64,000 bases of DNA, taken from positions 186,001 to 250,000 of the forward strand of contig NZ_QPJK01000009.1 in the NCBI RefSeq assembly GCF_003337555.1, given 5' to 3'. The DNA is from Pseudorhodoferax soli. Its GTDB lineage: Bacteria > Pseudomonadota > Gammaproteobacteria > Burkholderiales > Burkholderiaceae_C. Shown one piece after another: positions 1-64,000 of this stretch (position 1 is its first letter; each line of letters begins with the position of its first letter). The notes under the pieces are model-generated. The model did no database searches, was not told where the DNA came from, and was given only the letters and a program-made list of their open reading frames with translations. The translations under genes and the position numbers were made by a program.

Positions 1-657
1 GTTGACGGCGCCCACCACCGCCAGCAGCACGCCGCCCAGCGCCAGCGCCAGCCCCAGGTCGCCCTTGCTGGTTTCCAGCGCGATGGTGGTGGTCATCACG
101 CGCGTGATGCCGGCGATGTTGCCGCCCACGATCATCACCGCGCCGACCTCGGCGATGGCGCGCGCGAAGGCGGTCAGCAGCACGGTGGCCACGCCGAGCC
201 GGTCGTGCACCAGCATCAGCAGCGCCGCCGTCAAGGGCCGCGCGCCCAGCGTGTGCAGCTGGTCGCCGCCTTCGGCCAGCGCTGCCAGCACCAGCCGGCG
301 CGTCAGCGCCGCGACCAGCGGGGTGACGAGCAGGCTTTGCGCCACCACCATGGCGGTCGGCGTGAACAGGATGCCCAGCGCGCCCAGCGGGCCCGAACGC
401 GACAGCAGCAGGTAGACCAGCAGGCCGACGACGACGGCCGGCAGGGCCAGCAGCGTGTTCACCAGCCAGACCAGCAGCGCATGGCCAGGAAAGCGCGCCA
501 CCGCGAGCCAGGCACCCAGCAGCAGGCCCGCCACGGCGCCCGCGGCCGATGCCGTGGCGCTGACCCGCAGCGACAGCGCCACGATGCCGAGCAGTTCGGG
601 ATCGGCCTTCAGGACGAGTTGCCAGGCCAGTGCCCAGCTGTCGGTGATGGTGTGCAT
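1..657 (-). CDS. tupB: Tungstate ABC transporter permease (TupB-like), 3' end outside window
   Basis: Integral-membrane permease of an ABC importer, probably for tungstate (or molybdate), passing the oxyanion delivered by a TupA-type binding protein into the cytoplasm. The 219 visible residues hold several hydrophobic helices, and the EAA-type loop that docks the ATPase is recognisable (residues about 160-180, AIAEVGAVMIVGGNI). The ATG at 657 gives a sensible N-terminus; I see no strong Shine-Dalgarno. The C-terminus and any ATPase gene lie beyond the left edge. It is the last visible gene of the formate dehydrogenase operon, 58 bases after fdhD, while a tupA-like gene sits at 12935-13753. 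Tungstate rather than molybdate is inferred from resemblance to TupB and from that tupA. Confidence 0.82.
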   Translation of the reverse strand, partial: MHTITDSWALAWQLVLKADPELLGIVALSLRVSATASAAGAVAGLLLGAWLAVARFPGHALLVWLVNTLLALPAVVVGLLVYLLLSRSGPLGALGILFTPTAMVVAQSLLVTPLVAALTRRLVLAALAEGGDQLHTLGARPLTAALLMLVHDRLGVATVLLTAFARAIAEVGAVMIVGGNIAGITRVMTTTIALETSKGDLGLALALGGVLLAVVGAVN

Positions 658-715
658 CGCGGGGCCGCATTGTCGGGGCAGCCGCGCTGCGGCCGGGCCG
701 CCAGGCCAGGGCGGC

Positions 716-1540
716 TCAGGCCGGGGCCGGCCCTGCGGCCTGCGGCTCGGCGTCGAAACGCTCCAGCCCCGTGTAGCACAGGAAGTGCCGGTTGGCCGCC
801 CGGCCGAACAGGCACATGCCCAGGCGCATCGCCAGGTCGTGGCCCATGGCCGTCACGCCGTTGCGCGAGACCACGATGGGCACGCCCATCTGCGCCGCCT
901 TGATCACCATTTCGCTGGTCAGCCGGCCGGTGGTGAAGAAGACCTTGTCGGCGCCGCCCACGCCGTGCACGAGCATCCAGCCGGCGATGGTGTCGATGGC
1001 GTTGTGCCGCCCCACATCCTCGGCGAACACCAGCATGCCGGAGCCCTGGAACAGCGCGCAGCCGTGCACCGAGCCGGCGCGGCGGTGCACGGTGTCGCGC
1101 TGCTTCAGGCTGTCCAGCAGGCCGTACAGCTGGCGCTGGGAGATGCGGGCGTCCTGCGCGTCGGGCAACTGCAGGCCGTCGAGTGCGCCCATCGCCTCGC
1201 CGAACACCGTGCCCTGGCCGCAGCCCGTGGTCACGATGCGGTGGGCCGTGCGTGCCTCCAGGTCGGCCAGCCCCGCGCGCGTGCGGACCGCAGCGGCATC
1301 CACCTCCCAATCCACGCTGACGGACTGCACATCGTCGCGCCGCGCGATGAGCCGCTGGTTGAGCAGGTAGCCCAGCACCAGCAGCTCGGGCTGGGCGCCC
1401 AGCGTCATGAGCGTGACGAGCTCGCGCTTGTCGACGAACACGGTCAACGGGCGTTCGGCCGGAATCTCGATGCTGCGGCGTTCGCCGTGCTGGTCGAGGA
1501 TCTCGATGCTGCGCAGCAGCGGCGCGCCCGCTTGCGTCAT
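716..1540 (-). CDS. fdhD: Formate dehydrogenase accessory sulfurtransferase FdhD
   Basis: FdhD (274 residues, normal length) passes sulfur from the cysteine desulfurase IscS to the molybdenum/tungsten cofactor so that formate dehydrogenase becomes active; it works in the cytoplasm. Family landmarks are VLGYLLNQ near residue 56, the TTGCGQGT loop at 104-111, HGCALF, VGRHNAIDTIAGW and the FTTGRLTSEMV segment. The loop that in E. coli carries CxxC has only Cys107; the second cysteine position is Gly110. The chosen ATG at 1540 begins MTQAGAPLLR; longer frames upstream are unsupported. It follows the structural fdh genes on the same strand, as expected for a dedicated maturation factor. Confidence 0.93.
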   Translation of the reverse strand: MTQAGAPLLRSIEILDQHGERRSIEIPAERPLTVFVDKRELVTLMTLGAQPELLVLGYLLNQRLIARRDDVQSVSVDWEVDAAAVRTRAGLADLEARTAHRIVTTGCGQGTVFGEAMGALDGLQLPDAQDARISQRQLYGLLDSLKQRDTVHRRAGSVHGCALFQGSGMLVFAEDVGRHNAIDTIAGWMLVHGVGGADKVFFTTGRLTSEMVIKAAQMGVPIVVSRNGVTAMGHDLAMRLGMCLFGRAANRHFLCYTGLERFDAEPQAAGPAPA

Positions 1541-1605
1541 GCGCGGCGCACCAGGCAGCGGGCGGTGCGCTGCGCTGGCCTCGAACCCGGTCGCGCCAGG
1601 CGCGT

Positions 1606-1977
1606 TCAGGGCTTGGACCCTGCGGCCGCGGGCTGCGTGGTGTTGTGCGGCGTGGCCGCTGTCTGCGGCGGCGAATGCGCGCCAGCGGCTTCCAGCGGCT
1701 TGGACTCGGGCGGCACGTAGTTGAAGGCGCCCGGATCGCTGCACGGCGGCGTGGGGGTGGGCTGCGCGGCCTTGCCTTCGGCGCGCGCGCGCTCCAGGTA
1801 GGCGGCGGCCACGCGGTCCATCGACTGGCACAGCTGGTAGGCGGCCACCTTGTCGGACCAGGCCGTGCGCGCGGTGGTCTCGGCGGCCTTGGCCTTGGCC
1901 TCGTCCGACAGCGCAGGCAACTTGGCCGAGGCGCCGCCAGCGGCAAGGACGAGGGCCAGCAGGGCAATGGGTCTCAT
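1606..1977 (-). CDS. Small exported protein of the formate dehydrogenase operon
   Basis: I do not recognise a named family. The 123-residue product begins with a short signal peptide (MRPIALLALVLAAGGASA) and is then hydrophilic, with two cysteines (in YQLCQSMD and TPPCSDPG) that could pair in the periplasm, and a low-complexity Pro/Thr/Ala tail. The ATG at 1977 is preferred over one 24 bases upstream because GGAG lies just before it and the signal peptide starts there. It lies 20 bases after the gamma subunit gene and 65 before fdhD, so it is probably co-transcribed. A periplasmic role with the dehydrogenase is inference from position only. Confidence 0.7.
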   Translation of the reverse strand: MRPIALLALVLAAGGASAKLPALSDEAKAKAAETTARTAWSDKVAAYQLCQSMDRVAAAYLERARAEGKAAQPTPTPPCSDPGAFNYVPPESKPLEAAGAHSPPQTAATPHNTTQPAAAGSKP

Positions 1978-1997
1978 GGGGGTCTCCGGAGGGCGGG

Positions 1998-3149
1998 TCA
2001 CGCCTGGCGGGCCTGGGGCAGGGGCTCCTTGGCGGCCCCAGCGCCCGAGCGCTGCGCGGGAATCTTGCCGGCCCGGATGTCGTCATGCCAGAGCGCGTGG
2101 TGCTCCTGGGCCCAGGCGTCGCTGACGTAGCCGGTGCGCATGGCCTTGTAGGCGCCCCGCATGCCGAGCGTGCCCAGGTAGATGTGGCCGAAGAAGGCGC
2201 ACAGCATCAGCACCGCGCCCGTGGCATGGAACATGTGGGCGATCTGCATGGTGCCGCGCGTGTAGGCCAGGTTCGGCACCAGGTGGTCCAGCACCAGGCC
2301 GGAGACCACCACCGTCAGGCCCAGCGCGAACACGCCGCCCCAGAAAATGCCCTTCTCGCCGGCGTTGAAGCGGTGCGAGGGCACCTCGTGGTCGGAGAAC
2401 ATGCCGCCGGCCTTCTTCACCCAGGTCCAGTCCTCGCGGCGCGGCAGGTTGTCCTTCACGAAGGTGAAGAAGATGACCACCAGCGAGACCGCGAACAGCG
2501 GCCCCACGAAGTTGTGCAGCGTCTTGAGCCCGTAGGTGACGAGGCCGAAGACGGTGTGCCCCATCCACGGCAGCAGCAGGAACTTGCCGAAGGCCATGAC
2601 CACGCCGGAGATGCCCAGCAGCACGAAAGCGATGGCGTTGAGCCAGTGGGCGGCGCGCTCGAAGGGCGTGAAGCGCTCGATGCGCCGGCCGCCCTCGGCG
2701 CTGGCGTGCCCCATGGTGCCGCGGCCGAAGTAGAACAATGCGATGGCGACCAGCGCGATCAGCATCAGCGCGCCACCGTAGGGAATGATCACGCGGTTGC
2801 GCACCTGCCGCCAGGCTTCGCCGGCCGTGGCGTAGTCGGAGCCGGGGTAGCGCTCGAAGCGCTGGATCAGCACGCCCTTCTCCAGGCCGGGGATCTGCGT
2901 CACGCCCGCGACCTCGCCCGAGTTGCGCACGCCGCGCCAGAACGGCGCGTTGTTGCCGGGCTGCGACTTCGCCCGCGCCGCGTTGCTGTCGTCGGCCTTC
3001 GGCTCAGCCGGTGCGACGAAGCCCGGCGGTGGGCCGTTGGCCGCCGTTGCGGCGGGCTCGGTCGCGGCAGCCGGGGCAGGGGCCTGGGCCCAGGCCCCCG
3101 CAGCCCCCAGCAGGGCGACCGCGATCCAGCGGGAAAGCGCCTTGTTCAT
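1998..3149 (-). CDS. fdoI: Formate dehydrogenase gamma subunit, cytochrome b556 membrane anchor
   Basis: This subunit anchors formate dehydrogenase in the inner membrane and carries electrons through two b hemes to quinone. The 383 residues have an N-terminal signal peptide ending near AWAQ (residue 21), a roughly 100-residue periplasmic extension rich in Ala/Pro/Lys, then membrane spans near 122-141, 170-187, 213-231, 268-288 and 303-325. Candidate heme ligands are His169, His198, His212, His305/308 and His322, all within or beside spans. E. coli FdnI/FdoI have about 210-220 residues and four spans, so this is the longer type with an extra N-terminal segment. Start ATG 3149, 23 bases after the lipoprotein gene. 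The symbol follows the E. coli paralogue. Confidence 0.92.
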   Translation of the reverse strand: MNKALSRWIAVALLGAAGAWAQAPAPAAATEPAATAANGPPPGFVAPAEPKADDSNAARAKSQPGNNAPFWRGVRNSGEVAGVTQIPGLEKGVLIQRFERYPGSDYATAGEAWRQVRNRVIIPYGGALMLIALVAIALFYFGRGTMGHASAEGGRRIERFTPFERAAHWLNAIAFVLLGISGVVMAFGKFLLLPWMGHTVFGLVTYGLKTLHNFVGPLFAVSLVVIFFTFVKDNLPRREDWTWVKKAGGMFSDHEVPSHRFNAGEKGIFWGGVFALGLTVVVSGLVLDHLVPNLAYTRGTMQIAHMFHATGAVLMLCAFFGHIYLGTLGMRGAYKAMRTGYVSDAWAQEHHALWHDDIRAGKIPAQRSGAGAAKEPLPQARQA

Positions 3150-3172
3150 GGTCGGGGCCTTTGCATCGGGGT

Positions 3173-3409
3173 TCAGGGCGTCAGCCGCAGGTACTCGTTC
3201 TGGCCGCGGTTGCGTTGCTTGATCTGCTCGTCCCAACTGGCCTGGTCGCCGGCTTTCCAGCCCGGCGCGCTGAAGCCGGTCTGCGGGCCGTTCCAGGCCG
3301 GCGTGCTGTTGCCATGGCTGGTGCCCGCATGCTGCGGCTTCTCGCCGCAGGCGGTCAGCAGCAGCGCGGCGGTGGCCAGCGCGGTGCAGCGGATGGAGGC
3401 GCGGGCCAT
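3173..3409 (-). CDS. Small lipoprotein between FDH beta and gamma genes
   Basis: A 78-residue predicted lipoprotein: signal peptide with lipobox LLTAC, Cys21 being the lipidated residue. The mature part is short, rich in Gly, Trp, Gln and Asn, and has no other cysteine. No known family is recognised. Its ATG overlaps the stop of the beta-subunit gene as TGATG (3411-3407), indicating translational coupling; a GTG one codon earlier is possible but less likely. Placement between beta and gamma suggests a membrane-tethered partner or assembly aid of the complex on the periplasmic side; this is inference from position. Confidence 0.75.
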   Translation of the reverse strand: MARASIRCTALATAALLLTACGEKPQHAGTSHGNSTPAWNGPQTGFSAPGWKAGDQASWDEQIKQRNRGQNEYLRLTP

Positions 3410-4002
3410 CACTTGCCCGGCTTTCCGTAGGCCGTGCCCCAGCCCCAGACCTCGCTGCCCTTGCCACGGTGCAGCACGCGGGTGCGGAAGATGTCGGCCA
3501 CCACATCGCCGTCACCGCCCAGCAGCGCCTTGGTCGAGCACATCTCGGCGCAGGCCGGCAGCTTGCCTTCGGACAGCCGGTTGCGGCCGTACTTCTCGTT
3601 CTCGGCGGCGCTGCCATGCTCTTCAGGGCCGCCAGCGCAGAAGGTGCACTTGTCCATCTTGCCGCGCAGGCCGAAGGTGCCGTTGCTCGGGAACTGTGGC
3701 GCACCGAAGGGGCAGGCGTAGCTGCAGTAGCCGCAGCCGATGCACACGTCTTTGTCGTGCAGCACCACGCCCTCGTCGGTGCGGTAGAAGCAGTCGACCG
3801 GGCACACCGCCATGCAGGGCGCGTCGCTGCAGTGCATGCAGGCGACCGAGATGCTTTTCTCGCCCGGCTCGCCGTCGCCCATGGTGACCACGCGGCGGCG
3901 GTTCACGCCCCAGGGCACATCGTTCTCGGCCTTGCAGGCGGTGACGCAGCCGTTGCATTCGATGCAGCGCTCCGCGTCGCAGATGAATTTCATGCGTGCC
4001 AT
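3409..4002 (-). CDS. fdoH: Formate dehydrogenase beta subunit, 4x[4Fe-4S] ferredoxin
   Basis: Electron-transfer subunit moving electrons from the catalytic subunit to the cytochrome b subunit. Its 197 residues carry four cluster motifs: Cys13/16/19 with Cys23, Cys55/58/63 with Cys67, Cys87/90/93 with Cys97, and Cys119/122 with Cys151/155. It is shorter than E. coli FdnH/FdoH (about 300 residues), because it lacks the C-terminal transmembrane helix, so it must be held by contacts with the other subunits. The ATG at 4002 follows the alpha-subunit stop by 10 bases with GGAG just upstream. The 3' end overlaps the lipoprotein start. Confidence 0.95.
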   Translation of the reverse strand: MARMKFICDAERCIECNGCVTACKAENDVPWGVNRRRVVTMGDGEPGEKSISVACMHCSDAPCMAVCPVDCFYRTDEGVVLHDKDVCIGCGYCSYACPFGAPQFPSNGTFGLRGKMDKCTFCAGGPEEHGSAAENEKYGRNRLSEGKLPACAEMCSTKALLGGDGDVVADIFRTRVLHRGKGSEVWGWGTAYGKPGK

Positions 4003-4012
4003 GTCGTTCTCC

Positions 4013-6988
4013 TTATGCGGCCTTCTCGATCTGGCACACGGTGGTCTTGGTTTCCTGCATCATCGTGACGCTGTCGTAGCCGTAGGTGGTGGCGGTGTTG
4101 ATCGCCTCGCCGCGCACGATGGGCATCGCGCCCTCGGGGTAGTACTTGGCCAGGTCCATGCCGCCCCAGCGGCCCGAGAAGTGGAACGGCAGGAACACCG
4201 TGCCCGCGTCGACCCGCTCGGTCACGAGGGCCCGCACCTTGAGGCCCTTGAAGTCGGGCAGGGCCGCCATCGGCGGGGTCTTGACCCAGACCTGGTCGCC
4301 GTTGCGGATGCCGCGGTCGTTGGCGGCGCGCGGGTTGATCTCGACGAACATCTCCTGCTGCAACTCGGCCAGCCAGGGGTTGGAGCGCGTCTCCTCGCCG
4401 CCGCCTTCGTACTCCACCAGCCGGCCGGAGGTCATGACCAGCGGGAAGGTCTTGCCGATGTCCTTGTTCTGATCCTGCACCGTCTTGTACAGCGTGGGCA
4501 GGCGCCAGAAGGCCTTCTTGTCGTCGTGCGTCGGGTACTTGGCGACGAGGTCGGCACGCGTGCTGTACAGCGGCTCGCGGTGCTGCGGGATCGGGTCGGG
4601 GAAGTTCCAGACCACGGCCCGCGCCTTGGCATTGCCGAAAGGGTGGCAGCCGTGGTTCTTCATGGTCACGCGGATGATGGCACCCGTGGGGTCGGTCTTC
4701 CAGTTCTTGCCCTCGGCCGCCTTCTGCTCGGCTTCGCTGAGCTCACTCCACCACCCCAGTTTCTTGAGCAGCAGGTGGTCGAATTCGGGGTAGCCGGTCG
4801 TGAGGTCCGCGCCCTTGCTGTAGGAGCCGTCGGCGGCCAGCAGCGACACCCCGGCGCGTTCCACGCCGAAGTTCGCGCGAAAGTTGCCGCCGCCGTCCAT
4901 CACGTGCTGGCTGGTGTCGTACAGGTTGGCCGTGCCGGGGTGCTTCATCTCCGGCGTGCCCCAGCAGGGCCATGGCAGGCCGAAGAAGTCGCCGTCCAGC
5001 ACGTAGCCGGTCTCCTTGTCGATGCCGCCCTTGGCGCGCAGCGTCTTCACGTCGAAGACGTTCATGTTGCGCATGTGCGCCTTCAGCCGCTCGGGGCTCT
5101 GCCCGGTGTAGCCGATGGTCCAGACGCACTTGTTGATCTCGCGCAGGATGTCCTCGGGCACGGGCTCGTCCAGGCCCTTGACCTTCTGCATCTTGTAGTT
5201 CTTGACCAGCTCCTTGCCGAAGCCCAGCTTCTCGGCCAGCTGGTACATGATCATGTGGTCGCTGCGGCTTTCCCACAGCGGCTCGATCACCTTCTCGCGC
5301 CACTGCAGCGACCGGTTGGAGGCCGTGCACGAGCCGCTGGTCTCGAACTGCGTGGTCGCCGGCAGCAGGTACGTGGCGCGGTTGGGGTTGAGCTCGCCGG
5401 GCTTGCCGGGCATGGCCGCCATCGCCGCCGTGGCGCTGGGGAAGGGGTCGATCACCACCAGCAGGTCGAGCTTGTCCAGCGCGGTCTTCATCTCCAGGCC
5501 GCGCGTCTGCGAGTTCGGCGCGTGCCCCCAGAAGAACAGGCCGCGCAGGTTGCTGTCCTGGTCGATCAGTTCGTTCTTCTCGAGCACGCCGTCGATCCAG
5601 CGCGAGACCGTCATGCCGGGCTTGGTCATCATGCCCGGCGCGTACTGCTGCTTCATCCACTCGAAGTCCACGCCCCAGGTGGCCGCGAAGTGCTTGAACG
5701 CGCCTTCGGCCAGCCCGTAGTAGCCGGGCAGGGAATCCGGGTTGGGGCCGACGTCGGTGGCGCCCTGCACGTTGTCGTGGCCACGGAAGATATTGGCGCC
5801 GCCGCCCGACTTGCCGATGTTGCCCAGCGCCAGCTGCAGGATGCAGGAGGCGCGCACCATGGCGTTGCCGATGGTGTGCTGCGTCTGCCCCATGCACCAC
5901 ACCAGCGTGCTCGGCCGGTTCTCGGCCATGATCCGGGCGACCTTGAGCGTGGTGGCCTCGTCCACGCCGCAGACCTCCTGCACCTTGTCGGGCGTCCACT
6001 TGGCCAGCACCTCCTCGCGCACCTGGTCCATGCCGTAGACGCGGTCCTCCAGGTACTTCTTGTCTTCCCAGCCGTTCTTGAACACCTGGTAGAGCACGCC
6101 GAACAGGAACGCGATGTCGGTGCCCGAGCGGATGCGCACGTACTCGTCGGCCTTGGCCGCGGTGCGCGTGAAGCGCGGGTCCACGACGATCACCTTGCAG
6201 CCCGTCTCCTTGGCATGCAGCAGGTGCAGCATGGACACCGGGTGCGCCTCGGCCGCGTTGGAGCCGATGTACAGCGCCGCCTTGGCGTTCTGCATGTCGT
6301 TGTAGGAGTTGGTCATCGCGCCATACCCCCACGTGTTGGCCACGCCCGCCACCGTGGTGCTGTGGCAGATGCGGGCCTGGTGGTCGGTGTTGTTGCTGCC
6401 CCAGAACGACAGCCACTTGCGCAGCAGGTAGGCCTGCTCGTTGTTGTGCTTGGACGAGCCGACGATGAAGATGGAATCGGGCCCGCTGGCCTTCTTGAGC
6501 TCCAGCATCTTGGCGCTGATCTCGCTCAAAGCCTGGTCCCAGCCGATGCGCTCGTACTTGCCGTTGACCAGCTTCATCGGGTACTTCAGGCGGAATTCGC
6601 CATGCCCGTGCTCGCGCAGCGCTGCCCCCTTGGCGCAATGCGCCCCCAGGTTGATGGGCGAGTCGAACACCGGCTCCTGGCGGACCCACACGCCGTTCTC
6701 GACCACGGCGTCCACCGCGCAACCCACCGAGCAGTGGCCGCAGACGGTGCGCTTGACCTCGACCTTGCCCTTGCCGGTGGCCGGCGCGTCGGCCGCGGCC
6801 TCGACCTTTTTGACCAGCGTCAGCTGCGACGCGGCGATGCCGGCGCCCACGCCCAGCCCGGAGCGGCGCAGGAAGGCCCGGCGGTCGACGGTGGGCACTG
6901 CATGGGCCAGTCCACGTGCCAGCTGGGCCACCAGGCCCGAGGACATGTGCACCGGGTGCGTGGCAGAAGACTTGCGGGTGAGCAACAT
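4013..6988 (-). CDS. fdoG: Formate dehydrogenase catalytic (alpha) subunit, Cys type, Tat-exported
   Basis: Oxidises formate to carbon dioxide using a bis-molybdopterin-guanine-dinucleotide metal centre. The 991-residue protein has a twin-arginine signal (DRRAFLRR at 35-42 followed by a hydrophobic stretch), so the folded enzyme is expected on the periplasmic side. A [4Fe-4S] cluster is bound by Cys83, Cys86, Cys90 and Cys118. The metal ligand is Cys208 in RICHS, encoded by TGC, so this is the cysteine and not the selenocysteine version. The C-terminal molybdopterin dinucleotide-binding domain occupies roughly 850-980. The gene is second in its operon, 13 bases after the small Tat-region gene. 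Whether it holds molybdenum or tungsten cannot be read from the sequence; the linked tup genes suggest tungsten is possible. Confidence 0.96.
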   Translation of the reverse strand: MLLTRKSSATHPVHMSSGLVAQLARGLAHAVPTVDRRAFLRRSGLGVGAGIAASQLTLVKKVEAAADAPATGKGKVEVKRTVCGHCSVGCAVDAVVENGVWVRQEPVFDSPINLGAHCAKGAALREHGHGEFRLKYPMKLVNGKYERIGWDQALSEISAKMLELKKASGPDSIFIVGSSKHNNEQAYLLRKWLSFWGSNNTDHQARICHSTTVAGVANTWGYGAMTNSYNDMQNAKAALYIGSNAAEAHPVSMLHLLHAKETGCKVIVVDPRFTRTAAKADEYVRIRSGTDIAFLFGVLYQVFKNGWEDKKYLEDRVYGMDQVREEVLAKWTPDKVQEVCGVDEATTLKVARIMAENRPSTLVWCMGQTQHTIGNAMVRASCILQLALGNIGKSGGGANIFRGHDNVQGATDVGPNPDSLPGYYGLAEGAFKHFAATWGVDFEWMKQQYAPGMMTKPGMTVSRWIDGVLEKNELIDQDSNLRGLFFWGHAPNSQTRGLEMKTALDKLDLLVVIDPFPSATAAMAAMPGKPGELNPNRATYLLPATTQFETSGSCTASNRSLQWREKVIEPLWESRSDHMIMYQLAEKLGFGKELVKNYKMQKVKGLDEPVPEDILREINKCVWTIGYTGQSPERLKAHMRNMNVFDVKTLRAKGGIDKETGYVLDGDFFGLPWPCWGTPEMKHPGTANLYDTSQHVMDGGGNFRANFGVERAGVSLLAADGSYSKGADLTTGYPEFDHLLLKKLGWWSELSEAEQKAAEGKNWKTDPTGAIIRVTMKNHGCHPFGNAKARAVVWNFPDPIPQHREPLYSTRADLVAKYPTHDDKKAFWRLPTLYKTVQDQNKDIGKTFPLVMTSGRLVEYEGGGEETRSNPWLAELQQEMFVEINPRAANDRGIRNGDQVWVKTPPMAALPDFKGLKVRALVTERVDAGTVFLPFHFSGRWGGMDLAKYYPEGAMPIVRGEAINTATTYGYDSVTMMQETKTTVCQIEKAA

Positions 6989-7001
6989 GGCGCTCTCCTG
7001 C

Positions 7002-7226
7002 TCAGACCCGCGCGGTCTGGTAGTAGCGCTTCACGTGTTCCGTGAGCTGGTAGCCGGAGCCGGCAGGCTGCGGGGCGGCGGCATCGGCAGGGGCTGCGCT
7101 GCGCACGGCGCCCGGGAGCACGGTGGCCGCCGCCGCTGCGGCGCCCGCGACGCCGACGCCGGCGAACACGGTGCGGCGTGACAAAGCGGGCTGGCGCATC
7201 TCGCGCGAAGGGTTTGGCTGGGACAT
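7002..7226 (-). CDS. Formate dehydrogenase region twin-arginine protein
   Basis: A 74-residue protein like the small Tat-type proteins often placed upstream of formate dehydrogenase genes. It has a twin-arginine motif (LSRRTVFAGVGV) with an Ala-rich hydrophobic stretch, and a conserved-looking C-terminus ending in HVKRYYQTARV. The ATG at 7226 is chosen because AGAGAGG stands about 8 bases upstream; a start 42 bases further upstream lacks such a site. It is the promoter-proximal gene of the operon. Function is not known; an assembly or chaperone role for the exported alpha subunit is a guess. Confidence 0.83.
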   Translation of the reverse strand: MSQPNPSREMRQPALSRRTVFAGVGVAGAAAAAATVLPGAVRSAAPADAAAPQPAGSGYQLTEHVKRYYQTARV

Positions 7227-7421
7227 CTGGCTAACCTCTCTCCGGCGCGATCGCCGGCACAGCGACACATATTACCGACCGAGCATATGACGCACCTGAA
7301 TTCCCGCATGCTGGGGATTGCCCCGATCTGTGGCGCCAGGGGGGCCAGGGCTACACTGCCGCGCATCGGCCGCACAGCGGGCCGCCAACCGGCGCCGCGG
7401 CGCCGCGGAGTGTCCACCACG
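7227..7421. promoter_or_regulatory. Divergent control region of the two formate dehydrogenase operons
   Basis: The region between the minus-strand structural operon and the plus-strand accessory operon must hold both promoters. It has an AT-rich island at about 7267-7290 (ACATATTACC, CATATGAC) in otherwise GC-rich sequence. A perfect inverted repeat, CCGGCG-CGAT-CGCCGG at 7242-7257, directly abuts the AGAGAGG ribosome-binding site of the first structural gene and would form a hairpin in its leader. No convincing -35/-10 pair could be assigned by eye. Confidence 0.5.
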
Positions 7422-7913
7422 GTGTTCTCGAACGAGCTTCCTCCCTGCATGTGCGTCGCGGTGCGCATCGACCGCCTGCGGCAACCCAGCCGCTGGGAGG
7501 AGTGGCGTTTCAGCATCGCCGAGGTCGTTGCCGACGATGGCGGCTTCGGCAGCGCCCCCCGGCTGCTGCGCGACGACGGCCGCTGCGCGCAGTGGCTGTT
7601 CCCCGGCCTGCCCGTCACCCTGCACCGCGATGAGGCCGAGGGCTATTATCTCAACCTCAGTTCCGGCGGGCCCGTCTGGTTCGTCATGTGGCGCATCGAC
7701 CACGCCGACCCATCGCGCGCCTGGCCCGAGATCGTGACCCTCTCCTACAACGAGGCCGGCCGCTTGCTCGACGCGCAGGAGCGCGTGGACAACTGCCCGC
7801 TGGACGAGCGCGTGCGCGCCGCGCTGCAGGATTTCGTCGACGTGCACTACCGGCCCGAGCCCAAGCGGCGCAAGCGCCCGGCGTCCTTCGTTGCGCCGCA
7901 AGAGCGGCGCTGA
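7422..7913 (+). CDS. DUF3305 family protein
   Basis: A cytoplasmic protein of about 163 residues matching the DUF3305 type commonly found with formate dehydrogenase genes in Proteobacteria; its biochemical role is unknown. The core reads WEEWRFSIAEVV, then YYLNLSSGGPVWFVMWR and a C-terminal basic tail. The start is uncertain: GTG at 7422 has GGAG 11 bases upstream; ATG 7449 and GTG 7410 are alternatives, and a longer frame from 7287 would run through the divergent promoter region. It leads the accessory operon and is followed 3 bases later by its usual partner DUF3306, so a joint role in enzyme maturation is likely but inferred. Confidence 0.78.
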   Translation: MFSNELPPCMCVAVRIDRLRQPSRWEEWRFSIAEVVADDGGFGSAPRLLRDDGRCAQWLFPGLPVTLHRDEAEGYYLNLSSGGPVWFVMWRIDHADPSRAWPEIVTLSYNEAGRLLDAQERVDNCPLDERVRAALQDFVDVHYRPEPKRRKRPASFVAPQERR

Positions 7914-7916
7914 GCC

Positions 7917-8489
7917 ATGGCACAGGACAGCGGCTTTCTCGCGCGCTGGTCGCAGCGCAAGGTGCAGGCGCGCCAGGGCGGCGAGCTGCCCGAGATGCCT
8001 GCGCCCCTGGCCGCGCCCGCAGCCGCCGTGGTGCCTGCCGAAGCGCCGCCGGCCGCGCCCGAGCCGGCCACGCCGCCACTGCCCACCCTGGACGACGTGA
8101 CGCAGCTGACCGGCGACTCGGACTTCTCGCGCTTCGTCGCGCCCGAGGTCAGCGGCGAGGTGCGCAACGCCGCGCTCAAGAAGCTGTTCAGCGATCCGCA
8201 CTTCAACGTGATGGATGGGCTGGACACCTACATCGACGATTACAACAAGCCCGACCCGCTGCCCGCAGCCATGCTGCGCCAGATGGCACAGGCCGCCTAC
8301 CTCGGCCTGGTCTCCCCCGAGACCGAACCCGCACAGACGGGTACGCCGGCAGCCGGCCTGCAGCTTGCGCCTGCGGCCGTGATGGAGCCCCACGATGAAG
8401 ACCCTGATCTGCGACTGCAACCGCTCCATGACCCTGGACCGCCCGGCCCTGAGCCGGGCACTGGCGGCAACGCCGGCGGCCAGTGCTGA
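7917..8489 (+). CDS. DUF3306 family protein
   Basis: A 190-residue cytoplasmic protein of the DUF3306 type, partner of the preceding DUF3305 gene. It begins GFLARWSQRK, a typical N-terminus, then has an Ala/Pro-rich linker (residues 30-58) and a conserved block with SDFSRFVAPEVSGEVR and LKKLFSDPHFNVMDGLDTYIDDY. The last 32 codons overlap the start of the next gene by 95 bases in a different frame; the C-terminal Gly/Pro-rich residues from that overlap look dispensable. No enzymatic motif is visible. Function unknown, association with formate dehydrogenase from context. Confidence 0.83.
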   Translation: MAQDSGFLARWSQRKVQARQGGELPEMPAPLAAPAAAVVPAEAPPAAPEPATPPLPTLDDVTQLTGDSDFSRFVAPEVSGEVRNAALKKLFSDPHFNVMDGLDTYIDDYNKPDPLPAAMLRQMAQAAYLGLVSPETEPAQTGTPAAGLQLAPAAVMEPHDEDPDLRLQPLHDPGPPGPEPGTGGNAGGQC

Positions 8490-10560
8490 GGGCATTGCCG
8501 ACGTCCACTCCGCCCTGTGCCGGCGCGAGGCCCCGGCCTTCCAGCGCGCCGCCAGGTCGGGCGAGGAATTGCTGATCGGCTGCACGCAGGAAAGCCGGCT
8601 GTTCCTGGAGTTGGCCGAGCAGACCGAAGGCGCGCCGCCGCTGGCCGAACGGCCGATCCGCTTCTTCAACCTGCGCGAGACCGGCGGCTGGTCGCGCGAT
8701 GGCGCGGCGGCCACGCCCAAGCTGGCGGCGCTGATCGCCGCAGCCCAGCTGCCGCCGCCCGAGCCGGTGGCCACTGTGGGCTACCGCTCGGCCGGCCGCT
8801 GCCTGGTCGTCGGGCCGGCCGCGCGCGCCGAGGCCGCCGCGGCGCTGCTCGGCGATGCGCTCGATCTCACGTTGCTGGTCGATGGCGGCGCGCTGGCACA
8901 GCGGCACGACCAGGTGGTGCTGCGCGGCCGGCTCACGCGCCTGACGGGCTGGCTGGGCACTTTCGAGGCCGGCTGGCAGAGCGCCAACCCCATCGACCTG
9001 GACCTGTGCACGCGCTGCAATGCCTGCATTGCGGCCTGCCCCGAGGGCGCGATCGATTTCAGCTACCAGGTCGACCTGGCGCGCTGCACGGCCCACCGCG
9101 ACTGCGTGGCCGCCTGCCAGGCCGCTGGCGCGATCGACTTCGGGCGCAACGCGCGCAACGAGGAGGCGCGGTTCGACCTCGTGCTGGACCTCGGCGAGCT
9201 GCCCACGTTGGCCATGCACCAGCCGCCGCAGGGCTACGTCCATGTGCCGCCCGGTGCGCCGCTCACGCAGGCGGTGCTGCAGCTGCGCGGCTGGGTGGGC
9301 GAGTTCGACAAGCCACGCTTCTTCCGCTACGAGCAGCGGCTGTGCGCCCACACGCGCAACCAGCAGGTCGGCTGCTCGGCCTGCATCGACGTGTGCTCGG
9401 CGCAGGCCATCCGCTCCGACGCCTCGCTCAAGGGCAAGACGGCGGCGCGCGGGCGCGGCAGCGTGGGCCACCCGACCGCGGGCATCGTGGTGGAGCCGCA
9501 CCTGTGCGTGGGCTGCGGCGCCTGCGGCACGGTCTGCCCCAGTGGCGCGCTGAGCTTCGCCTACCCCACGCCTGCTGACCTGGGCAAGCGCGTGCGCACG
9601 CTGCTGCGCACCCATGCTGCGGCCGGCGGCCGCGATGCGGCCCTGCTGCTGCACAGCCAGGAAGAGGGTACGGCGGCCATCGAGTCCCTGGGCCGCGCGG
9701 CCAGCATCGGCCGGGCCCATGGCGTGCCGGCCCGCGTGCTACCGCTGGCCGTGTGGCACAGCGCCAGCGTGGGGCTGGACGTGTGGCTGGCCGCGCTGGC
9801 GCAGGGCGCCAGCCAGGTCTGGGTGCTGACCGGCAGCACCGAGGCGCCGCAGTACCTGCAGGCCCTGGCCGCGCAGATGGCCCAGGCCCAGGCCATCGTG
9901 CACGGGCTGGGCTATGCCGGCCAGCATTTCCGGTTGATCCCGGCGGGCGACACCGCCGCGTTGGACGAAGCCTTGCGCGCGCCGCCGGCCCAGGGCGTGG
10001 CCCAGGCCGCCAGCTTCGTCGTACAGGCCGACAAGCGCAAAACGCTCGAGCTCGCGCTGGCCCACCTGCTGGCGCAGAGCCCGCAGGCTGTGCCGGAGGC
10101 CATCGCACTGCCCGCGCCAGGGGCGCTGTACGGCAGCGTGCGCGTCGATGCGGCCAAGTGCACGCTGTGCCTGGCCTGCGTGGGCGCCTGCCCCTCGCAG
10201 GCACTGTCCGACAACCCCGACCAGCCGCAGCTGCGCTTCACCGAGAAGAGCTGCGTGCAGTGCGGCCTGTGCCAGACCACCTGCCCGGAGGACGCGATCC
10301 GCCTGGAGCCGCGCCTGCTGCTGGCCGACGGTGGCCGCGCGCGCGCGCAGGCCCGGGTGCTGCACGAGGCGGAGCCCTTCCATTGCGTGCGCTGCGCCAA
10401 GCCTTTCGGCACGCTGCGCGCCATCGAGACCATGCTCACCAAGCTGGCCGGCCACGCCGCCTTCCAGGGCGCGGCGGCCGAGCGGCTCAAGATGTGCAGC
10501 GATTGCCGCGTCGTCGACATGTACTCCAACCCCCAAGAACTCCGCATCACCGACCTGTGA
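8395..10560 (+). CDS. Polyferredoxin-like 4Fe-4S protein of the formate dehydrogenase accessory operon
   Basis: A 721-residue cytoplasmic iron-sulfur protein. It starts with a small Cys-containing module ([18 protein letters not shown]). A first ferredoxin unit follows with Cys205/208/211/215 and a degenerate partner Cys231/237/241, then Cys317/327/330/334, [12 protein letters not shown] near 371-381, a pair near 589-599 and 620-630 ([12 protein letters not shown] and [12 protein letters not shown]), and finally two C-terminal CxxC pairs near 664/667 and 701/704 that look like a zinc or rubredoxin-type site. A non-cluster domain lies at about 395-580. This suggests a cytosolic electron conduit or maturation factor for formate dehydrogenase; the actual partner is unknown. 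It overlaps the upstream gene by 95 bases and the next by 4 (GTGA). Confidence 0.88.
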
Positions 10561-11162
10561 CCACCGAGACCTTCAGCGAAGAAATCGCGCGCGCCGAGCT
10601 GTACGGCCTGCTGGCACGCCTGTGGCTGGCGCCGCCAGACGCCGCCTTGTTGGCGCAGTTCCGGGTGGCGGTGACCGAGGCGCCCGAGCCTGGCAGCTTC
10701 CTGGAGGCACCGTGGCAGGCGCTGGTGGCGCAGATGCGCGCGGCCACGCCGGCTTCGGCGCAGGACGAGTTCGCCGCGCTGTTCCAGGGCGTGGGCAAGC
10801 CCGAGGTCTTTCCCTATGCCTCGTTCTTCCTCGCCGGCTTCGTCAACGAAAAGCCGCTGGCGCGCCTGCGCGAAGACCTGGCAGCCCTGGGGCTCACGCG
10901 CGATGCGGCGCAGTTCGAGACCGAGGACCATGTCTCCTACGTGCTGGAAGTCATGCGCTACCTGATCGCGGGCGAGGGCGGCGCGGCGGGCAACCTGGCG
11001 CAGCAGCACCGCTTTTTCCGCGCGCACGTGCAGCCCTGGATCGAGCCGCTGTGCCAGGCGGTCGACGACCAGCCCGCCGCCCGGCTGTGGCGCGCCATCG
11101 CGGCCATGACACTGGCCTTCGTCCAGGTCGAGACGCAGGCCTTCGACCTCATCGACACATGA
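10557..11162 (+). CDS. TorD/DmsD-like redox enzyme maturation chaperone
   Basis: A 201-residue all-helical chaperone of the TorD family, which binds molybdoenzyme precursors in the cytoplasm and prevents their export before the cofactor is in place. Family-like segments are [18 protein letters not shown] at the N-terminus, [20 protein letters not shown] near the middle, and [15 protein letters not shown], with [11 protein letters not shown] further on. It starts at a GTG overlapping the stop of the polyferredoxin gene (GTGA) and ends overlapping the mobA start (ATGA). The likely client is the Tat-dependent alpha subunit encoded at 4013-6988. Confidence 0.88.
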
Positions 11163-11767
11163 ACACCATCGCACGCGAAGACATCACCGGCCTGGTGCTG
11201 GCCGGCGGCCGCGGCAGCCGCATGGGCGGCGTCGACAAGGGCCTGCAGAACCACCGCGGCATGCCGCTGGCCCTGCATGCGTTGCTGCGCCTGCAGCCGC
11301 AGGTGGGCACCAGCATGGTCAGCGCCAACCGCAACCTGTCGGCCTACGAGGCCATGGGCGTGCCGGTCTGGCCCGATTCGGTGGAGGGCTACGCCGGCCC
11401 GCTGGCCGGCCTGCTGACGGGGCTGGAGCATGCCGAGACGCCCTGGCTGGTCACGGTGCCCTGCGACACGCCGGACTTCCCGACCGACCTCGTCGAACGC
11501 CTGGCGGCGGCCGCCGTGGCGCAGGACGCCGAGATCGCCATGGCGGCCACGCTGGAAGACGGCCGGCTGCGCGCGCAGCCCGTGTTCTGCCTGCTGCGCA
11601 CCGAGCTGGTCGAGAGCCTGGTGGCCTTCCTGCACACGGGCGAGCGCAAGTTCGGGCTGTGGGCCGACCGGCACCGCAAGATCGAGCTGCCATTCGACGA
11701 CACGGCGGCCTTCTTCAACGCCAACACGCTGCAGGAGCTGCAGCAGCTGCAGCAGCTGCTGCGCTGA
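11159..11767 (+). CDS. mobA: Molybdenum cofactor guanylyltransferase MobA
   Basis: MobA attaches GMP from GTP to Mo-molybdopterin, giving the guanine dinucleotide form needed by formate dehydrogenase. The 202-residue length is normal. The nucleotide-binding signature [18 protein letters not shown] is at 13-30, followed by SANRNLSAY, the WPDS segment and the [11 protein letters not shown] block with the metal-binding aspartate. The ATG at 11159 overlaps the chaperone stop. The 3' end contains a CTGCAG-rich repeat encoding [11 protein letters not shown]. Last gene of the plus-strand accessory operon. Confidence 0.95.
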
Positions 11768-11770
11768 AGC

Positions 11771-12889
11771 TCAACGCTTCGACCGCGCGTAGCGCCACCA
11801 GGGCAGCGCCCGCGTGAGCGCCAGCACCTCGCCCGGCTGCTGCACGCCGTAACCCGGCAGCCCGGCCAGCGCCGCGGCCCAGGCCGGCGAGGCCAGGCGC
11901 GTGCGCAGGGCCTGCAGCGGCGGCGTCTCCAGGTCTTGCTTGCGGCACACCAGGTAGTAGTTCTCGTCGACCAGCGGCGCGAACGACAGGCCCGCCTCGG
12001 CGGCCGCGGCCTCGATGCCGATGCCCACGTCCGCCGCGCCGGCGGCGATGGCCGCGGCCACGGCCACGTGCGTGTCTTCCGTGTGGGTGGTGTAGCCCGG
12101 CACATCTTCGGGTGCCACGCCGTCCTGGGCCAGCAGGTGGTCCGTCAGCATCCGCGTGCCCGAGGAGGGCTGGCGCGCAACGAAGCGCCAGCGGCCCGTG
12201 CGCAGCGCGGCGATGCCCTCGGGCCGCTTCTCGCCAGGGCGCCAGATCCAGCCCTGGCGCCGCCAGTGGCTGCCGATCAGCTTGTGCTCGCCGGGCTGCA
12301 GCAGCGGGCGCAGCGCGCGCGCCATCACGCTCTCCGGCGCGGCGGCCTGCGCCACGTGGAAGCCGGCAACGCGGCAGCGGCCTTCGCCCAGCGCACGCAG
12401 CGCCTCCTGGCTGCCGGCGAAGCGCAGGCCGATGTGCAGGCCGTCGTGTTCCTCGGCCAGGGCCTGCAGCCGTGGCAGGCCCAGGTCGTGGCTGGCGAAG
12501 ATCTCCAGCACCTGCAGCGCGGCGTCGTCGGCCAGCGCGAACACGCGCGCCAGTTCAGCCCGCAGCGCCTCCACATGCGGCGTCATGCGCACGCGCGCCT
12601 GGCGCTCGGCCCACAGCAGGCGCTGCGCGAACGGCGTCAGCCGTGCGTGGCGGCCCTGGCCCCACAGCACCAGCGGCGCACCCAGCACCTCTTCCCAGTG
12701 CTTGAGCGCGCCCCAGGCGTGGCGGTAGGAGATGCTTTGCGCACGCGCAGCGGCGCTGATGGAGCCCTCGGCCTGCAGAGCCGAGAGCAGGTCGAACAAG
12801 GGGTTCTCGATCTCGGCGCGCTGCTGGCCGTGGGTCTCGGCGGTCTCGAAGGTGTAGCGCAGGTGGATGCCGCGGCGGGAAGAAGGCAT
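11771..12889 (-). CDS. ModE-like HTH regulator fused to a periplasmic-binding-protein-like domain
   Basis: A 372-residue predicted cytoplasmic regulator. Residues about 28-95 resemble the winged-helix DNA-binding domain of ModE (GSISAAARAQSISYRHAW, then LTPFAQRLL). Instead of the molybdate-binding TOBE pair, residues about 125-345 form a binding-protein-like domain with SSGTRMLTDHLL and the run GAADVGIGIEAAAAEAGL. The same motifs occur in the C-terminal part of the MoeA fusion at 13847-15772. It lies 45 bases downstream of tupA on the same strand, so it probably controls uptake or cofactor genes in response to an oxyanion or a pterin ligand; the ligand is not known. Confidence 0.85.
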   Translation of the reverse strand: MPSSRRGIHLRYTFETAETHGQQRAEIENPLFDLLSALQAEGSISAAARAQSISYRHAWGALKHWEEVLGAPLVLWGQGRHARLTPFAQRLLWAERQARVRMTPHVEALRAELARVFALADDAALQVLEIFASHDLGLPRLQALAEEHDGLHIGLRFAGSQEALRALGEGRCRVAGFHVAQAAAPESVMARALRPLLQPGEHKLIGSHWRRQGWIWRPGEKRPEGIAALRTGRWRFVARQPSSGTRMLTDHLLAQDGVAPEDVPGYTTHTEDTHVAVAAAIAAGAADVGIGIEAAAAEAGLSFAPLVDENYYLVCRKQDLETPPLQALRTRLASPAWAAALAGLPGYGVQQPGEVLALTRALPWWRYARSKR

Positions 12890-12934
12890 GGGCGGATCTG
12901 GCGAAGGGGCCGCAGTGTCCCACGGCCGCCCCCG

Positions 12935-13753
12935 TCAATTGCCGGCGTTCGGAAAGAACAACTGCTCGCCGCCGATGGTGTAGGAGGCGATGGCGGTTTG
13001 CCCCGCCGGCGAGACCACCCAGTCGGAAAAGCCCTGCGCCAGGTCCTTCTTCACGTGCGGATGCCTGGCGGGGTTCACCACGATCACGCCGTACTGGTTG
13101 AACAGCTGCTTGTCGCCTTCGACCAGGATGCCCAGGTCGGCCCGGTTCTTGAAGTTCAGCCAGGTGGCGCGGTCGGCCAGCACATAGGCGCCGGTGGAGG
13201 CCGCGATGTTCAGGGCCGGCCCCATGCCGCAGCCGCATTCCTTGTAGCCCGCGGGCTTGGCTGCGGCCAGGTCGACACCGGCCAGCTTCCACTGGCGCAG
13301 CTCGGCCGAATGGGTGCCGCTCTTGTCGCCGCGCGAGACGAAGCCGGCTCCCGTGTCGGCCAGCCGCTTGAGCGCGGCGGCGATGTTGCTGCCGCGCGTG
13401 CCGGCCGGGTCGGCCTTGGGGCCGATGAGCACGAAGTCGTTGTACATCACGGCGCGGCGCTCCAGGCCGAAGCCTTCGGCCACGAACTTCTCCTCGGCCG
13501 GCTGGTCGTGCACGAACAGCGCATCGGCGTCGCCGCGGCGTGCCATGTCCAGCGCCTGGCCGGTGCCGACGGCCACCACGCGCACCGCGGTGCCGCTGGC
13601 CTGCGTGAACTGCGGCAGCAGGTGTTTGAACAGGCCGGACTGCTCCGTCGAGGTGGTCGAGGCCAGCACGATGAATTTGTCCTGCGCCTGCACGGCGCAG
13701 GCGAGCAGGGCGGCGGGCAGGGCGAGGAGCAGGAAGCGTTTGCGCAGCAGCAT
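12935..13753 (-). CDS. tupA: Tungstate-binding periplasmic protein TupA
   Basis: Substrate-binding protein of a tungstate ABC importer. The 272-residue precursor has a signal peptide (about 1-23, ending AVQAQD) and then VLASTTSTEQSGL, close to the TTTS anion-binding motif of TupA proteins, and later RGDKSGTHSAE, the second anion-contacting loop. CGCGMGPALN and the ARHPHVKK segment are also typical. It is separated from the tupB-like permease by over 12 kb and by the accessory operon. Neighbours are the HTH-PBP regulator downstream and the MoeA fusion upstream. Confidence 0.9.
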   Translation of the reverse strand: MLLRKRFLLLALPAALLACAVQAQDKFIVLASTTSTEQSGLFKHLLPQFTQASGTAVRVVAVGTGQALDMARRGDADALFVHDQPAEEKFVAEGFGLERRAVMYNDFVLIGPKADPAGTRGSNIAAALKRLADTGAGFVSRGDKSGTHSAELRQWKLAGVDLAAAKPAGYKECGCGMGPALNIAASTGAYVLADRATWLNFKNRADLGILVEGDKQLFNQYGVIVVNPARHPHVKKDLAQGFSDWVVSPAGQTAIASYTIGGEQLFFPNAGN

Positions 13754-13846
13754 CGGGGCGGTGCCTTGGGAAGGAAGAGGAGGGCCGATTCTGGTGGCCC
13801 GTCTTCCTCTGCGCGATATGAACGGCGCTGCATAGGCGCCGTCGGG

Positions 13847-15772
13847 TCAGCCGCCCGGGTCGACGCGAAAGCCCAGTTCGCGCAACGCGGCGCGTGCCGC
13901 GTCGGAGCGCAGCAGCGCGAGAAAGGCCTGCACCGGCGCACGGGCCAGCCGGTCCCGGGGCAGCACGAAGTCGTAGCGCTCCTCCTGCACCGGGATGAAG
14001 CCCAGCCCGTACTGCCGCGCCACCGTGTCGATGGCCAGGCCCCAGTCGGCGCGGCCCTGCGCCACGGCCACCGCCACCGCGTTGTGCGATTTGGTCTGCA
14101 CGCCGTAGCCCGCGGGCTGGGCGCCTTCGAGCAGCCGGTCGATGAGGATGCGCGTGCCGCTGCCGGCGTTGCGGTTGACCATCGCGCAACCCGCCTCGCT
14201 GCGGGCCGTGGCCATGGCCGCTGCCGCGTCGCGGCCCTCGAAACGCGCATCGCCGCGGCGGTAGACGACGCCCTGCATGCGGCCGTAGCCCGGCACCAGT
14301 TCCAGCGCGGGCGTCAGCAGATGCGTGTTGTAGACGCCCGTGGCCGGGTCCATGAGGTGGATGCCGCCCAGGTCGCATTCGCCGCGTTTGGCGGCCATCA
14401 GACCGCCCGTGCTGCCCACGCTCATGCTCTTGATGCGCAGGCCCTGGCGCACCAGCTGGCCGGCCAGCCAGTCCAGGCCCACGCAGTGGCTGCCCACCAG
14501 GATCAGGTCGGCGGCCTGCAGGCCCTGCCCGAGCAGCTGCACCTGCACCGGCGCGCCCGCGTCGAGGATCTCGGTGTGCTGGCCGATGGTGATGAAGCCG
14601 TCGGCGCTGCTGAAGGTGGTGACCGAGCCCGAGCCCTTGCCCATGGGGTAGGCGGCCAGGCCCCGCTCGCCGGGCACCAGGCCCACCAGCAGGTATTCGG
14701 TGCGGCCGCGTTCGGAGTTCACGCGCATGGGCAGCGTCGCATCGACGAGCTGGCGCTGTTCGGGCGGCCGGCCGGCGAAGGCGCGGATGACGGGCGCCAT
14801 GAACTCGTGGAAGGTGAACACCGCCGAGGTCGGAAAACCCGGCAGGATCACCACCGGCTTGCCCTGCGTGACGGCCAGGCACACCGGCTTGCCGGGCTTG
14901 AGCGCCACGCCATGCGCGACCACGCCCGGGTCCTGCAAGGCGGCCACGATGCGGTAGGACAGATCGCCCTCGCCCTTGGAGGTGCCGCCGGAGAAGACCA
15001 CGGCATCGCAGGCGAGGCCCTGGCGCAGCGCGGCCGACAGCCGGGCCTCGTTGTCCGGAACCACGCCCAGGCGCACGGGCTCGCCACCCAGCTCCTCGAC
15101 GGCGGCCGCGAGGATGGCGGCATTGGAGTCGTACACCGCGCCCACGGGCAGTGGCGCGCCAGGCGCGACGATCTCGTTGCCAGTGGAGAAGATGGCCACG
15201 CGCGGCCGCCGGTGCACGGGCACCTGGTCCAGGCCCAGCGCCGCGAGCACGCCGATCTCGCGCGAGCTCAGCGGCTGGCCCGCGCGCAGCACGGTCTCGC
15301 CGCGCGCGATGTCGGTGCCGGCGTAGCTCACGTTCTCGCCCGCCGTGGCCGCACGGCGCACCACCAGGCGGCCGCCCTCCATGTCTGTGTGCTCCACCAT
15401 CACCACCGCATCGGCGCCGCGCGGCAGCATGCCGCCGGTGGCGATGGGCGTGGCGGTGCCGGCCGTCACCTCGGCCTGCGGCACGATGCCCGGCGCCAGC
15501 GTCTCGGCCGTGGGCGACAGCCGGCGCGGCTCCTCCTCCATCGCGCCCCAGGTGTCGCCGGCCCGCACGGCGAAGCCGTCCACGTTGGAGCGGTCGAAGC
15601 CGGGCACGTCGACGGTGGCGACCACATCCTCGGCGAGCACGCGGCCCAGCGCGGCATGCAGTGCCACGGTCTCGGCGCCCAGGGGCGCCAGGGTCAGGTG
15701 TTCGCGGAAGCGGCGCTCGGCCTCGTCGCGCGTGAGGACCTGCAGGAACTGGGATTGGGCTTTCACGGGCAT
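13847..15772 (-). CDS. moeA: Molybdopterin molybdenumtransferase MoeA fused to a PBP-like domain
   Basis: MoeA inserts molybdate or tungstate into adenylylated molybdopterin. Residues about 10-405 are a complete MoeA: VPGFDRSNVDGFAVR near 55, the metal-insertion region PIATGGMLPRGADAVVMVEHT, STGNEI, and the MoCF loop VFSGGTSKGEGDLSY. Residues about 425-641 form a periplasmic-binding-protein-like domain without a signal peptide, containing NAGSGTRILIDRLL and HNAVAVAVAQGRADWGLAI. Such MoeA-PBP fusions are known. The ATG at 15772 overlaps the end of the upstream moeA by 10 bases. The PBP part may sense or deliver oxyanion; this is inferred. Confidence 0.92.
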   Translation of the reverse strand: MPVKAQSQFLQVLTRDEAERRFREHLTLAPLGAETVALHAALGRVLAEDVVATVDVPGFDRSNVDGFAVRAGDTWGAMEEEPRRLSPTAETLAPGIVPQAEVTAGTATPIATGGMLPRGADAVVMVEHTDMEGGRLVVRRAATAGENVSYAGTDIARGETVLRAGQPLSSREIGVLAALGLDQVPVHRRPRVAIFSTGNEIVAPGAPLPVGAVYDSNAAILAAAVEELGGEPVRLGVVPDNEARLSAALRQGLACDAVVFSGGTSKGEGDLSYRIVAALQDPGVVAHGVALKPGKPVCLAVTQGKPVVILPGFPTSAVFTFHEFMAPVIRAFAGRPPEQRQLVDATLPMRVNSERGRTEYLLVGLVPGERGLAAYPMGKGSGSVTTFSSADGFITIGQHTEILDAGAPVQVQLLGQGLQAADLILVGSHCVGLDWLAGQLVRQGLRIKSMSVGSTGGLMAAKRGECDLGGIHLMDPATGVYNTHLLTPALELVPGYGRMQGVVYRRGDARFEGRDAAAAMATARSEAGCAMVNRNAGSGTRILIDRLLEGAQPAGYGVQTKSHNAVAVAVAQGRADWGLAIDTVARQYGLGFIPVQEERYDFVLPRDRLARAPVQAFLALLRSDAARAALRELGFRVDPGG

Positions 15773-17016
15773 TCGTACAGATGGACGGTCACTTCGCTGC
15801 CGGCCCCGTGGCCCTCGCTCTCTGCCGGCACCACGACGAAGCCGTCGGCCCGCACCGTGGAGCTCAGCACCGAGGCGCCCGACAGTGCGATGGGCTCCAC
15901 GCCATCGGCGCCGAGCTTCACGCGCACATAGTCGACGCGGCCGACCTGCGAGACGATCTTGCGCGCCAGCACGGCCTGCACGCGCGGATAGGGCCAGCCA
16001 TCGGGCCGGCCGCCCAGGCGCCGGATGGCGCGGCCGGCGAAGAAGTCGTAGGCGCACAGGCACGACACCGGGTTGCCCGGCAGCAGGAACACCAGCGCCG
16101 CGCCGATGCGGCCCATGCCGGCCGGACTGGAGGGCCGCATGGCGATGCCGTGGATGGCCAGCTCGCCGAGGCGGGCCAGCAGGCGCGGCGCATGGTCTTC
16201 GGCGCCCACGCTGGAGCCGCCCGAGACCAGCACCACGTCCGCGCCCGGCGCGGCCAGCGCCTGTGCGATCCGCTCCGGATCGTCGCCCAGGCGCAGGTGC
16301 GACTCGAGCAGGCCGCCATCGCGCGCCACCAGGCCGCGCAGCGTGACGGAGTTCGCGTCGTAGATCTCGTGCGGGCCCTTGGCCTGGCCCGGCGCGCGCA
16401 CCTCGTTGCCCGTCACCAGCAGGCGCACGCGCGGCTGGCGCAGCACCTGCACCTGGGCCAGGCCCAGAGAGGCGACGAGGCCGGCGTCCTGCGCGCGCAG
16501 CCGCCGGCCCGCTGCCAGCGCCTGGCTGCCGCGCGCGATGTCCTCGCCCACGCGGCCCACATGCTGGCCGGGCGCCACCGGCTGGGCGACGGCCACGCGG
16601 CCGTGCTCCTCGCGTGCGTACTCGGCGGGCAGCACGGCGTCCAGCCCGGCCGGCACGGGCGCCCCGGTCATGATGCGGACCGCCGAGCCCGCGGGCACTG
16701 CGCCCTCGAACGGCCGGCCGGGGAAGGCCTGGCCCACGACCGCGAACTCCAGCGGGTTGTAGTCGCCCGCGCCGGTGGTCTCGCCGCCGCGCAGCGCGTA
16801 GCCGTCCATGGCTGCACGGTCGAACTCGGGCACGGCGATGGGGGCGACGAGGTCCTGCACGAGCACGCGGCCGGTGGCGTCTTCGGTGGCCACCGGTTCG
16901 CCTGCGAGGCAGGGCGTGTGGGCGTCGATCCAGGCGAGTGCGGCGGGCACTTCGGCGCGCTGTGTGAAGCCGCGCATGCGCACATCGGTGGTGGAGACAG
17001 GGTCGGTCGGCTGCAT
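15763..17016 (-). CDS. moeA: Second molybdopterin molybdenumtransferase, MoeA type
   Basis: A 417-residue MoeA of standard length, first of two tandem moeA genes. Visible landmarks: EFDRAAMDGYALRG near 60-73, MTGAPVPAGLDAVLPAE, LLVTGNEV, the MoCF loop LVSGGSSVGAEDHA, and LPGNPVSCLCAYDFF. The PBP extension of its neighbour is absent. The ATG at 17016 is used; an ATG 39 bases downstream (MRGFTQ) also fits. TATACT at 17029-17024 lies only 7 bases before this ATG, so a leaderless transcript is possible. Having two MoeA proteins may separate molybdenum from tungsten insertion, as reported for some organisms; here that is inference. Confidence 0.92.
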   Translation of the reverse strand: MQPTDPVSTTDVRMRGFTQRAEVPAALAWIDAHTPCLAGEPVATEDATGRVLVQDLVAPIAVPEFDRAAMDGYALRGGETTGAGDYNPLEFAVVGQAFPGRPFEGAVPAGSAVRIMTGAPVPAGLDAVLPAEYAREEHGRVAVAQPVAPGQHVGRVGEDIARGSQALAAGRRLRAQDAGLVASLGLAQVQVLRQPRVRLLVTGNEVRAPGQAKGPHEIYDANSVTLRGLVARDGGLLESHLRLGDDPERIAQALAAPGADVVLVSGGSSVGAEDHAPRLLARLGELAIHGIAMRPSSPAGMGRIGAALVFLLPGNPVSCLCAYDFFAGRAIRRLGGRPDGWPYPRVQAVLARKIVSQVGRVDYVRVKLGADGVEPIALSGASVLSSTVRADGFVVVPAESEGHGAGSEVTVHLYECP

Positions 17017-17060
17017 CCGGGCCAGTATAGGAGCGGCGTTTTCGCGGCCGCGGCGGCTGC

Positions 17061-17609
17061 TCAGCCGCCCGGCGGCAGGGATTCGGCGCCCGCCAGGTCC
17101 TCGTACCACAGGAAGGCATCGCAGCTGCCGGCCCAGTGGCGGTTGGTGTTGGGCCGCGTGCCCACGCCCACCAGCCGGCGGCCCGCCGCGTGGATCTTCT
17201 GCGCCAGCGGCAGGAAGTCGCTGTCGCCGCCCACCACCACCACGGTGCGGATGTGCGGGAAGCGCGCGAGGTCTTCCAGCGCGTCCAGGCTCAGCCGGAT
17301 GTCGGCGCCGTTCTTGGCCGCGCCGCCGGGCGGGAACATCTGCACCAGGTCCATGCCGGCCTGCATCAGCGCATCGCGGTAGCGGCTGAAGAACTGCCAG
17401 TTGCAGTAGGCACGGTGGATGGCCAGCGGGCCCTGGGCAATGGCCGCGGCGGTGACGGCCGCCACGTCGACCAGCGGCTCCTGCAGCTTGAAGCGCACGT
17501 CGGGCTTGGCGTAGTGGCCTTCGCCCAGGCGCGCCTCGACCAGGCTGGCGTGCAGGTTCTCGAAATCCCAGTACAGGGCAACGCGGGGCTGGTCGTGGTC
17601 ATGGGGCAT
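17061..17609 (-). CDS. NYN domain protein (PIN-like nuclease fold)
   Basis: A 182-residue cytoplasmic protein of the NYN (LabA/DUF88) family, a PIN-like nuclease fold expected to cleave RNA with metal ions. Acidic motifs are in place: ALYWDFENLHASL (residues 11-23), GADIRLSLDAL near 101-111 and VVVVGGDSDFLPL near 123-135. No extra domain is attached. The gene follows trehalase by 24 bases and precedes moeA by 44 bases on the same strand, but nothing ties it functionally to either. The substrate is unknown. Confidence 0.86.
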   Translation of the reverse strand: MPHDHDQPRVALYWDFENLHASLVEARLGEGHYAKPDVRFKLQEPLVDVAAVTAAAIAQGPLAIHRAYCNWQFFSRYRDALMQAGMDLVQMFPPGGAAKNGADIRLSLDALEDLARFPHIRTVVVVGGDSDFLPLAQKIHAAGRRLVGVGTRPNTNRHWAGSCDAFLWYEDLAGAESLPPGG

Positions 17610-17633
17610 GGGGGGCGATCGTAGCCGGCGCCG

Positions 17634-19241
17634 TCACAGCCATTGGCGCGTGACGCCGTTGGTCCAGCCGAAGCCGTCCTGCAGCGGGTACTCGCCACCG
17701 CTGCCGCCGCTGGCCTCGGGATGCGCGTGCAGCGCGTACTTCTCCACCAGCCGGTGCTCGCGCTGGTAGACCGCGTCCACGGTGCGCAGCCAGCGCGCGC
17801 GGATTTCGCCGGCCAGTGCGTCGCAGCCGTAGGCCGCCAGGCCCTCGGCCGCCATCCACTGCAGCGGTGCCCAGCCGTTCGGCCGGTCCCATTGCTCGGC
17901 GCTGCACTGCTCGGTGGCGGCCAGGCCGCCGGGCACCAGCAGCCGGCGCGCCAGCGTGTCGGCCAGGCGCGTGGCCTGCGCCGCGCTGGCTGTGCGCGTG
18001 AACAGCGGCGTGGCGGTGGCCGCGTTCAAGCCCCGGCGCGGCGTTTGCTCGGGCCAGTCCAGGTCGAGCCAGGCGCCGGCCTCTTCGTTCCACAGCCAGC
18101 GGTCCATGGCCGCGCGGCGCGCGCCGGCCAGCGCCTGGTGCCGGCGCGCCGTGGCGGCATCGCCGGCCTGCGCGGCCAGCTGGGCGATGCGGCTTTCCAG
18201 CTGGTGCAGCAGCGCGTTGAGGTCCACCGGCAGGATGCGCGTGGTGCGGATGGTGGCCAGCGCCTGCAGCCGGCCGGCGCCGGCCGGTGGCGTGCCGAGC
18301 CAGCGGCTGCTGAAGTCCCAGCCCGATTCGGCAGCGGCGCGCAGGTCGCGGAACACCTCGGCCGCCGGACGCTGCGGCGCGGCCGCGGCGGTGGCCACGT
18401 CCTCGCGCCAGGCTTCCTCGCGCGGCTGGGCGCGCTCGTCCCAGTAGCGGTTGAGCAGCGCGCCATCGGACAGGCGCACCACGCGCCGGTGGGCCTGGCC
18501 CGGGGCCAGCGCCTGGGCACCGTCCATCCAGAACGCATGCTCGCGCAGCAGCTGCGGCAGGTAGCGCAGCGCGCCCTGGCCGCCGCAGCCTTCGCACAGC
18601 GCGACCATGCAGGCGAACAGCGGTGGCTGCGAGCGGCTCAGGTAGTAGGTGCGCGTGCCGTTGGGCACATGGCCGAAGCGCTCGATCAGGTAGGCGAAGT
18701 TGTCGGTCATCGCATGCAGCAGCTGCGTGCGGCCGCTGGCCGCCAGGCCCAGCATGGTGAAGTACGAATCCCAGTAGTACATCTCGACGAAGCGCCCGCC
18801 GGGCACCACGTAGGGGTGCGGCAGCGCCAGCAACGAGCCGCGGTGCGGGTGCTGGTCCGGGTGGCGGGTGAGTTCGTCCCAGAGCCGGTCGATGTGGTGG
18901 CGCAGGTCCTGTGCCGGCGCCTCGGCCTGGCTGGCCAGCGCCGGCCGTTGCGGCGCGAAGTGCGTGGCGACGAAGCTGCGCAGGTCGAAACCAGGCGCCG
19001 TACAGGCCTGCCGGTAGGCCGCGAGGATCTCCTGCGGCGCGCCCAGCGGCGCGCAGTCGGGGAAGGTCTTGCTGTCGGCGAACACGGCCTCGCGCTGCAC
19101 CGCCACGAACAGCTCTTCGTAGCGGTCGGCCGGCGTGTGCGTGTCCGGCGGCGGGTGGCGTTCGGCGGCGGCGTGGCGGCCGGCGGGTTCGGTGTGGATG
19201 CCTGCGGAGGCGGGCGGTGCGTTCTGCATGGACGCGCTCAT
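17634..19241 (-). CDS. treF: Alpha,alpha-trehalase, glycoside hydrolase family 37
   Basis: Hydrolyses trehalose to two glucose molecules. The 535-residue protein shows the trehalase signatures PGGRFVEMYYWDSYF (near 165) and QWDRPNGWAPLQ (near 440). The catalytic acid is in ESGWDFSSRWLG and the base in GGSGGEYPLQDGFGWTNG. The N-terminal 40 residues are hydrophilic and His/Pro-rich with no signal peptide, which favours a cytoplasmic TreF-type enzyme. Start ATG 19241; an alternative Met is at residue 5. No trehalose synthesis or transport gene is nearby. It is the first gene of a minus-strand run ending in the moeA genes, though co-transcription is uncertain. Confidence 0.93.
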   Translation of the reverse strand: MSASMQNAPPASAGIHTEPAGRHAAAERHPPPDTHTPADRYEELFVAVQREAVFADSKTFPDCAPLGAPQEILAAYRQACTAPGFDLRSFVATHFAPQRPALASQAEAPAQDLRHHIDRLWDELTRHPDQHPHRGSLLALPHPYVVPGGRFVEMYYWDSYFTMLGLAASGRTQLLHAMTDNFAYLIERFGHVPNGTRTYYLSRSQPPLFACMVALCEGCGGQGALRYLPQLLREHAFWMDGAQALAPGQAHRRVVRLSDGALLNRYWDERAQPREEAWREDVATAAAAPQRPAAEVFRDLRAAAESGWDFSSRWLGTPPAGAGRLQALATIRTTRILPVDLNALLHQLESRIAQLAAQAGDAATARRHQALAGARRAAMDRWLWNEEAGAWLDLDWPEQTPRRGLNAATATPLFTRTASAAQATRLADTLARRLLVPGGLAATEQCSAEQWDRPNGWAPLQWMAAEGLAAYGCDALAGEIRARWLRTVDAVYQREHRLVEKYALHAHPEASGGSGGEYPLQDGFGWTNGVTRQWL

Positions 19242-19301
19242 CTTGCCTTGTCCGACCGCTGCGCGCTGTCGGTCAACGCCGATCGCGCCGCGGCTGGCGC
19301 C

Positions 19302-19724
19302 TCAGGGCCCGTCCTGCACCAGCCGCTTGCCCAGCGGCACGGCCTCGTCCACCGCATAGCCCAGCCGGCGGTAGAAGGCCAGCACGGCGCTGTTGCCCGA
19401 GCGCACGAGCAGGCTGACCTTGGGGCAGCCCAGGGCGAGGAAGGCCTGCTCGACGTGCTGCATCAGCGCAGCGCCATGCCCGCGGCCCTGCAGCCCCGGC
19501 GCCACGGCCAGGTAATTGACCCAGCCACGGTGGCCTTCGTAGCCGGCCATCACGCTGGCCACGACGCGGCCGTCCAGCTCCCCGACGAGGAACAGCTCGC
19601 GCTGCACCGTGAGCTTGCGCGCGATGTCCTTGTGCGGGTCGTTCCAGGGGCGGGTCAGGCCACAGGCCTGCCAGAGCGCGACGACGGCGGGCTCGTCGGC
19701 TTCCAGGTAGGGGCGGATCTGCAT
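19302..19724 (-). CDS. GNAT family acetyltransferase, YpeA-like
   Basis: A 140-residue single-domain GNAT acetyltransferase resembling E. coli YpeA. It begins MQIRPYLEADEPAVVALW, has the acetyl-CoA pyrophosphate-binding loop in VAPGLQGRGHGAAL (near 75-88), and a C-terminal NSAVLAFYRRLGY typical of the fold. The acceptor substrate cannot be predicted. It sits alone between the EamA exporter and trehalase on the minus strand with 60 and 104 base gaps. Confidence 0.88.
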   Translation of the reverse strand: MQIRPYLEADEPAVVALWQACGLTRPWNDPHKDIARKLTVQRELFLVGELDGRVVASVMAGYEGHRGWVNYLAVAPGLQGRGHGAALMQHVEQAFLALGCPKVSLLVRSGNSAVLAFYRRLGYAVDEAVPLGKRLVQDGP

Positions 19725-19828
19725 GGGTCCTCGGTGGGCAAGGGCGCGGCAGGCCGCGGGCCGGGCAATCTACCGCAGACCGGCGGCGGGCCTGCCGGCC
19801 GCAGCCGCCCAGGCAGCGGCCGCCGCGT

Positions 19829-20743
19829 TCAGCGCCGGCTGCGCGACAGCAGCACGATGCCGGCCAACACCACCAGCGTGCCGGCCAGCTGGATGGGCGC
19901 CAGCCATTGGTCCAGCACCGCCCAGCCGATGAAGAGGGTGGCGATGGGCTCGACGTTCATCATGGGCGCGTTGCGCGCCATGTCCAGCCGCGGCACCGAG
20001 ACGAACAGCAGCGTGAAGCCGGTGCAGTACAGCAGCATCAGCAGCGCCAGCCCGGTCCAGCCCGGCGCATGCTGCGGCCAGGCCAGGCCGCCGGGTACGG
20101 CCCCGGCGGCCCCGGCGATGGCCATGCTCACGCAGACCGTCAGCATGGCGTAGAAGCTGCGCACCGTGCCGGGCAGCGTGGCGAGCCGGCGGTCGGTGAT
20201 CCACAGGCTGCATGCGAACACGGTGGCGGCCGTCAGCGCGAAGGCCACGCCTGCGCCCCAGGCGATGCCGCTGCCGCCGCCGCGCGCCTCGGCCAGCCGC
20301 GCCGGCACGTCCAGCGCCAGCAGCAGGCCCGCCAGCACGATGCCCATCACCAGGCAGGCGCGCCGCGTCGGTCGCGGTCCACCCGTGGCCCAGTTCAGCA
20401 AGGCCAGCAGCACCGGGAAGGTGTTGGCCACCAGCAGCGCCAGGGCCACCGGGATGCGCGCCACGGCCGAGTACAGGCACAGGCTCTGCACGGCCAGCAG
20501 CAGGCCCAGCAGCAGCTGCCAGCCGCCGGTGCCGGCCGGCAGCGCCAGCCGCTCGCGGCGCCAGGCGACCAGCGTGCCCAGCACCAGCAGGGCCGTGCCA
20601 GCCCGGCACAGGATGGCCGTCAGCACGCCGGCCCCGTCGTCGAAGGCCAGCCGCGCGGCCACATGGTTGCCCGCGAAGCAGCAGGCGATGGCGGCGATCA
20701 GCAGCAGGGCGGTGGGGCGAGGCAGCAGGGCGGGGGCGGGCAT
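19829..20743 (-). CDS. EamA/RhaT family (DMT) transporter
   Basis: A 304-residue inner-membrane transporter of the drug/metabolite superfamily, made of two EamA repeats with about ten hydrophobic helices. FAGNHVAARLAFDD at the N-terminus and MMNVEPIATLFIGWAVL in the second repeat are typical. Such proteins usually export amino acids or other metabolites; the substrate here is unknown. It follows the LysR gene by 54 bases on the same strand, so that regulator could control it. Confidence 0.87.
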   Translation of the reverse strand: MPAPALLPRPTALLLIAAIACCFAGNHVAARLAFDDGAGVLTAILCRAGTALLVLGTLVAWRRERLALPAGTGGWQLLLGLLLAVQSLCLYSAVARIPVALALLVANTFPVLLALLNWATGGPRPTRRACLVMGIVLAGLLLALDVPARLAEARGGGSGIAWGAGVAFALTAATVFACSLWITDRRLATLPGTVRSFYAMLTVCVSMAIAGAAGAVPGGLAWPQHAPGWTGLALLMLLYCTGFTLLFVSVPRLDMARNAPMMNVEPIATLFIGWAVLDQWLAPIQLAGTLVVLAGIVLLSRSRR

Positions 20744-20797
20744 GGGGCGCGGATTGTGCCCGGCGCGGCGCTGTGCCTATGGCGCGTCTGCGCAGCA

Positions 20798-21703
20798 TCA
20801 GAGCCGCTGGCAGAACTCCACCAGGTGCGCGCGGAACCAGCGGTGTCCGGCGTCGTCTTCCGCATTGCCATGCCACAGCAGATAGACGGGGAACTGCGGC
20901 GTGCGCAGCGGTACCGCATGGGCCTTGAGCCGGAAGTGGTCGGCGTAGAGTTGTCCCATGCGGCGCGGCAGGGTGCAGACGAGGTCGCTGGTTTGCACCA
21001 GCACCGGCATCGACAGGAAGTGCGGCACCGTCACCGCGATGTGGCGCGACAGGCCGCGCTTGGCCAGCGCCAGGTCGATCATGGGGCGTGAGTGGCCCTG
21101 GTGCGCCAACACCACGTGGCGCAGTGTGAGGTAGGTCTCCAGGCCCAGCCGCTCGCCCACCAGCGGGTGGTCGCGCCGGGCCAGCGTCAACAGGCTCTCG
21201 GTCAGCACACAGGTGCTGTGCACGGCCGGGTCCTGCGGAGCGAAGTAGTCGAGCGCGAGGTCCACCGTGCCCTCGCGCAGTTCGGCATGCAGCTGCGCGC
21301 CGGGCTCGGGCCGGATGCGGATGCGGATGCCCGGCGCGGCCTGGCCCAGCCATTCGATGAAGCGCGGCAGCACCACGGTCTCGCCGTAGTCCTCCGCCGC
21401 CACCACGAACTCGCGCTCGGCGTTCGCGTAGTCGAAGTCGTCGCCGCCGCGCAGCCCGCGTTCCAGCAGCGCGAGCGCCTGGCGGATCGGCTCGGCCAGC
21501 GTTTTGGCGCGGGGTGTCGGCGCCATGCCCTGCGCGCTGCGCTCGAACAGCGCGTCGCCCAGCCGCTCGCGCAGGCGGGCCAGCGCATTGCTGACCGTGG
21601 GCTGCGACAGGTGCAGCTTGGCGGCGGCGCGCGAGATGCTGCGCTCGGTGTAGACCGCGTCGAACACCAGCAGCAGGTTCAGGTCCAGCGTGCGCAGGTT
21701 CAT
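20798..21703 (-). CDS. LysR family transcriptional regulator
   Basis: A 301-residue LysR regulator. The N-terminal winged helix is evident (LDLNLLLVFDAVYTERSISR, then LHLSQPTVSNALARLRERLGD), followed by the inducer-binding domain with QTSDLVCTLPRRM. NodD/LeuO-type features (DLNLLLVFD) place it in that subgroup. ATG 21703 is the start; an upstream extension would run through the promoter region. It is divergent from the acyl-CoA cluster that begins at 21807 and is the probable regulator of it. Confidence 0.92.
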   Translation of the reverse strand: MNLRTLDLNLLLVFDAVYTERSISRAAAKLHLSQPTVSNALARLRERLGDALFERSAQGMAPTPRAKTLAEPIRQALALLERGLRGGDDFDYANAEREFVVAAEDYGETVVLPRFIEWLGQAAPGIRIRIRPEPGAQLHAELREGTVDLALDYFAPQDPAVHSTCVLTESLLTLARRDHPLVGERLGLETYLTLRHVVLAHQGHSRPMIDLALAKRGLSRHIAVTVPHFLSMPVLVQTSDLVCTLPRRMGQLYADHFRLKAHAVPLRTPQFPVYLLWHGNAEDDAGHRWFRAHLVEFCQRL

Positions 21704-21806
21704 GGACCCCTCTATTTGGAATCTGAATATTCTGCATTTGCTATCAAAAGTTGTCGAATAGTCCTGCGCTTTTGAGAATGGCGCAAACGAATCAACGGAG
21801 ACAACG
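21704..21806. promoter_or_regulatory. Divergent promoter region of LysR gene and acyl-CoA cluster
   Basis: This stretch is markedly richer in A and T than its surroundings. It contains the perfect palindrome GAATATTC at 21725-21732 and T/A-rich sequence on both sides (CTATTTGG, GCTATCAAAAG), compatible with a LysR-type operator. A Shine-Dalgarno-like GGAGA lies just before the ATG at 21807. Assignment as operator is inference from position and symmetry. Confidence 0.45.
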
Positions 21807-22052
21807 ATGGCCGAACCGCAAGCTATCGAAGCGCCGGTGCTGCTCGACCGCCCCGCCGAGGGCGTGGCGCGGCTGACGCTGAACGGGCCGCTGGCGCGCA
21901 ACGCACCCAACTTCGCGCCGCGCCAGGCGCTGGCCGATGCCTTCGACGCGCTGGAGCGCCGCGCCGTCGCGCTGCTGTTCGACACCGGCGGCCAGAAGGA
22001 AGGCATGCGTGCCTTCGCAGAACACCGTGCGCCGGCCTTCACCGGCCGCTGA
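21807..22052 (+). pseudogene. Enoyl-CoA hydratase remnant with large internal in-frame deletion
   Basis: An intact 81-codon frame whose two halves resemble the two ends of an enoyl-CoA hydratase/isomerase. Residues 1-50 match the N-terminus (VLLDRPAEGVARLTLNGPLARNA) and residues 52-81 match the C-terminus (VALLFDTGGQKEGMRAFAEH, then RAPAFTGR). The roughly 180 residues between, with the oxyanion-hole glycines and catalytic acid of the crotonase fold, are absent. A normal hydratase has about 260 residues. A ribosome-binding site (GGAGA) precedes the ATG, so the short protein could be made, but it cannot be an active hydratase. It is the first gene of the cluster. Confidence 0.7.
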
Positions 22053-22085
22053 CCCTTCACCCACCACCACACGAGGACGCATTCG

Positions 22086-23294
22086 ATGCCCCAAGACGTT
22101 GCCATCGTCGGCTATGGACGCACGCCGTACAGCCGTGCCAAGCCCGGCGAGACGCTCCACACGGTCGACGAGTACATCGCCTGGGCCGCCGAGCTGGCGC
22201 TGCACAAGGCCGGCCTGTCCAAGAACGACTTCGACGGCCAGGGACTGGGCGTGGCCCATGCCGAGACCGCGCACACGGTGAACTGGTCGGCCGCGACCGC
22301 CGAGAACCTGGGCATCAGCCCGCAGATCCTGCTGCGCGCCGACCAGGGCGGCGCCTCGGCCTCGGCCCTGCTGATCCGCGCGGCCGGCATGATCCGCGCC
22401 GGCATCGTCGACCGCGTGCTCGTCGTCGGTGCCGACACGCCGCTGAACATCCCCTCGGCCGCGCCGGGTCTGCCGCTGTCGCCCGAGCGCACGCGCGGCG
22501 TCTACTGGGATTTTCAGGGCCCGTTCGGCGTGATGGGCGCCACCGCGCAGTTCGCGCTGGTGCTCACGCGCTACATGCACCAGTACCCGGGCCTGCGCTT
22601 CGAGACGCTGGGCAAGATCGCCGCCAGCAACCGCTTCCATGCCTCGCTGCACGAGGGCGCGATCTACCGCAAGCCCTTCACCGTCGACGAGTACATGGCC
22701 TCGCGCATGCTGTCCGACCCGATCCGGCTGCTCGACTGCGTGCCCATCGTCAACGGCGGCCTGGCCTATGTGGTCACCTCGGGCGAAACCGCCCGCGGCC
22801 TCACCGACAGGCCGGTCTGGCTGCGCGGCTTTAGCGAGGCCAACAACTACTACCACGGCGCGCGCACGCTGCCGGACATCACGACAACGGGGTTCGCCGT
22901 CTCGGCGCCCGCGGCGCTGGCGATGGCCGGCGTGGCGCATGCCGACATCGACTTCTTCCAGCCCTACGACGATTACCCCTTCATTTCGATGATGACGGTG
23001 GAGGACTGGGGCTTTTGCAAGAAGGGCGAGGGCGCGCGCTTCATCGACGAACACGACCTGCGCTTCGACGGCGACTTCCCGCTGTCCACCGACGGCGGCC
23101 AGCTCTCGGGCGGGCAGCCGGGCGGCGCCATCGGCGGCTTCATGCCGCTGATCGAGGCCGTGACCCAGTTGCGCGGCGAGGCCGGCGCGCGGCAGGTGAA
23201 GAACGCGCGCATCGGCGCGGCCTGCGGCTTCGGCGGCATCCCGTACGGACGCCCCGGCCGCAGCTGCGTGTCCATCGTCCTGTCGAACGAATGA
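22086..23294 (+). CDS. Thiolase-superfamily protein lacking catalytic Cys/His (SCP2-thiolase/Ltp2-like)
   Basis: A 402-residue thiolase-fold protein, often annotated as acetyl-CoA acetyltransferase. The usual nucleophilic Cys region reads [10 protein letters not shown] (85-94) without Cys, and the GHP motif reads GGQPGGA (343-349) without His. Cys380 in AACGFGG and Tyr294/Tyr297 in QPYDDYPF remain. Such noncanonical members, for example Ltp2, act as retro-aldolases or acyl-CoA carriers together with a DUF35 partner; the next gene is a DUF35 protein overlapping by 4 bases (ATGA). A classical thiolase reaction is therefore doubtful. Confidence 0.87.
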
Positions 23295-23722
23295 GCTCCA
23301 CCATGTCCGAACCCACCCTGCACAAGCCGCTGCCCACCCTCACCGACCAGACGCGCCCGTTCTGGACCGCCGCGAAAGAAGGCCGCCTGGTGCTGCAGAA
23401 ATGCCAGCGCTGCGCCACCTTCAACTTCCACCCCAAGCCCTGGTGCATCGAATGCGGTGCGCGCGAACTGCAGTGGACCGACGCGCGCCCCACAGGCACC
23501 GTGTACTCGCACACCGTGTCGCGCACGGTGGCGATGAACTACCCCGGCTGGGAGGCCGACCTGCCGGTGGTGCTCTGCCTGATCGACCTGGACGACGGCG
23601 CGCGGCTCTATGCCCAACTCACCGACTGCAGGCCCGAGGACGTGCGCGTGGGCATGCGGGTCGGCGTGCACTTCGAGGCGATCTCCGAAGACGCCGGCAT
23701 CCCCAAGTTCCATCCGCTATGA
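23291..23722 (+). CDS. DUF35 / zinc-ribbon OB-fold protein
   Basis: A 143-residue acyl-CoA-associated OB-fold protein. An N-terminal rubredoxin-like zinc ribbon is formed by CQRC and CIEC (near residues 37-57), then an OB-fold beta domain ending [18 protein letters not shown]35 proteins pair with thiolase-like enzymes and are needed for their activity or stability. ATG 23291 overlaps the thiolase stop; a second Met at 23303 is possible. The downstream overlap with the acyl-CoA dehydrogenase start is also 4 bases. Cysteine spacing supports zinc binding. Confidence 0.9.
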
Positions 23723-24942
23723 CCGCCACCGCCGATCCCGACCGCCACACCCTGCGGCGTGCCGCGATGCAGGGCGTCGCCTTCGACTGGCAGGACCCGC
23801 TGTGCATGGACGCCTTGCTCAGCGAGGAGGAACGCATGGTGCGTGACAGCGCGCGCAGCTACGCCCAGGAGCGGCTCATGCCGCGCATCCTGATGGCGCA
23901 CCGCCACGAGGAATTCGACGTGGCCGTCATGCGCGAGATGGGCGAGCTGGGCTTCCTGGGCGCGACCATCGAGGGCTTCGGCTGCGCCGGCATCAGCTAC
24001 GTGGGCTACGGCCTGATCGCGCGCGAGTTCGAGCGCGTGGACACGGCCTTCCGCTCGGCGCTGGGCGTGCAGAGCACCTTGTCGATGATGCCCATCTACC
24101 TGTTCGGCAGCCAGGCGCAGCGCGAGCGCTACCTGCCCGCCATGGCGCGGGCCGAGCGGCTCGGCTGTTTCGGCCTGACCGAGCCCGACCATGGCTCCGA
24201 CCCCGGCTCCATGGCGGCGCGCGCGCGCCAGGTCGAGGGCGGCTGGCGGCTGTCGGGCACCAAGACCTGGATCACGCATGCGCCCATCGCCGACCTCATG
24301 GTGGTGTGGGCCAAGGACGACGAAGGCCAGGTGCGCGGCTTCATCCTGGAGCGCGGCATGCAGGGCTTGGCCACCTCGAAGATCGAGGGCAAGTTCTCGG
24401 TGCGCGCCTCGCCCACCGGGCAGATCCTGATGGACGACGTGTTCGTGCCCGAGTCCCAGCGGCTGCCAGGTGCCGAGGGCATCGGCGCGCCGTTCGCCTG
24501 CCTGAACAACGCGCGCTTTGGCATCTGCTGGGGCGCCATGGGCGCGGCCGAGTTCTGCTGGCATGCCGCGCGCCAGTACGCACTGGACCGCAAGCAGTTC
24601 GGCCGTCCGCTGGCGGCCAACCAGCTCGTGCAGAAGAAGCTGGCCGACATGCAGACCGAGATCACGCTCGGCCTGCACGCCTGCCTGCAGCTCAGCCGCC
24701 TGCGCGACGACGGCCGCGCCAGCCCCGAGATGGTCTCGCTCATGAAGCGCAACTGCGCCGGCAAGGCGCTGGACATCGCGCGGCAGGCGCGCGACATCCA
24801 CGGCGGCAACGGCATCTCCGACGGCTACCACGTGATCCGCCATGTGCTGAACATGGAAACCGTGAACACGCTGGAAGGCACGCACGACATCCACGCGCTG
24901 GTCCTTGGCCGCGCACAGACCGGCATCTCGGCATTCACATGA
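23719..24942 (+). CDS. Acyl-CoA dehydrogenase, glutaryl-CoA dehydrogenase-like
   Basis: A 407-residue FAD-dependent acyl-CoA dehydrogenase. It resembles glutaryl-CoA dehydrogenases: [37 protein letters not shown] (FAD/substrate loop), [12 protein letters not shown], the [14 protein letters not shown] region, and [15 protein letters not shown], which holds the catalytic glutamate. Glutaryl-CoA or a related dicarboxyl-CoA is the likely substrate, but the cluster has no decarboxylation-specific marker I can verify. It starts at an ATGA overlap with the DUF35 gene and ends at an ATGA overlap with the acyl-CoA synthetase. Confidence 0.93.
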
Positions 24943-27059
24943 ACCCCACCGACACCTCCCCCCGCGCCCAGGTCATCGCGCGCCTGCTGCACCCACGCAG
25001 CATCGCCGTCGTCGGCGCCTCGGCCGACCTGGCCAAGATCAACGGCCGCCCGCTCAAGCACCTGATCGACAAGGGCTTCGGCGGCCGCATCCTGCCGGTC
25101 AACCCCAAGTACCGCGAGATCGCGGGCCTGGCGTGCTTTGCGGACATCGCCAGCCTGCCCGACGGTGTGGACATGGCCGTCGTCGCCGTGCCGGCCCGCG
25201 AGGTGGTGGCCAGCGTCGAAGCATTGGGCGCGCGCGGCGTGCCGGCGGCCGTGGTGTTCAGCTCGGGCTTCGGCGAGATGGGCGAGGCCGGCCGCGCGCT
25301 GGAGCAGCGCCTGGCCGACACGGCCCGGCGTGCCGGCGTGCTGCTGTGCGGACCCAACTGCCTGGGCTTCATCAACGCGTTCGAGAACGTGTACGCGACC
25401 TTCAGCCAGTACGCCGATGGCGAGACCGGGCCGGGGCCGATCGCCTTCGTCACCCAGTCCGGCGCCTTTGGCACGGCCATCGCGGCGCTGGTGCGCCAGC
25501 GCGGCCTGGGGCTGGGCTACTTCATCAACACCGGCAACGAGGCCGACCTGCAGTTCGCCGAACTCATGCTGGCCGTGGTGGAAGACCCGCGCATCCGCGT
25601 GGCGGCCGGCTACCTGGAGGGCCTGACCGATGGCGACGGCCTGGTGCGCCTGGCGCAGCGCTGCCGCGAACTGGGCAAGCCGCTGGTGTTGACCAAGGTC
25701 GGGCGCATGGCGTCGGGCGCACGCGCGGCGGCCTCGCACACAGGCGCGCTCGCCGTGGAGGACGCAGTGTTCGACGCGGTGATCCGGCAGCACGGTGTGC
25801 TGCGCGCGCGCAACGAGGAGCAGATGCTGGACATGCTGGAGGCGCTGGCGCAGCCGCGCGTCTGCGAGGGCTTCGGCCTGGGCATCGCCACGCAGTCCGG
25901 CGGCGCCGGCGTGATGATGGCCGATCGGGCCGAGGAGGTGGGCCTGGCCGTGCCCGAGCTGTCGGCCGCCACGCAGCAGCGGCTGGCCGCGGTGATGCCG
26001 GCCTTCGGCGCGGCCGGCAACCCGGTGGACGTGACGGGCCAGTTCGTCGCCCGGCCCGAGCTGCTGCGCGAATCGGTGGTCACGCTGCTGGACGATCCGC
26101 AGGTGCACATGGGCATCGTCTGGCTGCAGCTCATGACGGCGCACGTGGACAAGCTGGTCGGCATCTTCGAGGAGATCCAGGCGCGCACCACCAAGCCGTT
26201 CTTCGTCTGCTGGGTGGCCGCGCCGGCGGCGGCGCTGCAGCGCTTGCGCGCGCTGGGCATCGTGGTGTACGGCGCGGGCGAGCGGGCGGTGGAGGCGGCC
26301 GCTGCGCTGGCGCGCCACCACGCCGGCCGGCGCCGGCCGCCGCAGGCGCTGGAACGCAGTGCGCCCGCGGCCGCACCCGCCGGTGCCGCCGACCACCAGG
26401 GCATGCTGCCCAGCGTGCAGGCGGCGGCCTGGCTGCAGGCCGCTGGCGTGCCCATGGCGCCGGTGGTGCTGGCGCACGATGCCGACGCCGCCGTCGCCGC
26501 GTGGCGGTACTTCGGCGCGCCGGTGGCCCTGAAGGTCGAGTCGCCCGACATCGCCCACAAGACCGAGGTGGGCGGCGTGTTGCTCAGGCTGGACGACGAG
26601 GCGGCCGTGCGCGCAGGCGTCGCCACGCTGCGGGCCAACGCCGCGCGCCATGCACCGCAGGCGCGCATCGACGGCGTGCTGGTGCAGCCCATGGCGGCCG
26701 GCCATGTCGAGCTGGTGGTCGGCGTGCAGCGCGACCCGGTGTTCGGCATGGTGGTGATGGTGGGCAGCGGCGGCGTGCTCGTCGAGGTGCTCAAGGACGT
26801 GGCGTTCCGCCGTGCGCCCTTCGGCGTGGACGAGGGCCTTGCCATGCTGGCCGAACTGCGCATGGGCGCAGTGCTCGACGGCGTGCGCGGCCAGCCGGCC
26901 GTGGACCGCCGCGCCATCGCGCAGTTGCTGGCCGACCTGTCGCGCTGGGCCGCTGCCACGCCCCGGCTGGCCGAGCTGGACCTGAACCCGGTGCGCATCG
27001 GCGCGGACGGGCCGGTCGCCGTCGACTGCGTGATGGTGCTGCGTGACCCACCCGCCTGA
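24939..27059 (+). CDS. ADP-forming acyl-CoA (acetate-CoA) ligase family protein
   Basis: A 706-residue fused alpha-beta acyl-CoA synthetase of the NDP-forming type, which interconverts acyl-CoA, ADP and phosphate with acid, CoA and ATP. Order: CoA-binding Rossmann domain ([11 protein letters not shown] at 18-28), succinyl-CoA-synthetase-like flavodoxin domains with GPNCLGFIN and FVTQSGAFG, the phospho-histidine in [11 protein letters not shown], and an ATP-grasp domain at about 480-706 ([25 protein letters not shown]). It overlaps its upstream neighbour by 4 bases. Its likely role is activating or releasing the acid handled by the cluster; the substrate is unknown. Confidence 0.92.
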
Positions 27060-27111
27060 GCTTTTCCCGCGCGGCCTGCGCCGCATCCACAACACAGAAG
27101 GAGACATGACC

Positions 27112-28119
27112 ATGCACACCCGTTCGTCCCTCCGGTCCCTGGCGCAGCGCCTCCTCGGCGCCGGCCTGCTGCTGGCGGCCGGCCTCGCGGCGGCCCAGTC
27201 CGGCTATCCCGACCGGCCGATCACCGTGGTGGCGCCCTATAGCGCCGGTGGCGATGCCGACCTCGCCGCACGGACCTTCGCCGCCGCCGCCACGCGCGCG
27301 CTGGGCCAGCCGGTGGTGGTGCTGAACAAGGTCGGCGCCAGTGGCGTGATCGGCTCGGCCCAGGTGATCGCTGCGCCGCCGGATGGCTACACGCTGCTGC
27401 TGGCGCGCACGGGCTCGCAGGCCATCCTGCCGGCCGTCATGCCGACATCCACCAGGTACAAGTGGGACGACTACACCTTCATCGGCACGCTGGAACTCAA
27501 TCCCTACGGCTGCGTGGTCAACGCCAAATCGCAGTACAAGACCTTCGGTGACCTGGTCGAGGGCATGAAGGCGCGCGGCAAGTCGCTCAACTACGGCACG
27601 GCCGGCGTGCTGACCACCAACGACATGGGCCCGCGCCAGTTGTTTCGCCTGCTCAAGCTGACCGACCAGACGCCCACGCAGATCCCCTACAAGGGTACGG
27701 GCGAGGCCGTCACGTCGCTGCTGGCGGGGCAGACGGAGTTTTCGTGCGGCAGCCTGGGTTCGTTCCTGGCCCATGTGCGGGCCGGCAGCCTGCGCGCGCT
27801 GATGGTCACCTCCGCCGAGCGCATGGCCGAGCTGCCCGAGGTGCCTACCGCGCGCGAGCTGGGATATGCGCCGATGGAGGGCATCGTCGGCTGGAGTGCG
27901 GTGTTGGCGCCGCCGGGCCTGCCGGCGGATGTGCGCGCACGCCTGGTGGCGGCGATGCAGGCCATCGCCAAGGACCCGCAGTGGCGCGCGGCGACCGCGC
28001 AGACCGCCTCCATCCCGTCCGTGAAGCCACCCGAGGAGACGCGCGAGTTCGTGCGCCAGCAGTACGAGCTGTACCGGTCGCTCGGCGAGATGCTGGGCAT
28101 CATCGACGCGAAGATGTAG
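27112..28119 (+). CDS. Bug/TctC family tripartite tricarboxylate transporter substrate-binding protein
   Basis: Periplasmic solute-binding protein, 335 residues. Signal peptide about 1-26 (LLLAAGLAAAQS), then YPDRPITVVAPYSAGGDADL with the glycine-rich ligand loop, PPDGYTLLLARTGSQ, and IPYKGTGEAVTSLLAGQTEF. AAGGAG at 27098-27103 sets the start at 27112; a Met codon at 27106 would be too close. No TctA/TctB membrane partner is present in the window. It follows the acyl-CoA genes by 52 bases, so it may bind the organic acid they consume. Its 3' end converges with the DUF6064 gene and overlaps it by 20 bases. Confidence 0.91.
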   Translation: MHTRSSLRSLAQRLLGAGLLLAAGLAAAQSGYPDRPITVVAPYSAGGDADLAARTFAAAATRALGQPVVVLNKVGASGVIGSAQVIAAPPDGYTLLLARTGSQAILPAVMPTSTRYKWDDYTFIGTLELNPYGCVVNAKSQYKTFGDLVEGMKARGKSLNYGTAGVLTTNDMGPRQLFRLLKLTDQTPTQIPYKGTGEAVTSLLAGQTEFSCGSLGSFLAHVRAGSLRALMVTSAERMAELPEVPTARELGYAPMEGIVGWSAVLAPPGLPADVRARLVAAMQAIAKDPQWRAATAQTASIPSVKPPEETREFVRQQYELYRSLGEMLGIIDAKM

Positions 28120-28780
28120 CTGCCCACCGGGCGAGCAGGGCCAGCACGGGTGCGAGCAGCAGCCAACGCCAGGACGGCAGTCCCAGCGTCCACAAGGTGG
28201 CGGCACTGGCCAGGCACCACAGCAGCGGCACGGCCCAGGCGGCGGCCTGCCACCACCCGGCGCCCGGCCGCTGCAGCAGTGCCAGCAGGCCAAGCGTGCC
28301 GACGGCCGTGGCATCGGGCGTGAGGCCGAACAGTGCGGCCTGGCGCCACGGCCGGTCGGGCAGCAGTTCGGCCAGCGGCTGCAGCAGCACCGCGCCGGCC
28401 ACCAGCGCCAACGCCAGCCCGCGCGGCCAGCCCGTGCGTGCGGGCATGTGCCAGCGGCTGCCGGGCCGCGCGAGCCAGGCCAGCACCAGCGCCTGCAGCG
28501 CGAAGCCGGCGGCGAACCACGGCGCTGCGGTGTGGATGCCGGCATAGCGCCGCCAGTGGAAGGCCCAGGCCGTCCACAGCCAGCCGGCGGCCACCAGTGC
28601 GCAGGCCAGGCGCCAGCGTGCGGGCCGGCACGCCAGCAGCCACAGCGCCAGCGCGGCCAGCGGCAGCGCGAGCAGCTGCGCCGGCCAGACCTGCGCGTTG
28701 TACAGCGCGAACAAGCGCTGGTAGGTCGTCGGCGCGAACATCAGGAAATCGTCGAGCCGGTAAGTCCACCACTCGGACAT
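28100..28780 (-). CDS. DUF6064 family membrane protein
   Basis: A 226-residue inner-membrane protein with about six hydrophobic helices. The N-terminus (MSEWWTYRLDDFLMFAPTTY) is the recognisable DUF6064 start. Trp-rich helices follow, with AFHWRRYAGIHTAAPWFAAGF. No catalytic or transport motif is visible and the function is unknown. Its start lies 12 bases after the aldo/keto reductase stop on the same strand, so the two are probably co-transcribed. Confidence 0.78.
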   Translation of the reverse strand: MSEWWTYRLDDFLMFAPTTYQRLFALYNAQVWPAQLLALPLAALALWLLACRPARWRLACALVAAGWLWTAWAFHWRRYAGIHTAAPWFAAGFALQALVLAWLARPGSRWHMPARTGWPRGLALALVAGAVLLQPLAELLPDRPWRQAALFGLTPDATAVGTLGLLALLQRPGAGWWQAAAWAVPLLWCLASAATLWTLGLPSWRWLLLAPVLALLARWAATSSRR

Positions 28781-28792
28781 GGGCGACTCTGG

Positions 28793-29743
28793 CTACAGCA
28801 GCGCCGCCACGTCGGCCGCCATGCGCCGGCGCAGCGCGGCGTCGGGCATCGGCCCGCGCGCTGCGTCCATGTTCTGCCGCAGGTGCGCCACCTGGCTGGT
28901 GGCCGGGATGGCGCAGGTCACGGCAGGGTGCGAGACGACAAATTTCAGCGCCACCTGGGCCCAGTGGCGGCAGCCGATGTCCGCCGCCCAGCCGGGCAGC
29001 GGGTGGCGCTGCAGCTGCTGCAGCAGCGTCCCCTGGCGGAAGGGGCGGTTCACCAGCACGGCGATGCCGCGGTCGGCCGCCAGCGGCAGCAGCCGCTCCT
29101 CGGCCTCGCGGTCGAGCAGGTTGTAGCTCAGCTGCACGACATCCAGCGGGTGCTGGCGCATGAGGGCCTCGAACTCGCGGTGCCGCCGGCCCTCCGATGT
29201 GGTGATGCCCACATGGCGCAGCTGGCCGGCCTGCTTCATCGCGAACAGCCGTGGCAGCTGCGTCTCCCAGTCGAGCAGGTTGTGCACCTGCAGCAGGTCG
29301 AACGGCCGTGCCAGGCGCCAGCGCTGGCGCGAGGTGGCGATCTGCTCGGCGCCGCGTTCGGCCCCGCGGGTCCAGACCTTGTCCGCGGCGAACAGCGGCG
29401 GCTGCTGCAGCGCCGCCAGCGACTGGCCGATCACCTCCTGCGCCGAGCCGTACATGGGCGAGGAATCGATCAGCCGCCCGCCCGCGGCGAAGAAGGCGGC
29501 CACCACCGCCGCGGCGGCCGCGCGGCCCTCTGGATCGTCGCCCACGTTGAAGGTGATCCAGCTGCCCAGGCCCACCACCGGCAGCAGCGTGCCGCTGGAG
29601 GGAACCCGCCGGGTCATCGGCTGCGGCTGGGCGGGTTGCGCAGGTGCGTGGGCCGGCCACCCGGCCAGGGGCAGGCAGGCCGCGGCCGACCGCAGCAGCA
29701 GGCGGCGGTCGGCGCGGGCCGGACGGTCGGGCGGGTGTTGCAT
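28793..29743 (-). CDS. Aldo/keto reductase with twin-arginine-like signal
   Basis: A 316-residue aldo/keto reductase-fold protein. The N-terminus has DRRLLLRSAAACLPLAG (residues 12-28), like a Tat signal, so it may be exported. The catalytic set is partly seen: LIDSSPMYG (Asp/Tyr), KVWTRG (Lys), LLQVHNLLDW (His), then GITTSEGRRH and the NADPH-proximal IPATSQVAHLRQNM. An exported NADPH enzyme would be unusual because NADPH is cytoplasmic unless carried by Tat. The following gene encodes a DUF6064 membrane protein. The substrate is unknown. Confidence 0.88.
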   Translation of the reverse strand: MQHPPDRPARADRRLLLRSAAACLPLAGWPAHAPAQPAQPQPMTRRVPSSGTLLPVVGLGSWITFNVGDDPEGRAAAAAVVAAFFAAGGRLIDSSPMYGSAQEVIGQSLAALQQPPLFAADKVWTRGAERGAEQIATSRQRWRLARPFDLLQVHNLLDWETQLPRLFAMKQAGQLRHVGITTSEGRRHREFEALMRQHPLDVVQLSYNLLDREAEERLLPLAADRGIAVLVNRPFRQGTLLQQLQRHPLPGWAADIGCRHWAQVALKFVVSHPAVTCAIPATSQVAHLRQNMDAARGPMPDAALRRRMAADVAALL

Positions 29744-29875
29744 GGTCCAGATGCGATGCGGCAGCGGCGGCGAAGTTCAGCCGAACGCCTCGTTGCAATT
29801 TGTTTCAAAGCCGCTGCATCCAGACGGAGGGCTCGCCAGTAGTACTTGCACGATCAACCACTGGAGCTAAGTTCC

Positions 29876-30448
29876 ATGCGCCATTCCCTTTCCACCCGTT
29901 TCGCCACCGTCGGCCTGGCCGTCTCCGCCACGGCGCTGCTCGCAGCCTGTGGCTCCATGGACCGCAGCAGCGGCATGGCCTTCTCCCAGGCGAGCCTGCC
30001 GGCCAGCATCCAGGTGCCGGCCGGCAACCGCGTGGCGATGGAGACCGTCGGCAAGGGCGAGATCCTGTACGAGTGCCGCGACAAGGCGGGCATGCCCGGC
30101 CAGGTGGAATGGACCTTCGTCGGCCCCGAGGCCAAGCTCATGGACCGCGGCGGCAAGCAGGTCGGCCGCTACTTCGGCCCGCCGGCCACCTGGGAAGCGA
30201 GCGACGGCTCCAAGCTCACGGCCACGCAGCTGGCGGTGGCGCCTTCCGGCCCGACCAGCTTGCCCTACCAGCTGGTCAAGGCCAATCCGGCGATGGGCAG
30301 CGGCGCGATGACGGGCGTGACCTACATCCAGCGCGTGGCACTGCAAGGCGGCGTGGCGCCCACCACCATGGCCTGCACCGCCACCAGCAAGGGCCAGCGC
30401 GCCACCGTGCCCTACCAGGCCGACTACATCTTCTACAAGGCGATGTGA
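29876..30448 (+). CDS. DUF3455 family lipoprotein
   Basis: A 190-residue lipoprotein: signal peptide with lipobox LLAAC (Cys25). The mature part matches DUF3455, including YECRDKAGMPGQVEWTFVGPEA and GKQVGRYFGPPATWE, ending with VPYQADYIFYKAM. ATG 29876 is supported by GGAG at 29863-29866; an upstream Met would lose the signal-peptide register. It stands alone, transcribed away from the aldo/keto reductase. Function unknown, likely an envelope protein. Confidence 0.85.
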   Translation: MRHSLSTRFATVGLAVSATALLAACGSMDRSSGMAFSQASLPASIQVPAGNRVAMETVGKGEILYECRDKAGMPGQVEWTFVGPEAKLMDRGGKQVGRYFGPPATWEASDGSKLTATQLAVAPSGPTSLPYQLVKANPAMGSGAMTGVTYIQRVALQGGVAPTTMACTATSKGQRATVPYQADYIFYKAM

Positions 30449-30476
30449 TCCACGGCCGCCGTCCCGGCGGCTCTGT

Positions 30477-31322
30477 TCAGAACCCGGCCTGCAGGAACAG
30501 CTGCGGGCCGTTCATGCGGTACTTGATCTCGCCCGAGAAGTTGCGCGCATCGGCGTCCACCCGCAGGTCGTGGTAGCGCCAGCCCAGGCCGACGCCCACG
30601 TTGGGCGTGACGCGGTACAGCGCATTGGCCTGCAGGTTCACCAGGCGGCCGTCGTAGTCGCCGATGTTCAGCTTGAACAGATCGATGCGGCCGTTCAACT
30701 CCCAGCGCCCGGCGCCAGGCCGGTAGCTGCCGTACAGGCCGACGGTGGGCGCCGGCACGGTTTCCGAGCGCCGCTCGGTGAAGGCGCCCACTGGCTGGCC
30801 GTTGACGATGGCCGCGCCCTGCACGCGCAGGAGTGCGTCCGTCACATGCGCGCCGACCAGCACGCCGGCCTCGCGGTCGGCCTGCTTCAGGAAGGAATAG
30901 CCCGCGCTGAGCCGGTAGGTGCGCGTGCGCATCTGCGTGTCGATGTCGGCCACGAACTGGCCGTCGCCGAAGCGGATGCCGTCGGTCGTGGCACTGCCGC
31001 TGCGGTTCAGCGAGAAGTACTCGAACTCGGCGCGCCAGCGCTCGGACAGCCGGCCGCCCAGCAGCACGGCCGGCACGGTCTTGCGGCGCGCCAGGCCGAA
31101 GTCGTTCTCGCCGTCCAGCGGTGTGCCCTGCAGCACGCTCTCGGTATCGTCCAGCCGCACCCGGGAATCCACGTTGGGCCGGTAGGCCGAGACCTGCAGC
31201 CACACGCGCTGCTCGGGCAGCACCAGGCCTTGCGCCCAGGCGCCGCTGGCGCACAGGCCAAGGGCGGCCACCACGGCCTTGCGGGTCTTCGGGTTGCTTC
31301 GGGGCTTCCGTCTGCTGCTCAT
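30477..31322 (-). CDS. Outer-membrane beta-barrel protein
   Basis: A 281-residue protein with an N-terminal signal (ALGLCASGAWAQ, after a basic RRKPRSNPKTRK start). The rest alternates polar and hydrophobic residues as in a small barrel, with Tyr/Phe at strand ends and a C-terminal Phe (FLQAGF) typical of outer-membrane insertion. Segments such as FEYFSLNRSG and YRLSAGYSFLKQ are beta-strand-like. No named family is certain. ATG 31322 has GAAAGG upstream; a longer frame is possible but lacks a signal peptide at its start. Confidence 0.75.
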   Translation of the reverse strand: MSSRRKPRSNPKTRKAVVAALGLCASGAWAQGLVLPEQRVWLQVSAYRPNVDSRVRLDDTESVLQGTPLDGENDFGLARRKTVPAVLLGGRLSERWRAEFEYFSLNRSGSATTDGIRFGDGQFVADIDTQMRTRTYRLSAGYSFLKQADREAGVLVGAHVTDALLRVQGAAIVNGQPVGAFTERRSETVPAPTVGLYGSYRPGAGRWELNGRIDLFKLNIGDYDGRLVNLQANALYRVTPNVGVGLGWRYHDLRVDADARNFSGEIKYRMNGPQLFLQAGF

Positions 31323-31467
31323 TGCTGTCGCCTTTCCGGCTGTGCGCCATGGTCGCTGCGCGGGCTTGGCAGCAGAACAGATGCTCGGCCGGAACCACCC
31401 GCGCGGGCGACGCCAGGGTGGACGCACCGCCTGTAGGTGGGGGGCGCATCCGTCCGCGCGCAGCCTC

Positions 31468-31935
31468 TTACACCGGCACGGTGGACTCCTTCAGCACGCG
31501 CAGCACGAAGTGGGATTTGCTGTGCCGGATGCCGGGGATCTTGTAGAGCTTCTCGCGCAGCAGCCGCTCGTAGTCGCGCGTGTCGCGCACGGCGATGCGG
31601 ATGTAGTAGTCGTAGTCCCCCGAGACCAGGTAGGCCTCCAGGATCTCGGGGATGGTGGCCAGCACCTGGCCGAAGGCGTAGAGCGTGTCCTCCGTGTGGC
31701 TCTCCAGCGTGAGCTGCACGATCACCGTGTCCTGGTAGCCCAGGCTGGCCGGGTCCACGTCCACCGTGTAGCGCTTGATCACCCCTTCGTCCTGCAGCCG
31801 CTTGATGCGGCTCCAGCAACTGGTGGGCGACAGCCCCACCTCGGCACCGATCTCCTGCAGCGTGCGCCGCGCGTCCTGCAGCAGGATGCGCAGGATGGCC
31901 AGGTCGGTCTTGTCGAATGCTTTTCCGCTAGACAT
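31468..31935 (-). CDS. Lrp/AsnC family transcriptional regulator
   Basis: A 155-residue regulator of the leucine-responsive family: HTH near residues 8-55 (FDKTDLAILRILLQDARRT, LSPTSCWSRIKRLQDEGVI) and the C-terminal RAM ligand-binding domain (LVSGDYDYYIRIAVRD). It binds amino acids and forms oligomers in its family. It is divergent from the acetolactate-synthase-type gene at 32016, the arrangement expected for a local regulator of branched-chain or 2-oxo acid metabolism. Start ATG 31935. Confidence 0.93.
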   Translation of the reverse strand: MSSGKAFDKTDLAILRILLQDARRTLQEIGAEVGLSPTSCWSRIKRLQDEGVIKRYTVDVDPASLGYQDTVIVQLTLESHTEDTLYAFGQVLATIPEILEAYLVSGDYDYYIRIAVRDTRDYERLLREKLYKIPGIRHSKSHFVLRVLKESTVPV

Positions 31936-32015
31936 GGGTTTCTCCGTATGAATTTCGGACTATGGTGCCGGAATATCGAAAAATCAGAAGCCTATTCTGC
32001 GCCGCAGCCTAAAAA
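31936..32015. promoter_or_regulatory. Divergent control region, Lrp/AsnC regulator and acetolactate synthase
   Basis: An 80-base region much richer in A and T than the flanks (GAATATCGAAAAATCAG, CCTATTCTG, CCTAAAAAATGG). The pair GAATA at 31971-31975 and TATTC at 31993-31997 is a loose inverted repeat of the kind bound by Lrp-type proteins. No other gene fits here. Assignment is positional. Confidence 0.4.
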
Positions 32016-33824
32016 ATGGAGGCTATGAAAACCACCGACGTCCTCGACACCCGGCCATCCCTTCCGACGGCCGCCCTGCCAGCGGTGCCCGCCGCTCCGC
32101 GCAACGGCGCCCAGGCCCTGCTGGACGCCCTGATCGACGGCGGCGTCGACACCCTGTTCGGCTACCCCGGCGGCGCCGCGCTGCCGCTGTACGACGCGCT
32201 GCACGGCGAGCCGCGGTTGCGCCACATCCTCGTGCGCCACGAGCAGGCCGCTGTGCACGCGGCCGAGGGCTATGCGCGCAGCACGGGCAAGGTCGGCGTG
32301 GTGCTGGTCACCTCCGGCCCCGGCGTGGGCAACACCATCACGGGCCTGCTCGATGCGATGAGCGATTCCGTGCCCGTGCTGTGCATCAGCGGCCAGGTGG
32401 CCACGGCCGTGATCGGCACCCAGGCCTTCCAGGAGAGCGATGCGTTGGGCATGTCGCGGCCCGTGACCAAGTGGAATTTCCAGCCGCGCAGCGCCGCCCA
32501 GGTCGGCGACGCGGTGCGCCGTGCGCTGGCCATCGCCGCGGGCGGGCGGCCCGGCCCGGTGCTGCTCGACGTGCCCAAGGATGTGCAGCTCGCACCCGTG
32601 GGCCAGCCCGTGGCGGCGCGGCCCCTGCGCGCGGCGCAGGGCACGAGCCTGCCGCGCGGCAGCCTGCAGCGCGCGGCCGACCTGATCTCCACGGCGCGTC
32701 GGCCCGTGTTCTACGGCGGTGGCGGCCTGGTCAACGCCGGGCCGGCGGCCTGCGCAGCCTTCGCGCAACTGGTGCGCCAGGTCGGCGGCCCCTGCACGCT
32801 CACGCTGATGGGGCTGGGTGCGTTCCCCGCGTCCGATCCGCAGTTCGTGGGCATGCTCGGCATGCACGGCACGCTGGAGGCCAACCTGGCCATGCACGAG
32901 GCCGACCTGGTGGTCAACGTGGGCGCGCGCTTCGACGACCGCGTGACCGGCAAGCTCGACGAGTTCTGCCCGCACGCCCGCAAGATCCACATCGACATCG
33001 ACCCCAGCGCCATCCACCGCACGGTGCAGGTCGACGTGCCCATCGTCGGCGACTGCGGCGCCGTGCTCGACGCGCTGCTGGCCCTGCCCGAACTGCGCGG
33101 CCTCGACCCCGCGCGGCTCGCGCCCTGGTGGCAGCGCGTGGAGCGTTGGCGCGCCCAGCGCTGTCTGGACTTCACGCCGCAGGCCGAGGCCATCCTGCCG
33201 CAGCAGCTCATGGCCACGCTGCAGGCGCAGATCGCCGGGCGCGACGCCATCGTCTCCACCGATGTCGGCCAGCACCAGATGTGGGCCGCGCAGTACCTGC
33301 GTTTCGAGCGGCCGCGCCGCTGGCTCACGTCCGGCGGTGCCGGCACCATGGGCTACGGTCTGCCGGCCGCCATCGGGGCGCAGGTGGCGCACCCCGATGC
33401 CCTGTGCGTCTGCGTGAGCGGCGACGCCTCGGTGCTCATGAACATCCAGGAGTTGTCCACCGCCGTGCAGCACAAGACACCCGTCAAGCTGGTGCTGTCC
33501 AACAACGGCTACATGGGCATGGTGCGGCAGTGGCAGGAGCTGAACCACGGCAACCGCCTCTCGCACAGCTGGAACGCCGCGCTGCCCGACTTCGTGGCGC
33601 TGGCCAAGGCCTTCGGCTGGGGCGCGCGGCGCGTGTCCGATCCGGCCGAGCTCGATGCCGCGCTGGCCGAGTGCCTGGCGTACGACGGGCCGTTCTTCCT
33701 CGACGTGCAGGTGGCCGCGCAGGAGAACTGCTTCCCCATGATGCCCGCCGGTGCCGGCCACCACCGGGTGATGCTGGGCAAGGACCGGTGGTACCGGGAC
33801 GAGGACGACAGCGCCGCTGCCTGA
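32016..33824 (+). CDS. Acetolactate synthase large-subunit-type thiamine diphosphate enzyme
   Basis: A 602-residue enzyme of the acetohydroxyacid synthase large-subunit type, condensing pyruvate with pyruvate or 2-oxobutyrate. [15 protein letters not shown], the cofactor glutamate in [30 protein letters not shown], the FAD-region [13 protein letters not shown], and the thiamine-diphosphate motif [16 protein letters not shown] with [13 protein letters not shown] are all present. No small regulatory subunit gene is adjacent. The start is uncertain: ATG 32016, or ATG 32025 just 2 bases after GGAGG. Lrp/AsnC regulation is likely from the divergent gene. Confidence 0.92.
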
Positions 33825-33909
33825 GGCCAGGCCGCGTGCGCGGCGCCAGGGCAGGGGAGACTGCTACGATCCGCGCCCGTCCTGCCATGCGCGGGACGGC
33901 CATCCACCC

Positions 33910-34839
33910 ATGAACTTCCGCCAGCTGCGCTACTTCTGCGAGGTGGCCGCTTGCGGCACGCTGGCGCGCGCGGCCGAGCGGCTGCATGTGGCGCCGACCG
34001 CGCTCAGCATGCAGATGGCGCAGCTGGAGTCCAGCCTGGGCGGCGCGCTGTTCGACCGCAGCGCCCGGCCCATGGTGCTCACGCCGCTGGGCCACTTCTT
34101 CCTGCCGCGCGCCCAGGCCCTGCTGCGCGACGGCCAGCGGCTGGAGCAGGAGTCGCGCGAACTGGCGGCGGGCCGCAGCGGCTGGCTCGGCATCGGCTTC
34201 GTGCGCTCGCTGCTCAATTCGCGGCTGCCCAGCGCCCTGCACGCTTTCCGCCAGGCCCATCCAGAGGTCAAGCTCGAACTGGTCGAGATGCTGTCCGAGC
34301 ACCAGCCGGCCCAGCTGCGCAGCGGACGCATCCACCTGGGCCTGTCGCGCTTCGCGCTGGCGCCCGAGCCGCTGGCCGACCTGCGGCACACACCCTTGTT
34401 CGAGGACCCCTTCGTCGTCGCGCTGTCGGCGCAGCATCCCCTGGCGCGCCGGCGCCGGCTCGCGGTGGCCGACCTGGACGGCCTGCCGCTGATCAGCTAC
34501 CCCAAGGACCCGCACAGCGGCTTCGCGCAGCGCGTGCTCGCGGCGCTGCTGCAGGCCGGCGCGCAGCCGCGCGTGGACCACGAGGCGATCGAGATCCACA
34601 CCGCGCTGGCCCTGGTGGCCGCCGGCCTGGGCTACGCCATCGTGGGCGCGTCGGTGGCCGAGCGCGGCCAGAGCGATCTCGTGTTCTTGCCGATCCCGGC
34701 CTTGAAGACGCGCACAGTGGTGATGGCGGTCACGCGCGCGGACGGCGACAACCCCTTGGTCGAACGCATGCTGGCGCTGTTGCAGTCCACCGCACCGGCG
34801 ACGGACCGGCGCGCCAGAACTTCAGAAAAGCTGAAGTAA
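33910..34839 (+). CDS. LysR family transcriptional regulator
   Basis: A 309-residue LysR regulator with the N-terminal HTH (MNFRQLRYFCEVAACGTLARAA, LHVAPTALSMQMAQLESSLGG) and an inducer-binding domain (LGIGFVRSLLNSRLPSALHAF, AAGLGYAIVGASVAER). This is the CbbR/CatR-like grouping by HTH sequence. It lies directly before the RraA-type aldolase and Bug genes on the same strand (54 bases), so it may control them, although LysR genes are more often divergent. Confidence 0.91.
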   Translation: MNFRQLRYFCEVAACGTLARAAERLHVAPTALSMQMAQLESSLGGALFDRSARPMVLTPLGHFFLPRAQALLRDGQRLEQESRELAAGRSGWLGIGFVRSLLNSRLPSALHAFRQAHPEVKLELVEMLSEHQPAQLRSGRIHLGLSRFALAPEPLADLRHTPLFEDPFVVALSAQHPLARRRRLAVADLDGLPLISYPKDPHSGFAQRVLAALLQAGAQPRVDHEAIEIHTALALVAAGLGYAIVGASVAERGQSDLVFLPIPALKTRTVVMAVTRADGDNPLVERMLALLQSTAPATDRRARTSEKLK

Positions 34840-34893
34840 GGCTCAGCAATCGCTGCTGTGCCTGGCCGGCGCCTTGACCGAAGATGCGCGCCC

Positions 34894-35541
34894 ATGCCGA
34901 CTCCACCCCTGTCCGATCCCCTCGCCATGCTGCGCCAGCTGGGCGCCGCCACCGTCTACGAAGCCCAGGGCGCCCAGGGCGCGCTGGACCACGGCATCAA
35001 GCCGATCGACCCGGCCTGCCGCCTGGCCGGTCCGGCCTACACCGTCGACTGCCGGCCCGCCGACAACCTGATGCTGCACTACGCCGTGCAGAAGGCGCGG
35101 CCCGGCGATGTGCTGGTGGTCGATGCCAAAGGCTTCATGGAGGCTGGCCCCTGGGGCGATGTGCTGACGCTGCAGGCCATGCAGCGCGGCATCGCCGGAT
35201 TGCTCATCAACGGCTGCGTGCGCGATGCCAACCTCATCATCGAGCTGGGCTTTCCGGTGTTCTGCCGCGGCCTGTCGATCAAGGGCACGGGCAAGAACCA
35301 GCCGGGCCGCGTCGATGTGCCGGTCAGCATCGGCGACGTGACGATCCGGCCGGGCGACATCGTCGTCGGCGACCGCGATGGCGTGGCCGTGGTGCCGCAC
35401 GAGCGCGTGGACGCCACCATCGCCGCCAGCCTGGCGCGCGAGGACAAGGAAGCGCAGCAGCGCGAGGCCATCGCGCAGGGCGTCTCCACCGTCGAACTGC
35501 TGGGCCTGGCCGAGACGCTGCGCCGCTTCGGCCTGCACTGA
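34894..35541 (+). CDS. RraA-fold aldolase, 4-carboxy-4-hydroxy-2-oxoadipate aldolase-like
   Basis: A 215-residue RraA-superfamily protein. Bacterial members such as 4-carboxy-4-hydroxy-2-oxoadipate aldolase cleave the last intermediate of protocatechuate 4,5-cleavage or gallate degradation to pyruvate and oxaloacetate. Family motifs: LGAATVYEAQGAQGAL, GPAYTVDCRP, then FMEAGPWGDVLTLQAMQRG, and NGCVRDANLI where Arg/Asp bind substrate and divalent metal; VVGDRDGVAVVP closes the fold. ATG 34894 is chosen; earlier frames are unsupported. The neighbours, a LysR regulator and a Bug protein, agree with organic-acid catabolism, but the other enzymes of the pathway are not here. Confidence 0.86.
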   Translation: MPTPPLSDPLAMLRQLGAATVYEAQGAQGALDHGIKPIDPACRLAGPAYTVDCRPADNLMLHYAVQKARPGDVLVVDAKGFMEAGPWGDVLTLQAMQRGIAGLLINGCVRDANLIIELGFPVFCRGLSIKGTGKNQPGRVDVPVSIGDVTIRPGDIVVGDRDGVAVVPHERVDATIAASLAREDKEAQQREAIAQGVSTVELLGLAETLRRFGLH

Positions 35542-35597
35542 GCACATACGCGCCGCCGCGCGCAACGGCAAGCCTTCATTTCCAAGGAGACATCAGC

Positions 35598-36569
35598 ATG
35601 AACAGAACGCAATTTCTTCGCCTGTGCGCGCTCGGCGCGGCACTGGCCGTGGGCGGCCCGGCCGCCCTGGCGCAGACTTATCCGTCCAAGCCGATCCGGC
35701 TGGTCGTGCCCTGGCCGGCGGGCGGCGGCGCCGACGCCGTGGGCCGCGCGGTGGCCGAGGCGCTGCGCGTGCAGCTGGGCCAGAGCGTGGTCGTCGACAA
35801 CATCGCCGGCGCGGGCGGCAACATCGGCACGCAGCAGTTCATCCGCCAGCCGGCCGACGGCTACACGCTGCTGCTGGCCACCAGCTCGACCAACTCGGCC
35901 AACCCCTACCTGTACAAGCGCACCGGCTTCGACCCGGTCAAGGACTTCACGCCGGTGGCCTCGCTGGCCGTGATTCCCAGCGTCATGATCGTGGCCGCCG
36001 GTGCGCCCTACAAGTCGCCGGCCGACATCGTGCAGGCCGCCAAGGCCACGCCGGGCAAGCTGTCGTACGGTTCGGGCGGCGTCGGCAATTCGGCCCACCT
36101 GGCTGGGGAGCTGTTCAAGTCCATCGCGGGCATCGACGTCATCCACGTGCCCTACAAAGGCAGCTCACCCGCGTTGACCGATGTCATGGGCGGCCAGCTC
36201 GACTACATGCTGGACACCGGCGCCTACGGCCAGCTGAAGGGCGGCAAGGTGCGGGCGGTCGCGGTGGCCTCGGCCACGCGGCATCCGCTGCTGCCTGGCG
36301 TGCCGACCTTCGAGGAGCTCGGCATCAAGGGCATGCAGATGAACGCCTGGTATGGCCTGGCGGCCCCGGCCGGCACGCCGGCCGCCATCGTCGAGCGGCT
36401 CAACGGCGCGGTGCAGGCCGCCTTCCAGGCGGGTGACCTCGGCAAGCGGCTGACCGACGTGGGCGCCGAACTGCGGCCCGGCACGGCGGCCAGCTTCGCC
36501 GCGTTCTGGAATGCCGAGCTGCAGCGCTACGCCGGCCTGGTCAAGCTGACGGGCGCGACGCTGGACTGA
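35598..36569 (+). CDS. Bug/TctC family substrate-binding protein
   Basis: A 323-residue periplasmic binding protein. Signal peptide about 1-25 (ALGAALAVGGPAALAQ), then YPSKPIRLVVPWPAGGGADAV, the IAGAGGNIGTQQF segment, PADGYTLLLATSSTNSANP and HVPYKGSSPALTDVMGGQLD, all typical of Bug proteins, which bind dicarboxylates, tricarboxylates or amides. AAGGAG stands about 9 bases upstream of ATG 35598. It follows the RraA-type aldolase by 56 bases, and no membrane components are in the window. Confidence 0.92.
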   Translation: MNRTQFLRLCALGAALAVGGPAALAQTYPSKPIRLVVPWPAGGGADAVGRAVAEALRVQLGQSVVVDNIAGAGGNIGTQQFIRQPADGYTLLLATSSTNSANPYLYKRTGFDPVKDFTPVASLAVIPSVMIVAAGAPYKSPADIVQAAKATPGKLSYGSGGVGNSAHLAGELFKSIAGIDVIHVPYKGSSPALTDVMGGQLDYMLDTGAYGQLKGGKVRAVAVASATRHPLLPGVPTFEELGIKGMQMNAWYGLAAPAGTPAAIVERLNGAVQAAFQAGDLGKRLTDVGAELRPGTAASFAAFWNAELQRYAGLVKLTGATLD

Positions 36570-36671
36570 GCCCGGCCCGGCTGCTTGAGTCTTGAGGCGC
36601 GCGCCAACACAGGCGCTGCAGACCATCCCGCGCGGGATGGATCGGGTCATTGCATTCTGCGGCCGCGAGCC

Positions 36672-36713
36672 GCTCAGCGCGCGCCGCTCAGCGCGCGCTG
36701 CTCAGCGCGGGGG
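36672..36713. repeat. Three-copy 14-base tandem repeat at the end of a LysR gene
   Basis: GCTCAGCGCG recurs at 36672, 36686 and 36700, giving a 14-base period with near-identical spacers (CGCC, CGCT). The repeats lie in the last codons and stop codon of the minus-strand LysR gene that ends at 36674. Because 14 is not a multiple of three, adding or losing a copy would change the C-terminal residues of that regulator. Confidence 0.7.
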
Positions 36714-37606
36714 TCGGCAGTGGCCAGGTGCGCCAGCAACAGCTTGCTTGCCGCCGACAGCGCGCTTTCGGAGCGGTAGCACGCGACGAACTGGCGCTGC
36801 GCCCAGGCGTCGCGCAGCGGCACCAGCACCAGCCCGGCGGCGTCCGCATAGAGCTGCGCCACTTCCATCGGCACCACGCTGATGGCCAGGTCGGCCTGCA
36901 CCACGCGCAGCGCTGCGTCGAAGTTCGCCACCACGACGCGGTTGACCAGTGTCTTGCCGTGCTCCGAGGCCACGCGCCGCAGCAGCAGCTGCAGGGCCGT
37001 GGTGGCGGGCAGGCCGACCTGCTGGCAGTCCAGCGTCTGCGCGAAGTCCAGCGCCGCATGGCGCGCCAGCGGATGGGACGCATGCATCACCATCGCCAGG
37101 TGGTCCTGGCGGTACGGCTGTGCCTGCAGCCCGCGCAGGTCCACGGCGTCCCAGCACAGGCCGATGGACGCCTGCCCGTCGTGCACGCACTGGACCACCC
37201 CGTGGCTGGCCTGCTCCTCCATGCTGACCTGGATGCGGGCATGCGCTTCGGTGCGCAGGAAGGCGGCCACGTCCTGCGCCAGGGGGCTTTGCAGCACTGA
37301 CGACGTGCAGACCACCTGCACGTGGCCGCTCGCGCCGTCGGCATAGCTGGCCATGTCGCGTTCGATCTGCTCCACGCGGGCGATCACGGCGCGCGCGTGT
37401 TCGAGCAAGGTCTGGCCTGCTGGCGTGGGTGCCATGCCATGGCGGCGACGGGTGAGCAAGGGCGTGCGAAGCGTGTCTTCGAGTTGGGCCAGGCGCTTGC
37501 TGATGGCAGAACCCACCAGGTTCGCGCGCTCGCCCGCCATGCGCAGGCTGCCCGTCTCGCACACGGACGCGAACAGCCGCAGGGTGGTCAGGTCCAGGTC
37601 GCGCAT
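36674..37606 (-). CDS. LysR family transcriptional regulator
   Basis: A 310-residue LysR regulator: HTH near 3-60 (LTTLRLFASVCETGSLRMAG, VGSAISKRLAQLEDTL) and inducer-binding domain with a CTSSVLQSPL start and PYRQDHLAMVMHASHPLA. ATG 37606 is used; the frame reaches a TTG three codons earlier. Its C-terminal end contains the 14-base tandem repeat. It is divergent from the HMG-CoA lyase gene with a perfect inverted repeat in between, so it is the likely regulator of the lyase/CoA-transferase/Bug unit. Confidence 0.91.
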   Translation of the reverse strand: MRDLDLTTLRLFASVCETGSLRMAGERANLVGSAISKRLAQLEDTLRTPLLTRRRHGMAPTPAGQTLLEHARAVIARVEQIERDMASYADGASGHVQVVCTSSVLQSPLAQDVAAFLRTEAHARIQVSMEEQASHGVVQCVHDGQASIGLCWDAVDLRGLQAQPYRQDHLAMVMHASHPLARHAALDFAQTLDCQQVGLPATTALQLLLRRVASEHGKTLVNRVVVANFDAALRVVQADLAISVVPMEVAQLYADAAGLVLVPLRDAWAQRQFVACYRSESALSAASKLLLAHLATADPRAEQRALSGAR

Positions 37607-37656
37607 GGGGCTCAAGATGTTCCGAGAAGGAACTTTGCAGTTTCCGAATGACCATT

Positions 37657-37684
37657 CGATTCTATTGTGGAATTTCTAGAATCG
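37657..37684. promoter_or_regulatory. Perfect inverted repeat, probable LysR operator
   Basis: CGATTCTA at 37657-37664 and its exact reverse complement TAGAATCG at 37677-37684 flank a 12-base spacer that includes TTGTGG. The second arm overlaps the palindrome TTCTAGAA at 37674-37681. The repeat sits 22 bases before the HMG-CoA lyase start and 51 bases from the divergent LysR start. Length and position suit a LysR recognition site; binding is inferred. Confidence 0.6.
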
Positions 37685-37705
37685 TCTGCAACAGGAGACG
37701 ACACG

Positions 37706-38710
37706 ATGCATGCAGCCGCCACGGACCCCGACCCGACGATCTGCCACCCCTTTCTTCCACGCGAGGCCGTGGTGCGCGAAGTCGGCTTGCGCGATGGCCT
37801 GCAAAGCATCGCCATGGTGCTGCCGACCGCCCACAAGCTCGACTGGTTGCGCCAGGCCCATGCGGCGGGCCAGCGCGAGATCGAGGTCGGCTCCTTCGTG
37901 CCCGCCCGCCTGCTGCCGCAACTGGCCGACACCGAAGAGGTCCTGGCATTCGCCAAGACCCTGCCTGGCCTGTTCGCCTCGGTGCTGGTGCCCAACCTCA
38001 AGGGAGCCGAGCGGGCGCTGGCGTGCGGCGCCGACCTGATGATGGTGCCGCTGTCGGCCAGCCACGCCCACAGCCTGGCCAACCTGCGCAAGACCCCGGA
38101 CGAGGTGGTGGCCGAGGTGGCGCGCATGCGCGCCGCGCGCGACGCCAGCGGCGCGCGCACGCTGATCGACGGCGGCGTGGGCACGGCCTTCGGCTGCACG
38201 CTGCAGGGCGAGGTGCGCGAGAGCGAGGTGCTGCGCCTGATGCAGGGCCTGCTCGATGCCGGCGCCGACCGCGTGAGCCTGGCCGACACCGTCGGCTATG
38301 CCGATCCGGCCATGGTGCGCAGCCTGTTCGAGAAGGCCTTGCGCATCGCCGGCGACCGCCTGTGGTGCGGCCATTTCCACGACACACGCGGCCTGGGGCT
38401 GGCCAACGCCTATGCCGCGCTGGAAGTCGGCGTGACACGGTTCGACGCCTGCATCGCCGGCATCGGCGGTTGCCCGCATGCGCCGGGGGCCAGCGGCAAT
38501 GTCGCGACGGAAGACCTGCTGTTCATGCTCGAAAGCATGGGCGTGGCCACCGGTGTCGATTTGCACGCCCTGTTGCAGCTGCGCGCCAGGGTGGCGTCCT
38601 GGCTGGACGGGCAGACGCTGCACGGCACGCTGTGGCGGGCCGGCCTTCCCAAGACCTTCGCCCCGGCGCCTGTTGCGGCCCGCGCAGTGGCTGAAAGCCA
38701 AGACCGATGA
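37706..38710 (+). CDS. Hydroxymethylglutaryl-CoA lyase family protein
   Basis: A 334-residue HMG-CoA-lyase-type aldolase of the DRE-TIM metallolyase fold, which splits 3-hydroxy-3-methylglutaryl-CoA (or a related acid) into acetyl-CoA and an oxo acid. VGLRDGLQS near residue 32 contains the metal aspartate, GHFHDTRGLGLANAY gives the two histidines, and GIGGCPHAPGASGNVATEDL holds the catalytic cysteine. GGAG upstream supports ATG 37706. It overlaps the CoA-transferase start by 4 bases (ATGA). Related enzymes act on other 3-hydroxy-acyl-CoAs, so the exact substrate is open. Confidence 0.92.
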   Translation: MHAAATDPDPTICHPFLPREAVVREVGLRDGLQSIAMVLPTAHKLDWLRQAHAAGQREIEVGSFVPARLLPQLADTEEVLAFAKTLPGLFASVLVPNLKGAERALACGADLMMVPLSASHAHSLANLRKTPDEVVAEVARMRAARDASGARTLIDGGVGTAFGCTLQGEVRESEVLRLMQGLLDAGADRVSLADTVGYADPAMVRSLFEKALRIAGDRLWCGHFHDTRGLGLANAYAALEVGVTRFDACIAGIGGCPHAPGASGNVATEDLLFMLESMGVATGVDLHALLQLRARVASWLDGQTLHGTLWRAGLPKTFAPAPVAARAVAESQDR

Positions 38711-39924
38711 ACGCACCGCAACAACCGGGCACCGACGCCGCGGCGCTTCCACTGGCCGGCGTGCGGGTCGTCGAGTTCACGCACATGGTGATGGGACCGA
38801 CCTGCGGCATGGTGCTGGCCGACCTGGGGGCCGAGGTCATCAAGGTCGAGCCCGTCGAAGGCGACCGCACGCGGCGCCTGCTCGGCGCCGGCGCCGGCTT
38901 CTTCCCCATGTTCAACCGCAACAAGAAGAGCATCGCGCTCGACCTGCGCAGCCCGCAGGGGCTGGAGGTCGCGCTCAAGCTGTGCACCGGCGCGGATGTG
39001 GTGGCGCAGAACTTCAAGCCCGGCGTGATGGCCAAGTACGGGCTGGACCACGCGGCGGTGTCCCGGCTCAACCCGCGCGTGGTCTACGTGGACCACGCCG
39101 GCTTCCTGCCCGGCCCCTACGAGCACCGCACGGCGCTCGACGAGGTGGTGCAGATGATGGGCGGCCTGGCCTACATGACAGGCCGGCCGGGCGACCCGCT
39201 GCGCGCCGGCAGCAGCGTGAACGACATCATGGGCGGCATGTTCGGCGCCATCGGCGCGATGGCCGCGCTGATGCGCCGCGGCGTGACCGGCCAGGGCCAG
39301 CATGTGCAGTCGGCGCTGTTCGAGAACAACGTGTTCCTGGTCGGCCAGCACATGCTGCAGTACGCCATCACCGGCCAGCCGGCCGCGCCCATGCCGGAGC
39401 GCATCTCGGCCTGGGCGCTGTACGACGTGTTCACGGTCAAGGACGGCGAACAGATCTTCCTGGCGGCTGTCAGCGACGCGCAGTGGACAACCTTCTGCCG
39501 CGCCATGGGCTTCGACGACCTGATGGCCGATCCGCTGCTGGCCACCAACAACCAGCGCGTGCTGGCGCGGCCGACCATGCTGGCCGAACTGCGCCGCCGG
39601 CTGGCGCCGTGCAGTGCGGCCGAGCTGTCGGACATCTTCGAGCGCCACGGCCTGCCGTTCGCGCCCATCGTCCGGCCCGAGGACCTGTACGACGATCCGC
39701 ACCTGCTGGGCACGGGCGGGCTGGCCGACATCCGCCTGCCCGATGGCGAACGCGCTGGCCAGACTGCCAAGACCGCCCTGTTCCCCATCGCGCTGGATGG
39801 CGAGCGGCTGGGTGTGCGCCTCGATCCGCCACTGCTCGGCGAGCACACCGACGCGTTGCTGCAGGGCCTGGGCTACGACGCCGCGCAGATCGCCGCGCTG
39901 CGCGCGCAAGCCTGCATCGCCTGA
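38707..39924 (+). CDS. Family III CoA-transferase (CaiB/BaiF)
   Basis: A 405-residue family III CoA transferase, moving CoA between an acyl-CoA and a free acid. GVRVVEFTHMVMGPTCGMVLADLGAEVIKVE at the N-terminus is diagnostic in pattern; the catalytic aspartate lies in SVNDIMGGMFGAIGAM near residue 175, after GRPGDPLRAG. The last third contains the usual HGLPFAPI and PPLLGEHTD elements. The start overlaps the lyase stop, and the Bug gene follows 28 bases later, giving a lyase, transferase and binding-protein unit. The acid substrate, possibly a methyl-branched or hydroxy dicarboxylate, is inference. Confidence 0.94.
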   Translation: MNAPQQPGTDAAALPLAGVRVVEFTHMVMGPTCGMVLADLGAEVIKVEPVEGDRTRRLLGAGAGFFPMFNRNKKSIALDLRSPQGLEVALKLCTGADVVAQNFKPGVMAKYGLDHAAVSRLNPRVVYVDHAGFLPGPYEHRTALDEVVQMMGGLAYMTGRPGDPLRAGSSVNDIMGGMFGAIGAMAALMRRGVTGQGQHVQSALFENNVFLVGQHMLQYAITGQPAAPMPERISAWALYDVFTVKDGEQIFLAAVSDAQWTTFCRAMGFDDLMADPLLATNNQRVLARPTMLAELRRRLAPCSAAELSDIFERHGLPFAPIVRPEDLYDDPHLLGTGGLADIRLPDGERAGQTAKTALFPIALDGERLGVRLDPPLLGEHTDALLQGLGYDAAQIAALRAQACIA

Positions 39925-39952
39925 ACCACCCATACCAACGAAGGAGACAAGG

Positions 39953-40954
39953 ATGCGCTCCACCACCACCCCACGCACCACCGCACTGCGGCGCCGCCAG
40001 CTGCTGACCCTGGCCGCTGCGGGCGTCCTGGCCGCGCCAGGCATCGGCCGTGCCCAGTCCAGCGACCGGCCTGTGCGCTTCGTGCTGCCCGTCAGCGCGG
40101 GCTCCGGTGTCGACACCATCGTGCGGGCCTGCGCGCCCGCCCTGGCGCTGCAGCTGCGGCATCCCGTCGTCGTCGAGAACCAGCCCGGCGCGGGCGGCAT
40201 CACCGGCACTGCCACGCTGGTCAAGGCGGCGCCCGACGGCTTCACGCTGAGCGTGGTGTCCAACAACCACGTGATCTTTCCGAGCGTCTACAAGAGCCTG
40301 CCGTTCGACCCGATCGCCGACATCACGCCGATCACGGTGCTGGGCTCGACGCCGCTGGCGGTGGTCGTCAATCCGCACAAGCTGCCGGTGAAGACCGTGC
40401 CGGAGCTCATCGCGCTGCTGAAGGCCAATCCCGGCAAGTACAACTACGGGTCCGCCGGCAACGGCACCATCCTGCACCTGGCGGCCGCGATGTTCCTGGA
40501 GGAGGCCGGCGTGACGGCGCAGCACGTTCCGTACAAAGGCACCGGCCCGCTGGTGGCCGACCTGCTCGGCGGCCAGGTCGACATGGGCGTCATCGCCGTG
40601 CCGGCGATCCAGGCGCATCTGCAGAGCCGCGGGCTGGTGGCCGTGGGCGTCGGCACCGCGGCGCGCTCGCCGGTGCTGCCGGACCTGCCCACGGTGGCCG
40701 AACAGGGCCTGCCGGGCTACGTGGTCGAAGGCTGGTTCGGCGTCATCGGCCCGGCGCGGCTGCCGGCGGCCAACGTGCAGCAGATCCACCAGGCCTTCGT
40801 CGCGGCCATGGCCACGCCCGAGGTCCGCGACGCCATGCTCAAGCAGGGCAATGCGATCAATCCGACCGGCCCCGAGGCCGCGGCCGCGTTCTTTCGGGCA
40901 GAGAAGGAGAAGTACGCCCGCATCGTGAAGGCCGCGGGCGTGCAGGCGACCTGA
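39953..40954 (+). CDS. Bug/TctC family substrate-binding protein
   Basis: A 333-residue periplasmic binding protein. The signal has basic residues (LRRRQLLTLAAAGVLAAPGI) resembling a Tat motif, then DRPVRFVLPVSAGSGVDTIV, ENQPGAGGITGTATLV, KAAPDGFTLSVVSNNH and HVPYKGTGPLVADLLGGQVD. AAGGAG lies 5 bases before ATG 39953. It ends the HMG-CoA lyase operon; a GC-rich inverted repeat at 40961-40981 follows and may end the transcript. Confidence 0.92.
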   Translation: MRSTTTPRTTALRRRQLLTLAAAGVLAAPGIGRAQSSDRPVRFVLPVSAGSGVDTIVRACAPALALQLRHPVVVENQPGAGGITGTATLVKAAPDGFTLSVVSNNHVIFPSVYKSLPFDPIADITPITVLGSTPLAVVVNPHKLPVKTVPELIALLKANPGKYNYGSAGNGTILHLAAAMFLEEAGVTAQHVPYKGTGPLVADLLGGQVDMGVIAVPAIQAHLQSRGLVAVGVGTAARSPVLPDLPTVAEQGLPGYVVEGWFGVIGPARLPAANVQQIHQAFVAAMATPEVRDAMLKQGNAINPTGPEAAAAFFRAEKEKYARIVKAAGVQAT

Positions 40955-40960
40955 GGCCCA

Positions 40961-40981
40961 CGCGGGCGGGCGCCGCCCGCG
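40961..40981. terminator. GC-rich hairpin after the lyase/CoA-transferase/Bug operon
   Basis: CGCGGGCG at 40961-40968 pairs perfectly with CGCCCGCG at 40974-40981 over a 5-base loop. It begins 6 bases after the Bug stop codon and 67 bases before the MFS start. There is no run of T after the stem, so it is a possible rather than a strong intrinsic terminator. Confidence 0.4.
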
Positions 40982-41047
40982 GCGGGCGTGTCGATGTGGC
41001 GGGTCTTCGTCCGTCGTGCAGACATGGGCTGCCTGTAGATTCCGCCG

Positions 41048-42571
41048 ATGTCTCTTTCTCCCTCTCCCCCTCGCGCCACGGCGCGCGAATGGACCGGCCT
41101 GGCCGTCGTCGCCTTGCCCTGCCTGGTCTACTCGATGGACCTCACGGTGCTGAACCTCGCGCTGCCCGTGCTGAGCCGCGAGCTGCAGCCTTCCGGCGGG
41201 CAGCTTCTCTGGATCCTGGACATCTACGGCTTCTTCGTCGCGGGCTTCCTGATCACCATGGGCACGCTGGGCGACCGTATCGGCCGGCGCCGGCTGCTGC
41301 TGATCGGCGCGGCGTTCTTCGCAGGCGCATCGGCCCTCGCAGCGCTGGCCGACACGGCCGCGCTGCTGATCGCGGCGCGTGCGCTGCTGGGCCTGGCCGG
41401 CGCCACCATCGCGCCGTCGACCATGGCGCTGATCCGCAACATGTTCCACGACGCCGGGCAGCGCCAGTTCGCCATCGGCATCTGGATCGCGGCCTTCTCG
41501 CTCGGCAGTGCCATCGGGCCGCTGGTGGGCGGCGTGCTCTTGGAGTATTTCCATTGGGGTTCGGTGTTCTGGATCAACGTGCCGGTGATGGCGCTGACGC
41601 TGGCCCTCGGCCCGCGCCTGCTGCCCGAGTACCGCGATCCGCAAGCGGGCCGGCTCGACCTGGCCAGCGTGGCGCTGTCGTTGGCGGCCGTGCTGCTGAC
41701 GATCTACGGGCTCAAGCAGATGGCCGAGCACGGGCCCGCCGCCGGATCGCTCGCCACCACGCTGCTGGGCCTGGCCGTGGGCGCGCTGTTCGTGCGCCGC
41801 CAGGGCCGCATCGACTATCCGCTGCTCGATGTGCGGCTGTTCGCGCACGCGCCGTTCTGCGCCGCGCTGGCGGCCTATGCGCTGACCTGCCTGGCGATGT
41901 TCGGCGTCTACATCTTCATCACGCAGTACCTGCAGCTGGTGCTGGGGCTCACGCCCTTGCACGCCGGGCTGGCGACGCTGCCGTGGGCGCTGTCGTTCGT
42001 CGCCGGGTCGCTGCTGGCGCCCACCTTGGCCGCGCGCTGGCCGCGCGCACGGGTGCTGGTGGTCGGCCTGGTGGCCGCGGCGCTGGGCTTCGGCCTACTG
42101 GCGGCGGGGCAGGGCCTGTGGACGCTGCTGCCGGCCACGGTCGTCATGGCCCTTGGCATGGCGCCGGTGTTCACCATCGGCAACGAAATCATCATCACCA
42201 CCGCGCCGCCCGAGCGCGCCGGCGCCGCGTCCGCGTTGTCGGAAACCGCATCGGAGTTCAGCGGCGCATTAGGCATCGCACTGCTGGGCAGCGCCGGCAT
42301 GGTGGTCTACCGCCACGGGCTCGCGTCCGCCTGGCCCACGGGGCTGGGGGCCGACGCGGTGCTGGCGGCCGGCGCATCGCTGGGTGGCGCCGTGCACCTG
42401 GCGCAGGTGCTGCCGTCGGCGCAGGGCGCGGCGCTGCTGCAGGCGGCGCAAGGAGGATTCACGGATGCGCTGCAGGCCATCGCGCTGGTGGGCGCATTGC
42501 TGGTGGGCGCGGCCGCCTGGTTGGTGGCGCGCATGCTGCGCGGGGTGGACCTGGCGGCGGCACCGCACTGA
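41048..42571 (+). CDS. MFS transporter, EmrB/QacA (DHA2) type
   Basis: A 507-residue inner-membrane transporter of the DHA2 family, usually with 14 spans, exporting drugs or metabolites using the proton gradient. GTLGDRIGRRRLLLIGA (motif A) follows the second span, with RALLGLAGATIAPSTMALI and MALGMAPVFTIGNEIII later. It begins SPSPPRATAREWTGLAVVALPCLVYSMDLTVLNLALPVL, with the D-x-T-x-x-N-x-A-x-P pattern of the subfamily. The substrate is unknown. It is convergent with the IclR gene, whose stop lies 6 bases beyond its own. Confidence 0.91.
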   Translation: MSLSPSPPRATAREWTGLAVVALPCLVYSMDLTVLNLALPVLSRELQPSGGQLLWILDIYGFFVAGFLITMGTLGDRIGRRRLLLIGAAFFAGASALAALADTAALLIAARALLGLAGATIAPSTMALIRNMFHDAGQRQFAIGIWIAAFSLGSAIGPLVGGVLLEYFHWGSVFWINVPVMALTLALGPRLLPEYRDPQAGRLDLASVALSLAAVLLTIYGLKQMAEHGPAAGSLATTLLGLAVGALFVRRQGRIDYPLLDVRLFAHAPFCAALAAYALTCLAMFGVYIFITQYLQLVLGLTPLHAGLATLPWALSFVAGSLLAPTLAARWPRARVLVVGLVAAALGFGLLAAGQGLWTLLPATVVMALGMAPVFTIGNEIIITTAPPERAGAASALSETASEFSGALGIALLGSAGMVVYRHGLASAWPTGLGADAVLAAGASLGGAVHLAQVLPSAQGAALLQAAQGGFTDALQAIALVGALLVGAAAWLVARMLRGVDLAAAPH

Positions 42572-42577
42572 AGGCGG

Positions 42578-43381
42578 CTACATCTCCTCGCTGCGCACGA
42601 AGGATTCCAGGCCCTTGACCATGCGCGCGAGCTGCGGGCCGATCTCCTGGTCCAGCAGCTCGCGCGGGAACTTGCTGGCCTGGCCGCCCGCGTTGATGGT
42701 CACCACGCGGCCATCGGGCTGCCGGATCGCGGCGGCCACGCCGCTGATGTCGGTCTGCCAGTCGCGCACGACGATGGTGAAGCCGCGCGCCTGCCAGTGC
42801 GCGCAGCCCGCGTCGATGGCCTGGCGGGCCTGCGGCCAGCGCTCGCCTTCGGCCTGGCGGATTTCGGCCAGCAGGCGGTCGCGCTCGCGCGGCTCCATCA
42901 CGGCGAGCATGGCGTGGCCCATGGCGGTGTCGGCGATGGGAATGCGCGAGCCGATGTCCAGCCCGAGCGACAGCGGCGCCCCCGAGCGGCAGTTCTCCAG
43001 GTACAGCACCGACAGGCCGTTGCGGATGCCCAGCGACACGGAGATGTCGTAGCGGTCCGCCAGGTCCTGCATGTAGGGCCGCGCGATGCGCCGCAGCCTG
43101 AGGTTGGAGACCATGGTGATGCCCAGCGCCGCCACGCTGTCGCCCAGCGCGTACTTGCCGCTCTCGCGCGAGTGGCGCAGGTAGCCCTGCACGCACAGCG
43201 TGTAAGCGAGCCGCACCACGGTGGGCTTGGGCAGGTTGGTGCGGGCTGCAATCTCGGTGTTGGTGAGCCACTTCTCGTCCACGCTGAAGCAGGCGAGCAC
43301 GTCCAGCCCCCGCGCCAGCGCAGTGACGAACCGCCGGCTGTCGGCGCCTTCCTCGAAGTCGATCTGCCTGGTGCGTCCCAC
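42578..43381 (-). CDS. IclR family transcriptional regulator
   Basis: A 267-residue IclR regulator with an N-terminal winged helix (ALARGLDVLACFSVDEKWLT, AARTNLPKPTVVRLAYTL) and the C-terminal ligand domain (LRLRRIARPYMQDLADRYD, AVMEPRERDRLLAEIRQAEG). It is divergent from the secreted hydrolase and Bug genes with two inverted repeats in the intergenic region, and similar regulators control aromatic or organic acid pathways in beta-proteobacteria. Start ATG 43381. Confidence 0.93.
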   Translation of the reverse strand: MGRTRQIDFEEGADSRRFVTALARGLDVLACFSVDEKWLTNTEIAARTNLPKPTVVRLAYTLCVQGYLRHSRESGKYALGDSVAALGITMVSNLRLRRIARPYMQDLADRYDISVSLGIRNGLSVLYLENCRSGAPLSLGLDIGSRIPIADTAMGHAMLAVMEPRERDRLLAEIRQAEGERWPQARQAIDAGCAHWQARGFTIVVRDWQTDISGVAAAIRQPDGRVVTINAGGQASKFPRELLDQEIGPQLARMVKGLESFVRSEEM

Positions 43382-43393
43382 GTTCTTCCTTGT

Positions 43394-43412
43394 AATTCTG
43401 CTTAGCGGAATT
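43394..43412. promoter_or_regulatory. Inverted repeat near the IclR start, candidate operator 1
   Basis: AATTCTGC at 43394-43401 and GCGGAATT at 43405-43412 form an inverted repeat with one mismatch over a 3-base centre. It begins 13 bases upstream of the IclR start codon, a suitable place for autoregulation. Assignment is from symmetry and position. Confidence 0.5.
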
Positions 43413-43446
43413 ATTCGGCGCTGCTGGATTGCCGTTTCTCATGGAT

Positions 43447-43465
43447 TTCCCTAGGCGTTAGGGAA
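43447..43465. promoter_or_regulatory. Perfect 19-base inverted repeat, candidate operator 2
   Basis: TTCCCTA and TAGGGAA at 43447-43453 and 43459-43465 are exact reverse complements around GGCGT. The element is in the middle of the 185-base IclR/hydrolase intergenic region, which is AT-richer than its surroundings, and about 100 bases before the hydrolase start. It is a probable binding site for the IclR regulator, though not proven. Confidence 0.55.
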
Positions 43466-43566
43466 TTCATGGAGATCGATACTGGAAAATCTCCACGGAC
43501 GACGATCAAAAGAATTCCGCGTGGAGAAATAAAACGACACCATCACACCACGTGGAGACTTTCACC

Positions 43567-44961
43567 ATGCCATCCATTGCCATGCGCCGCGGCACCGCCG
43601 CCGCCCTGTCCATTGCCGCAGCCCTGGCCCTCGGCGCCTGCGGCGGCGGCGGGGACGACACGCCCGAACCCGAGGAAACGCGCGCGCAGGACGCCCGCCA
43701 GTTCACGGTCGACCCGGCGCGGCTGCCGTTCGCGGCCGTCGAAGGCGCGCCCGAGACCGACCGCTGGTGGGGCGTGCTGGACGGCGCCGGCTACCGCGTC
43801 GAGGTGCCCAAGAACTGGAACGGCATGCTGGTCATGTACGCGCACGGCTACGGCGGCACCGGCGCCGCCGTCAGCGTCAGCGATGCGCCGATCCGCGCGC
43901 ACCTGATCGCCAAGGGCTACGCCTGGGCGGCGTCCAGCTTCTCGAAGAACTACTACGACGTGCGTGCCGGCATCGAGGACACCAACGCGCTGGCGCTGGC
44001 GTTCCAGCGGATCGGCGCGCAGAACGGCCGCACGCTGGCGGCACCGGCCAAGACCTACATCATCGGCACCTCGATGGGCGGCCACATCGCGGCGGCCGCC
44101 GTCGACGCCGAGGCCATAGCGACCGCCAACCACAAGGTGCGCTACGCCGGCGCCGTGCCGATGTGCGGCGTGCTCGGCGACACCGAGCTCTACAACTACT
44201 TCGGCGCCTCGCAGATCGCCGCGCAGCAGCTGGTCGGCGTGCCTGTTACCAGTTGGCCGGTGGCCAACTGGGCCGCGCTGGCGCCGCAGGTGCGCAATGC
44301 GCTGTTCACCACCTTCCCGAGCGCCACGACGCCGCTGGGCGACCAGTACAAGGAGATCGTCAAGCAGCTCACCGGCGGTGAGCGGCCGATGTTCAACGAA
44401 GGCTTCGCGGGCGGCATGAACGCCACTGTCTGGGGCACCTTCGGCCGCGACGGCACCATCAACGGCATCCTGAACAAGGACGGCTACGACACCACCGGCG
44501 TCGTCTACCAGTTCGACAACGACCCGGCGCAGACCGGCGCCGAGGCGGCCTTCAACCAGGCGGCCTACCGCCTGCGCGCCGATCCCGAGGCCAACCGCCT
44601 GCGCCGCGACGGGCTGCGCTGGTTCCCCAAGACCAACGCGCGCATCGATGTGCCGGTGGTCACCATCCACACGCTGGGCGACGTGTACGTGCCGTTCAGC
44701 ATGGAGCAGATCTACAAGCGGCGCGCCATGGCGCTGGGCACCGACAAGTGGCTGGTGCAGCGCGCCATCCGCGGCGTAAGCCATTGCGACTTCACGGTGG
44801 ACGAGCAGACCGCCGCCTTCGATGCGATGACGAACTGGGAGCAGAACGGCGTCAAGCCCGCTGGCGACGAGGTGCTGGACCGCGCCACCGTGGCCAATCC
44901 GGCCTACGGCTGCAAGTTCTCGTCGCCCTCGCGCACACCCAACAGCTGCCCCGCCAGCTGA
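43567..44961 (+). CDS. Secreted alpha/beta hydrolase lipoprotein
   Basis: A 464-residue lipoprotein: signal peptide with lipobox LGAC (Cys25) and Gly-rich stretch after it. The alpha/beta hydrolase elements are GMLVMYAHGYGGTG (oxyanion region), the nucleophile elbow GTSMGGH with Ser169, and a C-terminal ISHCDF-like GVSHCDFTV containing the catalytic His. The lipid anchor and size suggest an envelope esterase or amidase acting on an imported compound. ATG 43567 fits GGAG at 43554-43557. A Bug protein gene follows after a GC-rich hairpin, and the divergent IclR probably controls both. Confidence 0.86.
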   Translation: MPSIAMRRGTAAALSIAAALALGACGGGGDDTPEPEETRAQDARQFTVDPARLPFAAVEGAPETDRWWGVLDGAGYRVEVPKNWNGMLVMYAHGYGGTGAAVSVSDAPIRAHLIAKGYAWAASSFSKNYYDVRAGIEDTNALALAFQRIGAQNGRTLAAPAKTYIIGTSMGGHIAAAAVDAEAIATANHKVRYAGAVPMCGVLGDTELYNYFGASQIAAQQLVGVPVTSWPVANWAALAPQVRNALFTTFPSATTPLGDQYKEIVKQLTGGERPMFNEGFAGGMNATVWGTFGRDGTINGILNKDGYDTTGVVYQFDNDPAQTGAEAAFNQAAYRLRADPEANRLRRDGLRWFPKTNARIDVPVVTIHTLGDVYVPFSMEQIYKRRAMALGTDKWLVQRAIRGVSHCDFTVDEQTAAFDAMTNWEQNGVKPAGDEVLDRATVANPAYGCKFSSPSRTPNSCPAS

Positions 44962-44974
44962 TTGTTCCCCCAAC

Positions 44975-44994
44975 GCCCCGGCCCGCGCCGGGGC
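44975..44994. terminator. Perfect GC-rich hairpin between hydrolase and Bug genes
   Basis: GCCCCGGC at 44975-44982 pairs exactly with GCCGGGGC at 44987-44994 around CCGC. It is 14 bases after the hydrolase stop and 20 bases before the Bug start, in the same direction. Without a T-run it is better seen as a partial terminator or RNA-stability hairpin that sets the ratio of the two genes. Confidence 0.45.
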
Positions 44995-45014
44995 CCGACC
45001 CCTGGAAATCATCC

Positions 45015-45989
45015 ATGAACGCACGATCCTTCAAGCGCCGTACCTTGCCCCTGCTGCTGCTGGCCGCCGGCCTGGTGGCCGGCCCTGCGCTGGCGCAGTC
45101 CGACCGCTTCCCCAGCCGCGCCATCAAGGTGCTGATCGGCTTCACCGCCGGTGGCTCGACGGACGTGCCGTTCCGCGTGCTGGCCGAGAACGCCTCCAAG
45201 ATCCTCGGCCAGCCCGTGATCATCGAGAACAAGCCCGGTGCGGGCGGCGTGCTGCCCGCCCAGATGATGCAGAGCGTGCCGGCCGACGGCTACACGCTGG
45301 CGCAGATCCCGTTGCCGGTGTTCCGCCTGCCCTACACGCAGAAGATCAACTGGGACCCGGTCGCCGACCTGCAGTACGTGATCGGCCTGGCCGGCTACTC
45401 GTTCGGGCTGGTGGTGCCGGCGGATTCGCCAATCAAGAACATGCAGGACTACATCGCCTATGCGAAGGCGCACCCCGGCCAGCTGACCTACGGCACGCCC
45501 GGCGCGCTGACCACGCTGCACCTGACGATGGAGAACATCGCGATGCAATCGGGCATCACGCTGAACCACATCCCCTACAAGGGCAACTCCGAATCGCTGC
45601 AGGCGGTGATCGGCAACCACGTGATGTCGGTGGCCGACACGCCGGGCTGGGGCCCGTACGTCGAGCAGGGCCGCCTGCGCCTGCTGTCGACCTGGGGCGA
45701 CAAGCGTTCCAGCAAGTTCCCTGATGCGCCCACGCTGAAGGAAGTGGGCATCAACCTCGTGCAGACCTCGCCGTTCGGCCTGGTCGTGCCCAAGGGGACG
45801 GACCCCAAGATCGCGCAGGTGCTGCACGACGCCTTCAAGAAGGCCATGGACATGCCCAACTACAAGGAGTCGCTGGCCAAGTTCGACATGGAGCCCTACT
45901 ACATGGACAGCGCCACCTACAGGAAGTATGCGGTGGAGACCATGAAGACCGAGAAGCTCATCATCGAGAAGCTGGGCCTGGCCAAGTAG
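45015..45989 (+). CDS. Bug/TctC family substrate-binding protein
   Basis: A 324-residue periplasmic binding protein: signal peptide about 1-27 (LLLLAAGLVAGPALAQ), RFPSRAIKVLIGFTAGGSTDV, ENKPGAGGVLPAQMM, PADGYTLAQIPLPVFRLP and HIPYKGNSESLQAVIGNHVM. The ligand is unknown, but a hydrolase lipoprotein lies just upstream, so the solute could be a hydrolysis product. Tripartite membrane components are absent. The start at ATG 45015 has only a weak GGAAA-type site. Confidence 0.92.
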   Translation: MNARSFKRRTLPLLLLAAGLVAGPALAQSDRFPSRAIKVLIGFTAGGSTDVPFRVLAENASKILGQPVIIENKPGAGGVLPAQMMQSVPADGYTLAQIPLPVFRLPYTQKINWDPVADLQYVIGLAGYSFGLVVPADSPIKNMQDYIAYAKAHPGQLTYGTPGALTTLHLTMENIAMQSGITLNHIPYKGNSESLQAVIGNHVMSVADTPGWGPYVEQGRLRLLSTWGDKRSSKFPDAPTLKEVGINLVQTSPFGLVVPKGTDPKIAQVLHDAFKKAMDMPNYKESLAKFDMEPYYMDSATYRKYAVETMKTEKLIIEKLGLAK

Positions 45990-46164
45990 GCCCCGTGCGA
46001 AGGCCATGCGGGCGGTCGTGCAGCGGCCTTGCCGCTGGCAGATCGCGCGCGCCGCGCCAGGCGCTTGAGAATCCGCAGCGCAGCAGATGGCACTGGCCCC
46101 CCATGGACATGGCCTGAGCCGCAGGTGTACAAACATCCGTGGCCATTTCCATTCGGTACCCACC

Positions 46165-46362
46165 ATGAAGCAGCAACAGCATTTCTGGGAAGTCGACTTG
46201 ATCGAACTGGTCAAGCGCTGGGCCGAGGACATGAAGACCTTCCTGCTCACGGTGCTGCTGTTTCTCGGGCTGTCGCTGCCCGTCGTGATCCCGACGCTGA
46301 TCCTGTGGTACCTGTCCTCGATCAATTTCCGCGCCGTCGGCGGCATGACGCTGGCGCCCTGA
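46165..46362 (+). CDS. Small inner-membrane protein
   Basis: A 65-residue protein, MKQQQHFWEVDLIELVKRW at its N-terminus followed by one strong hydrophobic segment (about residues 24-49) and a short tail. No family recognised. It starts at ATG 46165; a longer frame from 46087 exists but has no membrane or signal logic in the added part. It stands alone between the Bug gene and the LysR gene. Confidence 0.6.
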   Translation: MKQQQHFWEVDLIELVKRWAEDMKTFLLTVLLFLGLSLPVVIPTLILWYLSSINFRAVGGMTLAP

Positions 46363-46459
46363 GCCCGCCGAGGCGCGACAACGCCATCCTGCCTCGCAAG
46401 CCCGCCACCCCAGCCCGGGAGGTCGCTCGTCCGCCTCAGCCTGCGGAGACAATGCGCGC

Positions 46460-47404
46460 ATGGACGAACTCAAGACCATGCGCACCTTCGTCAAGGTGGT
46501 GGACGAAGGCAGCTTCGCCGGCGCGGCGCGCGCGCTCAACGTGGCCAATTCGGTGGTCACGCGGGCCGTGGCCGAGCTGGAGGAATCGCTCAAGAGCCGG
46601 CTGCTGAACCGCACCACGCGCGCACTGTCGCTGACCGATGTGGGCACGCAGTACCTGGAGCGGGTGCGCAGCATCCTCGAGGACATCGATGACGCCAACA
46701 ACCAGGCCAGCGAGGCCACCGGCGAGGTCCGCGGCCAGCTGCGCGTGGCCGCGCCGCAGGAGTTCCTGATCGCCAGCCTGGCGCGGCTGGTGCCACGCTT
46801 CGCGCAGCGGCATCCGGGGCTCAAGATCCAGCTGCTGCTGTCCAGCCCGGAGGCCACGGTGCCCGACGACGCGGCCGACGTGACGATCCTCATCCACAAC
46901 CCCGACCCGCTGGACGGCAACTTCGTCGCGCGGCTGCTCGCGCATGCCGAGGTGGTGCTTTGCGCCACGCCCGAGTACCTGCGCCAGCACGCGCCCATCG
47001 CCAAGCCCGAGGACTTGCTGCAGCACACCATCCTGGTGCCGGAATCGGCCTTCGAGCGCAAGGTCTGGCTGTTCCATTCCAACGGCCGCGACGGCACGCC
47101 CGAGACCGCCACGCTGCAGCCGCAGCGCTCAGCCATCACGTCGCACAACGCCGCCGTGCTGATCGCGGCGGCGCGCGGGCATTTCGGCATTGCCGGCGCC
47201 CTGTCGCTCAATGTGGCGGACGACCTGCGGGCGGGCACGCTGCAACGCGTGCTGCCGGCCTGGGCCGCGGCCAGCTACCGCGTCTACGCGGCCGTGCCCA
47301 GCCGCAGCCACCTGCCGCGGCGCACGCGGGCCTTCATCGAGTTCCTCGTGGAGCACTACGGCGGCGAACCCGTCGATCCGTGGGTGTCGGGCCGGGTGCT
47401 CTGA
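46460..47404 (+). CDS. LysR family transcriptional regulator
   Basis: A 314-residue LysR regulator with the HTH in residues 4-62 (LKTMRTFVKVVDEGSFAGAA, VANSVVTRAVAELEESLKSR) and a GQLRVAAPQEFL effector domain of the DsdC/CrgA-like type. It is followed by the phytase-like-esterase gene after 79 bases on the same strand. No divergent target, so its regulon is not indicated. Confidence 0.91.
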   Translation: MDELKTMRTFVKVVDEGSFAGAARALNVANSVVTRAVAELEESLKSRLLNRTTRALSLTDVGTQYLERVRSILEDIDDANNQASEATGEVRGQLRVAAPQEFLIASLARLVPRFAQRHPGLKIQLLLSSPEATVPDDAADVTILIHNPDPLDGNFVARLLAHAEVVLCATPEYLRQHAPIAKPEDLLQHTILVPESAFERKVWLFHSNGRDGTPETATLQPQRSAITSHNAAVLIAAARGHFGIAGALSLNVADDLRAGTLQRVLPAWAAASYRVYAAVPSRSHLPRRTRAFIEFLVEHYGGEPVDPWVSGRVL

Positions 47405-47483
47405 AGCGCGCGTGACAAGCGGCGTCATGGCCGCGTCACACCGGTGCCATACAACCGGCCGCTCACTATCCGAGGAGCGAGCC

Positions 47484-49829
47484 TTGCAAAAGAACTGGAT
47501 GTCGCTGGCGATCAGCGGCCTGTCGACCGTGGCCTTGTCGGCCGTGCTGGTGGCCTGCGGCAGCGACGGCGACACGCCCGCCGCGTCGGTGCCCGACGCC
47601 AACAAATTTTTCAACCGCACGGCGACCTTCACGGTCTGCAGCCAGATCGGCGCATCCTGCGAATCCGATGAGGTGACGGCGGCCGAGATCGTCGCCGCGA
47701 GCGAAGACGGCATGACGCTGGTCTACAGCAACAGCCCCAAGGGCGAGATCGGCTTCGTCGACATCACCGACGTGAAGGCCCCCAAGCCCCTGGGTGCGTT
47801 GGCCATGGGCGGCGAGCCGACCTCGGTCACCGTGCTGGGGGCGCACGCCATCGTGGCCGTCAACACCTCGCCGAGCTTCACCGCGCCGAGCGGCAAGCTG
47901 GTGGTGGTGGACATCGCCACGCGCAAGGCCGTGGCGGAGATCGTGCTGCCGGGCCAGCCCGACTCCATCGCCGTGAGCCGAGACGGCAAGTACCTGGCCG
48001 TCGCCATCGAGAACGAACGCGACGAAGACCTCGGCGACGGCGCACCGCCGCAGCTGCCGGGTGGCAGCCTGGTGATCGTGGACGTGGCCGGCGCCCCGGG
48101 CGCCTGGAAGACGCGCACCGTGGACCTGACCGGCATCGCCGCGCTGTACCCGAGCGACCCCGAGCCCGAATACGTGGCCATCAACGACGACAACGTCGCC
48201 GTCGTCACGCTGCAGGAGAACAACCACATCGCGCTGGTGGACCTGGCCAGCGGCAAGGTCACGCGGCACTTCAGCGCCGGATCCGTCGACCTGGCGCAGG
48301 TCGACCTGACGGACGCGCCGCGCCCCAACCAGGTCAGCTTCACCCAGTCGCAGGCGAACCGCATGCGCGAGCCCGACGGCGTGACCTGGCTCTCGCGGAC
48401 CCGCTTCGCCACCGCCAACGAGGGCGACCTGAACGGCGGCAGCCGCGGCTTCACGGTGTGGAACAGCGAAGGCAACGTGGTCTGGGACGCCGGCAATGCG
48501 CTGGAGCACCTGGTGGCGCGCGTGGGCCACTACAACGACAAGCGCTCGGACGCCAAGGGCAACGAGCCGGAGAACGTCGCCTTCGGCCGCTTCGACGGCA
48601 CGGACTATGTGTTCGTGGCTTCCGAGCGTTCCAGCGTGGTTTCGGTCTACGACATGAGCCAGCCGGACGTGCCGGCCTTCAAGCAGGTGCTGCCGACCGC
48701 GCTGGCACCCGAGGGCGTGCTGGCCATCCCCTCGCGCAAGCTGTTGATCGTCGCCAGCGAGGCGGACGACCGGGCCAGCCTGGTGCGCTCCAGCCTCAAC
48801 ATCTACCAGTACCAGACGGCCGCGCCGGCCTACCCGACCATCCAGTCGGCCGACCGCGCCGACGGCACGCCGATTCCGTGGTCCGCGCTCTCTGGCCTGG
48901 CCGCGGCGCCCACGGGCGCCATCGTCTACGCGATCGACGACAGCTTCTTCCGCGGCAACCGCATCTTCGAGATCGACACCGCCGGCAAGCCGGCCAAGCT
49001 GCAACGCGAGATCCGCATCACCGACCCCGACGGCAAGATCGCCGCGCTGGCCGCGACGCTGCCCGCCGCGAAGGACGCCAATGCCTTCGACGCGACCGAC
49101 CTGGCGGCCATGGTCAATGCCGACGGCACGGTCAACCTGGACCCGGAGGGCATTGCGCTGGCCAGTGCGGCGCAGGGCGGCGGCTTCTGGATCGCCTCCG
49201 AAGGCGCAGGCACGGTGGGCGAGGCCGCGCGTCCGGTGCTGTCGGCCAACCTGGTGTTCAAGCTCACGGCCACGGGCGTGGTGCAGGAGATCATCCAGCT
49301 GCCGGCCGATGTCAACGCCAGGCAGCAGCGCTTCGGCTTCGAGGGCATCGCCGAATCCGACGGCAAGCTGGTGGTGGCCTTCCAGCGCGCCTGGGCCGGC
49401 GAGACGCGGCCGCGCATCGGCGTCTACGACCTCACGGCCAAGACCTGGCAGTTCATGTTCTACCCGCTGGACGCCGTGGCCTCGCCCAACGGCGGCTGGG
49501 TCGGCCTGTCGGACATCACCGCCATGGGCAACAACCGCTTCATGCTGGTGGAGCGCGACAACCAGGGCGGCCCGGACGCGCGCATCAAGCGCCTGTACCG
49601 CATCGACCTGACCGGCCAGGCGGACGGCGCCGTGCTGGCCAAGACGCTGGTGCGTGACCTGCTGCCCGATCTCAAGGCCCCGGGCGGCAACGTGGTCGAG
49701 AAGATCGAGGGCCTGGCGCGCCTGGCCAACGGCGAGTGGATCGTCGTCAACGACAACGACGGCGTGGACGACGGTGCCAACAGCGGCGAGACGCAGCTGA
49801 TCCGGCTGGGGCAGCTCTCGGGCGGCTGA
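47484..49829 (+). CDS. Phytase-like-esterase domain lipoprotein with beta-propeller
   Basis: A 781-residue lipoprotein: signal with VLVAC lipobox (Cys25) when started at TTG 47484. GAGGAG lies 6 bases upstream of this TTG, whereas ATG 47499 is 21 bases from it, so TTG is preferred. The first half is a beta-propeller built of repeats such as VDIATRKAVAEIVLPGQPDSIAVSRDGKYLAVA. The second half, from about 450, has the esterase-like activity of phytase pattern (NLDPEGIALAS, QQRFGFEGIAES, RIGVYDLTAKTW, VEKIEGLARLANGEWIVVNDNDGVDD). Probable secreted or outer-membrane-anchored phosphatase or esterase; substrate unknown. Confidence 0.85.
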   Translation: MQKNWMSLAISGLSTVALSAVLVACGSDGDTPAASVPDANKFFNRTATFTVCSQIGASCESDEVTAAEIVAASEDGMTLVYSNSPKGEIGFVDITDVKAPKPLGALAMGGEPTSVTVLGAHAIVAVNTSPSFTAPSGKLVVVDIATRKAVAEIVLPGQPDSIAVSRDGKYLAVAIENERDEDLGDGAPPQLPGGSLVIVDVAGAPGAWKTRTVDLTGIAALYPSDPEPEYVAINDDNVAVVTLQENNHIALVDLASGKVTRHFSAGSVDLAQVDLTDAPRPNQVSFTQSQANRMREPDGVTWLSRTRFATANEGDLNGGSRGFTVWNSEGNVVWDAGNALEHLVARVGHYNDKRSDAKGNEPENVAFGRFDGTDYVFVASERSSVVSVYDMSQPDVPAFKQVLPTALAPEGVLAIPSRKLLIVASEADDRASLVRSSLNIYQYQTAAPAYPTIQSADRADGTPIPWSALSGLAAAPTGAIVYAIDDSFFRGNRIFEIDTAGKPAKLQREIRITDPDGKIAALAATLPAAKDANAFDATDLAAMVNADGTVNLDPEGIALASAAQGGGFWIASEGAGTVGEAARPVLSANLVFKLTATGVVQEIIQLPADVNARQQRFGFEGIAESDGKLVVAFQRAWAGETRPRIGVYDLTAKTWQFMFYPLDAVASPNGGWVGLSDITAMGNNRFMLVERDNQGGPDARIKRLYRIDLTGQADGAVLAKTLVRDLLPDLKAPGGNVVEKIEGLARLANGEWIVVNDNDGVDDGANSGETQLIRLGQLSGG

Positions 49830-49948
49830 TCCCGCCCGCCGCAGGACTCGGCGGAAGGGCGCGAGGGGGAGAGCGCAGGGGCCGGATACGGTACCCTCGC
49901 GCCTCCTCTTTTTGCCCGGTCGCCCCGGTTCCTGCGCCGCCCCGTGCC

Positions 49949-51106
49949 ATGTTCGCCCTGGATCTGCGTTCCCTGACCCTGATGGCGTTCATGACCAGCG
50001 TGGCCATGGGCTTCGTGCTGCTCATGCTCAGGCGGCACTACCCGGGCTCGATCCGCGGCATGTGGCTGTGGGGCCTGGCGCCCATGGTGGCGGCCTCCTC
50101 GACCGTGTTCTACGGGCTGGAGAACCTGTTTGCGCCGCTCGCGACCGTCGTCTTCGGCAACGGCCTGCTCATGAGCGGCTGCGCGCTGTTCTATTTCGGC
50201 ACGCGGCGCTTCTACGGCCTGCGCAGCGGCTGGCGGCCCTGGGCCGCCGTCGGCGTGCTGTTGCTGCTCTGGCAGGTGTTCTTCCTCATCGGGTATCCGG
50301 ACTACCGGCTGCGCCTGGCCTTGTTCGCGGGCACGCTGTCGGTGGTGCTGGTGCTGCACATCCGGCTGCTGCTGCGGCGCCCGGGCCCTGGCTTCGCAGC
50401 GCGCTTCACGGCCGGCGTGCTCGCGGTGCAGACCCTGGTGCTGGTGGCGCGCGCGGTCTCCACCTTCTGGCTGGACACGCCCACCAGCCACCGCTTTGCG
50501 CCCTCGGTCATGCAGTCGGTCTACGTGGCCACCTTCAGCTTCTCGGTGCTGCTGGTCAGCGTGGGCGTGCTGCTGATGGCCAGCGAGCGCCTGCGCTCGG
50601 AGTTCGAGCACCTGGCCAACCACGACAGCCTGACCGGCGCGCTCGCGCGCCGCGTGGTGCTGGAGGACTGCACGCGCGAGTTCGGGCGCTGGCAGCGCTT
50701 CGACCACGGCTTCGCGCTGCTGATGGTGGATGTGGACCACTTCAAGTCCATCAACGATGGCCATGGCCATGCCACGGGCGACCGCGTGCTCGCGCGGGTG
50801 GTGGACGCGCTGGGCCATGCGCTGCGCAACGTCGACCGGCTCGGCCGCTACGGTGGCGAGGAGTTCCTGGTGCTGCTGCCCGAGACCGGCGCTGGCGAGG
50901 CGCGCATGGTGGCCGAGCGCATGCGCGAGACCGTGGCCCGCCTGCCGGCCACGGCCAGGGCGCCCGCCTGCACCGTCAGCGTGGGCGTGGCCTGCGTGCG
51001 GCAGGGCGACACCAGCCTGGCGGCGGTGCTGGCGCGTGCCGATGCGGCGCTGTACGAGGCCAAGCGGCTGGGGCGCAACCGGGTGGTGGTCGCGGCCGCG
51101 GCTTGA
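49949..51106 (+). CDS. Membrane GGDEF diguanylate cyclase
   Basis: A 385-residue protein making cyclic di-GMP from two GTP. The N-terminal 200 residues contain about six or seven hydrophobic helices, a putative sensing domain, and then an ERLRSEFEHLANHDSLTGA linker into the GGDEF domain. The active site reads RYGGEEF, a functional variant, and RNVD five residues before it is the inhibitory I-site (RxxD), indicating product feedback control. No EAL domain. It begins 119 bases after the phytase-like gene and ends against the convergent APC permease, whose stop codon directly adjoins. Confidence 0.93.
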   Translation: MFALDLRSLTLMAFMTSVAMGFVLLMLRRHYPGSIRGMWLWGLAPMVAASSTVFYGLENLFAPLATVVFGNGLLMSGCALFYFGTRRFYGLRSGWRPWAAVGVLLLLWQVFFLIGYPDYRLRLALFAGTLSVVLVLHIRLLLRRPGPGFAARFTAGVLAVQTLVLVARAVSTFWLDTPTSHRFAPSVMQSVYVATFSFSVLLVSVGVLLMASERLRSEFEHLANHDSLTGALARRVVLEDCTREFGRWQRFDHGFALLMVDVDHFKSINDGHGHATGDRVLARVVDALGHALRNVDRLGRYGGEEFLVLLPETGAGEARMVAERMRETVARLPATARAPACTVSVGVACVRQGDTSLAAVLARADAALYEAKRLGRNRVVVAAAA

Positions 51107-52453
51107 TCAGTCCTTGGTGGTGCGCATCAGCACCAGCACCACCAGCCCGCTGGCCAGCACGCCCACGCCCACCCAGGCGGCGTTGAAACCGCCCAGCTGC
51201 TGCGAGTACACATAGCCCAGGCTGGACCACAGCATGTAGGCGCTGCTGGCGCAGAACAGCGCGGGCAGCACGGGGTACAGCGGCACGCGGAACGGCCGCT
51301 CGCGCGCGCCGTCGATGGCGCGCAGCCGGAACAGCGCGATGCCCACCAGCAGAAAGAACAGCCAGAACACCGGCGCCGTGTACTCCACCATGGCCTGGAA
51401 GCCGCCCTTGAAGGCCACGCCCAGCACGATCAGCAAGAGCGCCAGCACACACTGGATCGGCAGCGCGTTGCGCGGCACCCGGCGCTCTTCGTCCCAGGCG
51501 GCCAGCACCTTGAGCGCCGGCCAGTCCTGGCCCAGCGCGCTGGCGGTGCGCGCACCCACGATCATGGTGGCGTTGATCGAGGTCAGCGCCGCCGCCGCGA
51601 CCATGGCCGCGATCAGCTTGCCGGCGCCCGGGCCGAAGGCGGCGGTCAGCACGTCGGTGGCCACGGCCTGCGACTTCGCCATGCCGGCCAGGCCCAGCAC
51701 CGACCAGTAGGCCCAGTTCACCAGCAGGTACAGCGCGGTCAGGAACAGTACCGAGACCAGCAGCGCGCGCGCGATGGCACGGCGGTCCTGCAGGTCGGCG
51801 CTGATGTAAGCCGCATCGTTCCAGCCGCCGAAGGTCAGCAGCACGAAGACCATGCCGAAGCCCACCCCGGCCAGCGAGACCGGGCCGGGTGCGGCCGCCG
51901 GTGGCGGCGGGGCGCTGCCCGAGCCCACGGCGAACCACAGCGCGGCCGCCACGATCAGCACCAGCCCACCGACCTCCACGGCCGTGAGCCAGGACTGCGT
52001 CTCGGCCCCGCTGCGGATGCCGCGCAGGTTGATGCCCGTCAGCACCACCGTGGCGATCGCCGCCCACAGCGCGCTGCTGTAGGTGCCCAGCGGCAGCAGC
52101 TGCGTCATGTAGTCGCCGAAGACGAAGCCCAGCAGCGCGATCGAGCCGGTGGTGATGACGGAGAAGCGCGCCCAGGCGTACAGCAGCGCCGTGCCACGGC
52201 CGAAGGCGCGCGACAGGAAGTGGTATTCGCCGCCCGCGCTCGGGTAGGTGGTGGCCAGTTCGGCGTAGCACAGCGCGCCGACCAACGCGATGAGGCCGCC
52301 CGCCACCCACAGCGCGAACATCCAGCCCGCCGTGGGCACGCTGCCGGCGACCAGGGAGGGCGCCTTGAAGATGCCCGCGCCGATGACCACGCCCACCGTG
52401 ATGGCGATGGCATGGCGCATCGTCAGCGGCGCGGTGGCCGCCGGCGATGTCAT
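51107..52453 (-). CDS. APC family amino acid permease
   Basis: A 448-residue inner-membrane transporter of the amino acid-polyamine-organocation superfamily with about twelve spans. The N-terminus HAIAITVGVVIGAGIFKAPS has the GxGIF substrate-site motif, followed by ELATTYPSAGGEYHFL; ARTASALGQDWP and RERPFRVPLYPVLP are further typical. The Pro/Ala-rich loop near 175-190 is species specific. Substrate unknown. The start overlaps the exported methyltransferase stop by 4 bases (ATGA), so the two are translated together. Confidence 0.92.
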   Translation of the reverse strand: MTSPAATAPLTMRHAIAITVGVVIGAGIFKAPSLVAGSVPTAGWMFALWVAGGLIALVGALCYAELATTYPSAGGEYHFLSRAFGRGTALLYAWARFSVITTGSIALLGFVFGDYMTQLLPLGTYSSALWAAIATVVLTGINLRGIRSGAETQSWLTAVEVGGLVLIVAAALWFAVGSGSAPPPPAAAPGPVSLAGVGFGMVFVLLTFGGWNDAAYISADLQDRRAIARALLVSVLFLTALYLLVNWAYWSVLGLAGMAKSQAVATDVLTAAFGPGAGKLIAAMVAAAALTSINATMIVGARTASALGQDWPALKVLAAWDEERRVPRNALPIQCVLALLLIVLGVAFKGGFQAMVEYTAPVFWLFFLLVGIALFRLRAIDGARERPFRVPLYPVLPALFCASSAYMLWSSLGYVYSQQLGGFNAAWVGVGVLASGLVVLVLMRTTKD

Positions 52454-53376
52454 CGGGCGGTGCTCGCAGCGAACGCGCTGGCGTCCTGTTCAGCGGCTGC
52501 GGTGGTGGGCACGATGGGCGAGGCGTCGCCAGCGCGGCGCGCCTCGAACGGCACACCCGGCTGCCCTGGCCTTGTCGCCGTGCCCGTGATGCGGTCGCCC
52601 GCCACCTGGCCCTCGAACTGCCAGAGCTGGCCCTTGGGATCGCGCAGGCCGAAGGCGATCTGCGCACCGACGATGCGCGGGCGCACCAGGCTGGCGCGCA
52701 GCTCGCCGAAGCCCGCGTCGCCGCTCAGGACCTGGTAGCGCTGCGCCAGCGCGAGCGTCGTGTCGGGAAGGCCGGTGCCGCTGAGCTTCCAGTTGCCCGA
52801 GGCGTTTGCCGGGATGTGCCACAGGTAGACATCGCCGTAGCCGGCGCGGGCGGTCTCGTCCGGCGTCCAGTCGCCCATCGTGAACGAGTGCGAGACCACG
52901 CGCGTGCCCGGTGCCATCTTGAACAGCAGCGGGCGCAGCCGCAGGTTCAGCGCGGGCAGCAGGTACATGGTGACCACGGTGGCGCTGGAGAAGTCGGCCT
53001 GGAAGATGTCGGCCTGGCGGAACTGCACCTTGTCGGCCACGCCGGCCTGCTGCGCACGCCGGCTGGACAGGCCCACCATGTCGGGGTTGTATTCGAGGCC
53101 GGTGGCGCGTGCGCCGAACTCGCGCGCGGCGGCGATGGCGATCTTGCCGTCGCCCGAGCCCAGGTCGAACACGCGGTCCGTGGGCTTGACCTCCGCCATC
53201 TGCAGCATGCGCGTGACGGTCTCGTCCGGCGTGGGGATCCAGATCACATCCTTGCCGGCCTGGCCGCGCTGGGGCTCGTAGCTGCTGTTGCTCTGGGCGA
53301 ACGTGGATGCCGCAAAGCCGGCCAGCGAAAGCACGGCGAGCCGGCGGGACAGAGAGGCCTGGGCGATGGTCGTCAC
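52450..53376 (-). CDS. SAM-dependent methyltransferase with predicted signal peptide
   Basis: A 308-residue Rossmann-type methyltransferase, with DRVFDLGSGDGKIAIAAA (SAM motif I, about 65-82) and the motif II/III region ATGLEYNPDMV, FRQADIFQ. Residues 1-27 look like a signal peptide (RRLAVLSLAGFAASTFAQS), which is unusual because SAM is not normally available outside the cytoplasm. A second half (180-300) with repeated beta-type sequence may be a separate domain. It may instead be a membrane-associated cytoplasmic protein. It is co-translated with the APC permease. Confidence 0.82.
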   Translation of the reverse strand: MTTIAQASLSRRLAVLSLAGFAASTFAQSNSSYEPQRGQAGKDVIWIPTPDETVTRMLQMAEVKPTDRVFDLGSGDGKIAIAAAREFGARATGLEYNPDMVGLSSRRAQQAGVADKVQFRQADIFQADFSSATVVTMYLLPALNLRLRPLLFKMAPGTRVVSHSFTMGDWTPDETARAGYGDVYLWHIPANASGNWKLSGTGLPDTTLALAQRYQVLSGDAGFGELRASLVRPRIVGAQIAFGLRDPKGQLWQFEGQVAGDRITGTATRPGQPGVPFEARRAGDASPIVPTTAAAEQDASAFAASTAR

Positions 53377-53494
53377 TGTGGGTCCTTGGTTCTGGGGAGA
53401 CAGTCCGCAGTGCCCCGTGCAGCGCGGCTGGGCGGGGGCATTGTGGAGTGCCCGCCGCGCCGCGGGTGCGACGCCCCCAGGGTCTTTGCGGACT

Positions 53495-55933
53495 TCAGAC
53501 CGGTGCGGGTGGTAGCGGCGGCATCACCACCGTCGGCGGCGCGGCCATCTCCACGCCGGCCTGGCGGAACGCGTCGAGCATGGCGAACAGCAGGTCGCTG
53601 CGCACGCCGCCGGCCGTGCGCGGCCCGTCCACGTAGCAGATGGCCTGGAACACCAGCATGCCGGTCTCCACGCCTTCCAGCGAGAGCGAGGGGGCGGGCG
53701 TCGGCAACACCTTGGGGTGGGCGGCGCAGGCCGCGAGCATGATCTCGCGCACCTTGGGTGCGTCGGTCGCCAGTGGCATCGGCAGGCGGATCAGCACGCG
53801 GCCCTCGGCGTTGCTGAGCGTCATGTTGCGCACGGTCTTGGTGATGAACTCCGAGTTCGGCACGATGACGGTGGAGCGGTCGCCCAGCTGGATCTCGGTG
53901 GCGCGCACGTTGATGCGCTTGATGTCGCCCTCGGTCGTGCCCAGCACCACCCAGTCGCCGACCTTCACGGGCCGTTCGGCCAGCAGGATCAGGCCGGAGA
54001 TGAAGTTCTGCACGATGGCCTGCAGGCCGAAGCCGATGCCCACCGACAGCGCGCTGGCGATCCAGGCAATGCGGTTCACGCCGATGCCCAGGGCCGACAG
54101 CCCGGCGGCCACCACGAGCACCACGCCCACGTAGTTGAGCAGCGTGGCCAGCGAGCTCTGCATGCCAGGCTCCATGGTGGTGGTGGGCAGGTAGCGCTCG
54201 CGCAGCCAGCGCTGGAACACGCGCAGCGCGACGAAGCCGCCCACCAGCACCGCCAGCGCGCTGAAGATCGCGGCCGGCACCAGCTGGAACTCGCCGATCT
54301 TGAGCCCGCTGCCGATGCGGCCGGTCTGCTCCAGCACCTCGTCGGGCCGCGTGCCCAGTGGCGCCAGCAGCGCGATGACCATGTAGAAGAACAGCACCAG
54401 CCGCGCCAGCGCCGACAGCACCACGGCGGCCTGGTCCAGCGTGGCCGGCGCGAAGCCGAAGCCGCGCTGCAGCCGCTGGCCGAAATCGCTCCTGGACGCC
54501 ACCACGGCCATGCACAGGTCGTCGGCGAACTTGAACAGCACATAGAAGGTCACGCCCACCAGGCCGGTCCAGGCCAGCTGCGCGGCGAGCAGGCTGCCGA
54601 TGGTCATGTAGCCGGCCACCGTGAGCACGATCACGCCGACCAGCGCCAGCGCCACCGAGCCCATCGCCAGTCCGACCCACAACGGGCGTGCGGTCTCGGC
54701 TGGCGCCGCATCGCCCTCGGCCGCGGGTGTTTGCGCGGCGGCGTGCGGGCCATTCAGGCGCAGCAGCGCGCCCAGGATCAGCAGCGCCAGCGCCAGCGCC
54801 GTCACGGTCTGCACCAGGTGCACGGCGGCCAGGCTGGCGCCGACGATTTCGCTGATCTGCGTGGGGATCCAGACCAGCACGCCCACCAGTGCGAAGAGCC
54901 AGGGATAGGGATTGAGCCGCAGCGCCAGCGCGTCCGGGATGCGCGGCAACCGCCAGGACGGCCGCCGGTTGGCCAGCAGCGCGCGGCCCAGGCCGGTGAC
55001 GAAGGCGATGAACAGCACCGAGTCGTCGGCCAGCGCCACCAGCTTGCTGCTGAGCGGCCCGAACGCGGCGTGCGCGCGCAGCGTGTGCAGCAGGCCACGC
55101 ATGGCCAGCGCCACCACGACCAGGTTCACGGTGACGATGGCGATCACCAACAGTGAACGGCGCAGCCGGCCCCGCGGCAGCAGGCGCTGCGCCAGGCGCG
55201 CCATGCCGTGCTCGGCCGCCAGGTCGCCCACGGTCATGGCCAGCACCGCCAGCGCCAGCGCCAGCAGCACCGGGCCGATGTGGCCGGGCTGGCCCATGCG
55301 CTGCAGGGCCATCCGGAGTTCGTCGATCAGCGGCCACAGGCGCGCCTGGTCGTCGGGCCAGGCGTCGGCCAGTTGCTGCCAGAACACGCTGCCCAGCGGC
55401 GAGGGCGCGCGGCCGGTCAGCTGGGCCTCGAACAGGTCGCGCTGGCGGTTGCGCAGGTCGTCGCTGCGCTGTTGGGCGTCGACCACCACCAGGCGCGCCA
55501 GGCGGATGTCGGCGTCTACACCGTTGCGTTCGCGCGTGAGGGTCTGGCGCTGGCGCGTGATGTCGGGGTCTTCGCTGGCGCCTGCAGCGGGCGCGGGGCC
55601 GAGCTCGCCCAGCCGCGCGTTGAGATCCTTGAGCTGGCCGGTGCGGGCCGCGATGACCTTGTTGGCGCCCACGATGAGCGCGCCGTAGCGGGCCTGCAGC
55701 GCGCGCACGGCGTCGGCGCCGACGGCGGCCTCGGGCAGCTTCTCGAAATCGCTGCGCAGGGTGCCCACGTCGGGCAGGGGCTCGGCCGGGGCAGGGGCAG
55801 GGGCAGGGGCAGGGGTGGCCGGCGTGGCGGCTGGTTGCGGCGTTTGGGCGTGCGAGGGGTGCAGGCCCACGCCCAGGGCCAGCAGGAGGAGGAAGGCGGC
55901 GGCCAATGCGGCGGGGCGACGGGACCAGATCAT
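53495..55933 (-). CDS. Mechanosensitive ion channel, DUF3772 plus MscS domain
   Basis: An 812-residue inner-membrane channel of the large MscS type, opening under hypo-osmotic tension. A signal peptide (1-29) precedes an Ala/Pro-rich linker made by the GGGGCA repeat, then a DUF3772 periplasmic coiled domain (50-200), about ten spans, and the MscS pore and beta domains at about 600-760 (GIGFGLQAIVQNFISGLILLAERPVKVGDWVVLGTTEGDI in two pieces, VPNSEFITKTVRNMTL). Start ATG 55933. Downstream, 118 bases separate it from the methyltransferase. No partner genes needed. Confidence 0.92.
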   Translation of the reverse strand: MIWSRRPAALAAAFLLLLALGVGLHPSHAQTPQPAATPATPAPAPAPAPAEPLPDVGTLRSDFEKLPEAAVGADAVRALQARYGALIVGANKVIAARTGQLKDLNARLGELGPAPAAGASEDPDITRQRQTLTRERNGVDADIRLARLVVVDAQQRSDDLRNRQRDLFEAQLTGRAPSPLGSVFWQQLADAWPDDQARLWPLIDELRMALQRMGQPGHIGPVLLALALAVLAMTVGDLAAEHGMARLAQRLLPRGRLRRSLLVIAIVTVNLVVVALAMRGLLHTLRAHAAFGPLSSKLVALADDSVLFIAFVTGLGRALLANRRPSWRLPRIPDALALRLNPYPWLFALVGVLVWIPTQISEIVGASLAAVHLVQTVTALALALLILGALLRLNGPHAAAQTPAAEGDAAPAETARPLWVGLAMGSVALALVGVIVLTVAGYMTIGSLLAAQLAWTGLVGVTFYVLFKFADDLCMAVVASRSDFGQRLQRGFGFAPATLDQAAVVLSALARLVLFFYMVIALLAPLGTRPDEVLEQTGRIGSGLKIGEFQLVPAAIFSALAVLVGGFVALRVFQRWLRERYLPTTTMEPGMQSSLATLLNYVGVVLVVAAGLSALGIGVNRIAWIASALSVGIGFGLQAIVQNFISGLILLAERPVKVGDWVVLGTTEGDIKRINVRATEIQLGDRSTVIVPNSEFITKTVRNMTLSNAEGRVLIRLPMPLATDAPKVREIMLAACAAHPKVLPTPAPSLSLEGVETGMLVFQAICYVDGPRTAGGVRSDLLFAMLDAFRQAGVEMAAPPTVVMPPLPPAPV
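55788..55815. repeat. GGGGCA hexanucleotide tandem repeat, four copies plus partial
   Basis: Four exact copies of GGGGCA at 55788-55811 followed by GGGG. The unit is six bases, so copy number changes keep the frame and only lengthen or shorten the Ala/Pro linker of the MscS-type protein. A simple source of length polymorphism between strains. Confidence 0.85.
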
Positions 55934-55991
55934 CCGCGGATCATAGGTAAGCTCGCGGCCGCGCTTTCTCGCGCTGCACCTCTTGTTTCCC

Positions 55992-57098
55992 ATGCCTGCA
56001 TTTGCTTTCGACCGGCGTTTCCTGGCCCGCACCGTCGGCCTGCTCGCATTGCTGGTGCTGGGCGGTTGCGCCAGCACCCAGGCCTGCGAGACCGGCCTCG
56101 CGGCCTCCCCGCAGTACGAGGCCGACGGCTGCCGCTTCCGCAACCCGGCCAACCCCGATGCCAAGCCCTCGCAGGAGGGCTGGCGCATCTGGAGCCGCTT
56201 CTTCTTCGGCAAGAAGGAGGGCACGGTGCCGGTGGACGCGATCCCGGTGCGTCCGCTCACGCAGGACCGGCTCGCCGCGCTGCCGGCGGACGCCAACCAC
56301 ATCGTGCGCCTGGGCCACTCGTCGCATTTGCTCAAGCTGCAGGGGCGCTACTGGCTGATCGACCCGGTGTTCGGCGAGCGCGTCTCGCCCTTCAGCTTCA
56401 TGGGTCCCAAGCGCTTCCATGCGCCACCGCTGGCGCTGACCGAGCTGCCGCCGATCGAGGGCCTGATCCTCTCGCACGACCACTACGACCACCTGGACGT
56501 GCCGACCATCGAATACCTCAAGGACCGGGTGCAGCGCTACTTCGTGCCGCTGGGCGTCGGCCGGCGGCTGGTCGAGATGGGCGTGGCGCCCGAGCGCATC
56601 ACCGAGTTCGACTGGTGGCAGGCGGCCACGCATGCCGGCGTGCAACTGACGGCCACGCCCTCGCAGCATTTCTCCGGCCGCGGCCTGTGGGACCGCGACG
56701 CCACGCTGTGGTCGTCCTGGGTGCTGGAGGTTGGCGGCCAGCGCATCTACTACAGCGGCGACTCGGGCTACTTCGGCGGCTTCGCGCAGATCGGTGCGCG
56801 CTTCGGCGGCTTCGACATCGCGCTGATGGAGAACGGCGCCTACGACGCCTGGTGGCCGTCCGTCCACATGACGCCCGAGGAGACGGTGCGCGCCTTCGGC
56901 GACCTGCGCGGCAAGACCTTGTACAGCGTGCACAACAGCACCTTCGACCTCGCCTTCCACCGCTGGCAGGCGCCGCTGGCCGAACTGGCGGCGCTGGCCC
57001 AGGCCAAGGGCATCGACCTGGCCACGCCCGAGATCGGCGAGGTGCTGACGGTGGGCGCGCCGCGGGCCAACCGGCTCTGGTGGGAGGGCTTGCGCTGA
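55992..57098 (+). CDS. Metallo-beta-lactamase-fold lipoprotein
   Basis: A 368-residue lipoprotein (lipobox LGGC, Cys26) with a metallo-beta-lactamase fold of the UlaG/N-acyl-phosphatidylethanolamine phospholipase D group. Metal ligands: LSHDHYDHLD near 160-169, then TPSQHFSGRG and YSGDSGYFGGF, and a late HNSTFDLAFHRW. Similar proteins are hydrolases acting on amide or phosphodiester bonds; the substrate here is unknown. ATG 55992 is preferred to an in-frame TTG three codons earlier. It is divergent from the MscS gene, 58 bases away. Confidence 0.88.
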   Translation: MPAFAFDRRFLARTVGLLALLVLGGCASTQACETGLAASPQYEADGCRFRNPANPDAKPSQEGWRIWSRFFFGKKEGTVPVDAIPVRPLTQDRLAALPADANHIVRLGHSSHLLKLQGRYWLIDPVFGERVSPFSFMGPKRFHAPPLALTELPPIEGLILSHDHYDHLDVPTIEYLKDRVQRYFVPLGVGRRLVEMGVAPERITEFDWWQAATHAGVQLTATPSQHFSGRGLWDRDATLWSSWVLEVGGQRIYYSGDSGYFGGFAQIGARFGGFDIALMENGAYDAWWPSVHMTPEETVRAFGDLRGKTLYSVHNSTFDLAFHRWQAPLAELAALAQAKGIDLATPEIGEVLTVGAPRANRLWWEGLR

Positions 57099-57127
57099 GC
57101 CGGTCGATGGTTATACTGGTGTAACCA
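57090..57127 (+). promoter_or_regulatory. Promoter and operator of the PIN toxin-antitoxin pair
   Basis: TTGCGC at 57090-57095 and TATACT at 57112-57117, with 16 bases between, make a fair sigma-70 promoter. TGGTTA at 57108-57113 and TAACCA at 57122-57127 form a perfect inverted repeat around the -10 element and reach into the start codon. A repressor there would block the promoter; transcription would begin at or just before the ATG, leaving almost no leader. Confidence 0.65.
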
Positions 57128-57549
57128 TGGTCGTTGTGCTGGACACCTGTGTTCTGGTTGCCGCGGCCCGCTCGCGGCGGGGCGCAAGCTTCGAACTCGT
57201 GGCGGGGCTGCCGGACCGGCGCTTCAAGCCGGCGCTGTCGGTCGCGCTGTACACGGAGTGGCAAGCGGTGCTGACGCGGCCTGAGCATGTGCCGCCCGGG
57301 CTGGATGCCAGCGATGTCCTGGCCTTCCTGCGATACCTTGCGTCCCTCTCTCATCTGCAGGACATCCACTACCTGTGGCGGCCGTTCCTGCGCGATCCGG
57401 ACGACGATATGGTGCTCGAATGCGCCGTGGCCTCCGGGAGCCGTTACCTGGTCACGCACAACGTTCAGGACTTCCGCCGCATTGACTTCTTTGGCATCGA
57501 GGCCCTGACGCCCGCGAACTTTCTGCAGCAACTGAGGAGCCCGCCATGA
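57127..57549 (+). CDS. PIN-domain toxin of a toxin-antitoxin pair
   Basis: A 140-residue PIN-fold protein of the putative toxin family that pairs with small ribbon-helix-helix antitoxins. Acidic residues for metal binding are in VVVLDTCVLVAA (Asp6), ALYTEWQAVL, DPDDDMVLECAVASG, and the C-terminal VTHNVQDFRR. The expected activity is cleavage of specific RNAs. The toxin gene comes first and overlaps the antitoxin start by 4 bases (ATGA), the reverse of the most common order. It has no usual Shine-Dalgarno, in line with a leaderless transcript. Confidence 0.87.
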   Translation: MVVVLDTCVLVAAARSRRGASFELVAGLPDRRFKPALSVALYTEWQAVLTRPEHVPPGLDASDVLAFLRYLASLSHLQDIHYLWRPFLRDPDDDMVLECAVASGSRYLVTHNVQDFRRIDFFGIEALTPANFLQQLRSPP

Positions 57550-57776
57550 CGGCACTGACCATCCGCCTGCCCAACTCGGTCCACGCCAAGATCCGCGAAC
57601 TGGCGGCGCGCGACGAAATCTCCGTGAACCAGTTCATCGCCAGCGCCGCCGCCGAGAAGTTGGCCGCCGTGCTGACGCTGGAGTTCCTGCGCGAGGAGGC
57701 GGCGCAGGGTCAACGCCAGGCCTTCGACCGCTACCTGCGCGCCGTGCCCGATGTAGACGACACGGCGGACCTTTGA
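57546..57776 (+). CDS. Ribbon-helix-helix antitoxin
   Basis: A 76-residue antitoxin: N-terminal beta strand LTIRLPNSVHAKIRELAARDEISVNQFI typical of RHH/HicB-like DNA-binding proteins, then a helical C-terminus (LTLEFLREEAAQGQRQAFDRYLRAVP) likely to bind the PIN toxin. It should bind the operator overlapping the promoter at 57108-57127 and repress the operon. Coupled to the toxin by the ATGA junction. Confidence 0.85.
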   Translation: MTALTIRLPNSVHAKIRELAARDEISVNQFIASAAAEKLAAVLTLEFLREEAAQGQRQAFDRYLRAVPDVDDTADL

Positions 57777-57796
57777 CGTTCTGAAGTGCTGAGACC

Positions 57797-58165
57797 ATGT
57801 CCTACCTGCTGCTGATCCACGAACCCGTCGGCCAGCGCGCCACGCGCAGCCAGGCCGAAGGCCGCGCGGCCTACGACGCCATGCTGCGCTTCGGCGCCGA
57901 CCTGAAGGAACGCGGCCTGCTGGTGGCCGCCGAATCGCTGGCCTCCGAGCACGCCGCCACGCGTGTGCAGCGCCGCGCCGGCAAGACGCAACTGCTGGAC
58001 GGGCCGTTCGCCGAGGCCAAGGAGATGGTGGGTGGCTTCTTCCTGCTCAACTGCGGCACGCGCGAGGAAGCGCTGGCCATTGCCGCCCAATGCCCGGCGG
58101 CCGAGTGGTGCACGGTCGAGGTGCGCGGCCTGGCGCCCTGCTGGGACGACGGCCGGCCGGCCTGA
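57797..58165 (+). CDS. YciI/DGPF family protein 1
   Basis: A 122-residue ferredoxin-like-fold protein of the YCII (DGPF) group. QLLDGPFAEAKEMVGGFFLL (residues about 64-83) is the signature. Function in the cell is unknown; members are often linked with ECF42 sigma factors, as here. It begins 20 bases after the antitoxin and is followed 72 bases later by a second DGPF gene. Ends CWDDGRPA. Confidence 0.88.
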   Translation: MSYLLLIHEPVGQRATRSQAEGRAAYDAMLRFGADLKERGLLVAAESLASEHAATRVQRRAGKTQLLDGPFAEAKEMVGGFFLLNCGTREEALAIAAQCPAAEWCTVEVRGLAPCWDDGRPA

Positions 58166-58237
58166 AGTTTCTACGCGGCGGCTGTCGAATCGGCGCAGGG
58201 CGCTTCGTCGTGCAGGCATGGTCCACAGGAGAACACC

Positions 58238-58666
58238 ATGCGATTCATGATTCTGGTCCGGTCCGTGCCGGCGTTCGAGGCCGAGACGCAGCCGGTCCCC
58301 GACGATCCGGCGCACGCCGGGATGTACGCGGCCATGGCCGCCTACCACGAGGAGCTGGCGCGCGCCGGCGTGCTGCTGGACGCGGCCGGCCTCAAGCCCA
58401 CGTCCGCGGGCTGGCGCATCCGCTACGGCGCCGGCGACAAGCGCACCGTGGTCGACGGCCCCTTCGCCGAGGCCAAGGAGCTGGTGGCCGGCTACACGCT
58501 GATCCAGGTGCGTTCGCGCGAAGAAGCCCTGGAATGGGCGCGCCGCTTCCCGAACCCGGTGGGTGCCGGCCAGCCGGCCGAGATCGAGGTGCGCCAGCTG
58601 TACGAGGTGGCCGACTTCCCGCCGGGCGACACCACCGACCGCTTCAAGACCATCGGCACTTTTTGA
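58238..58666 (+). CDS. YciI/DGPF family protein 2
   Basis: A 142-residue DGPF protein with RFMILVRSVPAFEAET at the start and VVDGPFAEAKELVAGYTLIQ carrying the signature. It is paralogous to the preceding gene but more like the longer form. CAGGAGAACACC just before the ATG supplies the ribosome-binding site. Together with the sigma factor downstream it fits the known ECF42-DGPF association. Confidence 0.9.
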   Translation: MRFMILVRSVPAFEAETQPVPDDPAHAGMYAAMAAYHEELARAGVLLDAAGLKPTSAGWRIRYGAGDKRTVVDGPFAEAKELVAGYTLIQVRSREEALEWARRFPNPVGAGQPAEIEVRQLYEVADFPPGDTTDRFKTIGTF

Positions 58667-58680
58667 ACAGGAGACTTCCC

Positions 58681-59091
58681 ATGCCGCAACACGCACAGAT
58701 CTTCGTCAACCTGCCCATCAAGGACATGGCGCGCAGCCAGGCCTTCTTCCGCAGCCTGGGCTACGAGTTCAACCCGCAGTTCACCAACGAGCAGGGCGCC
58801 TCGCTGGTGCTGGGCGAGAACCTGTTCGCCATGCTGCTGGTCGAGCCCTTCTTCCAGAGCTTCACGAAGAAGGCCATCGTCGACGCGCACCAGAGCGTCG
58901 AGGTGCTGGTCTGCCTGTCGTGCAGCGGCCGCGAGGAGGTCGACGAGCTGGTGCGCAAGGCCCGCGCGGCCGGGGCCACCGTGCCGAACGAGCCGCAGGA
59001 CTACGGCTTCATGTACTCCCATGGCTTCACCGACCTGGACGGGCATGTCTGGGAGCTGGTCCACATGTCGGGCGAGCCGCCGCAAGCCTGA
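58681..59091 (+). CDS. VOC/glyoxalase-fold protein
   Basis: A 136-residue vicinal-oxygen-chelate protein: MPQHAQIFVNLPIKDMARSQ opens the first beta-alpha-beta-beta-beta unit, SLVLGENLFAMLLVE and HSVEVLVCLSC-like segments follow, and DLDGHVWELVHM at the end gives a Glu ligand. It may be an enzyme or a binding protein; no substrate is inferred. GGAG precedes the ATG. Its stop overlaps the sigma-factor start by 1 base (TGATG), so the four genes from 57797 may be one operon. Confidence 0.87.
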   Translation: MPQHAQIFVNLPIKDMARSQAFFRSLGYEFNPQFTNEQGASLVLGENLFAMLLVEPFFQSFTKKAIVDAHQSVEVLVCLSCSGREEVDELVRKARAAGATVPNEPQDYGFMYSHGFTDLDGHVWELVHMSGEPPQA

Positions 59092-60380
59092 TGCAGGCCG
59101 CCACGCACGCCGCAACCCACAAAGCGATTGCCGCGGTCTGGCGCATCGAGTCCGCCAGGATCGTGGCCGTGGTCGCGCGCATGACGCGCGACATCGGGGT
59201 GGCCGAAGAGCTGGCGCAGGACGCGCTGATCGCCGCGCTCGAGCACTGGCCGCGCGACGGCGTGCCCGACAACCCGGGCGCCTGGCTCACGACCGTGGCG
59301 AAGCGCCGGGCGCTGGACCACCTGCGGCGCGACAAGCTGCAGGCCGACAAGCTGGAGCAGGTGGGCCACGACCTGCAAGCACAGGAGGCCTTGGTCGTGC
59401 CGGACTTCGTCGATGCGCTGGACGCCGCGCGCGCCGACCAGATCGGCGACGATTTGCTGCGGCTGATCTTCACCGCCTGCCACCCGGTGCTGTCGGCCGA
59501 CGCACGCGTGGCGCTCACGCTCAAGCTGCTGGGCGGCCTGTCGACCCAGGAGATCGCGCGCGCTTTCCTGGTGCCCGAGCCCACCATTGCGCAGCGCATC
59601 GTGCGCGCCAAGCGCACGCTGGGCGACGCTGGCGTGGCCTTCGAGCTGCCGCAGGGCGAGGCGCTGGCCGAACGCCTGGCCTCGGTGCTGGAGGTGGTCT
59701 ACCTGGTCTTCAACGAGGGCTACACGGCCACGGCCGGCGACGACTGGATGCGGCCCGAACTGGTGCAGGAGGCGCTGCGCCTGGGCCGCATGCTGACCGG
59801 CCTGGCGCCCGCGGAGCCCGAGGCTTGGGGCCTCATCGCGCTCATGGAGCTGCAGGCCTCCCGCGCGGCTGCGCGCGTGGACGATGCCGGCCGGCCCGTG
59901 CTGCTGGCCGACCAGGACCGTGGCCGCTGGGACCGGCTGCTGATCCGCCGCGGCCTGGCGGCGCTGGAACGCGCGGCCGCACTCGGCGGTGCCGATGGCT
60001 TCTACGCGCTGCAGGCCGGCATTGCCGCCTGCCATGCGCGCGCGGCCCAGGCCGCGCAGACGGACTGGGCCGGCATCGCCGCGCTGTACGGCCGCCTCGC
60101 GCAGCTGGCGCCTTCGCCCGTGGTCGAACTGAACCGCGCCGTGGCGGTCGGCATGGCCGAGGGCCCGGCCGCGGCGCTGGTGCTGGTCGACCGGCTGCAG
60201 GACGACAAGGCCTTGCGCAACTACCAGTGGCTGCCCAGCGTGCGCGCCGACCTGCTGGGCAAGCTGGGCCGGCATGCCGAAGCCCAGGCCGAATGGTTGC
60301 GCGCCGCCGGGATGGCCGGCAATGGCGCCGAGCGCACGTTGCTGCTGGCCCGCGCTGCCCAGGCCGCTGCCCAGGGCTAG
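59091..60380 (+). CDS. ECF sigma factor of the ECF42 type with C-terminal TPR-like extension
   Basis: A 429-residue sigma factor. Region 2 is near 20-90 (AVWRIESARIVAVVARM, EELAQDALIAALEHWP, PGAWLTTVAKRRALDHLRRD) and region 4 near 140-200 (LTLKLLGGLSTQEIARAFLV, TIAQRIVRAKRTL). The long C-terminal half (about 210-429), rich in helical Ala/Leu repeats, is the extension typical of ECF42. Such factors have no classical anti-sigma factor and are linked with DGPF genes, both of which precede it here. Convergent with the TonB receptor gene, their ends overlapping by 4 bases (CTAG). Confidence 0.92.
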   Translation: MQAATHAATHKAIAAVWRIESARIVAVVARMTRDIGVAEELAQDALIAALEHWPRDGVPDNPGAWLTTVAKRRALDHLRRDKLQADKLEQVGHDLQAQEALVVPDFVDALDAARADQIGDDLLRLIFTACHPVLSADARVALTLKLLGGLSTQEIARAFLVPEPTIAQRIVRAKRTLGDAGVAFELPQGEALAERLASVLEVVYLVFNEGYTATAGDDWMRPELVQEALRLGRMLTGLAPAEPEAWGLIALMELQASRAAARVDDAGRPVLLADQDRGRWDRLLIRRGLAALERAAALGGADGFYALQAGIAACHARAAQAAQTDWAGIAALYGRLAQLAPSPVVELNRAVAVGMAEGPAAALVLVDRLQDDKALRNYQWLPSVRADLLGKLGRHAEAQAEWLRAAGMAGNGAERTLLLARAAQAAAQG

Positions 60381-62446
60381 AAGCGCGCCGTGGCGCCGAC
60401 GAAGTACATGCGCCCGCCGTTGTCGTAGTTGGCACCGGTCTCGCGGGTCTGCTTGTCGCCCACGTTGATGACGCCGGCGCGCAGCGTCAGCGCCTCGCTC
60501 ACGCGGTAGTTGGTCGCCAGGTCCACCGTGGTGTAGGCCTCGGCGAAGGTGGTGGCCGCGCCCGTCACCACCACCTCCTTGCCGGTGTAGCGGGCACTGA
60601 CATCGGCACTCCAGGCCGGCTGGATCTGCCAGCTCAGCGCCGAAGTGGCAACGAGCTTGGGCACGGCCAGCAGCGCGGCGCCGGTCGTCAGGTTCTTGGA
60701 CTCGAACATGCGCGTGAAGTTGTTCTTCCACTCCAGGCCCTTGGCCAGCGGAACGTTGACATAGGCCTCCAGGCCGCGCGTGCGGGCGCGCTGGGCGTTC
60801 TCCATGCGCGTCCACCAGTAGCCGTTGAACAGGCCCAGCGGCTGGTAGTCGATCTTGTTGCGGAAGTTGGTGTGGAAGTAGGTCGCGCCGGCCGACCAGC
60901 CACCCTGGTCGTAGCCCAGGCCCAGCTCGTGGTTGATGCTGGTCTCGGGCTGCAGGTTCGGGTTGCCGGCCATGTAGCAGCCGCGCGTGCCGTCGGCGTT
61001 CACGCTGGTGCTGGTCCAGCCCATGCCGGCCAGGCTGCGGCAGCCATTGCCGCCGGACTGCGTGGCCGCGCTGGCGGAGTTCTCCTTGAGGCCCGGCGCA
61101 CGGAAGCCGCGCGACACGCCGCCGCGCAGCGTCCAGGCCTCGGCCGGGTGGTAGACCACGTAGGCGCGCGGGCTCCAGTTGGTGCCGTACTTCTTGTGGC
61201 GGTCCATGCGCAGGCCCAGCGTCAGCGAGAGGTTCTCGCGCAGGAAGATGCTGTCTTCGCCGAACAGCGCCCAGGTGCTGTTGCTGAGCGCCGCGCCGTC
61301 CACGGGCTGGCCGCTGTAGTCGATCGGCGCCAGGCCGATGGTGTCGCGGTTCTCCAGCTCCTCGCGGCGCCATTGCATGCCCACCGTCAGCGCCTGGTCG
61401 AAGCCCAGCAGCTTGAGCGGCATGTCGACGCGCCCGTCCAGCGTGGTCTCGCGCGAGTTGTTGCCGATGGTGTCGCCCTTGTCCTCGTACCGGTGGTGCG
61501 TGAGGTTGATCCTGGAGCGCACATCGCCCCACTTGCCGTCGTGGCTCAGGCCCAGGTTGGTGTGCACCAGCTTGCTGAGGCCCCAGGCGCCGACCAGCGG
61601 GTCGCCATCGGCATCGACGGCGTTGGACCCGAGGGCGCGCTGCGTTCCCTGTCCGGCTTCGAAGCCCAGCACCTGGTCGGGCGTGAGCTGCCAGTTCAGC
61701 AGCGCGTTGAGGCTCTGGTTGCGCGAACCGCCAGTGGACTGGTAGCCGCCCGTGAAGCCGCCCGTGGACTCGTCGGCATCGCGCTGCGTGTAGTTGCCGC
61801 CGATGCGCAGGCCGATCCGGTCGGACACCGGGCCACTGATGTTGAAGCCGGTCTGCTTGCGGTCGCCGCGCTCCGAGTCGCTGGGCCTGGAATAGTTGGC
61901 CGTGACCGAGCCGGCCCAGCGCGTGCCGATCTTGCGCGTGATGATGTTGATCACGCCGCCCATGGCGTCCGAGCCGTAGAGCGAGGACATCGGGCCGCGC
62001 ACGACCTCGATGCGCTCGATCATCTCGGGCGTGATCCAGTCCAGGTCCTGCTGGCCCAGGTCGTCGCGGTAGTTCACGCCGGCCGAACTGCCCTGGCGCT
62101 TGCCGTCGACCAGGATCAGCGTGTACTTGTCGGGCAGGCCGCGCAGCTTGATCTTCGACTGCGGGCCGGTGGCCGCGGTGCCACCGGTCACGCCGGGGAT
62201 CGTCGAGAGCAGCTCGCCGATGCTGGTGACGGGCTTCTTCTCGATGTCCTCGCGCGTGATCACGCTGATGCTGGCGGGGGCTTCCTTGATGTCCACCGCC
62301 TGGCCCGAGGCGGTGACGACGACCGTCTGCAGCGCCTGCGCGCTGCCGGCCGCGGCCGGCTGGCCTTGCGCGTAGGCCTGGGCCAGTACCAGGGTCAGAA
62401 GGCAGGGCGCCAGGGCCAGGCTGCGGGTGCTGTTGCGTGCGTTCAC
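60377..62446 (-). CDS. TonB-dependent outer-membrane receptor
   Basis: A 689-residue outer-membrane receptor. Signal peptide (ALAPCLLTLVLAQAYAQ), TonB box region QTVVVTASG (40-48), plug domain (50-180, ITREDIEKKPVTSIGELLSTIPG, LRGLPDKYTLILVDGKRQG, IERIEVVRGPMSSLYGSDAMGG) and a 22-strand-type barrel ending in VGATARF. Plug and size resemble receptors for siderophores, cobalamin or colicins. Start GTG 62446 has GAGG 5 bases upstream; the ATG further out would put the signal peptide internally. It is divergent from the two-component system at 62551. Confidence 0.92.
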   Translation of the reverse strand: MNARNSTRSLALAPCLLTLVLAQAYAQGQPAAAGSAQALQTVVVTASGQAVDIKEAPASISVITREDIEKKPVTSIGELLSTIPGVTGGTAATGPQSKIKLRGLPDKYTLILVDGKRQGSSAGVNYRDDLGQQDLDWITPEMIERIEVVRGPMSSLYGSDAMGGVINIITRKIGTRWAGSVTANYSRPSDSERGDRKQTGFNISGPVSDRIGLRIGGNYTQRDADESTGGFTGGYQSTGGSRNQSLNALLNWQLTPDQVLGFEAGQGTQRALGSNAVDADGDPLVGAWGLSKLVHTNLGLSHDGKWGDVRSRINLTHHRYEDKGDTIGNNSRETTLDGRVDMPLKLLGFDQALTVGMQWRREELENRDTIGLAPIDYSGQPVDGAALSNSTWALFGEDSIFLRENLSLTLGLRMDRHKKYGTNWSPRAYVVYHPAEAWTLRGGVSRGFRAPGLKENSASAATQSGGNGCRSLAGMGWTSTSVNADGTRGCYMAGNPNLQPETSINHELGLGYDQGGWSAGATYFHTNFRNKIDYQPLGLFNGYWWTRMENAQRARTRGLEAYVNVPLAKGLEWKNNFTRMFESKNLTTGAALLAVPKLVATSALSWQIQPAWSADVSARYTGKEVVVTGAATTFAEAYTTVDLATNYRVSEALTLRAGVINVGDKQTRETGANYDNGGRMYFVGATARF

Positions 62447-62488
62447 GGGACCTCGTTGGATGGGTTTCCTGTCGGCGCGGAGCGCGTG

Positions 62489-62507
62489 ACAAATGAGAAA
62501 TATTCGC
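62489..62507. promoter_or_regulatory. Candidate Fur-like site between TonB receptor and response regulator
   Basis: The 19 bases at 62489-62507 (ACAAATGAGAAATATTCGC) agree with 11 of 19 positions of the Fur consensus and are the AT-richest part of the 104-base intergenic region. They lie upstream of both divergent genes. The match is moderate, so this is a tentative label; sites for the adjacent response regulator would be equally reasonable. Confidence 0.3.
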
Positions 62508-62550
62508 AACGGGGATAATAGGAACCGGTAACCAGTCGTTGATCTTTCTT

Positions 62551-63330
62551 ATGAATTCTTTGCAAACCGTGTGGCGCAATGCGGCCGGCGTCACCGAGCC
62601 GGGCCCGCTGCCGCGCGTTCTGCTGGTCGACGACGACGTCGACCTGTGCAGCATGCTGCAGGAGTTCCTGGAGGCCGAGCCGGTGCAGCTGGACTGCGCG
62701 CACGACGGTGGCGAAGCCGCCGAGCGGCTGGGGCGCGAGCGTTTCGACGCGGTGCTGCTCGACGTCATGCTGCCCACGCTGGACGGCTATGCCCTGCTGC
62801 GCCACCTGCGTGCGCAGGGGGGGCCGACGCCCGTGCTGATGCTTAGCGCGCACGGCGCCGAGGACGACCGGATCAAGGGCCTGGAGGCAGGGGCGGACGA
62901 CTACCTGCCCAAGCCCTTCAACCCGCGCGAGCTGCGCGCACGGCTGTTCGCCATGCTGCGGCGCGGCCTGCGCCCTGCCGCCCACGCCGCGGAGCCCGAG
63001 CCGGTGCTGCGCCTGGACGCCTTGGCGCTGTTGCCGCGCAAGGCGCTGGCGGCCATCGGCGGGAGGACGGTCGTGCTGACCTCGGCCGAGGCGCGCATCC
63101 TGGAGGCCCTGATGCGCGCGCCGAACCGGCCGGTCTCGCGCGCCCAGCTCACGCGCTGGGGCCTGGGCCGGGCGTTGCTGCCGACCGACCGCAGCCTGGA
63201 CACGCATGTGAGCAACCTGCGCCGCAAGCTGCGCCTGGATGGCGCGCTGGCCCATGTGCCCGTGTTGCGCAGCGCGCGGGGGGTGGGCTATGTGCTCCAT
63301 GCTGCGGCGCCGGCGGAGGTGCAGGCCTGA
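62551..63330 (+). CDS. OmpR/CpxR-type response regulator
   Basis: A 259-residue two-component regulator. Receiver domain about 21-140, acidic pocket VLLVDDDVD (23-31), phosphorylation site Asp71 in LLDVMLPTLDGY, and conserved Lys in DYLPKPFNP. Winged-helix DNA-binding domain about 155-250 with RTVVLTSAEARILEALMRAPNRPVSR and RSLDTHVSNLRRKL. ATG 62551 is used; an in-frame TTG lies 4 codons upstream. It is immediately followed by its kinase, with CTGA overlap, and is divergent from the TonB receptor, which may be its target. Confidence 0.93.
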   Translation: MNSLQTVWRNAAGVTEPGPLPRVLLVDDDVDLCSMLQEFLEAEPVQLDCAHDGGEAAERLGRERFDAVLLDVMLPTLDGYALLRHLRAQGGPTPVLMLSAHGAEDDRIKGLEAGADDYLPKPFNPRELRARLFAMLRRGLRPAAHAAEPEPVLRLDALALLPRKALAAIGGRTVVLTSAEARILEALMRAPNRPVSRAQLTRWGLGRALLPTDRSLDTHVSNLRRKLRLDGALAHVPVLRSARGVGYVLHAAAPAEVQA

Positions 63331-64000
63331 ACACGCGCCTGTTCCGCCGCATCTTCCTGTCGTTCTGGGCGGCGATCGTGCTGATCCTGTTGATCGGCAT
63401 CGGCCTCACGCTGGCCGTCACCTCGGCGCGGCTGCACGCGCTGGACGGCGTGAGTTCCGCACAGCTGACGCAGGCCGCGCGCCACGCCGCCCGCGCCGGC
63501 GATGCGGCGCTGCGCCAGTGGGTGCGCCGGACCGAGGCCGGCCACCCGACGCTGCGGGTGTTCCTGGTGGACCGCCAGGGGCGCGAACTGCTGCGCCGGT
63601 CGTTGCCGGTTCGGTTGCAGGACTGGGTCAAGCTGAACCTGGCGCAGACCGTCGCGCTGTGGGAAGGCGCACCGGCCGGCGCCGGCCCGGCCGTGCACCG
63701 CGCCCATGTGCCGGTGCCCGATTCGTGGTGGAACGTGCCGGCCATCGAGAGCGCCGACGGCGGCGTGCACTTCGCGCTGTTCCTGCCGTTCGACGCCTCG
63801 GCCTACGAGGTGTTGGGCGTGCCCCATGTGCTGGTGCTGCTGTTCCTGTGCGCGGTGTGCGTGAGCGGCCTGGCCTGCTGGGTGGTGGCGCGCCACATCA
63901 TCCGCCCCGTGCTGGGCGTGCAGCAAGGGCTGCGCAGCCTGGCGCGCGGCGAGCTCGGCGCACGCATGGGCCCGGCCCTGGCAGCGCGCACCGACGAGCT
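63327..64000 (+). CDS. Sensor histidine kinase, CTG start, 3' end outside window
   Basis: The N-terminal 224 residues of a membrane sensor kinase: first span about 11-34 (IFLSFWAAIVLILLIGIG), a periplasmic part of about 130 residues (LTQAARHAARAGDAAL, VFLVDRQGRELLRRS), second span about 162-187 and the start of a HAMP linker (RPVLGVQQGLRSLARGELG). No ATG, GTG or TTG lies where the first span would start; CTG 63327 overlaps the response-regulator stop (CTGA) and has GGAGG at 63315-63319, 7 bases upstream, so it is probably the start. The kinase core is beyond the right edge. Confidence 0.85.
   Translation, partial: MNTRLFRRIFLSFWAAIVLILLIGIGLTLAVTSARLHALDGVSSAQLTQAARHAARAGDAALRQWVRRTEAGHPTLRVFLVDRQGRELLRRSLPVRLQDWVKLNLAQTVALWEGAPAGAGPAVHRAHVPVPDSWWNVPAIESADGGVHFALFLPFDASAYEVLGVPHVLVLLFLCAVCVSGLACWVVARHIIRPVLGVQQGLRSLARGELGARMGPALAARTDE

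Follow-up and report, generated by a model that had tools for sequence, protein, structure and literature searches.

A PBP-like domain shared by a DNA-binding protein and a MoeA fusion in a formate dehydrogenase gene cluster of Pseudorhodoferax soli, and a predicted operator in front of its tupA gene

A predicted exported tungstate-binding protein (TupA), a DNA-binding protein with a cytoplasmic PBP-like domain (HTH-PBP) and a MoeA with such a domain at its C-terminus (MoeA-PBP) are encoded side by side in a 64,000-nucleotide stretch of Pseudorhodoferax soli DNA, here called the window. This arrangement raises the question of what the two cytoplasmic domains bind and which genes HTH-PBP controls. 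The genes belong to a cluster for making a tungsten- or molybdenum-dependent formate dehydrogenase (FDH), which also encodes FdhD and MobA, together with two members that the initial annotation had not counted in the set, another MoeA and, at the left window edge, a TupBC fusion. Profile and solved-structure matches placed the three modules where the initial annotation had put them, all on the minus strand:

1 to 657, minus strand: TupBC permease-ATPase, a single 494-aa frame that the left window edge truncates and that continues to contig C9:185173 (NF038017 204 bits, PF00005 93 bits)
719 to 1540, minus strand: FdhD (PF02634 251 bits)
2001 to 3149, minus strand: formate dehydrogenase gamma (cytochrome b) subunit
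3409 to 4002, minus strand: formate dehydrogenase beta (4Fe-4S) subunit
4013 to 6988, minus strand: formate dehydrogenase alpha subunit (TIGR01591 460 bits, below its cut-off of 666; PF00384 170 bits)
7270 to 7287, no strand assigned: predicted operator with one mismatch, in the divergent FDH/DUF3305 gap
7449 to 7913, plus strand: DUF3305 protein
7917 to 8489, plus strand: DUF3306 protein
8395 to 10560, plus strand: multi-cluster 4Fe-4S protein of the FDH cluster
10557 to 11162, plus strand: TorD-like chaperone (scores under curated cut-offs)
11159 to 11767, plus strand: MobA (TIGR02665 222 bits)
11771 to 12889, minus strand: HTH-PBP regulator, 372 aa, ModE/LysR-like HTH and PF12727 PBP-like domain
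12935 to 13753, minus strand: TupA, predicted exported tungstate-binding protein
13817 to 13834, no strand assigned: predicted operator TATG-N10-CATA, perfect, in the moeA-PBP/tupA gap
13847 to 15772, minus strand: MoeA-PBP fusion (PRK14498), PF12727 domain at residues 443-621
15763 to 17016, minus strand: second, plain MoeA, overlapping the MoeA-PBP start

The PBP-like domain in regulator and insertase

In profile searches HTH-PBP matched PF12727 with 165 bits (cut-off 27) and HTH_1 with 31.7 bits (cut-off 26.6). HTH_1 was the only HTH found by domain search, which detected neither an HTH_17 head nor a TOBE/Mop sensor domain, and no signal peptide was seen. The protein scored 43.7 bits against the ModE_N-like TIGR00637, under the cut-off of 98.5, and 28 bits against LysR_substrate, at the cut-off of 28, with full-length matches to the LysR fold. 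Its structure model reached a pLDDT of 90, and among solved structures the head matched 2ijl (E 0.0006), with ModE (1b9m and 1o7l) at only E ~0.1. MoeA-PBP matched PRK14498 over its full length (753 bits, above the cut-off of 534), and its PBP domain was modelled with a pLDDT of 89.8.

The two cytoplasmic PBP domains, whose alignment the initial annotation had suggested, gave a BLASTP E of 5e-19 with 34% identity over 221 columns, and both contain the SGTRxLxDxLL, GxADxG and GLxFxP motifs it had pointed out. Judged by sequence, they are homologous PF12727 domains, and their likeness is not due to chance. Twelve residues (S133, H134, H178, R210, Q212, R239, G244, T245, R246, H274, E309 and Y311) are conserved at 94-100% over three groups, comprising 29 tup-linked, 63 fds/FDH-linked and 9 MoeA-PBP domains; the tup group was set by neighbourhood, and three of its rows (L047_0, L047_1 and L073_0) fall in the fds-rich tree branch. 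R239 is kept in every domain of all three groups and T245 throughout except in about 2% of the fds group. Position 135, by contrast, differs between the groups: D occupies it in 97% of tup-group domains and G in 100% of those in the fds group, while MoeA-PBP has C.

TupA matched NF041772 with 212 bits, under the 400-bit cut-off, and the solved TupA chains 5my5 (D. alaskensis, E 4e-68) and 3lr1 (E 3e-70); its N-terminus is hydrophobic by eye. We rejected it as a third copy of the PF12727 domain, since its Pfam family is PF12849, it gave no significant alignment to HTH-PBP, and in its best match to MoeA-PBP (E 3e-4) the two SGT loops are not aligned with each other. The related SGTH loop that had been ascribed to TupA is present, within SRGDKSGTH, but the wider relatedness did not hold. 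Aligned to solved TupA, the window protein has R118 and T124 of the SRGDxSGT motif, which the part of PMC5517513 available to us gives as TupA site residues. R239 and T245 of the cytoplasmic domains appear from sequence to be equivalent to these two; TupA is of another PBP family, yet carries the same R-x5-T loop. Regulator and insertase have three arginines and three histidines in common, more than the TupA site as given in that excerpt, and the ligand could therefore exceed that of TupA in size. Foldseek matches of the MoeA PBP domain include TupA, ModA, PstS and anion-sensing LysR domains.

HTH-PBP aligns over its full length with fds-linked members of the family, at 31-38% identity to 52 fds-type relatives, and at 46-51% to its nearest tup-linked relatives in the order. 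In the tree it clusters with tup-linked proteins, outside the supported fds-rich branch; an order of events with tup first and fds later is weak, because the tree is rooted on the MoeA PBP domain through a very long branch. The window HTH-PBP belongs with FdsR, which Oh and Bowien reportedly described in Cupriavidus necator in 1999. An apparent HTH-PBP/MoeA fusion in L084 (824-aa frame) was ruled out, as a stop codon separates the two.

Neighbourhoods and the predicted operator TATG-N10-CATA

HTH-PBP genes lie mostly divergent from tup or fds operons. Within 80 regions of the order, hand-picked, with at least nine left out, out of a list of about 95 matches reaching to E 1.5e-47, this held for 63 of 83 genes, 24 being directly divergent from tupBC/tupA and 39 from fdsG. 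Regions L106-L185 were retained as the 80 top-scoring matches to an alignment of the fds type, and the pooled fds counts (87 of 166 genes) are inflated by that selection. In Cupriavidus sp. D384, a PF12727 HTH-PBP is divergent from fdsGBA and an FdhD homologue, which is the position of FdsR. The window gene instead lies 45 bp behind tupA and is not divergent from an fds operon.

The palindrome TATG-N10-CATA was found in 17 of 22 tup gaps (shuffle mean ~0.1) and 43 of 70 fds gaps (shuffle mean ~0.5), after 17 of 109 gaps had been dropped beforehand as redundant; fds- and tup-linked HTH-PBP genes have this operator in common. The spacing is specific: half-sites at gap 10 occurred in 90 of 142 upstream regions, compared with 0-7 for each of the other gaps between 4 and 31, and the perfect form is absent from 52 of the 142. 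In the window, the perfect site lies 64-81 bp upstream of the tupA start and the one-mismatch site in the FDH/DUF3305 gap, and both positions recur in three related modules (L285, L286 and L255). Of two intergenic stretches proposed for footprinting, 7227-7421 contains the predicted site at 7270-7287, whereas 12890-12934 has none at up to one mismatch, the main site being that at 13817-13834.

Related modules were surveyed in 20 regions, 11 of them uninformative on the tup and FDH promoters (ten contain neither of the two, and the tup operon of L303 is cut). Sites with at most one mismatch were present in all 10 tup operons having upstream DNA in view and in all five FDH/DUF3305 gaps, four of which have only the one-mismatch form; the background for such sites is 0.5-0.9% of random 150-bp stretches. 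A refined pattern has a single occurrence in the 8.16 Mb genome of P. soli, in front of tupA, and the simple pattern has seven sites there, five of them near no recognised Mo/W gene. Scanning 18 genomes, chosen because they have an HTH-PBP, with the refined pattern gave 20 sites, four of which came without a locus and were left out of the Mo/W-linkage tally. Four of the 16 loci are near no recognised Mo/W gene; seven of the 12 Mo/W-linked sites are at HTH-PBP loci like those the motif came from, which leaves five elsewhere (that in L204 is 3.5 kb from an HTH-PBP locus) against four misses. These sites away from HTH-PBP genes precede AOR (L195, L204), FDH (L197, L199) and mop-modA (L207). Control loci were judged by reading of open reading frames and by tblastn with Mo/W queries, which included no AOR or mod gene.

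The P. soli genome encodes a second HTH-PBP (P0005) outside the window, in whose subgroup the N10 operator is missing. Seven loci have short HTH proteins next to tupABC, which by eye end soon after the HTH and were rejected as full ModE; the perfect palindrome was found in none of them.

The computational evidence for the predicted operator is strong. Together with gene order and residue conservation, it supports the part of the earlier proposal that links regulator, insertase and transporter, with a binding domain common to the first two. Literature searches for the operator or for a ModE-headed PBP regulator found nothing, which is not proof of absence.

What the regulator may sense

We think it rather probable that HTH-PBP is an FdsR-type, tungstate/molybdate-responsive regulator of uptake and formate dehydrogenase. 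The protein would bind the palindrome before tupA and its own gene, which lies behind tupA, and also the divergent FDH/DUF3305 promoter, with its cytoplasmic PBP domain gauging the supply of tungstate or molybdate. With metal scarce, it would allow expression of the uptake genes, and with metal available it would shut off uptake and adjust the formate dehydrogenase genes. In MoeA-PBP, the domain C-terminal to the insertase may catch or hand over metal, or gate the reaction, and the fusion would cooperate with the plain MoeA next door. A wider reading, to which we give limited credence, is that the PBP domain is the cell's common gauge of insertable W/Mo, feeding MoeA on the one hand and, under a ModE-like head, controlling uptake, storage and W/Mo enzymes as a regulon marked by TATG-N10-CATA on the other. 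FdsR, taken as a formate regulator, would then be a more recent branch in which specificity shifted along with position 135.

Alternatively, HTH-PBP could sense formate like FdsR and turn on formate dehydrogenase and metal uptake jointly, the metal not being the signal. The window cluster does encode a formate dehydrogenase, the D384 homologue occupies the FdsR position, the operator is the same at fds- and tup-linked genes, and the C. necator FdsR/P_H16_RS03165 system shows 4.5-fold induction by formate (Km 130 uM) and also works in E. coli, according to the accessible portion of PMC7057948. We nevertheless hold formate sensing to be unlikely, as the window protein groups with the tup-linked proteins and not the fds-rich branch, no FDH gene appears in the DNA covered around 21 of the 24 tup-divergent copies, the operator is found before AOR and mop-modA as well, neither of which uses formate, and position 135 changes from D to G between the two groups.

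A ligand on the pterin side (molybdopterin, MPT-AMP or metallated cofactor), by which the regulator would read finished or unfinished cofactor, is quite doubtful. MoeA, to which this domain is fused, handles MPT-AMP, the shared arginines and histidines would suit such a ligand, and an AlphaFold dimer of an archaeal homologue shows a continuous groove from the PBP site to the MoeA active site (PMC11733289, in the excerpt available). However, most of the top-ranked Foldseek matches to the MoeA PBP domain bind small ligands, with no pterin binder among the 50 listed, and the link to tungstate transport favours an oxyanion. That the domain is a ligand-free relic or a dimerisation module in a regulator answering another signal is highly improbable given the conservation of the twelve residues from S133 to Y311, even though the window copy is off consensus at some positions (A238, W214).

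Known systems and significance

Several known regulators are close to the window protein. FdsR is divergent from the NAD-linked fds operon, whereas the window gene comes after tupA in a different FDH cluster and encodes a protein of the tup-linked branch with D, not G, at position 135; the likeness lies in the HTH and PF12727 protein at the fdsR position in D384 and, for close kin of that gene (L071, L175), in an upstream operator of the same type. ModE has a related HTH and, if the metal reading is right, a similar physiological role; it senses through TOBE/Mop domains, of which the window HTH-PBP has none. The TaoR family, said to have been described by Rajeev in 2019, likewise combines an HTH with a PBP-like domain in a regulator tied to a tungsten enzyme, but the TaoR type has HTH_17, as in a P. 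acidaminophilum protein in which domain search found HTH_17 and PF12727, in place of the HTH_1/ModE-like head.

The claim that such a circuit had not been described was too strong, since FdsR has long been named, TaoR is an HTH+PBP regulator of a tungsten enzyme (PMC11980592, in part), and MoeA-PBP, its TupA link and its tungsten reading are already published, with metal capture and channelling suggested for the PBP domain from models and co-occurrence (PMC11733289, as far as accessible). The window copy shows the same co-occurrence with TupA and adds a regulator that also carries this domain; the accessible parts of those accounts do not mention such a link. In D. vulgaris, both moeA genes are required for the W cofactor of Aor, MoeA-2 being DVU0951 (PMC10102598, from an excerpt). 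Methylorubrum extorquens moeA1-mobB-tupBCA also co-locates insertase and tungstate transporter, for a tungsten FDH, but unlike in the window no regulator is discussed in the part available (PMC13197769).

What is new is that HTH-PBP genes lie mostly divergent from tup or fds operons, with TATG-N10-CATA in the gaps. A regulator with the conserved residues of MoeA-PBP and a defined operator offers a simple readout of candidate insertase ligands, and the ligand of the shared domain is now testable because a matching DNA signal precedes the uptake and enzyme genes in related genomes. FdsR, named as a formate regulator, is now joined to tungsten-uptake genes, a predicted regulon is obtained, and position 135 is singled out as a possible determinant of specificity. 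There is also practical interest in tungsten formate dehydrogenases for CO2 reduction.

Gene organisation of the tup/FDH locus

HTH-PBP, which joins a ModE/LysR-like helix-turn-helix (HTH) to a PBP-like domain, is encoded last in a set of four genes in a cluster with formate dehydrogenase (FDH) and accessory genes.

Features of the locus, with predicted operators
15763-17016, reverse strand: plain MoeA, first in transcription order
13847-15772, reverse strand: MoeA-PBP (MoeA fused to a PBP-like domain), second
12935-13753, reverse strand: TupA, third
11771-12889, reverse strand: HTH-PBP, fourth
forward strand, convergent to these four: DUF3305, DUF3306, 4Fe-4S protein, TorD-like chaperone, MobA
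reverse strand, past a divergent gap: small TAT-type protein (called by eye), FDH alpha, beta and gamma, FdhD
1-657, reverse strand, after FdhD and crossing the left edge: TupB-TupC fusion in a single frame
13817-13834: predicted operator, perfect, 64-81 bp before the tupA start
7270-7287: predicted operator, one mismatch, FDH/DUF3305 gap

The window is contig C9:186001-250000 of an 8.16-Mb genome. A single TupA is encoded in this genome, along with three MoeA-type genes and a pair of HTH-PBPs. The second HTH-PBP gene (region L020 9587-10675, contig C14) is divergent from an FdhF/YdeP-type oxidoreductase gene (TIGR01701, 969 bits); its upstream region lacks the operator with a 10-bp spacer and carries TATG-N16-CATA. 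The TupB permease and TupC ATPase form one 494-aa protein (1-657; region L019 7173-8657) that does not adjoin tupA. Single tblastn matches cover both halves in region L038, and one annotated ORF of fusion size follows TupA on a Variovorax plasmid. An NYN-domain gene (putative nuclease, 17061-17609) lies immediately upstream of moeA on the same strand. A CAE-1 beta-lactamase predicted by PLSDB in region L254 (4496-4747) is a small ORF within an FDH operon and, at 83 aa, looks like a misannotation.

Nine of 300 Burkholderiales genomes have a MoeA-PBP above the PRK14498 cut-off, and in all nine a plain MoeA match adjoins it. TupA is present in eight of the nine (the exception being G212) versus 89 of the 300 overall, in agreement with the 86% co-occurrence stated in PMC11733289. 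According to PMC10102598, the tungsten cofactor of D. vulgaris Aor requires both moeA (DVU2990) and the PF12727-bearing moeA-2 (DVU0951); by analogy, MoeA and MoeA-PBP may therefore act jointly, not as metal-specific alternatives.

The PBP domains and the HTH-PBP family

PF12727 is common to HTH-PBP (165 bits) and MoeA-PBP (163 bits), whose domains match each other in BLASTP at E 5e-19, which bears out the initial annotation for the two cytoplasmic proteins. Its third related module, TupA, shares a similar loop (SRGDKSGTH) but belongs to another family, PF12849. For D. alaskensis TupA, PMC5517513 gives R118 and T124 of the loop as likely ligand residues and reports that changes at R118 affect tungstate and molybdate binding; R239 and T245 of HTH-PBP are equally spaced and, by sequence, would be their counterparts. 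Across 29 tup-linked HTH-PBPs, 63 HTH-PBPs linked to fds (NAD-linked formate dehydrogenase) or FDH genes, and nine MoeA-PBPs, R210, G213, R239, R246, H274 and E309 are invariant, and S133, H134, H178, Q212, G244, T245 and Y311 are 94-100% conserved. At position 135, which adjoins S133-H134, 97% of the tup group have D, all members of the fds group have G, and all nine MoeA-PBPs have C. AlphaFold models had mean pLDDT values of 90.0 (HTH-PBP) and 89.8 (MoeA PBP domain). In Foldseek the HTH-PBP model groups with full-length LysR regulators; the modelled MoeA domain matched phosphate receptors, TupA (5my5, rank 9), ModA (4rxl, 3gzg), LysR domains for sulfite and azide, and other PBPs.

Some HTH-PBP match at E 1e-3, a count that takes in MoeA-PBP and HTH-only proteins, was found in 193 of the 300 genomes. 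Among 83 HTH-PBP genes in 80 fetched regions, tupBC or tupA is the direct divergent neighbour of 24 and fdsG that of 39; the remaining 20 have TupA (4), an FDH gene (8) or neither (8) in view, and one of these last eight (L092) adjoins MoeA and MoeA-PBP. A quick tree of 104 rows separated a branch of 70 rows, 63 of them fds/FDH-linked (SH-aLRT 97), from a 15-row branch containing the window protein, with 12 rows tup-linked (SH-aLRT 96). In Cupriavidus sp. D384, Pfam matches place fdsG and fdsB divergent from HTH-PBP; next come fdsA (called from its size and location) and a homologue of FdhD (26%). This is the position of FdsR. In the C. necator FdsR/P_H16_RS03165 system, formate induces 4.5-fold with a Km of 130 uM, and the system also works in E. 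coli (PMC7057948).

A predicted operator

A search of 92 non-redundant divergent gaps for exact copies of TATG-N10-CATA found it in 17 of 22 tup-linked gaps (0.1 in dinucleotide shuffles) and 43 of 70 fds-linked gaps (0.5 in shuffles); spacers of 8, 9, 11 or 12 gave 0-3. Among 142 non-redundant upstream regions, 90 have the half-sites at gap 10, and each of the other spacings between 4 and 31 is found in 0-7. Flanking and inner columns widen the dyad to about ATATGCA-N6-TGCATAT. ModE sites, TATATA-N6-TATATA, form the same 18-bp dyad.

The perfect site before tupA stands out, since the 64 kb hold one such site versus 0.2 in shuffles. The FDH/DUF3305 gap, which the initial annotation had proposed for footprinting, holds the predicted one-mismatch site; because four sites at up to one mismatch compare with 2.2 in shuffles, its support is its conserved place. 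A match at E 1e-60 (identity up to 92%) occurred in 131 of 299 genomes of the taxonomic family, and 20 regions were read. The window gene order is kept in two same-genus genomes and on a plasmid of Diaphorobacter sp. HDW4B, all three with both sites: ATATGAACGGCGCTGCATAG before tupA in the window is ATAGGAACGGCGCTGCATAG twice and ATATGAACTCTGGAGCATAA once, and ATATTACCGACCGAGCATAT in the FDH/DUF3305 gap is ATATTACCGTTTGAGCATAT twice and ATATGATCGCTTGAGCATAT once. Half-sites are mostly conserved and centres vary. Counting the window and the Diaphorobacter region, a site at no more than one mismatch lay at a distance of up to about 150 bp from the tblastn match in 10 of 10 tup operons with upstream DNA in view (8 perfect), and in 5 of 5 FDH/DUF3305 gaps (1 perfect), compared with 0.5-0.9% of random 150-bp stretches. 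There are two natural negatives. A Variovorax plasmid encodes FDH, MoeA, MoeA-PBP, TupA and TupBC, with no HTH-PBP in view; it lacks a perfect site, and its two one-mismatch matches both fall inside coding genes. No perfect site was found at seven tupABC loci with HTH-only regulators.

At these seven loci (L245-L251), short ModE-like proteins with no sensor domain are divergent from tupABC, and five of the genomes carry MoeA-PBP elsewhere; such a freestanding HTH head may borrow its sensor. The module is plasmid-borne in Diaphorobacter (L255, NZ_CP049906.1) and G544, a genome of the same genus as the window, has no match at E 1e-60, so the module may move between strains.

Genome-wide, the simple pattern gave seven sites, and the reversed control gave four. 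Of the seven, one is at tupA, one (perfect; L186, contig C4:517969) has a molybdopterin oxidoreductase (PF00384) on one side and an ordinary LysR gene on the other, and five have no recognised Mo/W gene at the site. The refined TATGMW-N6-WKCATA occurs once, at tupA. In 18 genomes selected for having HTH-PBP, it gave 20 sites in 11 genomes; the gap-11 control gave 7 and the reversed control 2. Of the 16 sites looked at, 12 fall at Mo/W genes. Seven of these lie at HTH-PBP loci, and the other five at AOR operons (L195, L204; AFOR_N 270 bits in L204), FDH (L197, L199) and mop-modA (L207; TOBE). The remaining four sites are not at such genes, and no Mo/W gene was seen at seven control loci. Two further operator-like sites, at L292 12969 (one mismatch) and L303 14538 (perfect), directly precede ferredoxin-type FDHb-like matches that may belong to AOR operons.

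Probable ligand and regulatory role

MoeA-PBP with its link to TupA is already known, as are TaoR, FdsR and ModE, so the circuit proposed in the initial annotation was not wholly undescribed. What we did not find in the literature searched, which excluded Rajeev 2019 and Oh and Bowien 1999 (either could cover some of this), were FdsR-type proteins carrying a MoeA-type PBP domain, the tup-linked HTH-PBP branch and the TATG-N10-CATA operator.

HTH-PBP very probably binds this operator and regulates the tup genes, FDH and its own gene. A tungstate/molybdate oxyanion is its likeliest ligand, with somewhat better than even chances, because the operator tracks W/Mo uptake, storage and enzymes, some of which do not use formate. 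Formate is unlikely as the ligand, yet a serious rival because of FdsR; a metal-pterin, kept in consideration on account of MoeA, appears slightly less probable still. By analogy with TaoR, HTH-PBP may, when metal is present, repress uptake and activate the enzyme.
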